Source of the DNA: Endocalyx cinctus
Lineage: Eukaryota; Ascomycota; Sordariomycetes; Amphisphaeriales; Apiosporaceae
Assembly (NCBI GenBank): GCA_001600455.1
Contig: BCKC01000014.1
Coordinates: 310,001 to 374,000 of the forward strand
Length of the DNA stretch: 64,000 nt
Direction of reading: 5' to 3'
How positions within the stretch are numbered: the first letter of the stretch is position 1; every line of letters begins with the position of its first letter. Shown piece after piece: positions 1 to 64,000 of the stretch. The position numbers and the translations under genes were made by a program. The notes under the pieces were generated by a model, which saw only the letters and a list, made by a program, of their open reading frames with translations, was not told the origin of the DNA and ran no database searches.

Positions 1-738
1 TTGATGTGGTAGGTTCGGTCAAGCGCTGGAAAAGTTGGCCGTGGGAGAAGATTTTAGTATATTTCAAAGCACTTATTTCACTCAAGGCGTAGCAATAGAA
101 AAGTAGAAAATATCCTCCAAATATAGCTTGCATATTGATAGCGTACCACGAAAGAAGATGTTTGGTACAAGATTAGACGGTCTAAATTAACTAAAACAAG
201 AACCTAGGATGGAAAGATGGGTTCGCAAACTTGAGCGCCAAGTTGTAGAAAACGAGTTCTCTAAAGAATTTCTTTTTAAAGATAGAGTAACGTACGTCAG
301 CAGGATTCGCCTCATCACAAATGTATCGTGACCCCTTTCTTCGGAATAATGTAACCGAATCATTACCCAACACCGCGAAGAGTTTCTTGCCACTTCCTGT
401 TTCTTTCTAATTGTGGACATATCGTATGTAGCATTATACCTAACATTCGATACAGGCCGGCGTAATGCGAGAAGTCATTGCAAGATATTCTGCGGATGTC
501 GGAATGCGTGTTCATAATTCCGAAGAAAAATGGAAGAAACGATACATAAGATTTGATTGATTGTATGCTAGAAAGAAAAGCAAAGACGAATAAATAGCAC
601 AAGAAAAAGAAGGAAAAGAGCAGGAGTAAATATCCCCCATGGGCCAATCAGTTGCGCGATCGAAGCCGCCGTTGCTTCTGCTAACTTCGACAACGAGAGA
701 TGACGCCTGTCCAGATTCAAAACTTCGCAACAATACCC
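1..738. other. non-coding stretch downstream of cupin gene
   Basis: No reading frame here resembles a known family, and the short open frames on the minus strand overlap each other without codon structure. The stretch presumably includes the 3' untranslated region of the cupin gene that ends at 739. Confidence 0.5.
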
Positions 739-1546
739 CTACTCAAGCCATTGGTCTGGTAGCTCTCTGTAAAGTTTAGAACCCCCAACTGGCACCCTGT
801 TCGTGTTCGAGGACAAAACAATACCTAACACTCTAGCCCATTCGTTGGTACGGTTCGATAGCCTAAGACAGGTTAAGAGAACGTCCGGATCATCTGGCTA
901 TTAAATCTTTGGGTCTTCAACTTACGCATGCATCATACCACGCTGAACCACGACATCGCCAGGGCGACAGATCGTTTCAACGGGCTCACCACAAGTTGCC
1001 TTGCCATTTTTGATCTGGAATGCCTCATCCTTAGGCGTCAGAAGACTTAACTGCCCTGAGATGACGACCAAGTAATCTGTTGAAGTAGTACGATGCTATT
1101 GATCCAAAATTGGTCAACTCTTGCATTAGTTGAAGATATTATCGGATTGGACCTCGTAGATCCTAAGAACAAAACGTACCAGAGAGCCTTCGGTATTAGG
1201 GGCAATGTCGAGAAAGTACGAGTTAAGCCCGCCAGGGAGGACGATGCCTATCCCCGGAACCTCGTCTAGAGGTATATCACCACTGGAAAGGGATGTTAGA
1301 AAATTGGTACAAGGGAAATGATGCATCAGACTTCACGTACTGTCCATCGTTACTAGTCGGGACCTGTTTGCTAGTCCCTACGACGGACCGTACTAGAGAC
1401 CCATCGAAGAGAGGTTGACATTCCAAGCTATCAACTTTGACTTCAACACCAGGTTCCGCCTGCTCATCATCGATATGGGTCAATGATAGAGGTAGGTTGG
1501 AGCCGACAATTCGGCGAGGCGCAGGTAGGTTGTACGATGGCAGCAT
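739..1546 (-). CDS. small cupin-domain protein (200 aa)
   Basis: Four exons (1546-1341, 1282-1180, 1095-926, 862-739) total 603 bases and give a single 200-residue cupin. The first exon has the N-terminal PAPRRIVGSNLP and a VDSLE motif. Exons 2 and 3 hold the barrel: a PG(G/I) rich strand, an LHRTTSTDYLVV strand with a candidate metal-ligand histidine, and CRPGDVVVQRGMMH with a second histidine. The family is common in ascomycetes, often next to oxidases or secondary-metabolism genes, and its reaction is mostly unknown. It is probably cytosolic, as no signal peptide is seen. It lies tail-to-head with the FAD oxidase gene on the same strand. A second cupin of the same type is at 46836-47485. 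The fold assignment is firm; any enzymatic role is inference. Confidence 0.88.
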
Positions 1547-2586
1547 GTTGAAAATTTAATTCTCGACTAGATGAGTGAATAGGAATAGAAGACAGTGAGA
1601 AGAATGTGTTGATATTGAAAGATAGTGAAGTGTTATTTCCAGTGTCATTGGAGGTTTCACCTCGATAATTTATAGACGCGCCAATATGGCGATATATTGT
1701 TGGCATGGAAGTTCTCCTGATTACAAATAAGATTCATTATTAATCCCGTCAGCCGTTAGCCGTGTATAGCTTACTTGAAATAACACTGGTAAAAAAAAGA
1801 ATATGTATCTTGAGGAAATCATAACGACGATCTAGACTAGGTTCATGAACAAAACATAACTGTGTAGCAAGGTTATGCTTTGATTATTAATTGCCCAGTC
1901 GTTGTGGCCGGCGATGCTGTTTCTATCACAGCTCATTGACGAGAAAACCCCCTTCCGTCCCTTTCGTCTTCTTACCCCCCTGGTCTTGTTGGCCTAGCAG
2001 CTGGCTGGGTACACTTGATTCTTCCACTTCCTCCTAGTCTCTACTGACTTTGTTCAACTCTCTTGGCTCTTCCCAGCTCCTAAATGTAGTCCGCGATACC
2101 TTTCTATACCCGCAGACAGCGCAAGACGCATAATTCTTTTTACGTGTCACGTTATTTAGCAAATGCTTCACGGCGACAACACCGTAAGAAATTAATAACA
2201 CGGAATCTCCGATGAATAGAAGAGGTTAGAATGAATTGATAGAAGCTGAGCGGATTTGGGGTAGAGATTCAAGGATTAGATGACAGATAGTGGGGATGGC
2301 AAAATACTATGTAATTACACAGTAAATGGTGGCTCGAATAGTTAAGCAATTAGTGGAGAGGGTGTCTAAAATTAGTGGATAGAACACCTAATTTTAGTGA
2401 TTCGGAAAGAGAGCGTCGCTATCGTGCGGCGTTAATTTATATCTGGCAGTTTGAATTTTGTTCGGATTTAATAATAGCGAAGAGCAAGCAAAGTACCCAA
2501 TCGGGAGAGCTTCAAATCATCTAAATATACTATTTGTTTCTGGGTCGAGAGAAAGAAAAAATACACGTAAGAGTGATGTTTTCAAG
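1547..2586. other. intergenic, cupin promoter side
   Basis: About 1 kb between the start of the cupin gene and the end of the oxidase gene. It is AT-rich with pyrimidine tracts near 1950-2080 and no supported gene. The cupin promoter should lie in the part nearest 1547. Confidence 0.5.
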
Positions 2587-4221
2587 CTAAAGCTTGGGAC
2601 TCTCGAAAAACTTCCAGTCTCGTTTTGTCGCCATGACCTGTTTCTTCCATACTCGTGGTCCCACTTCTCCTTGTTCCAAGCCATTCTTCGGCCCCTCATC
2701 TTTCGTCCTCCATTGCCAAAGCTTTCCGTACTCGTTCTTATCGTGCGGCTTCTCTATTATACGAACGACTTCCCGGCCTAATATAGGAAGAAATTTGAAG
2801 CCATGTCCTGAGCCACCTGAACAGATCATCATGCCTTGATCGTCCGGTATACGATCTACGATGAATCCATTGTCAAGAGAGTCGATATACCAGCAATTCC
2901 TGCATCCAGTTATGCCGATAGACATTAGTTCAGGCATGGCTTCCTCGATAACCCGCTTAATGGCATCGACAGCTTGCTTAGTGATGGCCGGATCAGTGAC
3001 TTCGGGCCAGTATTGTGTCTTGGGCACACTGATCCTGTATTTCTCTCCGGTTGTGGGATCCCTGACGTCCTGGTAATTGGTATACTTCGTACCCCTGTAT
3101 CCAATTTTAACGATGCCATCTGCTGTGCGGGGAAACCCGCCAATGCCCGAGCCTTTGGACCATCCTCCATAGGCATACACAGGGAAATTGGCCGACGAGA
3201 ACTTATCCCAGAGTTCTGGAGCTTCCTCCTGTGGCGGTAGCTGAATATAAACGACACTGCCGGCTGTGGCTTCTAGAAATGGAGAGACGCTGGGCAAGAG
3301 CGACGGGGTCCATGAGCCAGCTAATTTTATCGTTAATAATTGTTCCCGATTTAACTGTCTACTGTACGAGAGCTGGCTTACCTGCTAAGACTACGAGTTC
3401 CGCACGGTGATCGACTCCGGCAACTGTCCGAACACCAATGGTCTTACCGCTACCCGATTTGAGAAACGAGGCGATCTGGCCATGATGCTCGCCGAGCATG
3501 AATCGAACACCATTGTTGCGGCACAAATGCATAACCCACGTGCAGGCTTTGCTGGCCTCCACGAAGCCAGCGGTGGAATCGAAGACACCGACGAGATCTT
3601 TGCCGGCTTTCTTGCGACCGAAAGGATCGGATTTCTTTTCCCATACACCTGACTTGAAAGTTTCTCTCGCCCTTTTTTCGTCAGCTGAATCACCAAGGAC
3701 ATACTGTGTCTCTCTCAATCCTTCCTTCGTCAAGTTAGCTAAGGTTGCCTGTTCAATCTTGGAGAGCTGACCCTCGACGCTAAGTCGAAGGAATCCGCAA
3801 TTGTTCCATATCAAGTCCGACGACTTTAACCCGTGTGGCAAGTTTTCGTGGGAAGAAGATTGGATCTGCCGATTCCAAGAATCCCAGATCTTAACCCCGT
3901 CAAATGCAAGACGCTGATAATCAATCTCGTCGCCGTAGCTCATGCGCATAACTTTATTCAGATCGGCAGATGCAGCATCTGCACCGTGACTAGTCGAATA
4001 AGCGTTTACATCGTAGGGCTGCTTGTCGAAGACAGTAACGTTTTTGTAGCCAGCCTGTGATAAATGAAGTGCACTATATATTGATTGTTTTATCAGTAAG
4101 TTTTTTTTTCCCCCCAACTTCGAGTCTAAACTCGATTTAGCATCTCATACCTGGACAGCCCAAACACACCGGCGCCCACCACGATTATAGTACTATCTTT
4201 GGATAAGTTGCTCTCAGCCAT
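2587..4221 (-). CDS. FAD-dependent amine/amino-acid oxidase (DAO fold; fructosyl-amine/sarcosine/saccharopine oxidase-like)
   Basis: Three exons (4221-4151, 4073-3382, 3320-2587) total 1497 bases, 498 aa. Residues about 12-25 form the dinucleotide-binding loop, with GAGVFGLS fitting GxGxxG. This is followed by the STSHGADAASADLNKVMR segment seen in fungal fructosyl-amine, L-pipecolate and saccharopine oxidases. GSGHGFKFLP near the C-terminus is the usual second FAD contact. Such enzymes oxidise a secondary or alpha amine with O2 to an imine, giving H2O2. The protein ends SPKL, and the last three residues, PKL, resemble a type-1 peroxisomal signal, which would suit an H2O2-forming oxidase. The gene is divergent from the oxoprolinase at 4648 with a 426-base shared promoter. 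The substrate cannot be told from the sequence. Confidence 0.9.
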
Positions 4222-4647
4222 CTTCAAAATAAGTTTATACGATAAGTTATGCTGATAGTCATCGACTATTTCTTAACTTAACAAAAAAGACTTGGCCCAA
4301 GCAGCCAAAGGGATTTTACTCTCCTGCGCATGACTATTTGGATAGCCGTAGTTTCGGTAATTTTCGGTTGTTCCCGATAAACGTCGCACCAGGCCGACAG
4401 TGGGGTTGGGGAGGCAGGGGAGGGTACATTTTAAAGTCGGATTCTCACCCTACAGAAGATTAGACCTCCGAAAGCCGGCCGACGGCTCCAAAAGTTCCTA
4501 TTCCGGGGATATTCCTATACAAAATAACGATTCTTGATGATGCGATATATGACTTAGCTCCCTCCTGGCGAAGAAGCTGAGCTCCAAAAGCGTATTGTGA
4601 AAGAATAACTAAGCACGATTATTTTGGATAAAACTTGTCCTCTCGTC
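4222..4647. promoter_or_regulatory. shared divergent promoter with paired GATA sites
   Basis: This gap separates the starts of the FAD oxidase (minus) and the oxoprolinase (plus). It contains GATAAG at 4241-4246 and TGATAG at 4253-4258, two HGATAR matches 12 bases apart and within 40 bases of the oxidase start. Closely paired HGATAR sites are the known binding arrangement of AreA/NIT2-type nitrogen regulators. Function here is inferred. Confidence 0.5.
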
Positions 4648-7600
4648 ATGCATAATTCAGTCCAAGAACCGAAAATCGATATTTTTATTGACGTAAGTAA
4701 GTTACCTATACGCGCGTTGTTTTGGAGTTGCTTCTCCCTGACCTGGAGAATTAGCGAGGTGGTACGTTCACAGATTGTATTGGTATCCCTCGAAATGGAG
4801 CGAAGGATGATATAGTGGTCAAGTTACTGTCGGTAGACCCGTCGAACTACGAAGATGCGCCTACAGAAGGCATTCGGAGGATCCTGGAAAACTTCACGGG
4901 GGAGCCTCATCCGAGAACCGCGAAGTTGACCTCGAGTCGTATTGGCGTCATTCGCATGGGCACGTAAGTATTGATATGAAGAAGATAATTGTCACTATAC
5001 TGACAGGATCCATATTTGAAGGACGGTGGCAACCAATGCTCTTCTCGAAAGAAAGGGCGAGCGGTCTGCTCTTTTGATTACGAAGGGGTTTCGCGATGCG
5101 TTGGAGATAGGATATCAAGCTCGGCCTAAACTTTTCGATCTTGCCATCAATAAACCAGAAGTGCTCTATTCAGAGGTTGTCGAAATCGACGAGCGCGTCA
5201 CTATGGAAGATTCGACTAAGGATCCGATCGATGGCGGCATTGACGTTGACTCGGATCCAGCGCTAAGACTAGGCCAAAGTGGTGATATCGTTCGCATTCT
5301 CAAACCCCTGGACACAGAAACGACCCGGGCCTCGCTAGAGATGCTCTACTCCAAAGGGCTGCGAAGTATCTGTATATGCCTTGCGCACAGCTATAGTTTT
5401 CCTGACCACGAAAACACTATTCGAGATCTTGCTAAAGAAGTCGGGTTCAGCAGCATATCTGTTTCCTCGAATCTGATTCCTATGATCAAGCTCATATCCC
5501 GAGGCATGAGCGCCACTGCCGACGCCTACTTAACTCCCGAGATCAAGCGATACATTTCAAATTTCAGGTCCGGTTTTGTCAACGATCTTCAAGGGACCCG
5601 ATGTCAGTTTATGCAGAGCGATGGTGGACTGGTGGACGTAGAAAAGTTCTCGGGGCTCCGAGCCATATTATCTGGACCCGCAGGAGGCGTCGTAGGTTAT
5701 GCAAAAACAAGCTGGCACCAAGACGACGGCTTGCCGGTTATCGGCTTTGACATGGGTGGGACCTCAACAGATGTCAGTCGTTTTGGCGGTGATTTTAGTC
5801 ACGTATTCGAAACCACCACCGCGGGTGTTACGATCCAATCACCTCAACTCGATATACAGACTGTCGCCTCTGGGGGAGGTAGCATTCTTTCCTGGAAGAA
5901 TGGATTGTTCACGGTTGGACCGGAGAGTGCATCGGCACACCCAGGTCCTACTTGCTACAGAAAAGGGGGACCACTAACAGTGACGGATGCCAATCTGTTC
6001 CTCGGCCGGCTCCTTCCCGAATATTTCCCTTCCATTTTCGGACCTGACGAAAACCTCCCACTCGATTATGAAGCCACCAAGGCTGGCTTTATACAGCTGA
6101 CGGATGCTATCAATGCGGAAACTATTGGCCGGAAAACCCCCGAAGAGGTTGCTCTTGGTTTCTTGGCCGTGGCTAATGAATCAATGGGACGACCGATAAG
6201 GGCAATTACGGAAGGAAAGGGGTTTAATACATCAGCCCATAGGCTGGCCGTGTTTGGTGGTGCTGGTGGGCAACATGCGTGCGCCATCGCCGAAAATCTC
6301 GGTATTAATACCGTCATCATTCACAAGTACTCAAGTATCCTATCTGCCTATGGCATGGCATTGGCCAATCTCGTTGAAGAGGTACAGGAGCCATGCTCTT
6401 TGATTCTCAATCCGGACTCGGAAATTGAAATATCCCGACGATTCGAGAAATTGAAGGCAAGAGCTTTGCAGGGGCTTCTACAGCAAGGCGTTTCCTCGCC
6501 TGATCGCATCGAGGTACAACATTTCCTCAACTTGCGCTACGAAGGCACGGATACTCAAATGATGATCGCACTTCCGGAAGACGGTGATTTTAAAAGAGCT
6601 TTTGAACATGCTCATAAGCAAGAGTTCACCTTCTTGCTACCTTCCCGAGATATTGTCGTCGACGATATCCGCATTCGAGGAGTGGCGAGAGAATACGAAC
6701 GTCGGACACATAATGTTCACCAAGAATTAAGAGAAACAGCGAACAATATTGCCTCCACTTCTCACCAGAGAACAAGAACATATTTCGCCGGAGTAGGCTG
6801 GGTTGAGACTCCTGTTTACCTACTGAATAACCTTCAACCAGGTGACTTTACCAGCGGCCCTGCCATTATCATGGACAGCACGCAGACTATTGTCGTGGCA
6901 CCTTTCTCCTCTGCTAAAATTCTAAGAGAACATATTGTATTGACTGTGGCATCTGAAAATCAACGCAACTCTTCCGTGACACTCTCACTCGATCAGCCTG
7001 ACCCTGTACAATTATCCATCTTCGGACATCGTAAGACTCGCACGTCTCTTGAGATGCGCAGATTTCAAGTTAACCATATATTCGCAGGATTCATGTCAAT
7101 TGCTGAGCAAATGGGAAGGACTCTTCAGAAGACAGCCGTCAGCATTAATATCAAAGAAAGGTATCAAGCCACAGTCACATATCGCTTTTTGTTTTTAATT
7201 GTTGACAGTTATGCAGACTGGACTTTTCCTGTGCGATTTTCGGACCTTCGGGTGACCTGGTTGCTAACGCACCCCGTAAGTAAACGGTCAAAACATATTT
7301 ATATAAATAACCTAATTTATTTAACGCACAATATAGATGTACCAGTTCATCTCGGATCCATGGCCTACGCTGTAAAGTATCAACACGAGAAGCATGGAGA
7401 GTCTCTCCGACCAGGGGATGTCCTTGTTTCGAATCACCCTATTGCCGGTGGAACACATCTACCTGACATCACCGTGATTACTCCTGTATTTAACTCACAA
7501 GGAACAGAAATAATTTTCTATACTGCCTCCCGTGGTCACCATCGAGATATCGGTGGATATGAAGGGATATCGGGAAATGCAAACGCAACGGACCTGTTTC

Positions 7601-8982
7601 ACGAAGGCGCGAGCATAGTTTCATTTAAATTAGTGTCTGACGGGGTATTCGACGAGGAAGGCATCACGAAAATCCTTGTCGAAGAACCGGGAAAATATCC
7701 AGGCTGTGTCGGCACGTCGAGCCTGTACGATAATCTCTCAGATCTTCGAGCCCAGGTCGCCGCCAATGCGAAAGGTTCTGCACTAATCCAGAGCTTATTC
7801 AAAGAATATGGCCGCGAAGTCGTACAGGTAAGAAAAAATTCACCATATGCTCCCCATAAATACTCTGATTTTCTTTTTCTAACACTGCCTTTAGTTTTAT
7901 ATGCATCATATCCAAGTAAATGCGGAGCGTGCGGTACGAAAGTTTTTACGCCAATCGATCGAAAAATTTGGCAACCGACCACTTCATGCGGTTGACTGCT
8001 TGGACAATGGAACAAGAATCGAACTCTCCGTCCACATCGCCACTGACGGCAGTGCTGTATTCGATTTTACCGGAACTGGTCCTGAAGTTTTAGGTAACAA
8101 CAATGCCCCGAAGAGCATTTGCTTATCGGCAATCATCTACGTGCTAAGATGCCTCATCAACGAGGATATCCCCTTGAACCAGGGATGTTTATCTTCTATT
8201 CGAGTCATAAATCCAGAGGGCAGCATTCTCAATCCGAGCGATCAGGCAGCTGTATATGCCGGTAATACCCAAACTAGCCAGAGGGTCGTCGATGTCATCT
8301 TGAAGGCTTTCGAGGTAAGGATGATGTCCATCATAGTGACGTTCTACCGATGCTCGTAGACGTTTCAAGAATAAATCTAATTTTGAAATACATAAACAGG
8401 CTTGCGCTGCCAGCCAAGGTTGTATGAACAGCGTTGGCTTCTTTGGCGGCCGTGGACGAAAGACAGACACCGGGTATAAGTTTGCCTACGGCGAAACGAT
8501 ATGTGGGGGTTCGGGTGCGGGTCCAAACTGGAATGGCGCAAGGTATTATTCATTCCCTTTTAGGAGAGTAATATCCTAAAATGCTAACCAATGACTGTTC
8601 AAGTGCCGTACATTGCCACATGACTAACACGCGCATATCGGATGTCGAAGTGCTCGAGAAGCGGTACCCAATCATCCTACGGGACTTCTCTATTCGTAAA
8701 GGATCAGGAGGAAGGGGACAATTCAACGGAGGCGATGGAGTCGTCCGTATCATTGAGTGTCGGGAGCCGGTGACTTTTTCCATGATCTCAGAACGCCGGG
8801 TTAGTCAACCTTATGGTCTTCAAGGCGGCGAAGACGGAGCTCCAGGCGAGAACCTGATAGTCCGGAGAAGCGGTGAGAAGATGAGAACCATAAGTTTGGG
8901 GCCTAGGGGTATTGTGAGGCTGGATAGAGACGAACAATTTATTATCAAATCTCCCGGGGGCGGCGGCTGGGGTGCAATTTAG
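4648..8982 (+). CDS. 5-oxoprolinase / hydantoinase (HyuA-HyuB fusion), 1294 aa
   Basis: Eight exons (4648-4692, 4755-4963, 5022-7160, 7217-7275, 7337-7827, 7895-8314, 8400-8542, 8604-8982) sum to 3885 bases. The ATG at 4648 gives a 15-residue first exon ending IDIFID, spliced to RGGTFTD, which rebuilds the family's nucleotide-binding motif. [18 protein letters not shown] and the HyuA ATPase region follow to about residue 700 ([26 protein letters not shown]). The HyuB half then follows with [15 protein letters not shown] and the C-terminal KSPGGGGWG. The family hydrolyses 5-oxoproline, or a hydantoin-type lactam, with ATP, yielding glutamate in the gamma-glutamyl cycle. Length matches eukaryotic 5-oxoprolinases. 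The 3' end converges with the Dal5-like carrier. 5-oxoproline is the default substrate but another cyclic amide is possible. Confidence 0.93.
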
Positions 8983-9135
8983 CAGTGTCTAAGCTATGGT
9001 ATTTTTATTCGCACTATCATCGTATTTCACATCACTTTAGATATTAGATATTCCCCATACATACGGTCCGTTTACGACATATACGGCAGCACTATGAAAA
9101 AATCATGATGGGATCAACTAAGTGCGATATCCTAG

Positions 9136-11042
9136 TTACGTAACGACACCAGCTTCATTTGCCTTGTCTTGCTTCTCGGCAGAAATCGCCCCTATACCCA
9201 CTTTATCGGATTGCGGTGGAGAAATAGACTCAACTGCGACATCTGGATCTACGCCATCCAAGATGCCACCGTGACTTTGAGCTCTTTCCTGCTTCTCCTG
9301 TCTCCGACTGAACCACATGACTACAGGTAACCAAGCTGAAAGTACCAACGATGCAACAAGACCAGCTCGGTATCCGCGGTAAAATCGTGGTGCCTCGACA
9401 GTAGGAACGAATATCTGCAAAAAGAAACCGTCAGAGGGGTAGAGAGAGAAAGAGAGAGAGAGCGAGAGAGAGAGAGATGACTTACTTGATTCCACCATGT
9501 ACCCTGAGCGAGACCAATCGAGTTAAGAGCCCCGATCACAATGGCACGTTCCTCTGCATCAGACGAGCAAATCCGATGTGTCCAACTTACGATAATGGGG
9601 AACAAGGATTGGATAGTTCCGGCAATGTAGAAAGCAAAGAATCGAGCAGGTTTCCCGACGTCCCAAGCGACAAGGAGCGATTCGGAGACAATCTGACTTA
9701 TACAGATGAGGATGATCGATTCTGTTTGAGAGTTCCTCCAATCGTTATAAATACCAGATAGGACCATAAAGACGATCGAAATAGCCGAGTACACCGTTGG
9801 TAAATTATTGATATCCGGAACGGAGTAGTTTTCCGCCTTAAGGTATAAGGCCATTGTGGATGTGGTAGGTCTAGATTCAGTCAGAATCTTATGCGCAGGC
9901 CGCCGCAGCCTGGATATTGGTGGCATATGATATAATGAAAAACTTACTGTTGATACACGAAGTACATTATTGAGAACCATGTACAGAGGATCCAGAAATG
10001 CCACCTCCCAAGGACTCTCTTGAAAAGAGATCGATCGAAACGACCCAGGGGTTGTCGATTATCAGCCTCAAGTCGTTTTATACACATTATTCTTTCACGC
10101 TCTGTCATCCACCATGTTTTTCTTTCGTAAAGTGGGTTAGGAATAATGACCAAGCCGATAATAACGAGAGGGAACGTAATCAAGAAATCTTTTCCAGTCA
10201 TTAGAACACCATGTCCGTTTTAGACAAGCAGGAGGGGGGGGGGGGGGGGCAATGGAGAAAAAGGGCTAAAACAAAACTAAAATGTACCAATGATAAACAA
10301 CCATCTCCAGCCGCGAATACCTAAGTGACCATCCATCGTTTGATATATCCCGGCCTGTATATAACCGGAGAACATGGTGGCGGCGATACCGGCAGCTGTG
10401 AAGATGTTGCTTCTCTTATTGATTTCATGGTTTCTGTACCATGTACCGATCATGAAATGCAAGCCTGGCCAACTAGCTGCTTCGACGAAGCCAACGAAGA
10501 ACCGCAATGCGTACATTTGCTTGACATTCTGACACTTGTAAAGGAATAATACGAAAATACTCCATAAGAACTCAGCCGCCGGAAGGTAGTAACGCGGTGA
10601 TATCTTGGTCAGCAGAATCTGCGAGGGAATCTGGCCAGCAATGTAGCCGATCTGAAACCAGGTAACGAGCCTAAAGTCGGACGATGGTCAATTAAGTGAC
10701 TAGTATGTTTTTCCCTGTCTTTAGGGGGGTATTTTATACTCACCAATTCAGTTCGTTGCCGTACAAGCTCAGGTCCTCCTTCATGCCGGACACGTAAGCA
10801 TTGTTAATGTTGTTGCGATCCAGGTCTTTAGCAAAGAAAGTCAGGCAACAGAATACGAGAATGGTTAAATCAAGCTTTTGGATAAGTTTCTTCTCTTCTT
10901 TAGAAGTGCCAGGCCTCGTCCAGAAATAAAATTTGCTGTTGGTCTTGCTAGATACGACCACATCCTCGGTCGGACTTTGATCTTCTTGGACAGTAGCCTT
11001 TCGAGCCATGTCGCCACCGAGAATCCCTCGCAGGTTCATCAT
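9136..11042 (-). CDS. MFS transporter, Dal5/allantoate-permease (anion:cation symporter) family
   Basis: Five exons (11042-10744, 10670-10288, 10188-9948, 9870-9486, 9414-9136) sum to 1587 bases, 528 aa. A second ATG at 11009 (MARKATVQ) would give 517 aa. The N-terminus carries KLDLTILVFCCLTFFAKDLDRNN, the classic first helix of the fungal ACS family. The segment GWRWLFIIDF lies in the sixth-helix region. About 12 membrane spans are visible. Members import allantoate, ureidosuccinate, dipeptides, nicotinate or pantothenate. Sitting 3'-to-3' with oxoprolinase, and near amine and glutamine-synthetase-like genes, it most likely imports an organic nitrogen source. Intron 2 holds a run of 16 G (10234-10249), and the intron before the last exon has a GA microsatellite. 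Family certain, substrate unknown. Confidence 0.92.
9440..9478. repeat. GA-rich microsatellite
   Basis: An interrupted GA repeat lies inside the intron between exons 4 and 5 of the carrier gene. It does not touch the coding frame. Confidence 0.8.
10234..10249. repeat. homopolymer run of 16 G
   Basis: Poly-G on the plus strand (poly-C in the transcript) within intron 2 of the Dal5-like carrier. It sits upstream of a branch-point-like CTAATGAC and the acceptor at 10189. Runs like this are prone to sequencing error and polymorphism. Confidence 0.85.
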
Positions 11043-13409
11043 AACGACTCAATCCTTCAACCAGCACTTCAATGGAAGGGGCGAGATGAAATATAGTCTT
11101 TCCACGCAGTTGGAGTTTTGTAGTTATCGTGAGAAACAACGGCTACGAATACGCAGGGTGAGTTATGATTTCCTATTATCGGGAAAGCAATCACCATGTA
11201 AGGCTCTCAACTTGTCAAGCAGTATATCGCTAGAAAAGCGCATTTTCTTAGAAGTAATTAAGACGAAGTGGAGATATTGAAGATATTCACCAATGCCTGG
11301 GCTGACTGTTGCTTGGGCCTTCACGATCTACACCGTCAGACCGTCATCAGTGGGTTTAATCCTGACATCGGATCCCCCCGATGCTTACTCGTGCTGATAA
11401 GATCCCCGGCATCTGATAAGATGCGCAGTACATTAAAGATTCAGAATATGATAACCAAGCCCTACGAGGGATCCACAACGTCAACTTACAGTACAAGTAG
11501 ATATACGTCCCAAGCTAGACATGATTACTGGTAGAGGAGGTTTGAAACAATATAGATATTTGGCATTGTGGCGGTCGCACACCTGAGGAGTATCGATATT
11601 CATTTCCAAACTGGAAAAAACCAATTATAAAGCATCCGCTTTTGTTGCGGTCAGGTAGAATTTCGATCGTATCGCGCGAGATATAAATTGCAGCGTCGGG
11701 ATGAAATGTTAAACGCGAGGGAATGATACTATAATTATTCCTAAGTGGAGATCACCGACACTATGCACTAGGGTCCGCTAAACTTTCGTTGTCTACTGTA
11801 CTGAGTAGGCTGTTCAACCTTATAAGCCCCTGTGTCGGTGCTTAATACTGCGCTAACACACCTATTAGCTTAGCAGTACCGTAGCCTATTAGCTAATGTA
11901 CTAGCTGTCAAGTTAATTTCATTCTGAAGGTGAACCATTACTGCTAACACTCAAAAACGTCACAATAAATAAATAAAAAGTAGTATGATAGAGTACACGT
12001 TATGAAGGAAAATATCTACTTCGTCTGCATTGATGGCCAATTTATACCCGATACAATTAAAATTGATTTAGTACTAATAAGTGGCAAAAATTTAATCTAT
12101 CTAGTCTTATATACTTTTAATAATCACCGGCATCGACGTATCACGAATTAGATCTTCAAAGGCATTCTCCCTGTTCTATGATAACCTCATGGAGGCTTTA
12201 GCGAAGCAGAACAACACAGAGAGAGAGAGGAGTCCCTCGGACATATCGTTAGCGTCAATATATCCGGTTATAGACCTGGCCTGCGGCATGGAATGCGGTC
12301 CCGTATCTGATTGAGAGCCGTGACCCGTTTTGAGTTGCAACCAAAGTCTCTTTGGAAAAGATAAAGACACGGGAGAGACTGACCAAATGAATCCATGGTG
12401 CCGGTTGCCTAGGTCCGAATGGAAACTTGATCAGCTTGAGTTCGAAAGACCCCCTGATACTCCCAATTGCAGGGCAACGAAGTGGATGAAGTCAATTGCG
12501 CGCGAATTATCCTTGCAGGAAGGGCCCTGATCGAAAGCTCTCTGAAACCCGACGAGAAGAGGATCTAGGTTCAAAGAGGATCACAGGTCCAGCTCGGGAA
12601 GAGTTACATATCTCTTCTCGCTCCATGCATCGGTGTCACCATCAATAAGCTCGTAGGTGATCATTGATAATCAAACTCGGAACTTCAAAGGTTGAGATCC
12701 TTGATTCCTTGGTCCAGCAGACATTGGCCTAGCTAAACGAGCCGACGGAGGCTAGGTCCTTCTTGAGCGCGTGACCGTGTGAACATGGTCGTCGCTCTAC
12801 GGCTGATCCACAGGTCCGATAGCTCGAGAGATGTTACGAAATCAATGAGTGACTCGCTTCTCTTAGCTTATAGTTAAACTAGATTGTTTTCTCGTCTACA
12901 TACACTTCATAGTTCTTCAACTAGGGCACCAATAACTGCTAGAGCCTGGAAATCTTGGTGGTATATAACATTAGGAGAGAAATCATCAGAGAAAATTCGA
13001 AGTCGAGGAGAGGGAGAGAGAGGCCGAAGCATGGGCGAAATATGCATTAGGAATTTTAAAGGATTATTAGATAAGAACAAGAACACCGCCGAGCGGAACT
13101 ACGCATTTCCAGCTGGGTGGAGTACATGTACAAGGGGGTAGCAGGTCTGACGGAATATGTTTGTACTACCGGCCGGAGAGCCGTATTGTACATACTAAAT
13201 ATATGGTTGAACGGCTTAACGACCGAAAATGGAACTAGAAATGTCGGTGTAAATTTTTTCTGAGAAATAATAGTGATGATATTCTGTCTGATGGGGATCT
13301 CGCCGATTTATAAACCTTAGGAATTAGTCCAATCATAATTTTATTCATAAACTTTTTTAGCGCCCCTATCTCATAGCCTGATAACCTTACATAATTAGTA
13401 TTCTCACAT
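11043..13409. other. 2.4 kb gene-poor gap, promoter of the Dal5-like carrier
   Basis: No protein in six frames resembles a family. Small plus-strand frames at 12330-12530 and 12884-13141 lack introns, motifs or context. The right end (from about 13240) is AT-rich and is probably the 3' region of the FluG-like gene. The left end is the carrier promoter. Confidence 0.5.
11396..11420 (+). promoter_or_regulatory. paired GATAAG sites upstream of the Dal5-like carrier
   Basis: Two perfect TGATAAG matches (core GATAAG at 11396-11401 and 11415-11420), 19 bases apart and about 350 bases upstream of the carrier start. Paired HGATAR sites are the known targets of AreA/NIT2 GATA factors on permease genes. 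Binding here is inferred. Confidence 0.5.
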
Positions 13410-16096
13410 TTAATATCTTTCTAGCACCCACTGACGCCTCTCGTCATCTGACATGGGGCTCATAAAAGCCATCTCTGCCTTTTTTACGTCGGTATACCGC
13501 CTTACCACCTCTTCCCCTAACGATTCGACCATCGCCTTATCAGTATTCAGGGCATGTAATGCTTCGTTAAGATCTTTAGGGAACATTTCCCCAATACCGT
13601 GCTCTTTTCTTTCATCAACGCTTAGGCACGCCGGGTCGATAGAGCAATCCTTCCACGTCAGCGGATGGCCGCTCGTCCCCGCAGCCAGCAGAGCTGCGAC
13701 GGCCAGGTACGGGTTCATGAGCCCATCTAGTACTTTGATCTCCCAGTGGCTCTTGGAACACTTACGGAGGGGCGTCTCCTTGTTTTGGGTGCCCCAGGTG
13801 GGCCAACGGCCCCCGGCCCAGATGCTGTCAGTCATGCGACTATAACTGGTCATATTACTGTAGGTGAAGGCGATGATAGCCCTAAAATGTTTCAATATAC
13901 CGCCGTAGAAGCGTTCGTACACTTCCGGGTCATCTCCTCCGGGAGATACGATCGAAAGGTGTGCGTGCGAGGCGTTTCCGAACGAGTTGGTAAAGGGTCG
14001 TGGATGTAGCGTTACGCGGAAACCGTATCGCGCAGCCACGCTTTCTATGACCTGTCGCGTATGTAGTAACGTGTCGCATGATTCCAGGGGCGGGAGCGGC
14101 GGCAACACAAGCTCGTATTGTCCCGGCGCCCCTTCGGCATGAAACTGCCTTACTTGAATACCCGCATCTTCGAGAGCAGTAAGGATTTCGTCGGCCGCGG
14201 TAGCAAAGCTCGTCCTGTCGCCCCAGCTGGCAAATGAACGAGCCGTAGACCAGGAATGACCGTCTTGTCGGAGCATGCGGTACTTCTCTGGCTCGTCTGG
14301 ATCAGTTGCCCGCTCTAAAACAATGAATTCAATCTCGAAGCCGAGTAAGAAGTCCAATCCACGAGTCCTCGCTGCTTGGAGAACGCGACGCAGGACTCCG
14401 CGTGGGCAGAGCGCGGCCTCCGAATTGTCTGACTCTAGAAACGAACCAAAGCAGCTTGCGTGTCCGGTGGCAGGACCCAGTTTCAAGCTTGACCAGTCTG
14501 CACGTAAGAGATATTCACCAGTCGCCGTGATTTGCGGAATCAACATGTCCATAGGTAATAGACCGAGGGTCGCCTTCGTAACCGATATTGTGAAGTCACC
14601 ATTGTCATTGGCTAACATGGTGTCACAGACGAAGCGAATAGGGACTAAACGGCACTTGGCCACGGATGAATAGTCATGCCAGTATACTCTGAGGTATTTG
14701 GTCTTCATATCTTGTAGTTGGATAAGAACGGCTTCCTTGGATGATTTGGTAGACGAAGACGCAGTAGTCTGGTTTATCTGGGAGAAGCTAGGTGGCGTCG
14801 TGGCCGTATCTAAATTATAAAGTTTCTTTGCATTGAAGAACAGGACGTCTTGTACGAGCTGTACGGATTGTTTCTCGGATAGCTGCCGGGTTCTCACGAG
14901 TCTAGCTAGTACCTAGCGGTGAATTAGATTCAGTTCATGGCTGCTGTATGACGACTTGAAATGCTCACTGTCTTGAAAACAGATTTCATCTGTGTGGTGG
15001 CGAGTAAGTATGTCTCCGGGAAGTAGTGACCATCGGTGCTCCAGAGTATCTTGTTCCAGGGAGATAGCTCCAGTATCTGAAGAAGTACCCTCTCCTGTCC
15101 TTCACGGCTCAGCTGTGGGAACACAGCACCAATGTCTGCATATACGTTTGCGTGCATCGTGGATAAATAGCCGACTTCCCTAGTCCAAGGATAACCGCCA
15201 TGGAGGAGCACAATAGGAACCGTCGGGTAATCTTTAACAAGAGTGTGTAGGTAGGCTGGAGATGATCTGGATAACGTCAAATCATTGTCGCCCAGACCAG
15301 TATGGAATTGTAGGGGTTTATGTGGTGTCGCGCTTTTGCTAATAGCGAGGGCTGTGAGATGGATGAACATGTGGTTGAGAGGACCATGCTGTAGCTTCGT
15401 AAATAGCTGCGTGTTGTCTAAATGACGGTTCATCAGCTGCTCAAAACATTCCACCACCTCATCGCTCTGTTGGTTATCCTCGTTCCAGGAAGGTACATCT
15501 AAGCCGGTTCGGTAGCAAATGACGGACTTAAATCCAGCAATTTCGGGGTCGGCAATATAGCGCTGAAGCTTTTGTTGGAACTCAGAAGCGATCTCGGCTA
15601 GAGTTTTTCCTGCCTCGGCAATGGAAACTTTTGGTTTGGATTCCGATAAGTTTTGGAGAATTATGTCGGCGGCAAGGGTCTCGATACGCACTATGCGCTT
15701 GCATGTGTTGGTGATAAACTGATCGTGCTCGGAATAGCTGATGAGTTCGTCGGTCTTATCGATTCCGTCGTCGACTAAAATAGTGTCGATACCTTGTAAG
15801 CATTTCGCGATCCATTCTTCATAGCTAGTGTTGCGCTGTTCTTTTAGGTGCGATTCCACCTCCTCCCAAGTATCGGCGCAACCTAAGACGTTGGCCAAAT
15901 CCTGAACCGCTCGGATGTGTGCAAGACTATGTAGGGTATCGCCGCGGGTCTGTTCCGTCGAAGCTTCGGTACTGATGGATAAAAGATTATAGTTTCGGCT
16001 GCTTTTTAAGTTGAGAAGTGGGTGTGCATGGTTATCAATTATCGGTGTATAATCCACAGCTGCGTCGAGGAGTTTGAACTGGGTAGATGACGACAT
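13410..16096 (-). CDS. FluG-like protein: amidohydrolase + glutamine-synthetase-type fusion (876 aa)
   Basis: Two exons (16096-14969 and 14912-13410) sum to 2631 bases, 876 aa, close to the length of Aspergillus FluG. Residues 1 to about 375 are an amidohydrolase-2 domain: DNHAHP metal site, QFHTGLGDND, LLHGGYPW, and LWSTDGHYFPE with the catalytic Asp. After a linker (LFFNAKKLYNLD) residues about 415-876 are a class-I/III-like glutamine synthetase domain: GFEIEF, HAEGAPGQYEL, NASHAHLS and NPYLAVAALLAAG. The single intron lies between the domains, so the two halves look like separate genes unless spliced. FluG is known for triggering conidiation in A. nidulans. Relatives with this GS type ligate glutamate to amines. 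In this neighbourhood a role in gamma-glutamyl-amine metabolism is as likely as signalling. Confidence 0.92.
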
Positions 16097-16969
16097 TATT
16101 GGATTTGCTATTACCTACGCTGCTACCTGTAGGTAAAAGTACTCCGTAGTAGTGCCAAAATTGGGGTGATGGGATAATCTGACAAGATAAATGGGGAATG
16201 TGCTGTTTGTCTAGATTATGTTTAGTTATGAACCCCTTATAGGCCAGTAGAATCAATTTTTGTAACTAAACAGAGTAGGAAACATGAACGACTTTTCAAT
16301 AGGTAAAAAAAAAATTAAGTACTGCTTCAGTAGGTATTTTCCAAAACACCCCCGTGTCGGGATGTAAACTCCCGATGTCAGCCTGCCAGCCACTACCTCT
16401 TCAGGTAGGTAGGTAGATATACCTGTGTAGGTACCTGAGTCTTACAGGTACGTACTCAGATATGGCCCCCAACTAATCTTTTTCCTGATCGATAAATTCA
16501 CATTTATCCCTCGCAGAATTTGGTCAGTTTGATTCGTTCATGTGTTGTATTGATGTAACCATCCGCTGACCACCTAAGTATGCAATGATACATTGTACTT
16601 GTAGTATGCCCATCAGCATACCTGTCGGTCTCCCCGTCTTCCCAGAGGTTGTATGATAAAAATTTCCTTTTGATTCTCTATGGACAGTACTCCGTATTAC
16701 GCATATATTTATGCAAGCAGCCACTTATCAAGGCAATGCAGCCTTACATTATTATAGGTGGACATTAATCATAAGTGGCAAACCCATTTAATTAATTGTA
16801 ATTTCAATATGAAGACAATAAGAATACAAGTTGTAGAACATCAATGTGTTGATAGGCACCCATAGACCATTACAAATAAGCACATTCAACCAGACACAGC
16901 ACGACAAATATCCATCCCGCGTGAACCTCTTTACAGCTGTCCAACTTTCTAAATAAATAATCAGTAATT
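16097..16969. other. intergenic, FluG-like promoter with TACCT/AGGTA motifs
   Basis: No gene is supported. The 16090-16460 part carries many AGGTA/TACCT pentamers on both strands, densest at 16398-16450, forming small palindromes, and an AGATAA (HGATAR) at 16185-16190. The right end is the 3' flank of the permease gene. Confidence 0.45.
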
Positions 16970-18767
16970 TTAATGATCGATTTCGATCAACGGGCCCTTG
17001 TAAGTTTTTCGAGCCCAGACAAGGTAATACACAATATTGAAAGCAATCACAACCGTCGTTGCTAAAAAAGCCCAGTTCATAGTCTGAGGAGTTACCTCGC
17101 GAGTTGCCGGCCAAAAACTGAAGAAGAGAACGAATATCAAGTAAGAACAAGTAAATGTATTATTGGCGATGCCAATAATCCCGCGTAGGCGCCAAGGTCC
17201 CCAGGTCAGACTTGAATTTGCGGTGTTGGTGATATCGTCATCTGAATTCGGTTCACGGATGCCCCCAGTTATTCGACGATAAAGTAGAAGTGACGACGGT
17301 ACCAGGTACGATCCGAACAAACCAGCGACCGAGATGGAAATAACTCCGTTGAACGCGGTAGCGTCACCGATGTTGACGAGGGAGAGAATCGCAGCAATCA
17401 CGACGGTCACAAGGACGGCATTGCGCGGGATCTTGGTCCGAGGACTAGTCTTCTTGAGGAATCGCCAGCCGGGTATAGCTCGATCACGTGCCAACGCCCA
17501 GTATACTCGAGAGGTAGACGTGAGGACGCCGGTAGCGGATACGAAGATCATAACGACAATAATCGACGACATGACCGTTGCGCCAGCAAGCGAACCGACA
17601 GCGTTATGAAAAATAGCCATGTAAGGGTAAGTCGGGCTCTCAGCTAAGGCGGCATCCAAGTCACCCATGGAAAACAGCGTGGCGATCAGCATCGCAAAAC
17701 CTAACGTTCCATTGACGATGAGAGTAACCATAAGCGACCAAGGCACGACCACAGGGGCGTTATGAATCTCCTCGGAGAGCTACCTTTAAGTTAGTCGACG
17801 TTATTTTCAGGATTATGTTTCGGGAGTTTATTCTTACATGCATTGCGGCATCCCCGCCGACAAAGGCGAAAACATTTCCTAATATACCGATGGAAAACGA
17901 TAGCCCTTGGGTCTGCCAGCCACCCAAGTTCATAAAGTTGTTGAAAACCTCACCGGGGGTGACATGCTCGCTGAGAAATACGAGCGGGAATATGATGCTG
18001 AAAAACCCGAGGATGTGGATGACAAAGGCGACGCCCTCAAATTTAGCGAAGAGGGAAGGAAAGGCGGTGTTGATTCCAAAGATGAGCAGGAGGACCGCCC
18101 ACAGTATCAACGTGCTATGCCAATTTTGCATATGCTCCGCGTAGTCCGGGTGTGACAAGGACGCCAGGTTCAGTATCATGGTACCCGTCAGGAGACCCGT
18201 GGAAGCAATAGCCGCCTGCCAGCCGGTAAGCGTTAACCAACCCGTGACGTAACTAAGCGCTTTCTGGTATGACGGCGCTGCTAACATTGACACCCAATGA
18301 TACTGCCCGCCGGACGTGGGCGCCATCGAAACCATTTCTGAAAGGGTTATCATAAGGGACAGCATTCCGGCCCAGACGAGGATATATCCGTAGATGATTC
18401 CAGATGGCCCACCGCTTGAGTAAATGTTTTGTTAGCAAGAGGAAAAGGAAGAAGTAGTCAGAGTGATTAATTCCGCGAGAATATACTTTTGTAGTCCGGA
18501 TAGAAATACACTAGTTGACAGTTGTTAGTTCGATAGCCTTCTCGCGATACTAGATTTGCCTTGGGAAGATATTTCGTACAATAATGAGCCCTCCCACGTA
18601 ATGAGAACAGTGCAGCTGAATCCGAGACTGGTAATGAAGCTAAATCGTCGTCTTAGGACAGGTTTCTTGCCTAGGCGTGCTAAGGTTGCATCGTCGCCGG
18701 ATACGGGACCAGAAGCCACAGCAGTGACGGAATGATTCTTCATTCCGATTTCTATCGGTTTTTCCAT
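16970..18767 (-). CDS. amino-acid/GABA/choline-type permease (APC superfamily)
   Basis: Four exons (18767-18580, 18510-18487, 18414-17838, 17779-16970) sum to 1599 bases, 532 aa. Exon 2 is only 24 bases; with it the protein reads WEGSLLFVFLSGLQNGGPSG, the conserved first-helix region of fungal APC permeases, and without it this region is lost. Further motifs are SMAPTSGGQYHWVS, EEIHNAPVVVPW and SRVYWALARDRAIPGW, all typical of Uga4/Hnm1-like carriers. About 12 membrane helices are seen. It imports an amino acid, GABA, polyamine or choline-like amine at the plasma membrane. It follows the FluG-like gene on the same strand, which fits delivery of a nitrogenous substrate. The exact substrate cannot be told. 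Confidence 0.92.
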
Positions 18768-19655
18768 ATCTAACTATCGTGAGGGAAATATGATTTGTGA
18801 GTATTTGAAGTTACAGTGTAACTAAGAGTTTGTCTTGAAAACGCGGGGTCAGCAACGTCGTCGAAAGTGAGCACGGAGATATATTATAAAACCGCTCCTA
18901 ACTTTCCCTCTTAAAAAATAAAAAATAAAAACAAAATAAAAAATGAATCATCTAGAGCCTCGCAGAATTGTCAATTTCCGGAAACTTAGCAAGAAATTAC
19001 TGTGCAGGCGGAGGCGCCAGAAGGAATGCCAAGAATTAATCGCATTGGGTGGAAGGAGTCCGGTCGTGGTACACAGCATGAAAGTGACATTGGGGGGGAG
19101 ACTCTGTATCAGCATGATTTATAGACAAACCATTGGACTTAGCTACCTTACATATTACCCCCCCCCCCTTTAGTTATGTGTGACACAGCGTAATTATCAA
19201 ATAGCAGCATCAGCAAGGGAGAGAAATGATAGGATCTTCACGAAAAAAAGAAAAAGAAAAAGATAATGGGGTTACATTTACGCGCGCATGCATAAAGCAA
19301 GGCATAATTAGGATGCGTGTGTAATGTAGTGTAAGTAGTTTAAATGTATAGGATATTATTATTATAAGTATCACAGGCTGTCGGTGAAAATATTAGGAAA
19401 CTTGGTTCTCTCTTACTTTGCTTACTTCGCTTAAGCATGACAATACATTTCCAGTGGCAGGAAAGAAACAAAAACACCACCAAAGCTTGGCGGCTGCAGG
19501 CTGCGTGAAAGTTTGCAACGTAACCAGTCTCATTTTTCAGCTATTCTAGGAACTGCGACGTAGACTAAAATAGGTAATGTGAGCGGGTGAGTGAGGGGAA
19601 ATCACGTAGTAACGTAATAATGCAATAGTTGCAATGAAGCTGAATATTGAACACA
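18768..19655. other. intergenic with A-rich and C-rich tracts
   Basis: No supported gene; a small plus-strand frame at 18943-19173 has no recognisable content. An A-rich stretch lies at 18910-18940 and a C13 run at 19159-19171. Confidence 0.5.
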
Positions 19656-20919
19656 TTATTTCGTAGCTCTCGAATGGTAGTCTACAGACGAACTGGTGAT
19701 CTCGGTCAGAACTACTATGCCCGGGGGGGGTCTAGCTTGATAAGTTGTCCCTTCTTCATAGCTATCCACTTCCTCCACTTGGATAATATCAAGCTCGAGG
19801 CTCTCCATAAAAGGTCTTAGGTAAGGCAAACAGGCCGTGATGATGCTAACTACGATAAGAACTTGGTTGAAAAGTGCTGGTAGCCACTGGGAGAATGTTG
19901 GATCAGACATAGAGTACGCGCTTCGGAATACGACAAGTTGGGCTATTGCCGCTCCAACGACTCTGTGAAGCAGTTAGCCCGTATTCAGATTTCCTCTAAT
20001 GGTATGTTCGCACCGACAAATCATGAAGCACAATTATGAGAGAGGCATACTCACAGCAGTCGAGATGAGAAAACAGATAGTACCACAGCTCGGGTAGACC
20101 AGGATACTTGTAGCTTCTGAAAAATCAATATGTATATAAATACGAAGCCTATCTCGATTATGATATTGAGAACAAGTATGTAAGTCCAGGCGGCGAGCTT
20201 TCAAGACGATTAGTATGGTGCCCCTTTATCCGTTGCAGGTACGATTTCGTTTACTAACGCGGTGCACGCAAGATGCGTTAAGATAATCCCATGGCATAGG
20301 AAGTGCGCACTGAAACAGTGAAACAAATATCGCCGACGTAAGCCATAGTCCGATTAGGATACGAATGCCCCAATTAATGCGTTGGTGTGTGTTACCAGGA
20401 CTCAAGTGTCCGATGAAAGCAGAGAGGGAATATTGAAGTAAAGCTAAGCATATAATGAAGAGAGGAATACTGGCATATTCTGCCTTGAAATATCGTAGTA
20501 TTGTTAGAAAATTCCATAAAGAGAGTTTGGATTTGTGGGAACAACCTGCAGAACGCGATCGAGAGAGTCGCTGGATAATTTATCGATAGCGGATCCAAGT
20601 CCGTTGGAAGCGGCTATAGAGATGGAAATGGTTTCAGACAAGAAAAGAAGCTTTGAAGAAGATTAGAAAATGTTTAATTAAACTTTTTTTTTTCCTTTTC
20701 TTTTNTTTTTTTTTTCTTTTTTTTTAAGGTGAACTATCCATATAACTAACTCACCTCTGCTAGGACTATAAACACGTCGTCCCAACCAAATTTCCGAGAA
20801 AAGACAAACTTCGTTCCCAAACGAGCCCCCACTGTCAGCACGCTTAATATAAAAAAAAGCCATATAAATATTTGGAGTAGAGTGCCCTTGCTATTGAGTG
20901 CATCCGGTCTTGGGGCCAT
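19656..20919 (-). CDS. SAT4/Pth11-like fungal rhodopsin-domain membrane protein (314 aa)
   Basis: Five exons (20919-20755, 20650-20546, 20483-20259, 20197-20055, 19962-19656) sum to 945 bases. The N-terminal helix is followed by KFGWDDVFIVLAE, the family's conserved (W)DD signature, then NGLGSAIDKLS. Later helices contain SPGNTHQRINWGIRI and DPTFSQWLPALFNQVLIVVSIITACLPYLRPF, the usual C-terminal end. About six to seven membrane spans are visible. The family includes Pth11-like receptors and proteins of unknown role near metabolic clusters. Intron 1 contains a long homopurine run and the single undetermined base of the window (20705), so the assembly is weak there, but coding sequence is unaffected. 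The donor at 20258 was chosen for frame and family fit. Confidence 0.85.
20705..20705. other. ambiguous base (N) in a poly-T tract
   Basis: One N sits inside a T-rich run of about 45 bases in intron 1 of the SAT4-like gene. It indicates unresolved homopolymer length. Confidence 0.95.
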
Positions 20920-22104
20920 CTTCAGTCTCTCAGATGGGGCAGATGAGAGTTAGAATAAGACTCCATAAATGTATGGTAAAGAAAGGGAATCAGTTAGGAT
21001 ATTATTATGACAGAATGGAGATTTGATTACAGAAGGTGGGAATTTAACCATCCAGGCCATCCCACTCTTCGCCCGATGAGACGCATCTCACTCGTAACCC
21101 ACCCTCTTTGTTAAGATGGCGGGTAGTTACCATGGAAGGATGGATGGATGTATGTAACGGTTACATTCGGAATCCTTTTCCTGCTGCCCAATTATAAAGA
21201 GAAGGTATTGGCGGTTGTGGCTTATTTCGGGCGTTGCCGTAAAAGTACTGTACAGCGTATTACCGAACTCCTCTTGACGTACTTTCATGCCTATTTTCGT
21301 ACAAATACCGATTCAACTGTTTCATCTTCAATCGTTAATATTCTGATATCGCGTTACAGTATAACTTGTTCCCCCTTTTCATCCTTTTCCTACCCACCCT
21401 GACACGGCAAGAAAAGATAATATAGAATATGAGCCACAACAAACAATTCGCTGGATTACGGGTTCGCTTCCATAACCCCGTCAGCTTGGCATGTAGTGTA
21501 CTGAATCGTAGCCTGTAATTGGTTACGTTGTTTTGTTTGTTGGTGTATATATTATTTTTCTACCAATAACTCCCATCACCGTTAATAAGTCTTAGTAGAT
21601 GAAAACGGTCACGAGGTTCTTTTTTTTTTTTTTCATGTCGAGAGTGATTATCCTTCAGGACTCAAGATTCCCCCCACCGCCATCTCGTATAACAAGCATT
21701 AAAAAGTATAGTACCAACACTTTCACTTACAATGAGAATATGGCGTAGGAAGTGATTGTAATATTGAAAGTGGGTATCGTTGCCAAGAGTCTGCAGTTTC
21801 ACGGCGGTACTGACGGGAGATCATGAGACTAGTAAACAGTTAATGGCACGAATTGTCATCTTCGGGAACTAAACAGAATCGCGCTTCTACTAAGATGTAA
21901 TGTTATCTATTGGATCCGGCAAGTGAGATAACCGTCTCTAGTTAGGTAATCATTGTTAAAAGACAATAAAAGCCATGTCTTCCTTAAGTTAATGAATAAC
22001 TTTCATTCGTCTCGCTATGCTTTATCATTTTATTTTCCGTTTCTCGACAGTCTATAGAAATTCAAAGTGATCCATTACATCTCGAATTGTGTTCCGTTTT
22101 CGAT
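20920..22104. other. intergenic, divergent promoters
   Basis: 1.2 kb between the SAT4-like gene (minus) and the MFS gene (plus), with no supported gene. A T15 run lies near 21621. This gap separates the nitrogen block from the exporter/oxygenase block. Confidence 0.5.
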
Positions 22105-23733
22105 ATGAATATCCCTGAAGACATGCCAAAAACTTTAGCCATCGAAAACTATGTGACGGAGAAGGAAGAACAGGTCGGAGAAGACCTACTAAACCCAGTT
22201 GAGGCTCGAGCTGAATATGTATGTATGACCGGATCTGTGATCGTTGCGACCTTCGAAATGACATGCGATGGAAAGCTAACACTTACCCTTGATTAGGTAA
22301 ACGTGTACGACCCCTTACGACCCAGAACTTGGCCCCCTAGGCAGAAATGGGTCACGACGCTTCTTCTGTCGATCATCTCTTTTCTACAGCCTGTTGCAGA
22401 AACAGGGTTGGCACCCTTAAAAACAGAAATATCGTTCGAATTTCAGATCGAGTATGAATATCAATGGATCCTAGTCAATTCGGTAATTTTGGCTGGGCTC
22501 GGTATCTCATCCATCGTACTCGCACCACTCTCCGAGGCATATGGTCGGAAGCCTGTCTTATTAGCCGGCAGCATATCCTTCACCCTCTGGAACACTACTT
22601 GCGGATCTGCACGATCACTTAATCAACTTATCGTGCTTAGACTCCTTTCCGGCTTCGGCGCATCGGTTGGTGACGCCGTTGCTGGTGGCGTACTGAGTGA
22701 CTTGTGGGAGGCTGAACAGAGGGGTAAAGCCTATGCCGTCGCTCTGATCGCACCAACACTCGGCACCGCAATAGGTCCGGTCTGCGGTGCTTTTGTATCC
22801 GAGGGCACGAACTGGCGATGGGTGTTCTGGGTCACATCCATAGCGTCAGCCGTTGCTATTATATTTACGTTTTTCTTTTATTCGGAGAGCTTCGAGCCTA
22901 AGCTAAGGCAATCTTCTTACGATCAAACTCGACACCAAGAAAGCTCCACTGGTTATAAAATGTATAATCTATCGGCAATGAGGAAGACTTTTGCCGAGAA
23001 TATTGTACCTAATCTGAAGCGTCCATTTGTAATGCTCGGAACTCAAGTAATCGTACAGCTCCTGGCCGTCTACATAGCCCTACTGTACGGTATCTTGTGG
23101 TTATATCTGTTCATATATCCACAGTTGTGGGAGCAACAGTATCATGAGAGTGTTCGAATCACGAGCCTGAATTACTTGTCTTTCGGCTTTGGTTTACTTG
23201 CAGGTGCTAACGTAGCCGGTCACTTAAGCGACTATATTTATACATCTCTTAAGGCGCGAAATGGAGGACGCGGCCGCCCGGAGTTTCGTGTGCCTACTAT
23301 GGTGATTGGCACGACCCTGACTCCTGCCGGACTTTTGTGGTGGGGATGGGCCGGAGAAGCAAGACTGCACTGGATTGTCCCCAATATCGGCAGCTTTGTT
23401 TTTGCAATGGGCGTGTATATCTGTTCTGGTTGCGTATCAGTATACACCATTGATACGTACACCACCTACGCTGCATCTGCTATTTCGACAAATCTTGTGG
23501 TACGAAGTCTTACAGCGGCACTCTTCCCGTTATTCGCGCAGTATATGTTTGATGCGCTCCGCTTTGGCTTGGCCACAACGACTTTAGCAGCTGCATTCGG
23601 AGTGACCGGAACGGTTGTTATGGCTGTGTTGTGGTACTTTGGCGCGGAACTTAGGGCGCGTAGCCCGTATTGTGCGGCAGAAGTGGGTAAAATAAACTCA
23701 GGTAATTCTATCATCACACCGGAGATTGCTTAG
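22105..23733 (+). CDS. MFS multidrug-type exporter (DHA1 family), 516 aa
   Basis: Two exons (22105-22218 and 22297-23733), 1551 bases. The first exon is a short acidic cytosolic tail, spliced AEY|VNVYDPLRPRTWPPRQKW, the family entry to helix 1. Helices 2-3 carry LAPLSEAYGRKPVLL (motif A) and LRLLSGFGASVGDAVAGGVLSDLW. Helix 5 shows the antiporter-type GTAIGPVCGAFV and NWRWVFWV. Twelve spans are seen. It is probably a proton-coupled plasma-membrane exporter of a small molecule. It is upstream of, and on the same strand as, the 2OG-oxygenase gene and a second exporter, which suggests a metabolite module. The ATG at 22105 is the first in frame after a stop. Confidence 0.92.
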
Positions 23734-24414
23734 CAAAAAGCGGTCAAGAATTTGTATCCAGGTGGATCCTGATATTGGCCGAAGTAAGAGTGTGCGTGAT
23801 TATCACCCAACCGTCCAACTTGAAGGATTTGGTGCATTGTATTATCTAGTAGGCTGTATATACAATTGCAGATGCACCAGTCATCCAATCACCCTTAACC
23901 GCTCTTGTCGATTTACAAATACTTAGATATTTAATTCCCTTAGATATTTATCAAAACACTCTCGAATTAAGATGACATCGTAGCAGTCACTGCTTTCTCC
24001 CTTCCATGATATAAAATTTATATAGTTTCCTTATTTCGTCGTTCCGTACATTAACGATAAAATGGTCGTAAAACACGCGAGATGGTGGTGGCATGCCCCT
24101 CGTAATCATTCTGGCCACAGCCTGCTCGAGGATGCATCTTCCGTTACACCGAAGGATCTTGCTTATCTCTCTATACAGATGCAATGAAACCTTCCTCGTT
24201 CAGAATTCATGTAAGTCTTACCTCCCTGCTCATCGATGACTGATTGGAGTTTGTCTTCCATGTGACACCCAAAATATAAAATCCTCGTCTACTTATTTAG
24301 GCATGATTATTTATCGTTTCATATTGTGTCCTGTGGCTTTTTTTCTCTGTTAATTCAAATAATTTCATCGGAAGGAATTTTCTCTCATCTAACTACTCGG
24401 TTCACAAATCAGCT
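23734..24414. other. intergenic, oxygenase promoter
   Basis: No gene is supported. Short frames at 23726-23926 and 23987-24184 look random. The 24290-24410 part is T-rich, as expected just upstream of the oxygenase start. Confidence 0.5.
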
Positions 24415-25583
24415 ATGGAGGTGAACATACTCGACTTCTCCAAATTTACTTCGGGAAGCGAACCTACACGTCTAAAGCTAGCACATGAGCTCGTTGAGAG
24501 TTTGAAGAACGATGGATGTGTGACGCTAACCAATGCAGTGGTTCCAGAAAATACTGTCACCAACTTCTTAAATGTGGTATGATAGTTATTAGACATAACC
24601 GTATGCTTCTCATTACCGGCTCTCTGTACTGACTCATCATTTCGGATAAATTTAATAGGCCCCTGGATTTTTTGCCGCCCCACTTGAGACGAGGACTCAG
24701 ATTGGTATTCAGGAAGGACCAGACCCCCAGCGAGGCTTTAGCAAGGTCGGCTCTGAGCAGTCTTCAAAACTCAACCAGAAAAATCTTGAGGGACATGAGA
24801 GCTGGGATAATCTCTTAGATGCCCGCGTATGTACTCAAAAACATGCTATTATATCAGCTTCATCTAATAATTTAAAAGGAACATTTTGACGCCGGACCAC
24901 CGGACGACGAACTGTTTCCCAACAAATGGCCAAGCAATGCCAATCTGCCCGGGTTCCGGGATCTTGTCGAGACTTGTTGGTATGAATTTCAAGAAAGTGC
25001 CTTGAAAATAATGGATGCGATAGAGTGTGGATTGGGAATCCCCTCCGGTGCCATGGTATCGTACTGCCAACCGGGTGCCAGCGAGATCCGCCTCAATCAT
25101 TACCCTAGGATGCCACTCAAACTCTTTGACGAGGGTACAACCAAGCGGACATGGCCTCATGCCGACTTAGGAGTCATCACATTACTATTTCAAGATGGTG
25201 TAGGTGGCTTAGAGATTGAAGATCGCTCCAGATCCACGCAGGACCAGAAAGCCTTCGTGCCCGTACTCCCTGCACGCGCTGGGGACTCACTTCAGGTCAT
25301 CTTGCTCGCTGGTGAGACCTTAGAGCGCTGGACGAATGGTACTATCCCTTCTGGAGTGCATCAGGTCGCGATGCCACAGTCGATGACATCCTCCGCAGAT
25401 AGCGAGTGCCCCCAGAGATTTTCAGGTGCCTTCTTTCTCAAGGCTAACCGAAATGCATCGGCTGCGCCGCTTGAGCATTTTGTTAACGTAAACCGCCCCG
25501 CCATGTTTGATAATGTTTCTGCATTGGAATTTCAACAGCGGATGGTGAAAAAATTATATGATCATGTGATCACTGTTGGATAA
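24415..25583 (+). CDS. 2-oxoglutarate/Fe(II)-dependent oxygenase, isopenicillin-N-synthase-like (344 aa)
   Basis: Three exons (24415-24576, 24659-24826, 24879-25583) sum to 1035 bases. The N-terminal DIOX_N-like region has VTLTNAVVPE and the APGFFAAPLETRTQIG block. The C-terminal jelly roll carries the facial triad: WPHADLG (His and Asp) and GVHQV (distal His), followed by RFSGAFFL, whose Arg binds 2-oxoglutarate. RLNHYP is also typical. Such enzymes hydroxylate, desaturate or cyclise a small molecule with O2 and 2-oxoglutarate in the cytosol. Lying between two exporters and near a UstYa-like gene, it is probably a tailoring enzyme. The product cannot be inferred. All key residues are present, so it should be active. 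Confidence 0.93.
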
Positions 25584-26829
25584 AAATTACATAAAAATAG
25601 TACTGTGGAATGGAAAAACGAAGGTGATGATAATAATGATGATAGTTAGAAGTATGAATGATTCTATTGCACATAATCATTCAGAAGTAAGACTTAAAGT
25701 TCCTACGTCTGACCTTCTAATTATCTATTTATCATTGGCCAATATCAGAACAATCATAGGGAGACTGCCGAGAACTTAGATTAAGGCTTGAGGATAGATA
25801 TAATTAACACGCGATCAAATCCCATCAGTCAACAAATTGCTCGTTATTCTAGAAAGTGGTTTACTATTTTTATTTGTCCTTTTTCGTGACCCCCTATATT
25901 CATCAAATTAGGCCGGGAAAGCCGCCCCCTAAAATGTTGTCGACCTGTTGTTGTTAAGCTCATCGGCCAGTTCAGCCGTCCTGCAAATTCTCAATATCTA
26001 AGACCGAGTCTTTAATATAGCTGGTTATGCAACCTTACCTAACGTTATTTTCGCATGTATCACAGAAGACTTCGTACGTTGGCGAATCGGAGTAATTATC
26101 GAGTAATTAGAACTAATCCACTTCATAATATAATTATATCGCTACCTCCAAAACTATTACTAAATAATTAAATGGAGTAGCTTAAACAACTAACTGGCTT
26201 TCATCGACCAGGCTCTGTCTTTGTTGTAACACGATAGTAATCCTTTGATGACAGGGTAGGCAATATAGCCTAGGTTGTTATATTTTCAAATAGTTTTTTT
26301 TTTTTTTTTTTTAATTGTTACATTATACCGACGATATGTAAAGTTCCCCCGTAACTAATGATCTGATGTTGGCGCTGTAGTTGTTCGGACCGATTGGTGT
26401 CATGATGTGATACTAAGAGGAGATATGTATACAGAGTTTACAGACTTCTCGGGTAGTTTATTGCATCAAAATTATGACGATAAGATCTGTTAACCTAATT
26501 TACATGCTGATTCCTCCTCACTTAGGGACGTAGTATCGTAGCTACTCTGCAGCTTAAACGGCGTAGGATTAAGTTACATGACTACGGTGGCTCTATTTAA
26601 TTACGACGTAGCAGAAGGATTGAAGGAAGGAGAATTATTCTCGTAAGTGCTACTTCCAGCCGAGTGTATGCGTTTTTTGTATTCCATTTTGCTTATTTGC
26701 CAAGGTACAATTGTTCTATGCATCACCTCTAAGCTGTTTTACTATTGTTGCCCCTAAAACTAATTTACATCCTTTCCTTCAATATTCACGCAGTTATCAT
26801 CCCACTCGTATTATTCTTAATAATTAAAC
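25584..26829. other. intergenic, 1.2 kb
   Basis: AT-rich with a T18 run near 26297 and no supported gene. It ends in the promoter of the second MFS gene. Confidence 0.5.
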
Positions 26830-28407
26830 ATGAAACTAACTACAGGCGAAGCTGTCGCTTCAGAAAATTCGACAGCACAGCCATCTCCGATACACTACGA
26901 GTTATTGACATACTCGAGTAATATTTTCGCTTTCTTGAATAACGATGATATTACACGTCAGAACCTATCCTTACCACCTTTACCTTCCCTTTCTCAATAC
27001 GATAGTCCTCAAAGTTGGTCCTCTGCTAGAAAGATATTCGTAACATGGTTATCATGCTCCACCACCTTTGTTACGACATATACACCCGGGGCCTACACGG
27101 CTGCGTTGCCTCAATACAAGACCATGTGGGGTGTGAGCGACATCGCCGTCTATGCGGGTCTCAGCCTCTTCACTTTCCTTTTTGCGCTCGCTCCGATGTT
27201 CTTAGCGTCCTTCTCTGAGCTAATGGGACGGCAACCAGTCTTCCTAACTGCCGGAATTATCTTTGTCATCAGCCAAATAGGCTCTGGTGTTAACTCTTCT
27301 TTCGCTGGCTTGCTAGTGACAAGAGCTTTGGCAGGTATCTCCTCTTCCGTCTTCAGCACCGTCGTCGGAGGCGTTATCAGCGATATTTACGTCGCCAGGG
27401 ATAGAAACACAGCGATGGCCATATTCACAGGAGCGGCACTGTTCGGTACGGGAATAGGACCACTCGTTTCGGCAATAATCACACAACACCTGAGTTGGCG
27501 GTGGGTATACTACCTACAGGCCATCACTTGCGGGCTGGTCGTCTTGGCACTTTTCGCGTTCTTCCCCGAGACCCGAGGTAGCATTTTACTCAGTCGCAAG
27601 GCGAGAGCACTCAATGCCTGGTACGATAGCGTAGGCGATAGTGCAATTTCTCTCGCTCCCGTGCGTTGGACAGTCACCGACGAGGAAGATCGCAGATCCG
27701 TGGGTCTTTTGATGAAGACGTCCATCGTTCGGCCGATCCAGCTTCTTTTGACCGAGAGTGTCGTCTTTTGGTTCTCTCTCTGGATGGGCTTTGCGTGGTC
27801 CATTCTGTACTTGACTCTCGAGGCCGTGCCGTTGATCTTCGAAATGGCGTATGGGTTTTCCCCACAGGCTAGTGGCCTCATATTTGCTGCAACATCTGCA
27901 GCCGCTCTGATTGGAACCTGCACAGCGGTGTTACAAGAACGAGTGATTACCAATCAGTCATATTGGTTTAACAGATTCGCCTTCAATGGCCAGCCCGAGG
28001 CACGCCTAGTTTTTGCGTGTCTGCAGAGCCTTCTCCTACCCATTGGCTTGCTATGGCTCGGAACTACCGCAAGGCCTACCATACCCTGGATTGTTCCCGC
28101 TATATCGCTAGGTTCTATCACATTAGGTATTTTCAGCATATATTTGGCTGTTTTCAACTACCTAGCAGATAGCTACCATTCTTACGCCAGCTCAGCAATA
28201 GCTGCCCAAGCTTTTACGCGTAATATTTTTGCAGCCGGTCTGCCTTTGGCTGTGAAACCTATGCTAAACTCCCCACTTGGCATCGTCGGTACGGGATCGC
28301 TTTTGGGCGGAATCGGCTTTCTTATTAGCGTAGTTCCGTGGGTACTGGTTGTTTGGGGTCCTCGGATTCGGAAGAGGAGCCGTCTAGCTATGATAGATAT
28401 GACATGA
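26830..28407 (+). CDS. MFS multidrug-type exporter (DHA1 family), 525 aa, intronless
   Basis: A single 1578-base frame. About 65 N-terminal cytosolic residues end in DSPQSWSSARKIFVTW, the DHA1 entry motif. SFSELMGRQPVFL is the motif-A loop between helices 2 and 3, and GAALFGTGIGPLVSAIITQHLSWRWVYYLQ is the motif-C antiporter region in helix 5. Twelve spans are seen. It differs clearly from the exporter at 22105, so this is not a recent duplication. It probably exports a toxic or secreted small molecule at the plasma membrane. A module with two exporters around one oxygenase suggests export of the pathway product plus self-protection. The absence of introns is unusual for this window. Confidence 0.92.
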   Translation: MKLTTGEAVASENSTAQPSPIHYELLTYSSNIFAFLNNDDITRQNLSLPPLPSLSQYDSPQSWSSARKIFVTWLSCSTTFVTTYTPGAYTAALPQYKTMWGVSDIAVYAGLSLFTFLFALAPMFLASFSELMGRQPVFLTAGIIFVISQIGSGVNSSFAGLLVTRALAGISSSVFSTVVGGVISDIYVARDRNTAMAIFTGAALFGTGIGPLVSAIITQHLSWRWVYYLQAITCGLVVLALFAFFPETRGSILLSRKARALNAWYDSVGDSAISLAPVRWTVTDEEDRRSVGLLMKTSIVRPIQLLLTESVVFWFSLWMGFAWSILYLTLEAVPLIFEMAYGFSPQASGLIFAATSAAALIGTCTAVLQERVITNQSYWFNRFAFNGQPEARLVFACLQSLLLPIGLLWLGTTARPTIPWIVPAISLGSITLGIFSIYLAVFNYLADSYHSYASSAIAAQAFTRNIFAAGLPLAVKPMLNSPLGIVGTGSLLGGIGFLISVVPWVLVVWGPRIRKRSRLAMIDMT

Positions 28408-28567
28408 TTTGCTTTTATTAAGGATAACAGGACATCTGGCAGTATACTTCACTGTTTATGTCTGACTGGAAAGATGTATTGTTATGATTCAATCCCTATT
28501 ATTTAGCTACCGTATTATTTCTAGTCTGTTATACTGCTATAATATCATACCTAAAAAGGACACATGT

Positions 28568-28834
28568 GACGGAGAAATGGGACTGAAAGGGACCTGGCTT
28601 CGGAGACGTAAAATTAAAGGGTGAAATCAAGCTTATTGACCCGGTCTAAGAGATTGACCAATACCGGAATTACGTATTACCAGCTTAGGAAGCACTATAA
28701 ATAAGGTGCTGAGCTCTCGTTCGATTTATAGAAATAGATAGTTCCCTGAGCCCTAATTTAATGAGATATTTACATAGTACATTCGATATGATTGCCAAGC
28801 TCCCAGTTCACATTCATAAGCTCTAATACTCTGA
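28568..28834 (+). repeat. dispersed repeat, module B (copy 1)
   Basis: About 270 bases closely matching 57633-57901, and matching in inverted form the part at 37995-38058. It contains a TATAAATAAGGTGC promoter-like element. Similarity was read by eye at roughly 85 percent. It may be an LTR fragment or another non-autonomous element. Confidence 0.75.
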
Positions 28835-29053
28835 TATCTAATACGGGGCCTAGTTGGTATGAGAATTCGCACCTATTTGCATATTATTGCATAATGTGAT
28901 AATTAATCAGCGGACTTTGGTAACATTTAATGAACTAGATATAAAAGTAGGTAATCTCCAAAGTTTGATGACATGCGACATTGCTACTTATAAATACCCA
29001 GAATAGTTCAAGAGGTTGGCAGTTAAGTATTTACCAGAACGAGCGACATACAG
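28835..29053. other. spacer between repeat modules
   Basis: AT-rich sequence between modules B and A in copy 1. In copy 3 the two modules lie next to each other, so this may be a later insertion or part of a longer element. Confidence 0.4.
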
Positions 29054-29191
29054 GAGGTGAGCTTGCAGCCCACAGAACGGCTTAAGTTTACAATTTTTAC
29101 TGTGCTACACAGAAAAGATAAGATATGAAAACGACAGAGGTTTTAAAGATAGTTCTATAGAGGCGTGTAGAGCAATCTTCGTAAACTCAGG
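29054..29191 (+). repeat. dispersed repeat, module A (copy 1), MITE-like
   Basis: The module begins GAGGTGAGCTTGCAGCC and ends GTAAACTCAGG. The inner part is bounded by an inverted pair, CCTGAGTTTAC (degenerate in this copy) and GTAAACTCAGG, about 112 bases apart. Other copies are at 38084-38222, 57537-57620 and, inverted, 63277-63417. Confidence 0.8.
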
Positions 29192-29308
29192 CACTCAGGC
29201 ATAGACTTTAAGTTCCATTCCCACGCTATTAAATAGTCCCATCGCCATGCTACCAGCCAAAAAAAGAAAAAAGACATCTAATCATGGTATCTATTTATCG
29301 TAGATGTT

Positions 29309-29536
29309 TCATGCGTTTTCAGTATCAGACGTCTCAGGTTCCTCGAAGTAGCTCTTGATAAAGTTGCTCCAGGCCGCAGCATTCCAGTTGCGGGAAGATG
29401 GTTCGGTGGCTGCGAGAGAGAAAAAAGGTCATATTTGAGATAATGCTCTATAGAAATTCAGAGGTAACTTACGTAAAGCTGAGGCTGAGGCCGCAAGGGC
29501 CGGAACCAGAAGAGAAATGATAAATGCGAGCTTCAT
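29309..29536 (-). CDS. small secreted peptide, 54 aa, two exons; possible precursor peptide
   Basis: Exons 29536-29473 and 29409-29309 (165 bases) are joined by a canonical 63-base intron with GTAAGT donor, branch-like TGAC and pyrimidine-rich CTCGCAG acceptor. The product starts MKLAFIISLLVPALAASASA, a textbook signal peptide with a predicted cut after ASA. A mature part of about 34 residues follows, rich in Trp, Asn, Ala and Glu (NWNAAAWSNF, then an acidic EEPETSDTEN tail) with no Cys. It is too short for usual gene finders. It lies between an exporter and a UstYa-like gene, the neighbourhood of fungal RiPP precursors. However, it lacks Kex2 KR sites and tandem cores, so it may instead be a plain secreted peptide or effector. 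Gene structure is likely; function is unknown. Confidence 0.65.
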
Positions 29537-30489
29537 GGTGACTTGTTTTTGATTCGTATGGTGTTTGATTGGTAAAATTGACTTGAAAATTTCGATGGGT
29601 AGATTTTTGTATCAAACCACGTAGAGTGTAGGGCAGTTGTAATTTATATGCTGATGAGGCTTGCGAGAATCTATGAAGATTGGTGCACACGACATTTTCA
29701 TCAATATACCCCTGTTTCTATATCTGCCTTCACCAGCTTTTGGTTGGTTCATGGAATCTACGCGGCGTCACACTCGGAACAGTCCCGTCCACCAAACCAG
29801 TCTGCTTTTCCGTAAAAAGAAGATTGCAGATATGCCGATGGGTAGTATTATATGCACATGAATCCTCCAACATTTCTTTTATCTTCAACTTCATGACATT
29901 GGTCTACCGTAAAGATTACAAATATGTATGTCGTATTTATTATGTTCTGGGCGCTTCCATGGTAAATATCACAGTTGTTAGAGTCCACCAGACCAATAAC
30001 TCGCGTATGCAGAGTTCTTTTGTTTGGCGATAGGATAACTGCATATTGAACTGCAATTTTAATTCTTGTGAGATGTTAGCAGACATACTGGCTTACAAAA
30101 GGTAGATTATAGATACAACCATGATATAACTATGATCATGAGAGGTTCATATGTATCACCAAATTGGGAAAGTGAAAGCAAAAGTAGATATCTAAAGGAA
30201 ATTGGTTATTCATTAATACAGTGATTTTATTCATTGATCCCTTACGAATGTCAACTCTACTCTAATCAGAGTACTTCCTCCTCATCTATCTCTCTATCCG
30301 CCATTTACCCCACGACTCTTTGTTTTCTCTAACCGTTAACTTTCCGAGTTGAGTATATCTCCCGAGCTTTCAGGAACAAGCTTAGGGTATCTTACTCTGA
30401 TCTGTAGCGTATCCAGAGAGAAGCCGTATTTCCCATGAGGTTTAATCTTTTCAGATCCCCTTTTCCTCACAGCATATTCTCCTTGCGCT
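29537..30489. other. intergenic, divergent promoters of the peptide and the UstYa-like gene
   Basis: No supported gene. The 0.95 kb gap serves both the peptide gene (minus) and the UstYa-like gene (plus), so common regulation is possible. Confidence 0.5.
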
Positions 30490-31641
30490 ATGTCTTATGA
30501 AAATTTCTCCCTGCGGCGCTTTCTAAACCTCATTTCTAAAAGCAACACCCCCTTTTCTTATCAAGAGGTAGGAGACAAGGAGGTTGATCCTTTTCAGTCT
30601 TCTATGAGTGAAGACTCTAGGGACAGTGATGCCTTCATCCCCGAGGAACAGCCTAACGCTCCGCCAGGCCGGTCAATATGGCAAACATCGCTACGACTCA
30701 TGCTTGAAGTAGGATTACTTCTAGCATCATTCATAATACTTTGGGTAACTTCCCATAACCCTAAGTCTCTCCACGCCAGAAACCTAGAATGTGGCAGATT
30801 GCTTGGGCAGTGGCGTATGTGCTCACAGTATTATTTATTCATGGGAATTATTTATTAACAAACTACCCCAGTTCCGGACGCGGAAGACGGTGTTGAGTAT
30901 GAAGTGCAAAAGTTCCGAGGGAGCTTTGGCTGGCAGACACCTTGGACCGGCATTGGACCCGAAGTTGATGCCGCTTGGGACAATATTACCGATGGTATGA
31001 CCTTCCTTTCTTTCTACCTCCGCCTCATAAGTCTATTGTCTTGACTTCCAATCATGTACCTAATCAACACGCTTTGGCGACTTGCATCTTCTCCGATGAC
31101 TGCAAGCCGATAATCGTACTATAGTAATAATGATGACCAAACAGGTCCTATAGGTGGCGCTATTGGTATTTCCGAAGAACAGTGGAAAGCGGTCAATGAG
31201 TATCACGAGTACCCAGTGCAGTTAGATCGAGACCATGGAACAGGCCAGTATCTGGCCAGCCTTGATGTCTTCCACCAATTACACTGCGTAGATCTCCTAC
31301 GAAAGTCGATTCACCGTGAATACTACGACCAGCACGAGGGGTCTTTTGCGGGCGCGCCTGAGTCAATTGTCCAGGGCCACCTAGAGCATTGCGTTGAGAC
31401 ACTACGTCAGACCCTAATGTGCCACGGCGATATCAGCCTGCTTACCTACAATTGGGTGGAGGGACGCTCCATGCCTTACCCTAACTTTAACACTATACAC
31501 ACATGCAAAAAGTGGGACAAAATAGTGAACTGGAACGAGCATCGCGATGTTACGGTAGAATGGGAGGATGGCATGGGCAAGAAGATGTTAAGTCCGCCAT
31601 TGAAACCTAAGGATGTAAAAGGGATGAAAACGCCTCCATGA
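30490..31641 (+). CDS. UstYa-like (DUF3328) membrane protein, 314 aa
   Basis: Three exons (30490-30814, 30872-30994, 31145-31641) total 945 bases. The layout is type II: about 70 cytosolic residues, one membrane helix (LMLEVGLLLASFIILWV), then a lumenal domain. That domain holds both family signatures, HQLHC at residues 193-197 and HLEHC at 228-232, the proposed metal-binding HxxHC pair. FHQLHCVDLLRKSI and HCVETLRQTLMC match the family well. UstYa-family proteins catalyse oxidative macrocyclisation or chlorination of RiPP and other peptides (ustiloxin, phomopsin and cyclochlorotine pathways). The neighbouring secreted peptide gene makes it a candidate modifying enzyme, but UstYa-like proteins also occur in non-peptide clusters. 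The protein is longer than many members because of its N-terminal tail. Confidence 0.92.
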
Positions 31642-32209
31642 GATACTTGTGAACTTATTCACTCATTTTCGGCTAAGACAACCGATGTACTTCTTTCCTT
31701 CGTTTTTTTCTTCTTTTAACTTGCTCTTTCCCATATAATTAGCGTATAACGTAGGGGATGGAGTTGGATTTCCGGCGCCAAGGAACGAGTGGTTGGATCG
31801 CGGTATACGCAGTGGAAAGACTGCGTGGGAAAACTTTTGCCCCTCGCTCATAGTTTTTATTGGTGTGGTACTTAATTCTTGCTTTATATTCGTCTTTTCA
31901 AAAATAGTTGTAGTTTGTAGAGGTTATTGTATGTCAGATTGGGGGTTGATACCAGTATATCGGAGTCAATCATAAGCCATCGAATCAGATTGAGTCTTAG
32001 CCGGCCATGATACTAATTAACCGTATCAGACCTTTACGCCTAACAAAGACGGGAATCCTGACACTATTTCCTCGGAAACTATGGATCAACCTCTGAAAAA
32101 AAGCTTAGTATAGGTAAAAACGAATCCGTTATCACCTATTTGGTTATAACGGTTTATTTAGTATCCACTCTCTAATAAAGCTGGTGTGAGTCTTCTTTCC
32201 GCGCTCGCA
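31642..32209. other. intergenic with a short repeat shared with 46645-46700
   Basis: No gene. About 45 bases at 32110-32160 match 46650-46697 with a few differences (see the repeat entries). Confidence 0.5.
32108..32158 (+). repeat. short dispersed repeat family 2, copy 1
   Basis: An AACGAATCCGTTAT...GGTTATAACGGTTTAT block is nearly identical to the block at 46650-46697. The pattern TCCGTTAT...ATAACGG is an imperfect inverted repeat, suggesting the end of a mobile element. Confidence 0.6.
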
Positions 32210-33860
32210 CGGCCCTAGTGGTTCTTACGGATTTAATAATCATATTCGCCGTGAATTGGGTCGTGGCGCGCCGTACTTCCCCGACTCGATCTGGCTTCCC
32301 TATAATAATTACAGCGGCCCAAGTGGCAACGCCTGTGGGACTTCCAGGGAAAACGAGAGACCGGAGCCAGCTTGTTTCCTAACCATCCCTACACCATCCG
32401 ATATGCTGGATCTGAGCAGATAGTCTATCCCTCGTCGGCCTTTGATGAGGTTAAATATTTGCCTGTTAGCCAAGAATCGTTGATGGAATATTTCTCATGC
32501 TGCTTCTCTGACGGTTAGTACTTTCTAGGCCGTGAGAATGGCGCGGTTCGTGTAACACTCGGAGCCGATATAGCGCGGCCACTTCCCACGCGCGTGCATG
32601 AACGTCAAGATCTGGCGCGAGACGCATTCACCCGTATCATTTGGCGAGATAAGTAGTAGAAGAGCGTACGTCTATACACGACCATTCATAAATTGGTGGC
32701 TATCATGAATGCTTCTGCGTTAGTAGGGTCTGAGCTGGGAAATAAGACCTAGTGGCTGAATAGTTTCGACATGTTCGTCTACTCGGCGATGTTCGCCATT
32801 GCTATTCCTAATGCAGTACTGCGCTTATAGTCGCAGCATTGTGGCTCGACAAGTGCCTTAGGCACCTATCAAAGCCTCTAGGTGTATATAAGGAGAGCCT
32901 TCGACTATCCTTATACTATAACAACCCTTAATGAGTGTGCTCAGTATTATCAGTATTTAATCTTCAGCTCGTTGTCTGAAGACTTAGCGAGCGTTAGCGA
33001 CATAGATACAAGCTCCCCACTTCGTTTTAGTCGTCTTACGTCCTGTGGTGAATTATTTTTCATTTGGGACAATTTGATTTCTGCACTAGACACTGAAGAG
33101 AATGGCACACACCGTAGTAGAGAAAGACTTCCGCGAGTATCGTGCGAGGCGAAACTCAGAAATAGCGCCCCGTGGAAAGGAAGCGACTAATAAGTTTAGA
33201 TTGGGAATATTCCTGGCGACTCGGTATAGACCCGAGGATTGTAATACGGATCGTCTAGCCCACGACTTTATCGTCGCAATGTTCGAGTCAACGCCGTCCA
33301 CCACATGCACTTTGTATTCAATTCTCACCGAATTTATTTTCCGAGCAGATCTGACAGACAAGCTACACACTTAAGTAAAAGAAAACGTATTCAACCGTTA
33401 CTTAACAACGTCTCGACTAGGCGAGCTGCGTAATATGGGTTCTTATGCGTGAAGCTACGAGGATAAACATCTTTAGCTGTAGTAAGTTTTCGCTTGCCTT
33501 GAATTTCCCCGCTCCACATCACTGCTTCTTAGGCTAACCACCATAACGCTCTCATGCATTGGACATATTCAGGAGAGAGATGAGACCGATCAAGCTATCC
33601 ATTGGTCCAGAGGTGCTGACTGACGCCATTATCTATCGATGCATATAATATGGTCAGGTCTCGAGCCAGATGGTGAGACCCTGAGAAATTCAATCGTAAG
33701 TTTTTTTTTTTTTTTTTTTTTTCACTTTTTGGACAGCCAACGGCAGCCCAAAAACGAGAATTTGAGTGGATTTACCAACCTAGATTCCAATATGCCGGGC
33801 TGGGGAAGTGGCCTCCAGGCATGTAATAATTATAGAGACGAAAGCACACTATATTGATAC
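32210..33860 (+). pseudogene. heavily decayed cytochrome P450
   Basis: A P450 can be traced in order through the region. A membrane anchor (TDLIIIFAVNWVVARR) is near 32220. EQIVYPSSAFDEVKYLP lies near 32415, and GADIARPLPTRVHERQDLAR near 32560. KLVAIMNASALVGSELGN follows near 32690. The I-helix-like LAHDFIVAMFESTPSTT is near 33260 and TSRLGELRNMGSY near 33405. A heme-loop remnant, GWGSGLQAC, lies near 33800. The main frame around 32400-32880 is broken by several TAG codons (for example 32654-32659), and later blocks need frame changes. It belongs to the same broad P450 type as the pseudogene at 36210. The residual motifs make identity clear and loss of function certain. Confidence 0.82.
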
Positions 33861-34006
33861 TAACATAATTCTCGCATGTTAGACTAATTTTAAGAATTTT
33901 CCACCATTTTAACCCCTTCAACCTTCTCGGGCTCTTGTTCCATCCCAAATTCGCTCTCGAGTTCCACAGCGATCTGCCACGTGCGCTGTAAGCTTGAAGT
34001 ATAGAC

Positions 34007-35610
34007 TTAAAAGACCAGATCTCGTGTTAATCCAGTGAACTGGGCTGAGAACGCCGCGGAAGCAAGTTCATAAGCCTTGCCATTGGCAAGCATCGCCCGA
34101 GCGGACTCATTTTCAATTGTGCCTAATAGTTGAGAGAAGCTATTGTTGAAGACTGCGGCCGGAATGGCCAACCCCCAGATAGATCCGAAGCTCCGAATGA
34201 AGGCGAATGTGGCTGTACTGATTGCGGTATCACTGTCTTTTAGAGGGGCTTGCACAGGAGGCAGAAGACAGGCTATCGGGATGCCGATACCTAATGCAGC
34301 TAGGATCTCAAAAATAACATATAAAGCCTTATGTGAGTCGCGATTAAGTATCGAGCATAGACCGAAGCTAAGTGTACAAAAGGCAAAACCTGCGAGGTGA
34401 AAAGGTTTATACCGTCCTGTTTTGGCCATCATCCCACCGCCAAATGCGGAGCCTACAGGAAAGAAAAAGATAAAGGGAAGTAACTGAATTCCCGATTCTC
34501 TAGGAGATGCACCACGTACAGACTGAAAGTAAAGAGGAAACATGAAAAGAGGCCAGTATATGACGATGGTGTTCGAAAAAGCCAAGAAAAAGGCGACGGC
34601 GGAGGTTCGGTTTGTAAATAAGCGTGGCGGAGCAATAGGGTTCTTGCATTGCGGCAATCCTTGCCAAATCACGAAGAGTACAACGCCAAAATGACCGGCA
34701 AGAAGCCCTGATAAGACGCCGCCGTCGGACCATGGTTTCGTCGAGCCGCCGTAAGCGATGGCCCAAAGGATGGCTATAGTTGACGCCACGATCAAGGTTG
34801 CACCGGCCCAGTCGATGCTGAGAATCTGCTGTATAAAGCTATCGTTGTTTCGTGATCGCGACAACCGGAGCCAGAAAACGCTCATGACCAAGCACAATCC
34901 ACCAATGGGGAGGTTGATGTACCAAATCCATCGCCACTGGCCTGCATCGGCCAATGCCCCAGATATGACAGGGCCGGCAGAAGATACGGTAGAGGAGACT
35001 GCAAACATCAATCCAATATATGTGCCACGCTCACGCAAAGGCATCAGGTCTGAAATGATGAGCTCCACCACTAACGTAGGTTAGGCGTAATAGTTAGCGG
35101 TAGGTATTTTATTGTTAAATACAAGTGATGTATGTTGCCTTACTCATATTAATTCCACCTGCGCCTAGGCCCTGTACTCCTCGACCAGCAACGATTATGG
35201 CACCCGACACCGCTCCGCCTATCATGCCGCTTCCTAGCACAAAGAGCGCCACCGTAGCGATAAAAACCCAGCGTCGGCCCCAAAGGTCCGATGGCTGGCC
35301 TAAAAAGGGCTGCACGGCGGCCATAGTTAAAAAATAAATATTGACTACCCAAACATAACCCGCACCAATATTGAAGTCATGCACAATGGTAGGGAGCGCC
35401 GTCAAGCGCGCTGATGGTAAACGCTAGCATCAATGCACTCATAATGATCTAGAAACGCACACCCTTGGTTTGGGGACTGCCGTGCCCGGTGATGTGACCG
35501 AGAGTGTCCGGAAGCGAAGGTGAGACATCGCTACTTAGGTTAGGTATAACGCTTTTATTAAGATCGGACTCGCCGGTAGACCTCTGTCCCTCGGTGGAGA
35601 CCGTCACCAT
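34007..35610 (-). pseudogene. MFS drug transporter (DHA2-type) broken by nonsense and frameshift
   Basis: The gene starts at 35610 (MVTVSTEGQRS) and ends in the stop at 34007. The frame meets TAG at 35449-35451, exactly where the first helix begins (VRF-stop-IIMSALMLAFTISALDG). A small indel near 35405-35410 then shifts the frame before ALPTIVHDF. Everything after reads well: GQPSDLWGRRWVFI, GRGVQGLGAGGINM, a normal intron (donor GTAAGG, acceptor before 35078), QWRWIWYINLPIG, and helices to the C-terminus. DHA2 carriers have 14 spans and export drugs or fungal metabolites. The two lesions are upstream of nearly all membrane spans, so the product should be dead unless translation restarts internally. 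It lies between two P450 pseudogenes. Confidence 0.8.
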
Positions 35611-36209
35611 TCTTTTTAGATGATAAAAATAACGACTGAATTCAAGTACTAGGAATAGATGGATTAAAAAAACAGCATTATGAAGGAGTGCAAAGATAAT
35701 ATCGAGAAAGGTGACATGGGAACTCGTATGTGAGCGCACAAGAATTAGTTGCTTTCGTAGATTGCCTGAGCATATAACTCTTTCTGCCAAAAATATGGAA
35801 GGTTTCGTTGGGAATTGTAGAAATTCCACGCAGTTGGTTAATATACAAGTTTAATCCAGACATCTCGGACTGTTGGTTTTCTTACATTATATCGATTGGA
35901 TAACATAAAGGAGAAGATCCGATCCCTACCTATGTTACATGTAACCCCGCTTAAATTTAACATTCTATTACAACGGCCAATAATGCTCCCTTACTGCTGA
36001 GAGTCTTTTATGCAGCCTACACTACAAACCTAGATAACCAACTCATCAGACAAAAACAATTTGCCTTTGAACTTAATACCAACACCCTTTCGCACCCCCC
36101 CGCATTCTCTTTTCCCGTTTCCCCAAAATTCGACGAACTATTACACATATGACTTTGTAACCCTCCGCGTAAATCAAAGGTTTCATTTTATTTCTATAAG
36201 TTCGTACGA
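35611..36209. other. intergenic between pseudogenes
   Basis: The former divergent promoter of the MFS and P450 pseudogenes. No gene is supported. Confidence 0.5.
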
Positions 36210-37934
36210 ATGTTGCAGGCTGCGCTCCTAGTAGCCGCTCTCTCGGCTAGTTGGCTCCTCTGGAGCCTCTGGGGTAAATTTTCACCGGCCAAATCGCTGC
36301 TTGGAATACCTCTTGTCGAATTTGACGACGACAACTCAAGGGAGCGACACACTAGCGATGCAGGGAAGCTTTTAGAAAAGGGCTATGATACAGTGAGAGC
36401 CAACTCTTTTACCATCTCTCTCCAGATAAGCTGATTAGTTGGCATTTAAACAGCACATAAAACAGGGGCAGGCTTTTTGCATAAGGGATTTCTTGAATCC
36501 CTCCTGACCGCGCGTTTTTCTGCCCTTTAAGTACATGGAAGAACTCAGGAATGTGCCTCAGGAGAAGCTAAGCCTCCCTGCCATTTTCAATACCGTTCGC
36601 ACCCCTTCCTTGATAAGCTTCTCACCGAACATGTCACACTCTGACTAGACCGTTTTAGACTTCGACCATGAGCAAAGTCCGCGGTCCTCAAATTACCGAG
36701 GAGATCCAGAACAGTACCCGTGTTGATTTAAACCGGGCATTGAACAAACTCATCCAGCCTATGCAGACGCTGTGCTTCGGTGCTGCGCAGAAGGAGCTGC
36801 CAGTGTATTCAGACTGGACTTCAGTTGTACTATACCCGAAGATACTGGAATTATTTTCACAAATGTCGGCCCGCGTCATGGTTGGCCCCGAGATCTGCGA
36901 AGCTTGGTCCGCGATTTCGATGAGATATATCACTGGAGTGCTCGCCGCCCAGAATGCGATTCGGAAAAAGTACTACCCTATGCTCTACTGGACGGCCTAC
37001 TATCTCAGTCCGGAGCTGGCCCAAGTAAATGTCACGCGTCGTGAGGCTGCGGAGTTGGTCCGCCCGGTGCTCGAAGCTCGGCAGGCTGCTTATGCAGCTC
37101 AGGGTACGGGTGCGGAAAGGCACGACGACTTCATCCAATGGATTATGGACAACTACCGCGCGAATGGCAAAACAGTTACCCCAGATGATGTTGTGCAAAA
37201 TATTGTCATCGTCATGTTTGCGTCCATGCACGGTACCTCGTTCGTTGCGTTACAGTCGCTTTTCAGTCTCGTCAGCACGCCTGGAGCCCTGGATGATATC
37301 CGTGAGGAAGTTGATCGTGTCTCCAAAGAAGAGCTCAATGGCTCTCCTGCGTGGACCCGCCACGCACTCGGACAACTTAGAACGATGGATTCATTTATGA
37401 AAGAGACCTTACGCGTAAAGCCGTTTCAGGAAGGTCAGTGATTACTTCACCAATCCTCTCCTCGCATCTTATTACTCCCGCATGATCTTACTTACTAAAT
37501 TCTACTTGCAACATGCAGCAACGGTCCAACGCATTGCTATCGCACCGTATACTTTCAAAGATGGGTTGCATATCCCTGCCGGTACTGTGGTATCATTTCC
37601 CAACCTGCGTTACAACACGGACCCCACAAGCACTTTAATACCCAACGCCAGCACATTTGACGGCAGGCGCTAGTTGAGACGTCGTACGGGTTTCGACACT
37701 AGCAAATTTTAGTTTTCATCTACAGCCGAGAACGCATTTGACTGGGGTGGCGGTCCACACGCTTGCCCGGGACGTTTTATGGCTGATATAACCATCAAAT
37801 TGATCCTTATTTGCTTGGTAACTAAATATGATATGAAGCTTCCAGATGGCGGACGCGAACGGCCTGAGGAGTGGAGGAGGTTCATGGAATTAACTCCAGA
37901 TACTTCACTGCCTGTGATGATTAAAAGTTTATAA
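36210..37934 (+). pseudogene. cytochrome P450 with three in-frame stop codons, otherwise complete
   Basis: Exons 36210-36392, 36454-36594, 36659-37433 and 37519-37934 sum to 1515 bases (505 codons) in perfect phase. The parts are recognisable: membrane anchor (LLVAALSASWLLWSLWG), VRGPQITEEIQ, DLNRALNKLIQPMQ, an I-helix region (NIVIVMFASMHGTS), MKETLR (ExxR), and the heme loop GGGPHACPGRF. Three stops interrupt it: TGA at 36505-36507 (probably from Arg CGA), TAG at 37671-37673 (probably from Trp TGG, where the family has RW or RY), and TAG at 37710-37712 (probably from Gln CAG). All are single C:G to T:A changes. Skipping the first stop with a distant acceptor at 36532 is possible, but the other two cannot be spliced out. 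It is thus a young pseudogene. Confidence 0.85.
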
Positions 37935-37994
37935 GGTCAGGTAGAAAATTTTCCTCACATAGGTATGCATATCTAGATTCTTAAATTATCAGAA

Positions 37995-38058
37995 TATTAG
38001 AGCTTATGGATGTGGATTGGGAGCTTGGCAATCATATCGAATGTACTATGTAAATATC
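37995..38058 (-). repeat. dispersed repeat, module B fragment (copy 2, inverted)
   Basis: The reverse complement of the last 65 or so bases of module B (compare 28770-28834). It is directly followed by module A, so the element here is rearranged. Confidence 0.7.
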
Positions 38059-38083
38059 GCATTAAATTAAAGTCTTGCTACGA

Positions 38084-38222
38084 GAGGTGAGCTTGCAGCC
38101 CACAGAACGTCCTGAGTTTACAATTTTTACTGTGTTACACAGAAAAGATGAGATAAGAAAATGACAGGGGATTTTAAAGATGGTTCCGTAGAGGCGTGTA
38201 GAAGATCCTTCGTAAACTCAGG
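38084..38222 (+). repeat. dispersed repeat, module A (copy 2), MITE-like
   Basis: This is the best-preserved copy. CCTGAGTTTAC at 38111-38121 and GTAAACTCAGG at 38212-38222 form perfect 11-base inverted ends of a 112-base core. Confidence 0.82.
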
Positions 38223-38506
38223 CATTAGCCATTGATTATTTCCAAGGAGAATATCCTTGTTATATGGGCTCTTTCGAGTGATTTGAATGCAGTGGAAAAA
38301 AGAAAAAAAGAAGGCACTCGTAAGCCATGGCTAATCGACATTGTGAAGAATATGCCATAAGGAAGGGATTCTAGTAAGTTAGTATATAACCATTCGATTT
38401 AGCTCTGACATATTTATCTATCTAGTCTTAATTTTATTTCATGAAGAGAAGATAAAATTGAATACACATATGGTTTGATGACTAGGCTTTTCACTAGGCT
38501 TACAGC

Positions 38507-41500
38507 TCAAGAGACTTGATTGACGACATTCTCTGCCAAGGATGACAGAGATACTGTGTTGTCCAACAAATCTAAGAACGGCACGTTGATATGAAAGACT
38601 TGATAGAACCAGGTCCTAAACTCTGCTGCAATCATACTGTCCATGCCATAAACTGACAGTGGCTTCGCAACGTCAACTCTTTCAAGTGGGAGTAGGACGA
38701 GACTGCTGAATCGTCTCATGATCTTTTCGGTAATAAGTTCATGCAGGTCCCTCCCCGACTCTAGTCCATTCATTATATCAGCTGAAAACCGACCCTGGTG
38801 TTTTTGCGCTGTCATATGACCTTCCCCTTGCACATCACGTCCTAAAAAACCAGCTCTTGGGTCGCTGAGATTCATGTTTGTCACTTCAAATCCGGCATTT
38901 TGAAGAGCCTCCAATCCTAGAGTTTCCATACCCGTTAATATGTGGCAGGATGATGATTCATCGTACACAGGTACGCTTTCCTGATTTTTCGATAGTGCTG
39001 CGTCTACCACAAGAAGCATCTCATCCTCGTTCATAGGATGGATCCCATGACGACGCAATATGGCCTCGATTTCTGGGTTCTCGTGGAGATACCCGACCTC
39101 AGATATCATTCCGAGTCCAATTGATGTGGCCGGGAGACCTAGATGATGCCGATAGCGAGCAAAAATATCGAGAAAGAAACTTGCCGAGCAGTAGTTGGAC
39201 TCTGTTGCCGTCCCAATACTTCCAGATACAGAACTGGTCATCAAGAAGAAATCCAATTCATCATCTTTCCCTTGAATGCTATTGTGAATATTCCAGGTGC
39301 CTGAAACTTTTGGCTCCACCGCTCTATGCCAGGCCTCGTATGTCATAGTCGTAAATAACGTCTCCTGTAAGTAGTAAGTATGGTAATATCTTCTTAATCA
39401 AGAGCCAGATTATCGCTTGCTCAAGCTTTAGGCTTACCTGTAGTCCCATTGCAGCTTGAATTATCCCACCAATTTTCCCTTGGATGCAAGCAATGGCAGT
39501 TTCCACGTCCGAGCGACAGCAGACATCTCCCTGAACTACCTTACATGTAGCTCCTGATAGCTCTAGGTCTTCTACTAGTAAGCGAGCCGCGGGATTTGAT
39601 AAGCCAGACCGCCCGAGGAAAACAAACTTGCGGGCTCCTCGAGAGACCATCCACTTAGAAAGGCTTCGACCGAGACCACCCAGGCATCCCACCATAAAGT
39701 AGGTCTTTTCGGAATGGAAATTAGATCTCCATGTAGACTGATATGCTAAGATCTGTGCACTCTTATCTTCTAGGCTCACCCTTATTTTACCTATGCGGTT
39801 CCGCGACGAGAAGCGCCGCATAGCATCAGAAACCTGGGAAGCGTCAAAATATTCTACAGGAGTGATGCTTGATATCTTCCCGCCTCGGAATAGATCCAAA
39901 GTTCTGCCCAATAGCTTAGCCCACGCATTTTGGAACTCTGGGCGGCTGTCGTAGTACATATCACTCAGATCAAACGCCGTAAATGTCTTACTATGAAGGA
40001 ATCCGTCCATGTCGAGCTTGCCAAACTCGGTCATGTCTCGTTTCCCAATCTCGACAAATCTGCCGAATGAAGCACAGCATTTCCAGCTTGCGTGAAGAGC
40101 CTTCCCGGTGAGGGAGTTTAGAACAACGTCAACCCCGCTCCCTCCCGTGGCTTCAAGGATCTTCGGATAGAACTCTTCGTCACGAGAGCTATAAATGTTT
40201 CCTAGAGGGATTCCGAACATGCGTGAAAGGTATAGCGCTTTCTCATCACTCGATACGGTTGCAAAAATCTAGTTATTAATTTAATTAGCCATGCAGTTCG
40301 TATTAGGAACAATGGAATATAAACTTACCTTGGCCCCGAGGTGTTTGGCGACTTGTATTGCGGCATTTCCGACGCCACCAGCAGCCGAGTGTATGAGTAC
40401 CGCCTCTCCGGGCTGGAGCTGTGCTCGGTCGACCAACGCATAGATTGCAGTTGAGAAGGCAATAGGCATTGTACACATGATGTCAAAACTTTCGCTGTCT
40501 AGAAGCTTCTGGCAAGCCCAAGACGGCACGATTTCTGTTGTCTGGAAGTGCCCCGGGGCCATTACCACGACGCGGTCGCCACACGCTAAATCAGATACTG
40601 CCCCACCAACTCTCACGACTACTCCGCAGTACTCAAGGCTACAGGTAGCATCCCTAGTGTCTACTTTACCAGCGAAAGCGTAGAAATCTTTGGCATTTAA
40701 TCCAACGCACTTGACATCAACCTGAACCTGATTAGGTCCTAGCTCAATATCGCTCAGGGGGGCGACTGATTGGAAATATAGAGTATCAAAATTTCCAACC
40801 TTATCGATCATAAGCTTCGCGGGCTCTACGGAACTAAGTGAATAAGTAGCCCGTTCCCTGTTGTATCTCTGTTTGAAGTTTGTATTTAACTCGTTATCAG
40901 GCATGAAGCGACTGATATGGACGACGCCATTGCTCTGCACAAACTCAAAGTCAATTGCTTTAGAATCTTGGCTCAAGACCGCGGCCAAGTTAGAGAACAG
41001 GCATTTCTCTTTCTCCTCATTGTGTGTATGGAGATGATCGATGTCAAAGACATAAAATTTTATTGCAGGTTGTTCCATCATCACAGCCCGTGCTAACCCG
41101 AAGGCGAGAGCAAAGTTGGGACGGGGATTGGCTAACAGATCGCAAGAGGTAACCCATACTAGATGGGCTGCGTTTCCGGTAACATATTTGAGACGGTCCA
41201 GGTCGTCTTGGCAGATTGTATGTAGAAGAGGGCTCTTAATCTCGAGAAGCGAAAAAACGATGGACCCGGGCCCAATACTCCGCTCCGAAATATCACTCAG
41301 CTGAACCTGTACGACGTTATTGCCCATGAGACGGGTCAGGTAAAGCGCGAAGCGTGATGAGAAGTCGGAATTTTGTCTGTTAATAATATAGATAGGTGCA
41401 TTGTGATATTCTTCATGGGGTCTTTGGGTAGATTCTAATCGACCAACTATGATACGTTCATGCTGTTGGAGATTAACTTCGGTGGTGACAAATCCTTGTT

Positions 41501-44500
41501 TCTTCAAAGGATTTTCACCTAAAGAAGTGCTCAAACATAGAGCTACCCCATTTTGACCTAGCAACTTTTTGATTTGACCAATCTTTGTGTGGCAATAGGC
41601 TTCAGTGGAATCGTGAGAGGGAAGCAGCACTAGGTCAAAGCGCAGATCCGATGTTTTGGTGACTGATATGACGGGAGGTGAGACCCCCTGGGTCATATTT
41701 ACGACGTATGAGTGTAATTCATCGGCTTCACTGATATAACCGACGCTCCAATTAGATATAGGCGTTTGGGACCGCATATGAGCTTCCTCTATATTTTCTT
41801 CGCCATCTAGGCTTAATTGAGAACATCGGAGCTCAAGGATTCGAAGACCTGGTATTTTATGTGCGAAAAGAGCCAATATTGCTCCTATGCTGTCAGAAGC
41901 TTTTTTGACTCCATCGCACTGTGATATGGATCTCATTTTCTCCACGTACTCAGATAGGTGCTTCTGTGAGATCATCCCAAGTCCAAGGACGTCTGGCATC
42001 CATCGGACGCGCATCATTGGCTCCCTCTTTTTCTGTGACGAGCTCAAAGACCCGGTATTGTATGGAACTAATTTGGCCTCATTTATCTGACATAAAACGT
42101 TTCCTGTCTGGTTAATTAGCTCAGAAGTGAACTCAAATGCTTGGAATCCTATAGGTTTTGAAACCGAGAAGATTGAGTGGTTGAGAGGTGAGTCGATCAC
42201 CATTCTATCCGCCTGAACAACGATGGAACCAAATGATACCGGAACTTTGGCATGAAGCTCTCTTATAAGTCCGGAGGACGTTGAAATCAATGCCGCTTGT
42301 ATCATTGCGTCAATCGTTATCGGGTGCAAAACATACTCTGGCCCCACGTTCTTGTTGAGTCCTTGAAGAAGCGGGGCTTGCGCTGCGCATAATTGTTTGT
42401 CACGCCCGCGAGGAACTCTAACCTCTTGTATAGACTGAAAGTGACTCCCAAATTGTAGCCCAACTTCGGTCAGCCGGCTGTACCATGTGCGAGCCTGCCC
42501 TGGCACTAGAGTTTCGTCTGAGAAAACGCGATTTCGATGTATAGGTTGCGAGTCACTGTAACACATCACTGTGCCAGTAGCTCGTGTCATAGCTGTGCCT
42601 TCATGGAAAGACGAAACTCTGAACTCGTAACTTTCTCTGGAGACTTTTGCAGGTTGAAGAGTTGTGAAAATCTCTACAACATCGCTATCAGACATGGATA
42701 AGGCAGCAAGGATAATGACTTTTTCCAATCGGAACGTGATACGACTCTGAGATCGAGTGTCAAATACTTGGCTGGCTGCTTCTAGGACCATGGCAACGTA
42801 TGCAGCTCCAGGAAGAACTATGGAACCTTCCAGTTTATGGTCACAAAGCCAGGCAACGTCATCCACCTGCAGTTTGTTGTACCATGTATTCTGAAGCCCG
42901 TCCCCTCCCGGTGTCAAAGAACCAAGCAGTTCATGGCGTGGGTATTTTCTATAGCGAAACTCACTGCTCTCCCGAGATTCGTGCCAGAGTGCTTCACCGT
43001 ACGTCCAGGGGTAAGAAGGTAAGTTTGTTAGGACTTTGGGACCTGAAGCTCCAGTCTCTTGTATTACCCCTAGTTTGTTAACTTTGTCCCACGCAATGAG
43101 ATGACCTTGGAGATACAGATTTCCTATCATTTTGAGGACTGTCACAACGTCATTCTTTTTACGTGATAATGCTGATATATATGGGACATCTGCGGTCGAA
43201 ACTTCAAGATAGCTTCTGATCTGGGTAAGGGGCATTTGAAGTGTGGAATGTGGCCCGATCTCGATAATCTGAACGGCTCCTGCACCAATGATATTGCTCA
43301 TGGCACTAGAAAACAGCACGGGCCTCTCTAAATTTGTTCTCCAATAGAGAGCGTCTGGAGCGTCTGTCTTTTCTTCCCCAGTTACTGATGAAATCCATCT
43401 GACACTATGAGAGTTGACAGGCGTTTCATTCCCAATCTTGAAAACTAGAGAAAGCAGACTTTCATAGTGGGAGCTCACTATGGCCATGTGGTGGGAATGA
43501 TAGGCGCTTCCGTCTGTTGGAAATTTACGGGCAAATATTCCCCTTTGATGCAGAACTGTTAACAAGACGTCTATCGCATCGGCATCTCCAGAAATCGTTA
43601 CGTTCTCCGGTGAGTTGATGCAAGCTATGCTCAAGCGCCGATTCTGGCCGGCGGACTCGATCTCAAGTGCGGCTTCTGCTGCAGAAACTCCCACAGCCAT
43701 CATGGCGCCGTCTCTTCTTCCATACGCCTTCACAGCATAGCCACGGTAGTAAGCTATCTTTATCGCCTGTGATAAAGACAACCTCCCGGCTGTGAAGGCT
43801 GCTGCTATCTCGCCTGACGAGTGACCAACCACTGTTGAGGGGCTAATTCCCCATGATTGGAACAAAATAACCATGGCTATTTGAACTGCGGTACAGACTG
43901 GTTGAGATATATCTGCATCGTGGATTCTGCTTGTTTCTATGGGCTCGCTAATTATCTCTTGAAGAGTCCACTTTGGGGAATGAGGAAGACTGTGAATATA
44001 TGTATCCATCTCGTCTATAGAACTAGCGAAGATTGGAAACCTTTCATAAAGACGTCTACCCATTTGAGGCCATTGTGCCCCTTGCCCTGTGAATAGGAAC
44101 GCCACTTTATTAGCTTTATCAGGTGCTCTCTTAGACATCTGTATCGCATCATCCAACACTAGTGCTGCTTCGAGGTTCTCGTTATCTGCCACGAAGTATG
44201 TGCGATAAGAAAAATGGGTTCGTCTTAAGCTCAGCGTATAAACTAAATCAAGTGCTCTCTTGTTACTGCTGGCAAGATAGGATTGAAGCTGTCGAATTCG
44301 ACTCTCCAGCGACCTAACACTCTTAGCTGAGACGGGTACTAAATACCAAGCGTCGTGATGGCCATCTCTCTCCTTTCTCGCTTCTGATGAGATAGGATCG
44401 AATAAATTAGATGACTGAACGATTACGTGTGCATTCGCGCCTCCGTATCCAAACGAGCTGACACCTGCTCGACGCAGTACTGAGGTGCTAGTAAGCGCAG

Positions 44501-46083
44501 GCCAAGGTGTCAATCTAGTGACAACCTCAACGTTCCAATCCTTGAGTTTGATATTCGGATTCACTGTATTGACTCCAACAGTGGCTGGTATGAAACCGTT
44601 CTCAATAGCTAGCGCAACCTTCATAACTGAAGTGATACCGCTAGCTGCTTCGCTATGTCCCAAATTGGTTTTCACTGACCCTAATAGTAAGGGCTCCTTT
44701 CGGCCACTAAAAACGGTCGAAACCCCCTGAACTTCGATCGGATCGCCTACTGGGGTGCCCGTACCGTGACATTCAATATAGGTTGTGTCTTCAAAGTCGA
44801 AACCACTAGTTTCGTAGGCCTTGCGAATGACTAGTTCCTGTCCGACTGGAGATGGTTGAGTGATTCCAGGCGTTCGACCATTTCTGTAGTGTCCGTAAGC
44901 TTGAGTAAAGGCTCTAAATAATACGATGGGAAAGAAACTAACGAATTCACTGCCGTGGCCGGAATGATTGCTCGGATAGGGTCATTGTTCTCCAGAGCAT
45001 CTGCCAAACGTTTAATAAAAAGGCAGCCGATTCCTTCCCCACGACCATATCCATCGGCGTCTATGGAAAATGTATGGCAGGTTGACGTAGCGGAGAGAAT
45101 TCCAGCTTTCACGGTTGCCATTTGCTGCTGGGGAGCTAAAATCAAATTAGCTCCGGCTACGATTGCCGCGTCGCATTCATGGTTGTTGAGAGCAGTGCAT
45201 GCTAGATGAAGAGCATAAAGCGAAGAGGAGCAAGCTGTGTCGAGTACCATGCTGTTATCCTACCGTTAGTCCCTAAGCTGTACAGCTTGTAGGTAAAATC
45301 GACGGGTTTTCATATCGTACCTTGGCCCTTTCAAATTGAAAACATGGCTAATGCGATTTGCCAAGATCGCTGTTCCCATTCCGGTAGCAACATATCTGTG
45401 ATAGTATTCGGCGTCTCGATTCTGAATTGTTTGGTAGTCCATTGAGAAGCTCCCTACGTAGCAGCCTATGTTGGCGCCAGATGCCACGTCCAAGCCAAGT
45501 CCCGCACTCTCGAATGCTTCGTACACAACTTCCAGAAGCTTGCGCTGATGCGGATCCACTATTTAGCGCACCGGTAGTCAGTCATACCACTTGTAAATCA
45601 AAAGAAGATGGAACTAAGCTAGATGATATAATTATTTGCTAGTTCATAATACATATCACTTACTGTACTGGGCTTCCAAAGGTAGGAGATCGAAGAATTC
45701 GTTGTCGAAGAGTCTCGGGTCTTCCTGAAGAAAGTAACCCCCTGAAGTTGTCATGCTGCCTGGTCTATTTAATCCTCCAGGATGATAGAAGGCCGGAGCA
45801 TTGAATCGATTAAAGGGTATATCACATTGTCCTGTCTTTCCTTCGCATAAGAAGTCATAAAGCATGCTGGATGACTTGATGCCACCAGGTAGGCGACATC
45901 CTATGCGGAGTAAGAGGGTGAGCGGGTGTGCAGAGAGTGAACAGCAGTAGAGGGTGACATACCCATCCCCACGAGGGCAATCTGCCCAGGAGGCATATCT
46001 TTGTATGCAGAGGTAGCATCTACTTTAGGATATCCTGGGCCACTTGATTCGGCACCGTTTCTCCGGGATGAATTAGTTGACAT
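38507..46083 (-). CDS. highly reducing type I polyketide synthase, 2382 aa
   Basis: Seven exons (46083-45963, 45900-45664, 45558-45321, 45251-44943, 44883-40329, 40268-39438, 39364-38507) sum to 7149 bases with no lesion. The KS spans about residues 30-455 with catalytic Cys206 (DTACSSSL), His341 (ECHGTGT) and His378 (NLGHSEAASG). The AT is at about 560-880 (FTGQGAQW, GHSSGE). The DH is at about 950-1240 with its catalytic His in DHKLEGSIVLP. A methyltransferase-like region near 1330-1500 has LELRCSQL instead of the glycine-rich SAM motif, so C-methylation is probably lost. The ER is at about 1690-2000 (AAGGVGNAAIQVAK). The KR is at about 2000-2230 (catalytic Tyr in SNYCSAS). The ACP is at 2300-2382 (GMDSM). 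There is no thioesterase, so release must be in trans. It makes a reduced linear polyketide. It is divergent from a cupin gene. Confidence 0.96.
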
Positions 46084-46835
46084 ATGGTAGGCTTTGAGCT
46101 GTTGTACTTTCAGTATTAGAATATAATTGAGCGAATTATCTGAGGTAAATTTGTAAAACGAGAAAATTCACAAATACGCTGAAAAGTTGAGTTGATATCA
46201 AATTCACGTTGCACTTGTAACTTCAAAATCCCGAGACGGATTCATCTGTATGTTAGAAAGAGGCTGGCGGAGTGCGGTAACCTTGGGATATCCATTGTAA
46301 CATCGGCCTATACTCCTTGATTTAGTCGCTGCAATGCATATTGTATCTACCAACATGTGCTCCAATACGAGGAGGGGGTATTCCTAGCTTAAGCATAAAA
46401 GATGTGATTGTATGACGTGTCTTTCCCGTCCTCTGCCAAGGCGTGCTTGATGCCGGTTTCCATTTCCTTCCACTGGGACCCTTGTGTACAACTGGAGATC
46501 TGAAAATATTACTTATGGAATCATACAATGAATTTGGATGGAGGAAAGCGTGGGGGTTGAGGCCGAATCCGATTCGATACTTGCTAGATAGAGGAGACTC
46601 CGTTCTTGATCTGCCATTTGGATTGTACACCATTTACTTATATTGCAAGTAAAAAACGAATCCGTTATTACATGTTTGGTTATAATGGTTTATCTAGTCT
46701 CCCCTCCTTTCTGGCATACTGTGTATATAAATATAAAGCAACCGCATTTGCCCGCACAAATCAACTTGAACATACTCCGGTCAATGTACCTCAAATTCCA
46801 GCCCGTTTTACTTCTTCATTCAAATCGTTTTTAGG
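46084..46835. other. divergent promoter of PKS and cupin
   Basis: A 752-base shared upstream region with no gene. It contains repeat family 2 copy 2 at 46650-46697, within 190 bases of the cupin start. Confidence 0.5.
46650..46697 (+). repeat. short dispersed repeat family 2, copy 2
   Basis: It matches 32108-32158 with a handful of differences. It lies in the promoter of the cupin gene. Confidence 0.6.
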
Positions 46836-47485
46836 ATGTCTTCTATATCTGAAAAGCGAGGTCCTATCACCAAATTTCCAGCGGATGATCTGCCCAACTG
46901 TCGACGATTCATCACCACTCACAATGCTGAAGGCAAGGGAGTGTTCCTTCCCAGCGACCATGGGGACCATCATAAAATTATGGTCAATGGTCATGCGGTC
47001 GCCAACATCATATATTCTACCACTTGCAACCCAGTTGATCTAAAAGATGATGTAGACCTAGAGTATGCCCGCAACAATGAGGTATGCAACTATAAAGTCG
47101 GACCAACTACATCTACACTTACTCACATTCTGAACAACATCACTGACAGAAATAGCCCAGCATCCACGTCCACAATGGAACCGTCGTTCGTTTGATAGAT
47201 TTCGGTCCAGGGATTGAGTCACCTTTACACCGGGCCATGTCACTCGATTATGGCATCGTCATCGAAGGCGAGCTCGAGATCACGCTAGACAGTGGAGAAT
47301 CTCAGGTCCTGAGACCCGGTGACATGTCCGTGCAGAGAGCAACGGTACACAAGTGGCGCAACTGCTCCCAGACGAAGTCTGCGCGCATGGTATTCATCCT
47401 GCTGGATTGCCTACCGTTTATAGTAAACGGGGTCGAAGTAAAGGAAGACTTGGGTGACCTGGCTCATGAATATGGGAAAAAATAG
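46836..47485 (+). CDS. cupin-domain protein of the PKS cluster (191 aa)
   Basis: Two exons (46836-47081 and 47156-47485) sum to 576 bases. The N-terminal [13 protein letters not shown] leads into the barrel. The second exon opens [26 protein letters not shown] and continues [14 protein letters not shown], then [18 protein letters not shown], giving candidate metal-ligand histidines. The same family is found in many fungal PKS clusters, where a few members catalyse cyclisation, dehydration or decarboxylation and most are uncharacterised. It shares a 752-base promoter with the PKS, so it is very likely part of the pathway, perhaps acting on the released chain. No signal peptide is visible. The architecture resembles the cupin at 739-1546, though sequence identity is low. 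Confidence 0.9.
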
Positions 47486-48413
47486 ATTAGATAAATCTTG
47501 ACTACCTCGTTGGTAACCCTGTGTGGCTTTGGTAGCACCGTTAATATTTACAGTATGATTCTCTTTGCCTCCTAGAGAAACTAAAAGTGATCATCAAGTG
47601 ATATATAGTAGTGATGATAAATGTGTTGGGTGTCAGTATCAGGTCTCTAGATGCGTAAACAATACCCAATTAAGTAGACACGATTTACATGCAGCCACTA
47701 CCGGTGTGCCTAACCTAGAAAAGATAATCGATCCTAAGGAAATCCCAGTCGGGCCGTCTATTGCGAATTGTAAAATGATTGTGATGAAGGAGCAGGCAAT
47801 CTTTGTCGCCCTCCCCCTTTCCCCACCTCCTTCTCTCAGGCTACCAAAAATTAGAGTGTGTGAATGGAAGGGCGGTGTAGCTATGAATTTCCCGTTGGTA
47901 GTCGCGCTAAAGTTTATTTACGGCGTATCCCGATAGACCGGATAGATTGGAGGAAACTATTAAAAGGATTTTTAGGTACGTTCCAGTTGTAGTGGCATCC
48001 AACAGTTGGAAAGAAATGGTATATGCGTACTTTCACGAATCCTAGTTTAGCCATACTACTGCATAGTACGGTCTTCCACCCCTTCTATCGTGCCACCCCC
48101 AGCGTGTTTACATCACATAAGTTTATACGTTACTTTTAACACGCGTTATGCGCACTATCTACCGAAATGACGGGGCAGATACCACCTACCCCAAGTACTA
48201 ACGTTGCAATATTTGACTATCATCAGGTGATAACTTATTTTCAAGGAGTCATGCAATCTAAAAAATTAATCTCCTCGCTCACACATTTTACCGTAACATT
48301 GGGTTATGGGGCTTGCCTAAGTGTTGGTGCGATAGTCCATGTTCTCTACGCCAATGAAACGCTGAGCGGGTTAACTTAAATATCCCTGCGGGTTTGTTCC
48401 TATTATCATCTAT
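47486..48413. other. intergenic, convergent 3' ends
   Basis: No supported gene. Frames at 47565-47936 and 48167-48379 show no family features. Confidence 0.5.
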
Positions 48414-50353
48414 CTACTTCGAACGCCTGTGTGACATGGCCGCTAGTGCCTCTGGATGTTTTTTCCACTGCATATCCGCGTCCAGCATGTTCAACATCTT
48501 ACCCCATTCTTCTTTAATACATATAATCTTAGAGGAGTCGCGAGGGGTGATGTTACAAGCAAACGGTCTGGGAAACACGAACAGGCCCTGTGTTAAATCT
48601 TCTGGATCTGGGATTATGTCCTGGCCAGTCTCCTTGTCAATTGCACGACAAAAGTTAAAGGCCCAAAGCATTCTAGATATTCCTAAAAATAGCGATTGAT
48701 CTGCTATGTGCATTCCCTGGCAGAGCCGCCTGCCTGCACCGTACGTAAAGTGGTCTCTCTTCTTGACATCTGCTTGTGTCGCCGACTCTGCAGATGATAG
48801 TTGATCATTACTCCACCGGTTTGGGTCAAATTTCCGTGGGTCCACGTGCCGCCCTGTATCGTTATGTATGGCCCTAATTGCGATTGAATGTCAATGGTTA
48901 GTAGAATCTACATGTGATTATCTCGGAGAATGGACCGACCAGGCGTTGTACACTACCGATGCCCCCTTAGGAATCACGTATCCCATGTAATTATCCTCGC
49001 GGCTGACTGCGTGAGGTACACCCAAGATAGCAGTAGGCATCCATCGAAGAGTTTCCTTCAGGCATCCTCGGATGTAGGGTAAGTCGGGGGCATCGCTCAG
49101 TTCAGGCATGCGGTTTCCGCACACACGATCGAGCTCAGCTTGTGCGGTGTGCTGTACCTCCTGAAATAGAACCATAGCTTGGGTGAAACCAATCAGCTCG
49201 GCAGAAGTGGTCTCTGATCCAGCTTGGAGGAATGACCCGCAGATGTATGCCCCGGCCGTATCGGTATATCCTTGCACTTGTTGTTCTTTAACTATGTCGA
49301 CCCCGAAGCATGGCTGGTTAAATTGTATCTGATTAGTACTCGCGCACGAGTTTTATCAATAAAATCACTCACTATAGCCTTGCCCTCCTCCATCTTCTTC
49401 TTTATCATGAGATATTCGTTCATGAATATTTCTTTTTCTTTGCGTCCTACTTCCCTAGCCTGTCTTCTAATGGGGAGGAGGATATCTGGAAGTCGCCTCA
49501 GAAAAGGAAAGATATCGAGAAGAAGTGCAATCTAAGTACCAGTTAGGAATAGTCATATTATGAAGTTATTGTTTAGAAGTGATTATTAGCTGGTTCATTG
49601 CTCACCTGACTGCCGGCCAGGGTTAAGTTCGACTTGAGTCAGCAAGAGATGGCGTTTCTCGTGTATAATATCAGAGTTCTAATATACTTCAAACATTTGC
49701 CTCGCCCTTGGGTCTTCTACCGTATTCAATCGGAAGCCATAATCCATCTGAGTTGTCAAGGAGGTAGTGTACCGCCGAATATGGTCATAATAGCGAGTGG
49801 GATCGTTCATCAAATCTAGTAGCATTGCCTTGCTCTCGAGGTTCTGGTAGGGGTTATATGTGTCCGTTACATTTAAGTTCAGGACGCGGTGAGCAAGCTT
49901 TCTAATGGCTCTCAAATTCTCATCATAGCCCTATCCGATGTGTGTCAGTACTATTCACAATTAGAAAGACTTGGGGTGTGCATTGGCGACTCGTACCATG
50001 AGTACTACTCTATGTCCCTGACTAATACAGTCCTGTGCTATGTATCGCATTGGACGGGACGAATATATACCACCACGCCTGTCTAGCAAGTCCTTTACTG
50101 CTTGGTCGGTTGAAATCACAATCATAATTTGAGTACCTAAAACAAGCGAGTAGACTGGTCCATACTGGCGTGCCCACTTTTCAAACTGCAAGTGGCCATT
50201 CTTCTTGGGTATCTGGTGAAGGTTTCCTAACAAAGGTAAAGTAGGAGGACCTGGAGGACACCCATCGGGTCGTCTTCCAATCTTTTTGGCACGAACGATA
50301 GTTGCAAAAAGAATAGTTAAAGCGAAAAAGATGAGCGCACTTGATACACTCAT
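48414..50353 (-). CDS. cytochrome P450 (CYP64/CYP620-like), 533 aa
   Basis: Six exons (50353-49997, 49930-49688, 49632-49606, 49531-49369, 49291-48940, 48873-48414) sum to 1602 bases. Exon 3 is only 27 bases (SNLTLAGSQ). The exon 4 donor is the least certain; I chose it to keep frame. There is an N-terminal membrane anchor, then the proline hinge PPGPPTLPLLGNLHQIPKK. The I-helix is GSFLQAGSETTS, the K-helix KETLRW (ExxR), and the heme loop FTYGAGRRLCQG with Cys as axial ligand. The protein resembles the P450 type of O-methylsterigmatocystin oxidoreductase. It probably oxidises the polyketide made by the neighbouring PKS at the ER membrane. An alternative ATG lies at 50413. Confidence 0.9.
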
Positions 50354-50900
50354 GATTACCCTACTGAGTTGATTTGAGTTAATGATAATTAGGGAGGGAA
50401 AGGCAAATATCACAAAGGCCTAATTAAGAGACTCCACTGGGGACAGAAAGCTAGCTTGGAAAATATTACCATCTAACCCATTTTTTCATAAACTATGTCC
50501 CATATTTCAATTCAACGACAGCATTACGGATCACATAAAGTTCGCTTCTGACAGAGGAACTAGTCCACACACCGAGTGAGTGAGATGTGAAGTGAGCACA
50601 GACTACAAAAGCAGTTGGTTACCAACTGTAAGGTATCCATCCTGTCTATCTAATACGTAATGTAAGGCAACATAAAAAGACGAAGTAACATGAACGATGT
50701 GCGGCAAGAGGTTTTCACCCGACGTTGCATTATTGGAAAGTCCTCGCAGCTCGTGCGGTCCATAATTTATTTACTATCGCATCCGTTCCAGGTTTCAATA
50801 GAGACAGTATGTCAACCGACCTATGGAACACTCCACTGCCCCATATATACACCATATATCTCCACTTTTCCCTCGAATATAACTTGAAGTTTTTTTAATA
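50354..50900. other. P450 promoter region
   Basis: Ordinary composition with no supported gene. It borders the AT-rich island. Confidence 0.5.
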
Positions 50901-52240
50901 AAACTGGCTATAAAACATCTTTAATACTAACCACCCCTACTAATTAGTACTTTAAAAATAATCTATTAATCAATAACCCTTATCACCAATAAATAAGCAA
51001 TTTTGTTTATATTATATTAAAATAATTTATTAACCTATCACTAAGTATACCATAAATACTTATTCATCTTCCTTTTTTCTTTTATTATTTACTATATTAT
51101 AACCTAATAATCATATTTAAACAAAAAATATTTAATTCTAAAAAATTATTTATAATAATTTAGTTTTAAAATAAAAAAAATAATATTTTATATAAATATA
51201 TTTTATATTATTATATATATACTATAAATTATTAACTTATATATAAATTAGATATTAAATATTCTTAGACCTATTTGTTACGAACCAACAAACAAGAGGC
51301 CAGGAAAGTAGGCCAGAAAAGAAGAAGGCCAGACAGTAAGCCTAATCAGTGGAGCTCCACGGAACAACAACGGACCGAAAATCACGTGACTGCTACAGAC
51401 TGCTACGGGAGCAAGAAGGAGAGCTACGAACTGCTCCAGGAGCAACACGGAGCCAGCAAGTTGGTAGAAGGAATGAATGGATATATAAGGATGGACATTT
51501 CCTATGTAAATAGTCAGTCATTACTTCTACAGTTATCAATCTAAGTACAACCCTTAAACAAGGTTGATTGAAGTCACAAGTAAATCTTCACACGTTTACC
51601 AATACCATACTGCTTATTAGTTTTTCACTTACTTACTTTAAGAACACCAACCCCATTGGCCCATATTACCAGTCAGGTAGTACGGATCGTGACACTATTA
51701 CCCAATAATATAATAATTTTTTTATAAATATACAAAACAAATCTATTAATTTACTCCAATTTAATCCATTATAAGCCGAAAAATTTACCAATCAACCTAT
51801 ATCAAACATAAAACATAATAAACTAAAAGATAATATCTCCTCAAGTAATTAGACTTATAAATATAATCCAGATAATATTAATAATAAATTTATCGAAAAT
51901 CCCTAAGCTAAAAAACCTTTTAATAAATTTTTAATTCCTCCCTATATACTTATATCATCTAAACATATAAACCCGAAAATTAATCAAATAAAGTATCAAG
52001 GAGTATACATTCAAGAAATAATCTATACTATAACTATTCCTAAATATCCAACTATATCCCCTAATAATATTATATATATTATACTAAAAAATGAATTATA
52101 ACTACAATATTAAAAATTACCCTGGAAAGCTATAAATATTTATAATTTTCTCCTAAATTACTTATATACTAATTAAAATAAATACAATATTTTTCCAAAA
52201 ATATTTAAAAAAAAGCTACTACTAGTATATATTTCAACAA
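50900..52240. other. AT-rich island, probably RIP-mutated
   Basis: Outside the LTR at 51276-51694 the sequence is almost wholly A and T, in long TA/TAA runs with hardly any CpG. This is the look of transposon remains after repeat-induced point mutation in Pezizomycotina. No coding frame survives. Confidence 0.75.
51276..51694 (+). mobile_element. solo LTR, 419 bp, with 5-bp target duplication
   Basis: It begins TGTTACGA and ends TCGTGACA (TG..CA with near-perfect 8-base inverted ends). It is flanked on both sides by CTATT (51271-51275 and 51695-51699). A TATATAAGG element near 51481 fits an LTR promoter. Base composition is normal, unlike the AT-rich DNA around it. This points to insertion and LTR-LTR recombination after the surrounding sequence was mutated. 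No internal retrotransposon sequence remains. Confidence 0.88.
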
Positions 52241-52386
52241 TAAAATTGTTGATTATTAGTAGCTAGCTGGAGTATAAGCCACACCAGCCACATCACCAGC
52301 CACAGGCTGGTGTATGTGGCCAGTGCGGAGCTGGCCTGTACGCCAGCTCACTTACACTCGAAATAATTCTGACTAGCAGAATTATT
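52214..52386. repeat. array of four strong hairpins
   Basis: Consecutive inverted repeats: AGCTACTA/TAGTAGCT (52214-52264); CCACAT+CACCAGCC with GGCTGGTG+ATGTGG (52288-52319); GAGCTGGC/GCCAGCTC (52328-52349); AATAATTCTG/CAGAATTATT (52362-52386). A fifth small one, CAACAAT/ATTGTTG, sits inside the first. No gene overlaps. This may be the end of a DNA element. Confidence 0.8.
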
Positions 52387-53159
52387 TCACAACATCAACA
52401 ACAATAATAACTTCATTTTTCAGAACAGTAAAATCTTACGATTTTAACCCAACAAAAATAGTTCTACGTTATAAACGAAAATATACTGGTAGTAAAATAT
52501 GCCCTTCCTTAGCAATTAATATTTGTAAATATCGCCACACCAAAGTCACAAATGACTAGTATTGCTAAATGGGTGGTAAGCACCACTTATTAGTGGTGAG
52601 CTCAAGCGAATTCCTAATAAGTGGGGCGTAGCACGGGTAAGTAACTAAGGTATTCTAAAAAAGTACAAATACCATTGTGTGGCAGGTGCCACCAACCTTC
52701 AGCTGGCCCCACCTGGAGTACAGTCCCATTCAAAGTATGTATACCACTATGCACTGTGCCATGCCGTGACAACTAACTAATATATTGTAAATACTTTAGT
52801 GGTTATTACTAAATCACCTGACCGACTATTTTTCAGAACATTAGCATATTGTACGAAAAAATTGGGAATAGTGTCAGATAAAGGAGTTACTAAAGTGACA
52901 ACATTAACCAACACGTGCAATTTAATAATTAGTATTACAAGTATCACCAAAATAGGTCGTACTACGGAGTAGGTGTCCAGCACATAGAGGAAGAGACTAA
53001 TAGTGCACTAACCGCCTACGAATGTGGTATTTTCTCATCGGAACTATACACTGATTTTGCTTCCTCTCTACCTTATGTGATGCTTGTCAGCTTAAGTGAG
53101 TCATACGATAGGTGGCGCTGACTTCTGATAGCTATATACCTTTTTTCCCAAAAGAGGCT
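52387..53159. other. gene-free sequence with further inverted repeat
   Basis: Contains the 52583-52624 inverted repeat and no supported gene. It ends at the 3' side of the SAT4-like gene. Confidence 0.5.
52583..52624. repeat. perfect 11-bp inverted repeat
   Basis: CCACTTATTAG at 52583-52593 and CTAATAAGTGG at 52614-52624 with a 20-base loop. A nested CACCAC/GTGGTG lies in the left arm. Confidence 0.85.
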
Positions 53160-54449
53160 CTATGTTGTTCTGAGTTCGAAGTCTCTTCTTACATGCACGT
53201 TTCCAGGTTCCAAGTCTTCGAATGGCACACCCGCAGAAGCTTCCACAGAGATAGTACCTTCGAATCCACTACTTAGTGGATCTTGACTGCCCCCCAACTC
53301 CCAGTATCTCTTACGAGATCGTTTTACGCCGATAGTTTCGAGGGGTTTGGGGGGTGGCATATTGCTAGCATCATCGCTATGGCGCTTGGATGACATGCTA
53401 GCTAGAGCTCTTGCAAATCTAGGTGCAATATATCTCGTGAGTATGGGCGTCAAGGTCGGCACGCAGGCAACGATTACTCCTAACCATAACTCTAGCATCA
53501 CAATCAAGCCAACTTCGACCAGGCCGTATAGGGGATCATTAGTAGGATGGATAACTGAGTTGACCGTTGCCTCTATTCTCCAAGACATTACACCGATTGT
53601 GCTATAAAGATGGATGATATTAGTACAGGCATGGATGAAAATCGGATATTCCAAGAAGAGTGTAGCTGAATCAAACTCACATAATCCAATGCTAAACATG
53701 AGTATAAGCCCGATACGCTTGTATAGCGTTAATTGCAAGCCCCAAACGATAGGTATAGGTAAGATAATAATGATCAAGTCAATGAAAAGACTCAGGGTAG
53801 TTGATGAAATTTCCTCGCCCGAAAGTTCGCGGCACCAGCCGCCCGGTACTGGGTTCCATGAATTCGAAATGGGCCGACAATGAGAGAGAAAGACACCTAA
53901 AAAGCTAATACAGTATGCAACTGTTAAGCTAATGGCCAAATATAAGGCGTTGCGGAAGGATTGGATCGTAAATATTCGTCTATATAGAAATAATATCGAG
54001 AGTTTGCAAAAGACATTTCCTAAAAGCCACACGATACTAGAGACAAATACTAACTAAAAGATGAGAGAATCGATCAGCGAGCTCATTATACAGTAGGAAT
54101 GAAGGTCCATTGAAGAAAACATACTTTGGCAATGATCCCTTGCTCGGCAAGAGTGAGCTCAGGTCCATGTTTACCAAGACCGCCATGGAGAAGAGCGTAG
54201 AAGAACCAAAAGGTATTTATAATCAAGTTTAGCTACAATTGAGTTGTTAGCTTCTTAGCGTTCCTTCTTAAGGTCATATAAAAAAAAAGTTAGTCTAACG
54301 TAGGCGAAAATAACGAAACCGTCGTCGGTCGCAAATGGACGCTTGATGAGCCATGCCGCCCAAAACCTCATTAGCAACACAATCGCGGTAATTGGTGTAA
54401 GAACCACGAGCCATAAGAGGAAGTATTGACCTCCAGGAGCGACTGCCAT
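53160..54449 (-). CDS. SAT4/Pth11-like fungal rhodopsin-domain membrane protein (about 383 aa)
   Basis: Exons 54449-54300, 54232-54125 and 54053-53160 sum to 1152 bases. Exon 1 carries the first helices and RPFATDDGFVIFAY, the family's DD motif. Exon 2 has HGGLGKHGPEL, the conserved GLG segment. Exon 3 has KLSILFLYRRIF, FLSHCRPISNSWNP and the C-terminal WLGVIVACVPTLTPIL. A cytosolic tail with VKRSRKRYWELGGSQDP follows, a near-consensus tail motif of the family. Seven spans are plausible. An insertion-like stretch (CEFDSATLFLEYPIFIH) in exon 3 may be an unrecognised intron; both readings stay open. The family's role is mostly unknown, with some members receptor-like. It is unlike the protein at 19656 in detail. 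Confidence 0.87.
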
Positions 54450-55520
54450 GATGACAATATACAAAGGTATATTTGCACTAGAAATCAGTATCGCAAAGTT
54501 TAAATTTAAACGGAGTCGATAGCTAGTCGGTGGTATGTATAGGGGCGAGGTTCATGTAATTAAAATACGTAGAAAACCATAAAATTTATCACAGTAGCAA
54601 GGAATCAGCAGTTTGACAGGACAGCAGGTCGGCCCAAAGACAGTATACGTAATGAATAATGAATAATGAATATACACTCAAATGTTATACAAGAATTTAG
54701 TAAATGGAGAGAATGGGGAAAAAGAAGACGACAATAAGAGACAGTTAGAGTGTTGACGTGATTAAAGTAACGTATAACTCAATAACTAGGAGTTAGCTCT
54801 ATTTTTGGTATTCATATATCTGCCGGTCAGTGGCTTGTCCCAGTGGACCAATGCGCTACACACTACATAATTCTCATCTCATTTATAATTCGTCTGTAAC
54901 CATGAGGCGTAGCAAGAGAAAAAAAGAGTCGAGCCGTAAGTTGTTCAGTATGGTGGTACTTAAATGTCCGCTAACCTCATGCAGCCCTCACCAACACGAA
55001 AGTCGAGACAGAAAGAGATACATTAATCCTTCCCATACATTATTACATGGTTCTAATGCATATGCTAACCAACTGTCTCAAGATTACGACACTGCCTCTA
55101 CTTTTATTTTTCTTGGTTTATACCTTGCGAGCCGTGGAAGTAATTACGGTTTGGTACAACGGTGTAAAGGCACAATATACAAAACAGCGATCTATTTTAA
55201 TTTTCAAATACTCCAAATAAATGAGTCGCAGTAGGTTGTATTTTATATTGTGTAGCATTCGGGGTATGATTAGTCGTTCCTTATATGCATGTTCGCTGAG
55301 TGATACGTAACGTAGACACATCCTGGTATTCCCCCCACTTTGTACTTTGTTAGTAGGTATTTCTTTCTGCTTCAAAGTATTCCAATTTTATTTCACGACG
55401 AAGCCTACACAGTAACTGTCTACGTCAAGTCTACTGCTATCTTTCATCCCCACATTAGCCATCATAAACTCCCTTTCTTACCTTCACAGGTATTTCGCCA
55501 ATTAAACTAAATTCATAACA
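54450..55520. other. intergenic, divergent promoters
   Basis: 1.1 kb between the SAT4-like and GMC genes. No supported gene. Confidence 0.5.
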
Positions 55521-57377
55521 ATGAATTCAGACTCTTTCGATGTGCTGATAGTAGGGGGAGGAACGGCTGGCTGTGTTTTAGCTAATCGGCTTTCCGAGGA
55601 CCAAAGCCTACGAATTCTTTTGCTGGAAGCTGGCGAAGATTTGACTGCCGATCCTAGATCTAATATTCCTTCATTGGGAGCCAGTCTCTTAGCTACTTCG
55701 GCTAATTGGGGCTTCCAGACAACACCGCAGGTATAAACAATATTCCTTAGTTTCAAATGCTCCTTGATCTTGTTTACCCAACTACTAATGTGTTGAAAAT
55801 CGAGTTAGGAAATCCTTACATCTCGTAGTACTATTGCACCCGCTGGGCGTCTTCTTGGTGGCTCGAGCGTCGTCAATGGCTTCGCTTTCATTCCTAATTC
55901 CAAGGCTAACATTGACGCCTGGGCAGGACTGGGCAATCCCGGGTGGGATTGGGCTAGCTTCTCTAAATCTACAAGTCGTTTTGACTTAGCTAGGTCCCTT
56001 AACATGGATAAACAAAGTCCCCTTCAGCTAACCATACCAGACGAAGATAGCGAATGGCCTCTTGTTTGGAGAGAAACCTTGGCACAACTTGGATTTCCAA
56101 AATCCACTGACCCTTTCTCAGAAAAGATACTTGGAAGCTTGATGGGACCCGAAACTATCGGGCTAGATAAGAAACGGAGCTCCTCGGCCAGCGCCTATCT
56201 GAACAATTCCGTACGGATGAGAGAAAATCTCACGATCTGGTCAGGAGTCGTAGTAGAGAAGATACTTTTTGACAAAAGCTCAGGCAGACCAACTGCGAGG
56301 GGCGTTCGGTTTCGCAATGTCAAAAATGAAGAAGTGAAGACTGTGCAAGCTCGCAAGGAGATCATCCTCGCCGCAGGGGCAATAAACTCTCCCCGGCTAC
56401 TTGAGTTATCCGGTATTGGCAATCCAGAACTCTTACGATCACTCGGTATCGACGTAATGGTGGACAACCCTGGCGTCGGCGAGAATCTTCAGAATCATCC
56501 TATGTGCAGCCTTAGCTTCGAAGCTCTGGACAGCGAGGGATTTCAGACGATAGACCAGCTTCTGCGCAGGGATGCTGAAGCCGTCTCTGCTGCGCAAGAG
56601 GCCTATTCCAGAGGTACTGGCCCGGCATCTCGGAGTAATCTTAACGTTCTCGCGCAGCTACCCTTACCTAGCGACATTTCTCTTGGCGGGAATTTAGATA
56701 ACTTTATATTGCCGAGTTTCGAAAAAACACCTAAATCTGTCGCCGAGGCACAGGAGTCGTTCGTCCGCACCGTCCTTACTTCACCTTCCCAAGCATCTGG
56801 CTGCTACATGACTGCTCCCGGGTTCGTCGCATTTGCCAGTGACGGAACTTCTATTGCTCCACCTCCTGGGACGAGCAAGTTCTTCACCATCGCGGTACAT
56901 CTTGCGCACCCCTTATCTCGGGGCTCAGTGCACATCACCTCTTCCTCGCCCCCTAAGTCTTCCACGGATATTGCGGTTGATCCCAGATATTTCTCGCATC
57001 CCCTTGACCTCGAGATACTGTCTAGACATGTCCAGCTCGCCGAAAGAATCACCATGACGGAGCCGTTATCCCGCCACCTCAAGCCTGGAGGACTGCGTGG
57101 ACCCGACATGCCGACGCAGGGGGGTTTCGCTGACCTTGAGACGGCTAAGGCTTTCCTTCAAAAGAGAGCCAAGGGCGCTCATCACTGGACGGGGTCCTGT
57201 TCCATGATGCCACGGGAGTTGGAGGGTGTGGTTGATCACGATCTGAGAGTCTACGGATGCGAAAACTTGCGTGTATGTGACGCTAGTATCATGCCCATTT
57301 CCCCTCGCTCGAATATTCAAGGGGTGGTGTATGCTGCGGCAGAGCACGGGGCACAGATCATTAGATCGACTTTGTAA
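55521..57377 (+). CDS. GMC-family FAD oxidoreductase (592 aa)
   Basis: Two exons (55521-55730 and 55809-57377) sum to 1779 bases. The FAD loop [16 protein letters not shown] is at residues about 10-25, followed by LLLEAGED. The GMC signature [15 protein letters not shown] lies at about residue 80-95. A second GMC signature, [15 protein letters not shown], is near 285. The C-terminal catalytic pair is HHWTGSCSM and [18 protein letters not shown], so His and Asn are present. No signal peptide is visible, suggesting an intracellular enzyme as in fungal secondary-metabolite clusters rather than a secreted aryl-alcohol oxidase. It oxidises an alcohol to an aldehyde or ketone, or performs related chemistry. 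It stands between the PKS cluster and the P450 at 58559 and could serve either. Confidence 0.93.
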
Positions 57378-57536
57378 CTTGTTATGACTCATATTGAGAT
57401 AGATACAGGATAGACAAGAGCATTGCTTCCCTTGTCTCCGATATAGGATAATCAATGTCATGTGCTTATACATTCTTAAATAAGCATTTATTGTATATGC
57501 AGGTTTATTGTGACCTGGGTGTCAGATCTCATACGG

Positions 57537-57620
57537 GAGGTGAGCTTGCAGCCCACAGAACGTCCTGAGTTTACAATTTTTACTGTGTTACACGGAAAAT
57601 AAAAGATAAGAAAACGATAG
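57537..57620 (+). repeat. dispersed repeat, module A fragment (copy 3)
   Basis: The first 80 or so bases of module A are present, joined directly to module B. The inverted end at the right is lost. Confidence 0.78.
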
Positions 57621-57632
57621 GGTTTTCATTAT

Positions 57633-57901
57633 GACGGAGAAGTGGTACTGAATGGGACCTTGGTATCGGAGACGTTAAGTTAAATGGTGGAATCAAGCTT
57701 ACTGATCCGGTCTGCGAGATTGACTAATCCCGTAATTACGTATTACCAGCTCAGGAACCATTATAAATAAGGTGCGAAGCTCCCGCTCGATGCATAGAAA
57801 TAGATAGTTCCTTAAGCCCTAATTGAATAAGATATTTACATAGTACATTCGATATAATTGTCAAGCTCCCAATCCACATTCATAAGCCCTGACACTTTGA
57901 T
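57633..57901 (+). repeat. dispersed repeat, module B (copy 3)
   Basis: It matches 28568-28834 over its full length with scattered substitutions, including the TATAAATAAGGTGC element. Confidence 0.78.
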
Positions 57902-58227
57902 AAATGCAAAGTTTCTATTTCAAGTCGTTTAAGCCCCAGTCTACGCTGCTCACTATCGGCAAGGAACTTATGCAAACTGGAGACCGAGGAAGCGTATGTA
58001 GTCTTGTAGCCTGGAAGCTCGATTTTAAAGAACCCACTAAATACTCTGTATTTAGGTACTCAATTGGAGTAATACGTTGCAACTTTATCCCTCCCTTGCA
58101 ACCAACTGCATTCAAATATTGAATCCTAAATCCTACTTGGAAAATGACTGTCCAATTAAAAGAAAACTACATACCAAGGAACCGAAGAGAATGTGCATGA
58201 ATCCTTCTACCTTAGTTACGTTCTGCT

Positions 58228-58437
58228 TCACGGCCCCGGCGTGGCGACAACTACGTGAGGCTTCTTGGCCAGCGCGATGGACTGAGGAACCATATCGAGA
58301 CCGCCGACGATGACGGCAGAACGCACACCGATGGTGGCGCCGAGGGCATCGACGGCCTGACCTATCTGAGTGGCAAGTTCACGGGTAGGCGCCAGAATGA
58401 GAGATCGGGAGGTATAGGGGAGTACTCCGAGGAGCAC
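58228..58437 (-). pseudogene. fragment of a DEAD-box RNA helicase gene (RRP3-like)
   Basis: A 70-codon piece reads LILAPTRELATQIGQ (motif Ia), VIVGGLDMVPQSIAL (GG motif), KKPHVVVATPG (motif Ib), then ends in a stop. The Arg expected after ATPG is replaced by Pro. This is the conserved core of the rRNA-processing helicase family, with no Walker A, DEAD or C-terminal motifs nearby. It is a captured or transposed gene fragment next to a retrotransposon piece, and not a functional gene. Confidence 0.78.
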
Positions 58438-58600
58438 CGGAAATTCCTTGCCACGGTGCGTAAGGCAAAAAGAGATTACCGGAGAAATATCCTTAATAAA
58501 GCAACGACCGATAGAAAGCTATATGATGTGGTGAATTGGCATAAGTTAGGCCCTAAGCTCAGATCACTGGAGCTACCTGAAAGTCAAAATACCATAGCAG
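58432..58600 (+). mobile_element. fragment of a non-LTR (Tad/I-type LINE) retrotransposon ORF2
   Basis: The plus strand encodes HRKFLATVRKAKRDYRRNI and LYDVVNWHKLGPKL, matching the basic linker between endonuclease and reverse transcriptase of fungal LINEs. Only about 55 codons are present. It abuts the helicase fragment and replaces the 3' end of the P450 gene on the other strand. The call rests on pattern recognition. Confidence 0.6.
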
Positions 58601-60177
58601 TTTAGCCAGCACGAGACTAACTTCTAGGTATACCATGTTCTTTCCCGCGCATGCACGGGGACCTACTATGAATGGGATGAACGCTCTGTGCATCTTTGAG
58701 ATGCGTTCTTGGCCGCTATCGATTTCGAGCCAACGCTCAGGCTTGAAACTAAATGAGTCGGGGAAAATTTCCTCGTCGTGTTGTAGCGAGTAGATATTCA
58801 CACCGACATGAGTGCCGCGTGGCACTGCGTGACCATCAATAATAAGTAGTTCAGTATCAGAGTCGCCTACGGCTTGTTCTCTCCAGAGTGTGCCTAGTGA
58901 TGGAGGTGCTATGCGTAAGGACTCGTCAATGCAGGCGCGTAGATACTTGCAGCTCGTAAGCCGCGAGCCAGCCCTAATCTCAGAAGCAGCTGAAAAATTG
59001 GATCGAATTTCTTCAGCAAGTTTCGAGTAGCAATGGGATTGTCGCGTTAAGTAGAATAGAAGCGCGCAGACTGTCGTTGCTGGAGGCGTACCACCTGTGT
59101 AGCTTCATGTTAATACATTGAGATGAATGACAGGTGGCTGAAAGTACAAACCTGCAGTCATGAAGAAGATCGTCTCGCCTGGGAGGCTTTCGAAAATACC
59201 GGCGGCCTCGGGTTTCGTCAAGAAGGAATACAAGTCATGCTTATTGGGATCTTCTGCGGCAATGCGGCTTGTAAATAGCTTGGCGAGAACTGCTCGAAAA
59301 GCGTCCGCCTGGCGTGATGGTAGAAGTGTCAAAACCAGATCTAGACTTTGGAGAGCGGGCCAGTGCATATATATATTGACGCGATGCTTCGCGAGAATGA
59401 GCAGCCTCAGCAGCACCCGGTTAGTCCCTTGGCCTTGAAGATCAAGTCGAGTGTCGAGAGCCAGGTGTCCAATTATATCGAAAAAGAGATGTTGACATCG
59501 GCTAGTCATATCCAGAGGAGTAGATTCTCGACTCTCCTTCAGAATTAATTTGAGAAATACGTCAATATGTTCTAACAAGGATGACTCGAATATTCGCATC
59601 GATGGGTCATTGAGAGCTTGGCCGACGAATTGACGTTTCTGGCGATGCAATTCTTTGTCAAACGTGCTAAAAATGCTAGGAGAACCACCAAGCCGTGAAG
59701 CTGCGTACAAGCTAGACTTGGTCATACGCGGATTCTGATAAATATCTGCAAATAGTGAGTGGGGTATTAATCATGGCGTTTAGGAAGTATGCTCACCATA
59801 GAATGCCTCCACCGAATTAAACAAGAGGCGATCGGGCGCGAGTCGAACGATAGGTCCTATGTCTTGTGTGAACGCTAGACAACTCAAGGAAATACCGAGA
59901 AGTATTTACCATATCGAAGGTGATTCTGCCAGACGTTTAGATGAGTCCGTCGAAAAAGTGCTTGATATGCGCCGTAGGCATCCGAGATTTTGGCCAAGAA
60001 TGGACCATTATATTTGGTTAAAGGGTGAAACCAGATACGGTACGCGACAATAAGAATGACCTCACTCAATCCGTCAGCTTAAGCCGATGTATCCGATAGA
60101 TTTAATTTCCTTACATATGGTACTAGTACGTAACTACAATATGTAGTGAAAGTACTAAGCAGACTGATCAGAGTCAT
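58559..60177 (-). CDS. cytochrome P450 (CYP65/TRI11-like), C-terminally truncated, 467 aa
   Basis: Five exons (60177-60115, 60060-59910, 59856-59797, 59745-59152, 59094-58559) sum to 1404 bases with no internal stop. Features are YRIWFHPLTKYNGPFLAKISDAYGAY after the anchor, FMTAGGTPPATT as the I-helix, DESLR (ExxR), and the heme loop FIVGPRACAGKN with the axial Cys. After LAKLLWYFDF the usual last 35-45 residues of this family are missing. The frame instead runs into LINE-derived sequence and stops at VAPVI. The heme site is whole, but loss of the C-terminal beta-hairpin, which shapes the substrate pocket, makes activity doubtful. It may be a recent pseudogene. The nearest partners would be the GMC oxidase and the broken PKS at 60689. 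Confidence 0.85.
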
Positions 60178-60221
60178 TGTCTTGATGAAAAAGAAATTGT
60201 TTGAAGTGGGTGAAGAGTATG

Positions 60222-60263
<42 letters not shown>

Positions 60264-60688
60264 GAGGTAGTGAGAGAATTAATACCCGCTTTCGGTGCGA
60301 CCCGGAGTTTTGTTGTTTCCGTATATCAGGCTCAGTATAACAGACTACCAACACTTTCACCTATCAAGCCACTAGTTTTGTGACTTCACTGAATAGAAAA
60401 AATAATTCTAACACAAACCACGACGGATTGGCCAGCAGACTGCTGCATGCAGCTTGGTAGTAAAACAACTGGAGAAGATGTCATTTCCGCATGTTGAATA
60501 ATGGGTTGTTGTCGTTGTACGGCTACAAGTATTAATTAAGTGAATTCCCTATATCAGAGTGCGCACCTAGAAGTGCGCAGGACTTAGCTCTTAAATTACA
60601 CATTTCCCTTTGACAATAACTATATATATATTCTCTGAATATTTGCCTTTGTGTGAAAATCTCAAGTATCTTCCATCATTCCTACGAC
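60178..60688. other. divergent promoter region with a tetranucleotide repeat
   Basis: Lies between the truncated P450 and the broken PKS. It includes the TAAG microsatellite. Confidence 0.6.
60222..60263. repeat. TAAG tetranucleotide microsatellite (about 10 units)
   Basis: A perfect AGTA/TAAG tract about 45 bases upstream of the P450 start, probably in its 5' untranslated region. Confidence 0.95.
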
Positions 60689-63044
60689 ATGGAGCCTATC
60701 GCAGTTGTTGGCTTCTCTTTCAAGTTACCCCGGGATAGTGTGGATGTGGATGAGTCGAGTTTCTGGCATGTCATTGAGAACCGGAAGAACCTCATGACGA
60801 AATGGCCTAAAGACCGGTTAGCTGTGGATTCCTTTTATGATAAAACTGGTGATAAGCAAAACACGGTACGGGATATCCTATATTTGTATGAAAAATATCC
60901 ACACTAAATTACTTTATGGTCATAGATTCATTCTCGCGGAGGGCACTTTTTGAATGGTGATCTGGTTGCTTTTGCAGCTCCCTTCTTTTCTATCACCGCG
61001 GACGAAGCAACTGCAATGGATCCACAACATCGTTGGGCACTTGAGATTGCGTACCACGCATTCGAAAATGGTTAGTAAGGGCCCTGGACGGAAGAATAAT
61101 TTTTCTAAAATTAGTCAACTGATATTCAACTCTTATCTAACTAATTATTATATACAACTAAAATGTCTCTTGAAAAGCTCAAGGGCTCACGCATATCTGT
61201 TCTTGCGTGTACGGTCTCCGATGATTACCATAAGTTGATCTCCAAAGATCCCGACGCCATGCCGCCCATGGCAACCACGGGAATCGCGCCATCAGCGGTT
61301 CTGGGGAGAATTAGTTGGTATTTCAATCTCGTTGGACCCAGTGTTTACGTAGACACCGCCTGCTCAGAAAGCATGGTAGCTTTAGATCTCGGCTGCCGTA
61401 AGTTATGGCTTGTCTTTTGTGCTATACACATGATTGGCTACCATTTGTTCTGTCTCACTATATATTCAATATAATGAAAAGCTGACTTGAATCAAGGCCT
61501 TGGTTCTTGCGACTAGCATGCATCTTACACCCGAAACTTCTATACTCTTGGCAAACATGGGATTTCTCTCTCCGAGTAGTTATAGTTTTGACCACCGTGC
61601 AAACGGCTATGCTAGAGGTGAAGGTGTGATTGGGCTTGTTGTTAAACCCCTATCAAGCGCTATTAGGGATGGCAATATGGTCAAGGCCGTTATACGATCC
61701 ACTGGTTGCAACCAGGACCGGCGAACGTTGGGACTCACCTAGCCAAGTGTTGAATCGCAACGGCGGCTCATAAGAAGCGGGTTTGGACTTTGATAAAACT
61801 CGCTTTATTGAAGCGCATGGTATGCATCTCTACAGTCTCTAATCTACTAAGGTTTTCAGGCTTAATCCTACCTACAGGCACCGAAACTACTACTGGTGAC
61901 CCGATTGAGATGAAGACCATTGGAAGAGTGTTCAGACCATTCCGATCTCCACAAGAGCCCCTATATGTGTAACTAATGACCCGCTGAAGGCCTCCTATTT
62001 TCGTCAATACCTAATGCATCTCTTCGATTAGAGGCTCTGTGAAAGCAGCAAACATTGGTCATCTTGAGGGCTAGCGGTCTAGCTGGTGCTCTAAAATCAG
62101 TTATTGCACTGGAACGTGGAATAGTCCCCGCAAACGCGCTTTTTGAAGAAACAAATCCGGACATATTAGATGTTTAGTTCTACCACACCACAGTAGGTTC
62201 CATTATTTTCAGTCCTTTTTTCTTTTTTTTTTGAGCTTGTGACTGAATATAGCACAAGGTCACTATCAGAAATATGCCTTGGCCGACAGCAGGACGACGT
62301 CGAATATCTGTGAATTCGTTTGGTATAGCTGGAACCAATGCACACGCTATTCTAGATGATGCGTGCAATTTTCTTCATGATAAGCGTCTCCATGGTAATC
62401 ACCACTGTTGTAGAACTACGGTGGTTTATGAACCAGCGACCTATGGTGATGATTTTTCGTCCCGCATTTCAGCAACCTATACTTTTGAAGATACCACGAT
62501 CAAGGAGAAGAATTACAATATTTGCCATTCAAACACGAGATGCCCCAATATTACCGCTGAGTCCGAAAAGACTTTTCACCTCGACGTTCCCACGCAGATG
62601 CCTAAACCACCAAACTACTTGTGTGGATAGCGTCTGATGAAGCAGCCGTGCATCGTATGGCGGAAGAGTATGATGAATATTATGAGCTATCCCTAGATAA
62701 TGATCCATCAGCGCTTGATCGGCTAGTATACACTCTTGCAGCCCGCCGCAGTCATATGATCTGGCGGTCGTTTTCGATTACAGGCGGCATAGACAGCACC
62801 TCAAATCACGATAGACTTAAAAAGCATAGTCAAGCCGATTCGCTCATCTGTTAACAACGAGGTGGCTTTCGTTTTTACAGGACAAGGGGTTAAATACATA
62901 GGCATGGGCTTGGAACTGTTAAGATATCCAGACTTCCAGGATTCACTGTACAGGAGTGATAGGATTTACAAGGATATTAGGTGCTCACGGTCAATAGTTG
63001 GTAAGCAAGAAAACTCTCCTATAATACCAGGTCTTGTCGGTTAA
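60689..63044 (+). pseudogene. broken and truncated highly reducing PKS (KS plus start of AT)
   Basis: The start (EPIAVVGFSFKLP) and the first KS blocks splice normally: GGHFLNGDL, ITADEATAMDPQHRWALE, and DTACSESMVALDLG with the active Cys. Lesions then accumulate. A one-base frameshift lies near 61497. A TAG at 61740-61742 stands where the family has Gln (GLT-stop-PSVESQRRL). A small deletion lies near 61775 and a frameshift at about 62068 ([15 protein letters not shown]). The KS end ([19 protein letters not shown]) and the linker can still be read. The AT begins (VAFVFTGQGVKYIGMG) and then stops at 63044. DH, ER, KR and ACP are absent, and repeat module A follows at 63277. It is a clear pseudogene, unlike the intact PKS at 38507-46083. 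Confidence 0.88.
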
Positions 63045-63612
63045 CATTATCTTTAAGACAAACTTGTAGATGAACATCATATCACACGTCCAGAATACAG
63101 GCAGCTGATGCTACAGTATGGCCGATGTGAGGGAAAACATAGTATTTTTTTTATTAAGTCAGAAAAGAATTCCTAACCCTGACCCATTTCCCGTACTAAT
63201 TTTACATAGGCTATTAATATACGACCTATTATCTTAAGCTTCTCATAAGTATAACTCGTTATTTAGTAAGAAAATGCCTGATTTTACGAAGGGTCTTCTA
63301 CAAGCCTCTACGGAACCATCTTTAAAAACCCCTGTCGTTTTCTTATATTATCTTTTCTGTGTAGCACAGTAAAAATTGTAAACTCAGGACGTTCTAAGAG
63401 CTACAAGCTCACTTCCTGTAGTACATATATATAACATGTAATTTATTATGCAAGGCGTAGGTATTATTTTATAACGAACCTTTGACCCGAACCCCTTCAC
63501 CAAAAAAAAAAAAAACAATCAGGCCCTAAAATTGGGTTAAGAATTGAGTTTAGGGATGGCCCATAAGGGAGTACTTTGATTTACTAGTACTAAATCTATC
63601 TAAAGAGGCTCA
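63045..63612. other. AT-rich spacer with repeat
   Basis: No gene. Holds the inverted module A copy and an A-run near 63503. Confidence 0.6.
63277..63417 (-). repeat. dispersed repeat, module A (copy 4, inverted)
   Basis: The reverse complement matches the full module A (compare 38084-38222). It lies just past the point where the PKS relic ends. Confidence 0.8.
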
Positions 63613-64000
63613 CTACGCATCGGATCCCGTCACATTGGAATTAAAACGGGATACAGAAGGCTCCATTAATATAAGCTCGGATCTATGACAGGAAGGAGTC
63701 GAAGAGGCCCCCTCTTCTAGATCGAAAACATCCCACCATTCTATCCGAGTATCCCCTCCGCCGGGTTTTCTTGCCGCGGTAGTCGCCGCTCTCATGCTAT
63801 CGAGAGCCTCGCCTTGCCTCCTGGCCCGCGCGTTCCTGGCGTTGACTACGGCCTCCTGGTGCGACCAACCCTGACGCGGCGCATAGCGTTCCGTAAAGAA
63901 CCGAATATGTAGTCGCTGAGTTAACCCATGCCAAAATGTGACCCGAGCGTGCCGCCACGGCTTCTCCCATACCGTAAAGAGGAAGCAGTCGACTGCCCCT
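63613..64000 (-). CDS. unidentified protein, C-terminal part (gene continues past the window)
   Basis: An open frame runs from the window edge to a TAG at 63613-63615, about 128 codons, with high GC and no stop. It begins VDCFLFTVWEKPWRHARVTFWHG and continues through QGWSHQEAVVNARNARARR to an acidic and Ser-rich tail. The opening looks like a membrane helix end followed by a basic EKPWRH segment. Such segments occur after the last helix of some fungal seven-helix receptors, but this is only a resemblance. Introns further upstream are possible. Confidence 0.55.
   Translation of the reverse strand, partial: GAVDCFLFTVWEKPWRHARVTFWHGLTQRLHIRFFTERYAPRQGWSHQEAVVNARNARARRQGEALDSMRAATTAARKPGGGDTRIEWWDVFDLEEGASSTPSCHRSELILMEPSVSRFNSNVTGSDA

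Follow-up and report, generated by a model that had tools for sequence, protein, structure and literature searches.

The 54-residue secreted peptide and the UstYa (DUF3328) enzyme encoded divergently from it probably form a small UstYa-type RiPP locus, in which a single-core precursor would be cleaved after one Arg, not at the KR repeats that Kex2 recognizes. Support for this reading comes from the fungus's own genome, in which clear repeat precursors share the divergent slot and the gene structure of the peptide gene. The initial annotation had proposed the secreted peptide and UstYa as a RiPP-type pair; the core of that claim is supported, since repeat precursors occupy a like slot and the neighboring PKS is not co-distributed with UstYa among the matches listed. 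The two exporters and the 2OG oxygenase are putative members of the locus.

The peptide gene and its UstYa neighbor

We scanned a genome of 44.76 Mb in 15 contigs. The stretch of DNA under study, called the window here, is the 64 kb between positions 310001 and 374000 of contig BCKC01000014.1 (C14, 378,099 bp). The right end of C14 lies in a telomere array of 15.8 TTAGGG units, which is reached some 4 kb beyond the window, and the window is thus subtelomeric, with about 36 kb between the UstYa gene and the chromosome end; a TTAGGG array was also looked for at the left end of C14, and none was there. The features of the locus are collected in Table 1.

Table 1. Features of the window around the peptide/UstYa pair (window positions)
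Feature	Position	Strand	Remarks
MFS transporter ORF	22297..23733	+	Pfam scan
2OG-Fe(II) oxygenase	24415..25583	+	3 exons, hand-spliced, 344 aa; nearest solved relative ucsF
MFS transporter ORF adjoining peptide gene	26824..28407	+	Pfam scan
Peptide gene, exon 2	29309..29409	-	remaining mature part PTEPSSRNWNAAAWSNFIKSYFEEPETSDTENA and stop
Peptide gene, intron	29410..29472	-	63 nt, GTAAGT...CGCAG (3' part, CTCTCTCGCAG)
Peptide gene, exon 1	29473..29536	-	64 nt, start codon and signal peptide, ends in phase 1
Shared divergent promoter region	29537..30489	.	953 bp
UstYa (DUF3328, PF11807) gene	30490..31641	+	exons 30490-30814, 30872-30994, 31145-31641; 314 aa
Third MFS ORF	34007-35080		Pfam scan
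P450 ORF	36659-37441		Pfam scan; absent from the initial annotation
HR-PKS	38513-45913	-	Pfam scan and alignment to homologues; absent from the initial annotation

The product of the peptide gene, which occupies two exons on the minus strand (29309-29536), is the 54-aa MKLAFIISLLVPALAASASALPTEPSSRNWNAAAWSNFIKSYFEEPETSDTENA. That a gene of this size, with a signal peptide and a canonical intron, lies here had been proposed from inspection and is confirmed by the gene model, the scans described below, and codon usage. A residue count likewise bears out the proposed mature part of about 34 residues, acidic and free of Cys and KR: downstream of ASA (residue 20) there are 34 residues with 2 Trp, 1 Tyr, 0 Cys, and a net charge of -4. 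The 54-aa product has no dibasic site, and no repeat was seen when one was looked for, so that the standard precursor signature is missing, which counts against a RiPP reading. Upstream of the ATG lie a TATAAAT element (~110 bp away), a CA-rich leader, and CACCATG.

We scanned for genes of this kind under strict criteria: a rule-based signal peptide, a consensus donor, a branch-like site, a pyrimidine-rich acceptor, and a product of 40 to 120 aa. The ATG of the peptide gene was the sole pass in the 64-kb window, and first-order Markov sequence amounting to 40 copies (2.56 Mb) gave none. No strong match was returned from 188 kb of other DNA of the same genome, although sister precursors are located there; the strict scan is therefore insensitive. 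Under a relaxed one-intron scan, 4 ATGs passed in 305 kb (one of them a transporter exon by eye), and 30 Markov windows, each 64 kb long, together gave 1. The coding log-odds of exon 2 are 6.8 bits, compared with a mean of 3.3 for coding stretches; among 3000 intergenic stretches with an open frame, 0.6% score as high. Since the scan criteria were picked after the peptide was known, the figures do not give exact probabilities; they show a model that is unusually gene-like, far from chance and coding-like in codon usage.

No relative of the peptide was found among 5.8 billion proteins in a search that demands three shared 5-residue words, and a search for paralogues in its own genome returned only the peptide itself. 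The words that the peptide/UstYa intergenic region has in common with neighboring genes are short and mostly AT-rich, with no shared CGG-CCG pair, and are uninformative either way.

The last-exon ORF of the UstYa gene matches PF11807 with an E value of 1.7e-40, and its 314-aa protein carries HQLHC at 193 and HLEHC at 228. The gene model is supported by three orthologues, which measure 312, 310, and 317 aa. With start codons 953 bp apart, the UstYa-like gene with both HxxHC motifs is divergent from the peptide gene, as initially annotated. The gene is complete, and its product is predicted to be a membrane-anchored copper oxidase. An AlphaFold2 model of the orthologue from X. intraflava, not of the window protein, has a mean pLDDT of 77 and places a membrane helix at 61-88 and the two motifs in helices 188-202 and 220-241. 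Among solved structures, none of the 76 Foldseek matches to this model with E <= 10 reached 0.001, and the best match by sequence had an E value of 0.52.

The orthologue group comprises 17 rows, 49-84% identical to the window protein; a species is named for 14, and 13 of those 14 reach at least 59%. The group is spread over Xylariales, Diaporthales, Hypocreales, Eurotiales, Helotiales, Dothideomycetes, and a lichen metagenome. No UstYa relatives were present in bacterial/archaeal or viral contigs. The genome itself has 48 exon matches to PF11807, which group into ~31 loci. DUF3328 proteins were only recently shown to use copper; the cyclochlorotine hydroxylase CctR holds two copper ions per monomer, and changes of its HxxHC residues abolish activity (PMC12435403). 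CctR, as described there, has the arrangement HxxHC(x)nHxxHC together with a transmembrane helix, as does the window UstYa. Its substrate is a nonribosomal cyclic peptide, unlike the one proposed here.

The divergent slot at other UstYa loci of the genome

The genome offered further UstYa loci at which the same position could be inspected. Our main sample comprised nine UstYa loci with flanks, 248 kb in total (eight with ~10 kb per side plus 88 kb of C14), and a second sample comprised 17 short-flank pieces (15 loci) with 1.5 kb per side. Both were scanned for a signal peptide followed by a phase-1 intron, and the slot was defined as the 2 kb divergent from UstYa, which amounts to 24,000 of 496,198 strand-bases in the main sample.

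Three clear repeat-type precursors lie divergent from UstYa genes. The one at C2:5582077 is secreted and has six EPDTIYYQKYI cores with dibasic sites, the one at C7:1752767 has two cores of the EPTYIRTYLGG type (EPTYIRTYLGGKR and EPTYIRMYLGGK), and the one at C8:1618658, in a short-flank piece, has three Trp-bearing repeats (DNDEIWLW), two of them preceded by VAPR, and no KR sites, at a distance of ~770 bp. Non-repeat secreted peptides occupy the slot at C8:2550926 (45 aa) and at C1:6932511, the exact end of which is uncertain. At C4:3927422, also in a short-flank piece, a weakly repetitive 60-aa peptide lies divergent at ~770 bp. A two-repeat precursor at C6:3178538 is in tandem, not divergent, orientation. 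Single-Arg sites (VAPR, DAR) recur at C6:3178538 and C8:1618658. Two overlapping in-slot phase-1 matches at C8:1390837 look like chance, the short-flank scan gave three matches of phases 0 and 1 outside slots, and no phase-1 candidate was found at three of the nine loci (C2:2245k, C2:58k, and C6:3236k).

Two of these places have features of their own. The region C2:5575586-5582700 is a classical ustiloxin-type locus, with three UstYa matches and six cores separated by KR sites. Adjoining the UstYa gene and 45-aa peptide on C8, at ~2553.9-2556.4 kb, two ORFs lie side by side (piece coordinates 858-2009, minus strand, and 2428-3384, plus strand), with a MurB C-terminal domain (plus a FAD-binding domain) and an EPSP-synthase/MurA-type domain; bacterial cell-wall-like enzymes are unexpected in a fungus.

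Across the nine loci the scan returned 14 ATGs, 7 of them inside slots (binomial P of 1.6e-6), compared with a Markov expectation of 0.2 phase-1 matches in slots. Removal of the window's peptide locus left 6 of 11 in the slot (P = 3.6e-5), and further removal of two likely chance matches left 4 of 9 (P = 0.002). When the two canonical repeat precursors were taken out as well, 2 of 7 remained, a weak enrichment (P = 0.08). The counts under these successive exclusions firmly establish the divergent slot as a precursor slot and suggest that non-repeat peptides are enriched in it on their own.

Matches in slots and outside them numbered 7 and 7 for phase 1, 2 and 7 for phase 0, and 0 and 8 for phase 2 at the nine loci, and slot placement differed between phase 1 and phases 0 and 2 combined (Fisher P = 0.04). 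The intron directly after the signal peptide is in phase 1 in all five finds made blind to phase (C14, C8:2550926, C2, C6, and C1); those at C7, C8:1618658, and C4 are excluded from this count because their scans required phase 1. Introns of phase 1 close to the signal peptide are frequent among secreted proteins at large, which counts against the RiPP reading. The same holds for the in-slot phase-0 matches, the chance-like pair at C8:1390837, the three loci that gave no phase-1 candidate, the tandem orientation at C6, the failure of protein and genome searches to find a relative or paralogue of the peptide, and the presence of an HR-PKS nearby.

Relation to known systems and a proposed pathway

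In the dikaritins (ustiloxin, phomopsin, and asperipin-2a), as here, a gene for a secreted precursor lies beside a DUF3328/UstYa oxidase gene, and the asperipin-2a locus, as described in PMC7329392, has a single DUF3328 gene like the window locus. The window peptide differs from dikaritin precursors in that any core it may have is present once, dibasic sites for Kex2 are absent, and it has two Trp plus one Tyr. No tyrosinase, methyltransferase, or peptidase was found among the 10 window ORFs scanned with Pfam. According to PMC12048977, these three enzymes do not occur in all known dikaritin-type loci. Because Kex2-flanked repeats, a defining dikaritin feature, are absent, we regard the window pair as resembling the dikaritins and do not file it as a member.

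The six-repeat pair at C2:5575-5582 kb is, like the window pair, divergent, with a phase-1 intron after the signal peptide, and one of its enzymes is the best paralogue of the window UstYa in the genome by E value (40% identical); its six dibasic-flanked cores and its three UstYa matches set it apart. The peptides at C8:1618658 and C8:2550926 share more with the window peptide, being divergent from UstYa, Trp-bearing, and acidic, with a phase-1 intron and no dibasic [KR]R site, whereas the former has three repeats and the latter contains two Cys. When the genome was searched with the 45-aa peptide and with the window peptide, no similarity of the C8 peptides to the window peptide was detected. 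The initial annotation had set a single-core type apart from repeat precursors. The lack of KR repeats stands, but the contrast is softer than proposed, since precursors in this genome apparently form a graded series, with six repeats at one extreme and none at the other.

In the pathway that we propose, the precursor would enter the secretory pathway, and signal peptidase would cut after ASA. A further cut would probably follow residue 28, a lone Arg (SSR|NWN), releasing NWNAAAWSNFIKSYFEEPETSDTENA, whole or trimmed, as the stretch that contains the core. UstYa, which by analogy with its relatives would be an oxidase that is anchored in the membrane, faces the lumen, and carries a binuclear copper center, may then cross-link or hydroxylate aromatic side chains (Trp or Tyr) of this stretch, and export of the product would follow. 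Coregulation of the peptide and UstYa genes, and any role for the 2OG oxygenase or the transporters, are likewise conjectural. We infer single-Arg cleavage from the VAPR and DAR sites in the sister precursors and from the products of mushroom repeat proteins, which, on heterologous expression, were apparently cut after a single Arg (PMC9769878, as described there).

Such precursors could be easy to overlook. Across fungi, DUF3328 genes peak beside repeat-precursor genes (PMC7329392), and two fungal RiPP surveys screened for signal peptides, tandem repeats, and Kex2 sites (PMC7329392 and PMC12048977). The lichen survey reports UstYa-type clusters without repeat precursors and gives a single core as one possible reason (PMC12048977). 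No proven single-core UstYa precursor is announced in the literature that we covered by title and start of abstract, a scope mostly outside subscription journals, so that an earlier description is possible. It is conceivable, and we put it forward tentatively as somewhat doubtful, that fungi have an overlooked class of tiny, single-core, often Trp-bearing UstYa-dependent RiPP precursors that are released at single Arg sites and lack Kex2 repeats. What would give them away is not repeats but a place divergent from UstYa and a phase-1 intron directly behind the signal peptide. In this genome the peptides at C14, C8:2550926, C4:3927422, and possibly C1:6932511 would belong to the class and merge gradually into precursors with repeats. 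If position and gene structure do mark such precursors, orphan UstYa enzymes gain testable substrates, and the vague possibility of a single core becomes a search rule with a short list of peptides.

Neighboring genes and alternative readings

A highly reducing PKS (HR-PKS) ends 7 kb from the UstYa gene. It appears intact: its alignment to a homologue of 2350 aa covers residues 28-2346 of the latter. In-frame stops near 40.27 kb within it probably mark a small intron. Its seven best homologues (of the best 120 among 7308 matches) are 46-52% identical and come from Parahypoxylon, Xylaria digitata, Monosporascus, X. palmicola, Annulohypoxylon, Nemania, and Scytalidium, among the matches listed. 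With best listed homologues mostly from Xylariales and at no more than that identity, the cluster appears to be an orphan. Of the five best UstYa rows, four are from Xylariales, as are the best six PKS rows (of 120 among 7308).

It is therefore worth weighing whether UstYa tailors the product of an HR-PKS cluster at ~34-50 kb while the peptide is an unrelated small secreted protein, adjacent by chance. Clusters for polyketides and nonribosomal peptides do include DUF3328 proteins (atpenin, astin, and cyclochlorotine; PMC12048977), and the intact appearance and closeness of the PKS favor this reading, yet we consider it unlikely. UstYa orthologues (49-84%) and PKS homologues (best 52%, among the matches listed) are mostly in different species: when the UstYa-orthologue taxa were compared with 76 names from the best 120 of 7308 PKS matches, each row being a 90% cluster under one name, a single one of 14 was shared (X. 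intraflava), there at 40% PKS identity. Nor did tblastn for the PKS give a match in the other UstYa loci examined. The HR-PKS is thus probably not the general partner of UstYa, and a lineage-specific recruitment may have taken place. A non-peptide synthase as partner, which the initial annotation had named as telling against a peptide substrate, is present 7 kb off, but among the PKS matches compared a homologue occurs in 1 of the 14 taxa.

The two exporters and the 2OG oxygenase do lie within 9 kb, at confirmed positions (Table 1). The nearest solved relative of the oxygenase is ucsF (E of 5.4e-58), which acts on amino-acid building blocks, and a weakly similar 2OG match at C6:3238-3239k, ~2 kb from the UstYa gene at C6:3236k, is a faint hint that such an oxygenase takes part. 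Both observations would suit a reading in which UstYa, the ucsF-like oxygenase, and the two left-hand exporters act on an amino-acid-derived or nonribosomal substrate, with the peptide as a bystander. We judge this quite improbable: no NRPS was spotted by eye in the window ORF lists (10 ORFs of which were scanned with Pfam), and the peptide gene, which separates the 2OG/MFS side from UstYa, takes up the slot that precursors have at other loci. The oxygenase and the MFS transporters may have a role in the pathway.

There is also a slim chance that the peptide acts unmodified, as a small secreted effector or an antimicrobial, and is merely coregulated with UstYa. Effector genes often are short, secreted, without relatives, and near telomeres, and the peptide, with its signal peptide, short length, subtelomeric position, and lack of a detectable relative, fits that profile. 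Typical effectors are cysteine-rich, however, and typical antimicrobial peptides are cationic, whereas this peptide lacks Cys and is negatively charged overall; this reading would, moreover, leave the repeated divergent pairing with UstYa without explanation.

Three other places in the window deserve mention. The segment 60662-62363 (+) shows ketosynthase-only similarity (26-39%), with no other PKS domains matched nearby, and is a second, probably partial, PKS. An AT-rich block at 50750-52500, in which 250-bp windows fall to 9% GC, lies beside ORFs at 48.4-50.4 kb that look P450-like by eye. At 13410-16114, two adjacent minus-strand ORFs are, by eye, glutamine synthetase-like and amidohydrolase-like.
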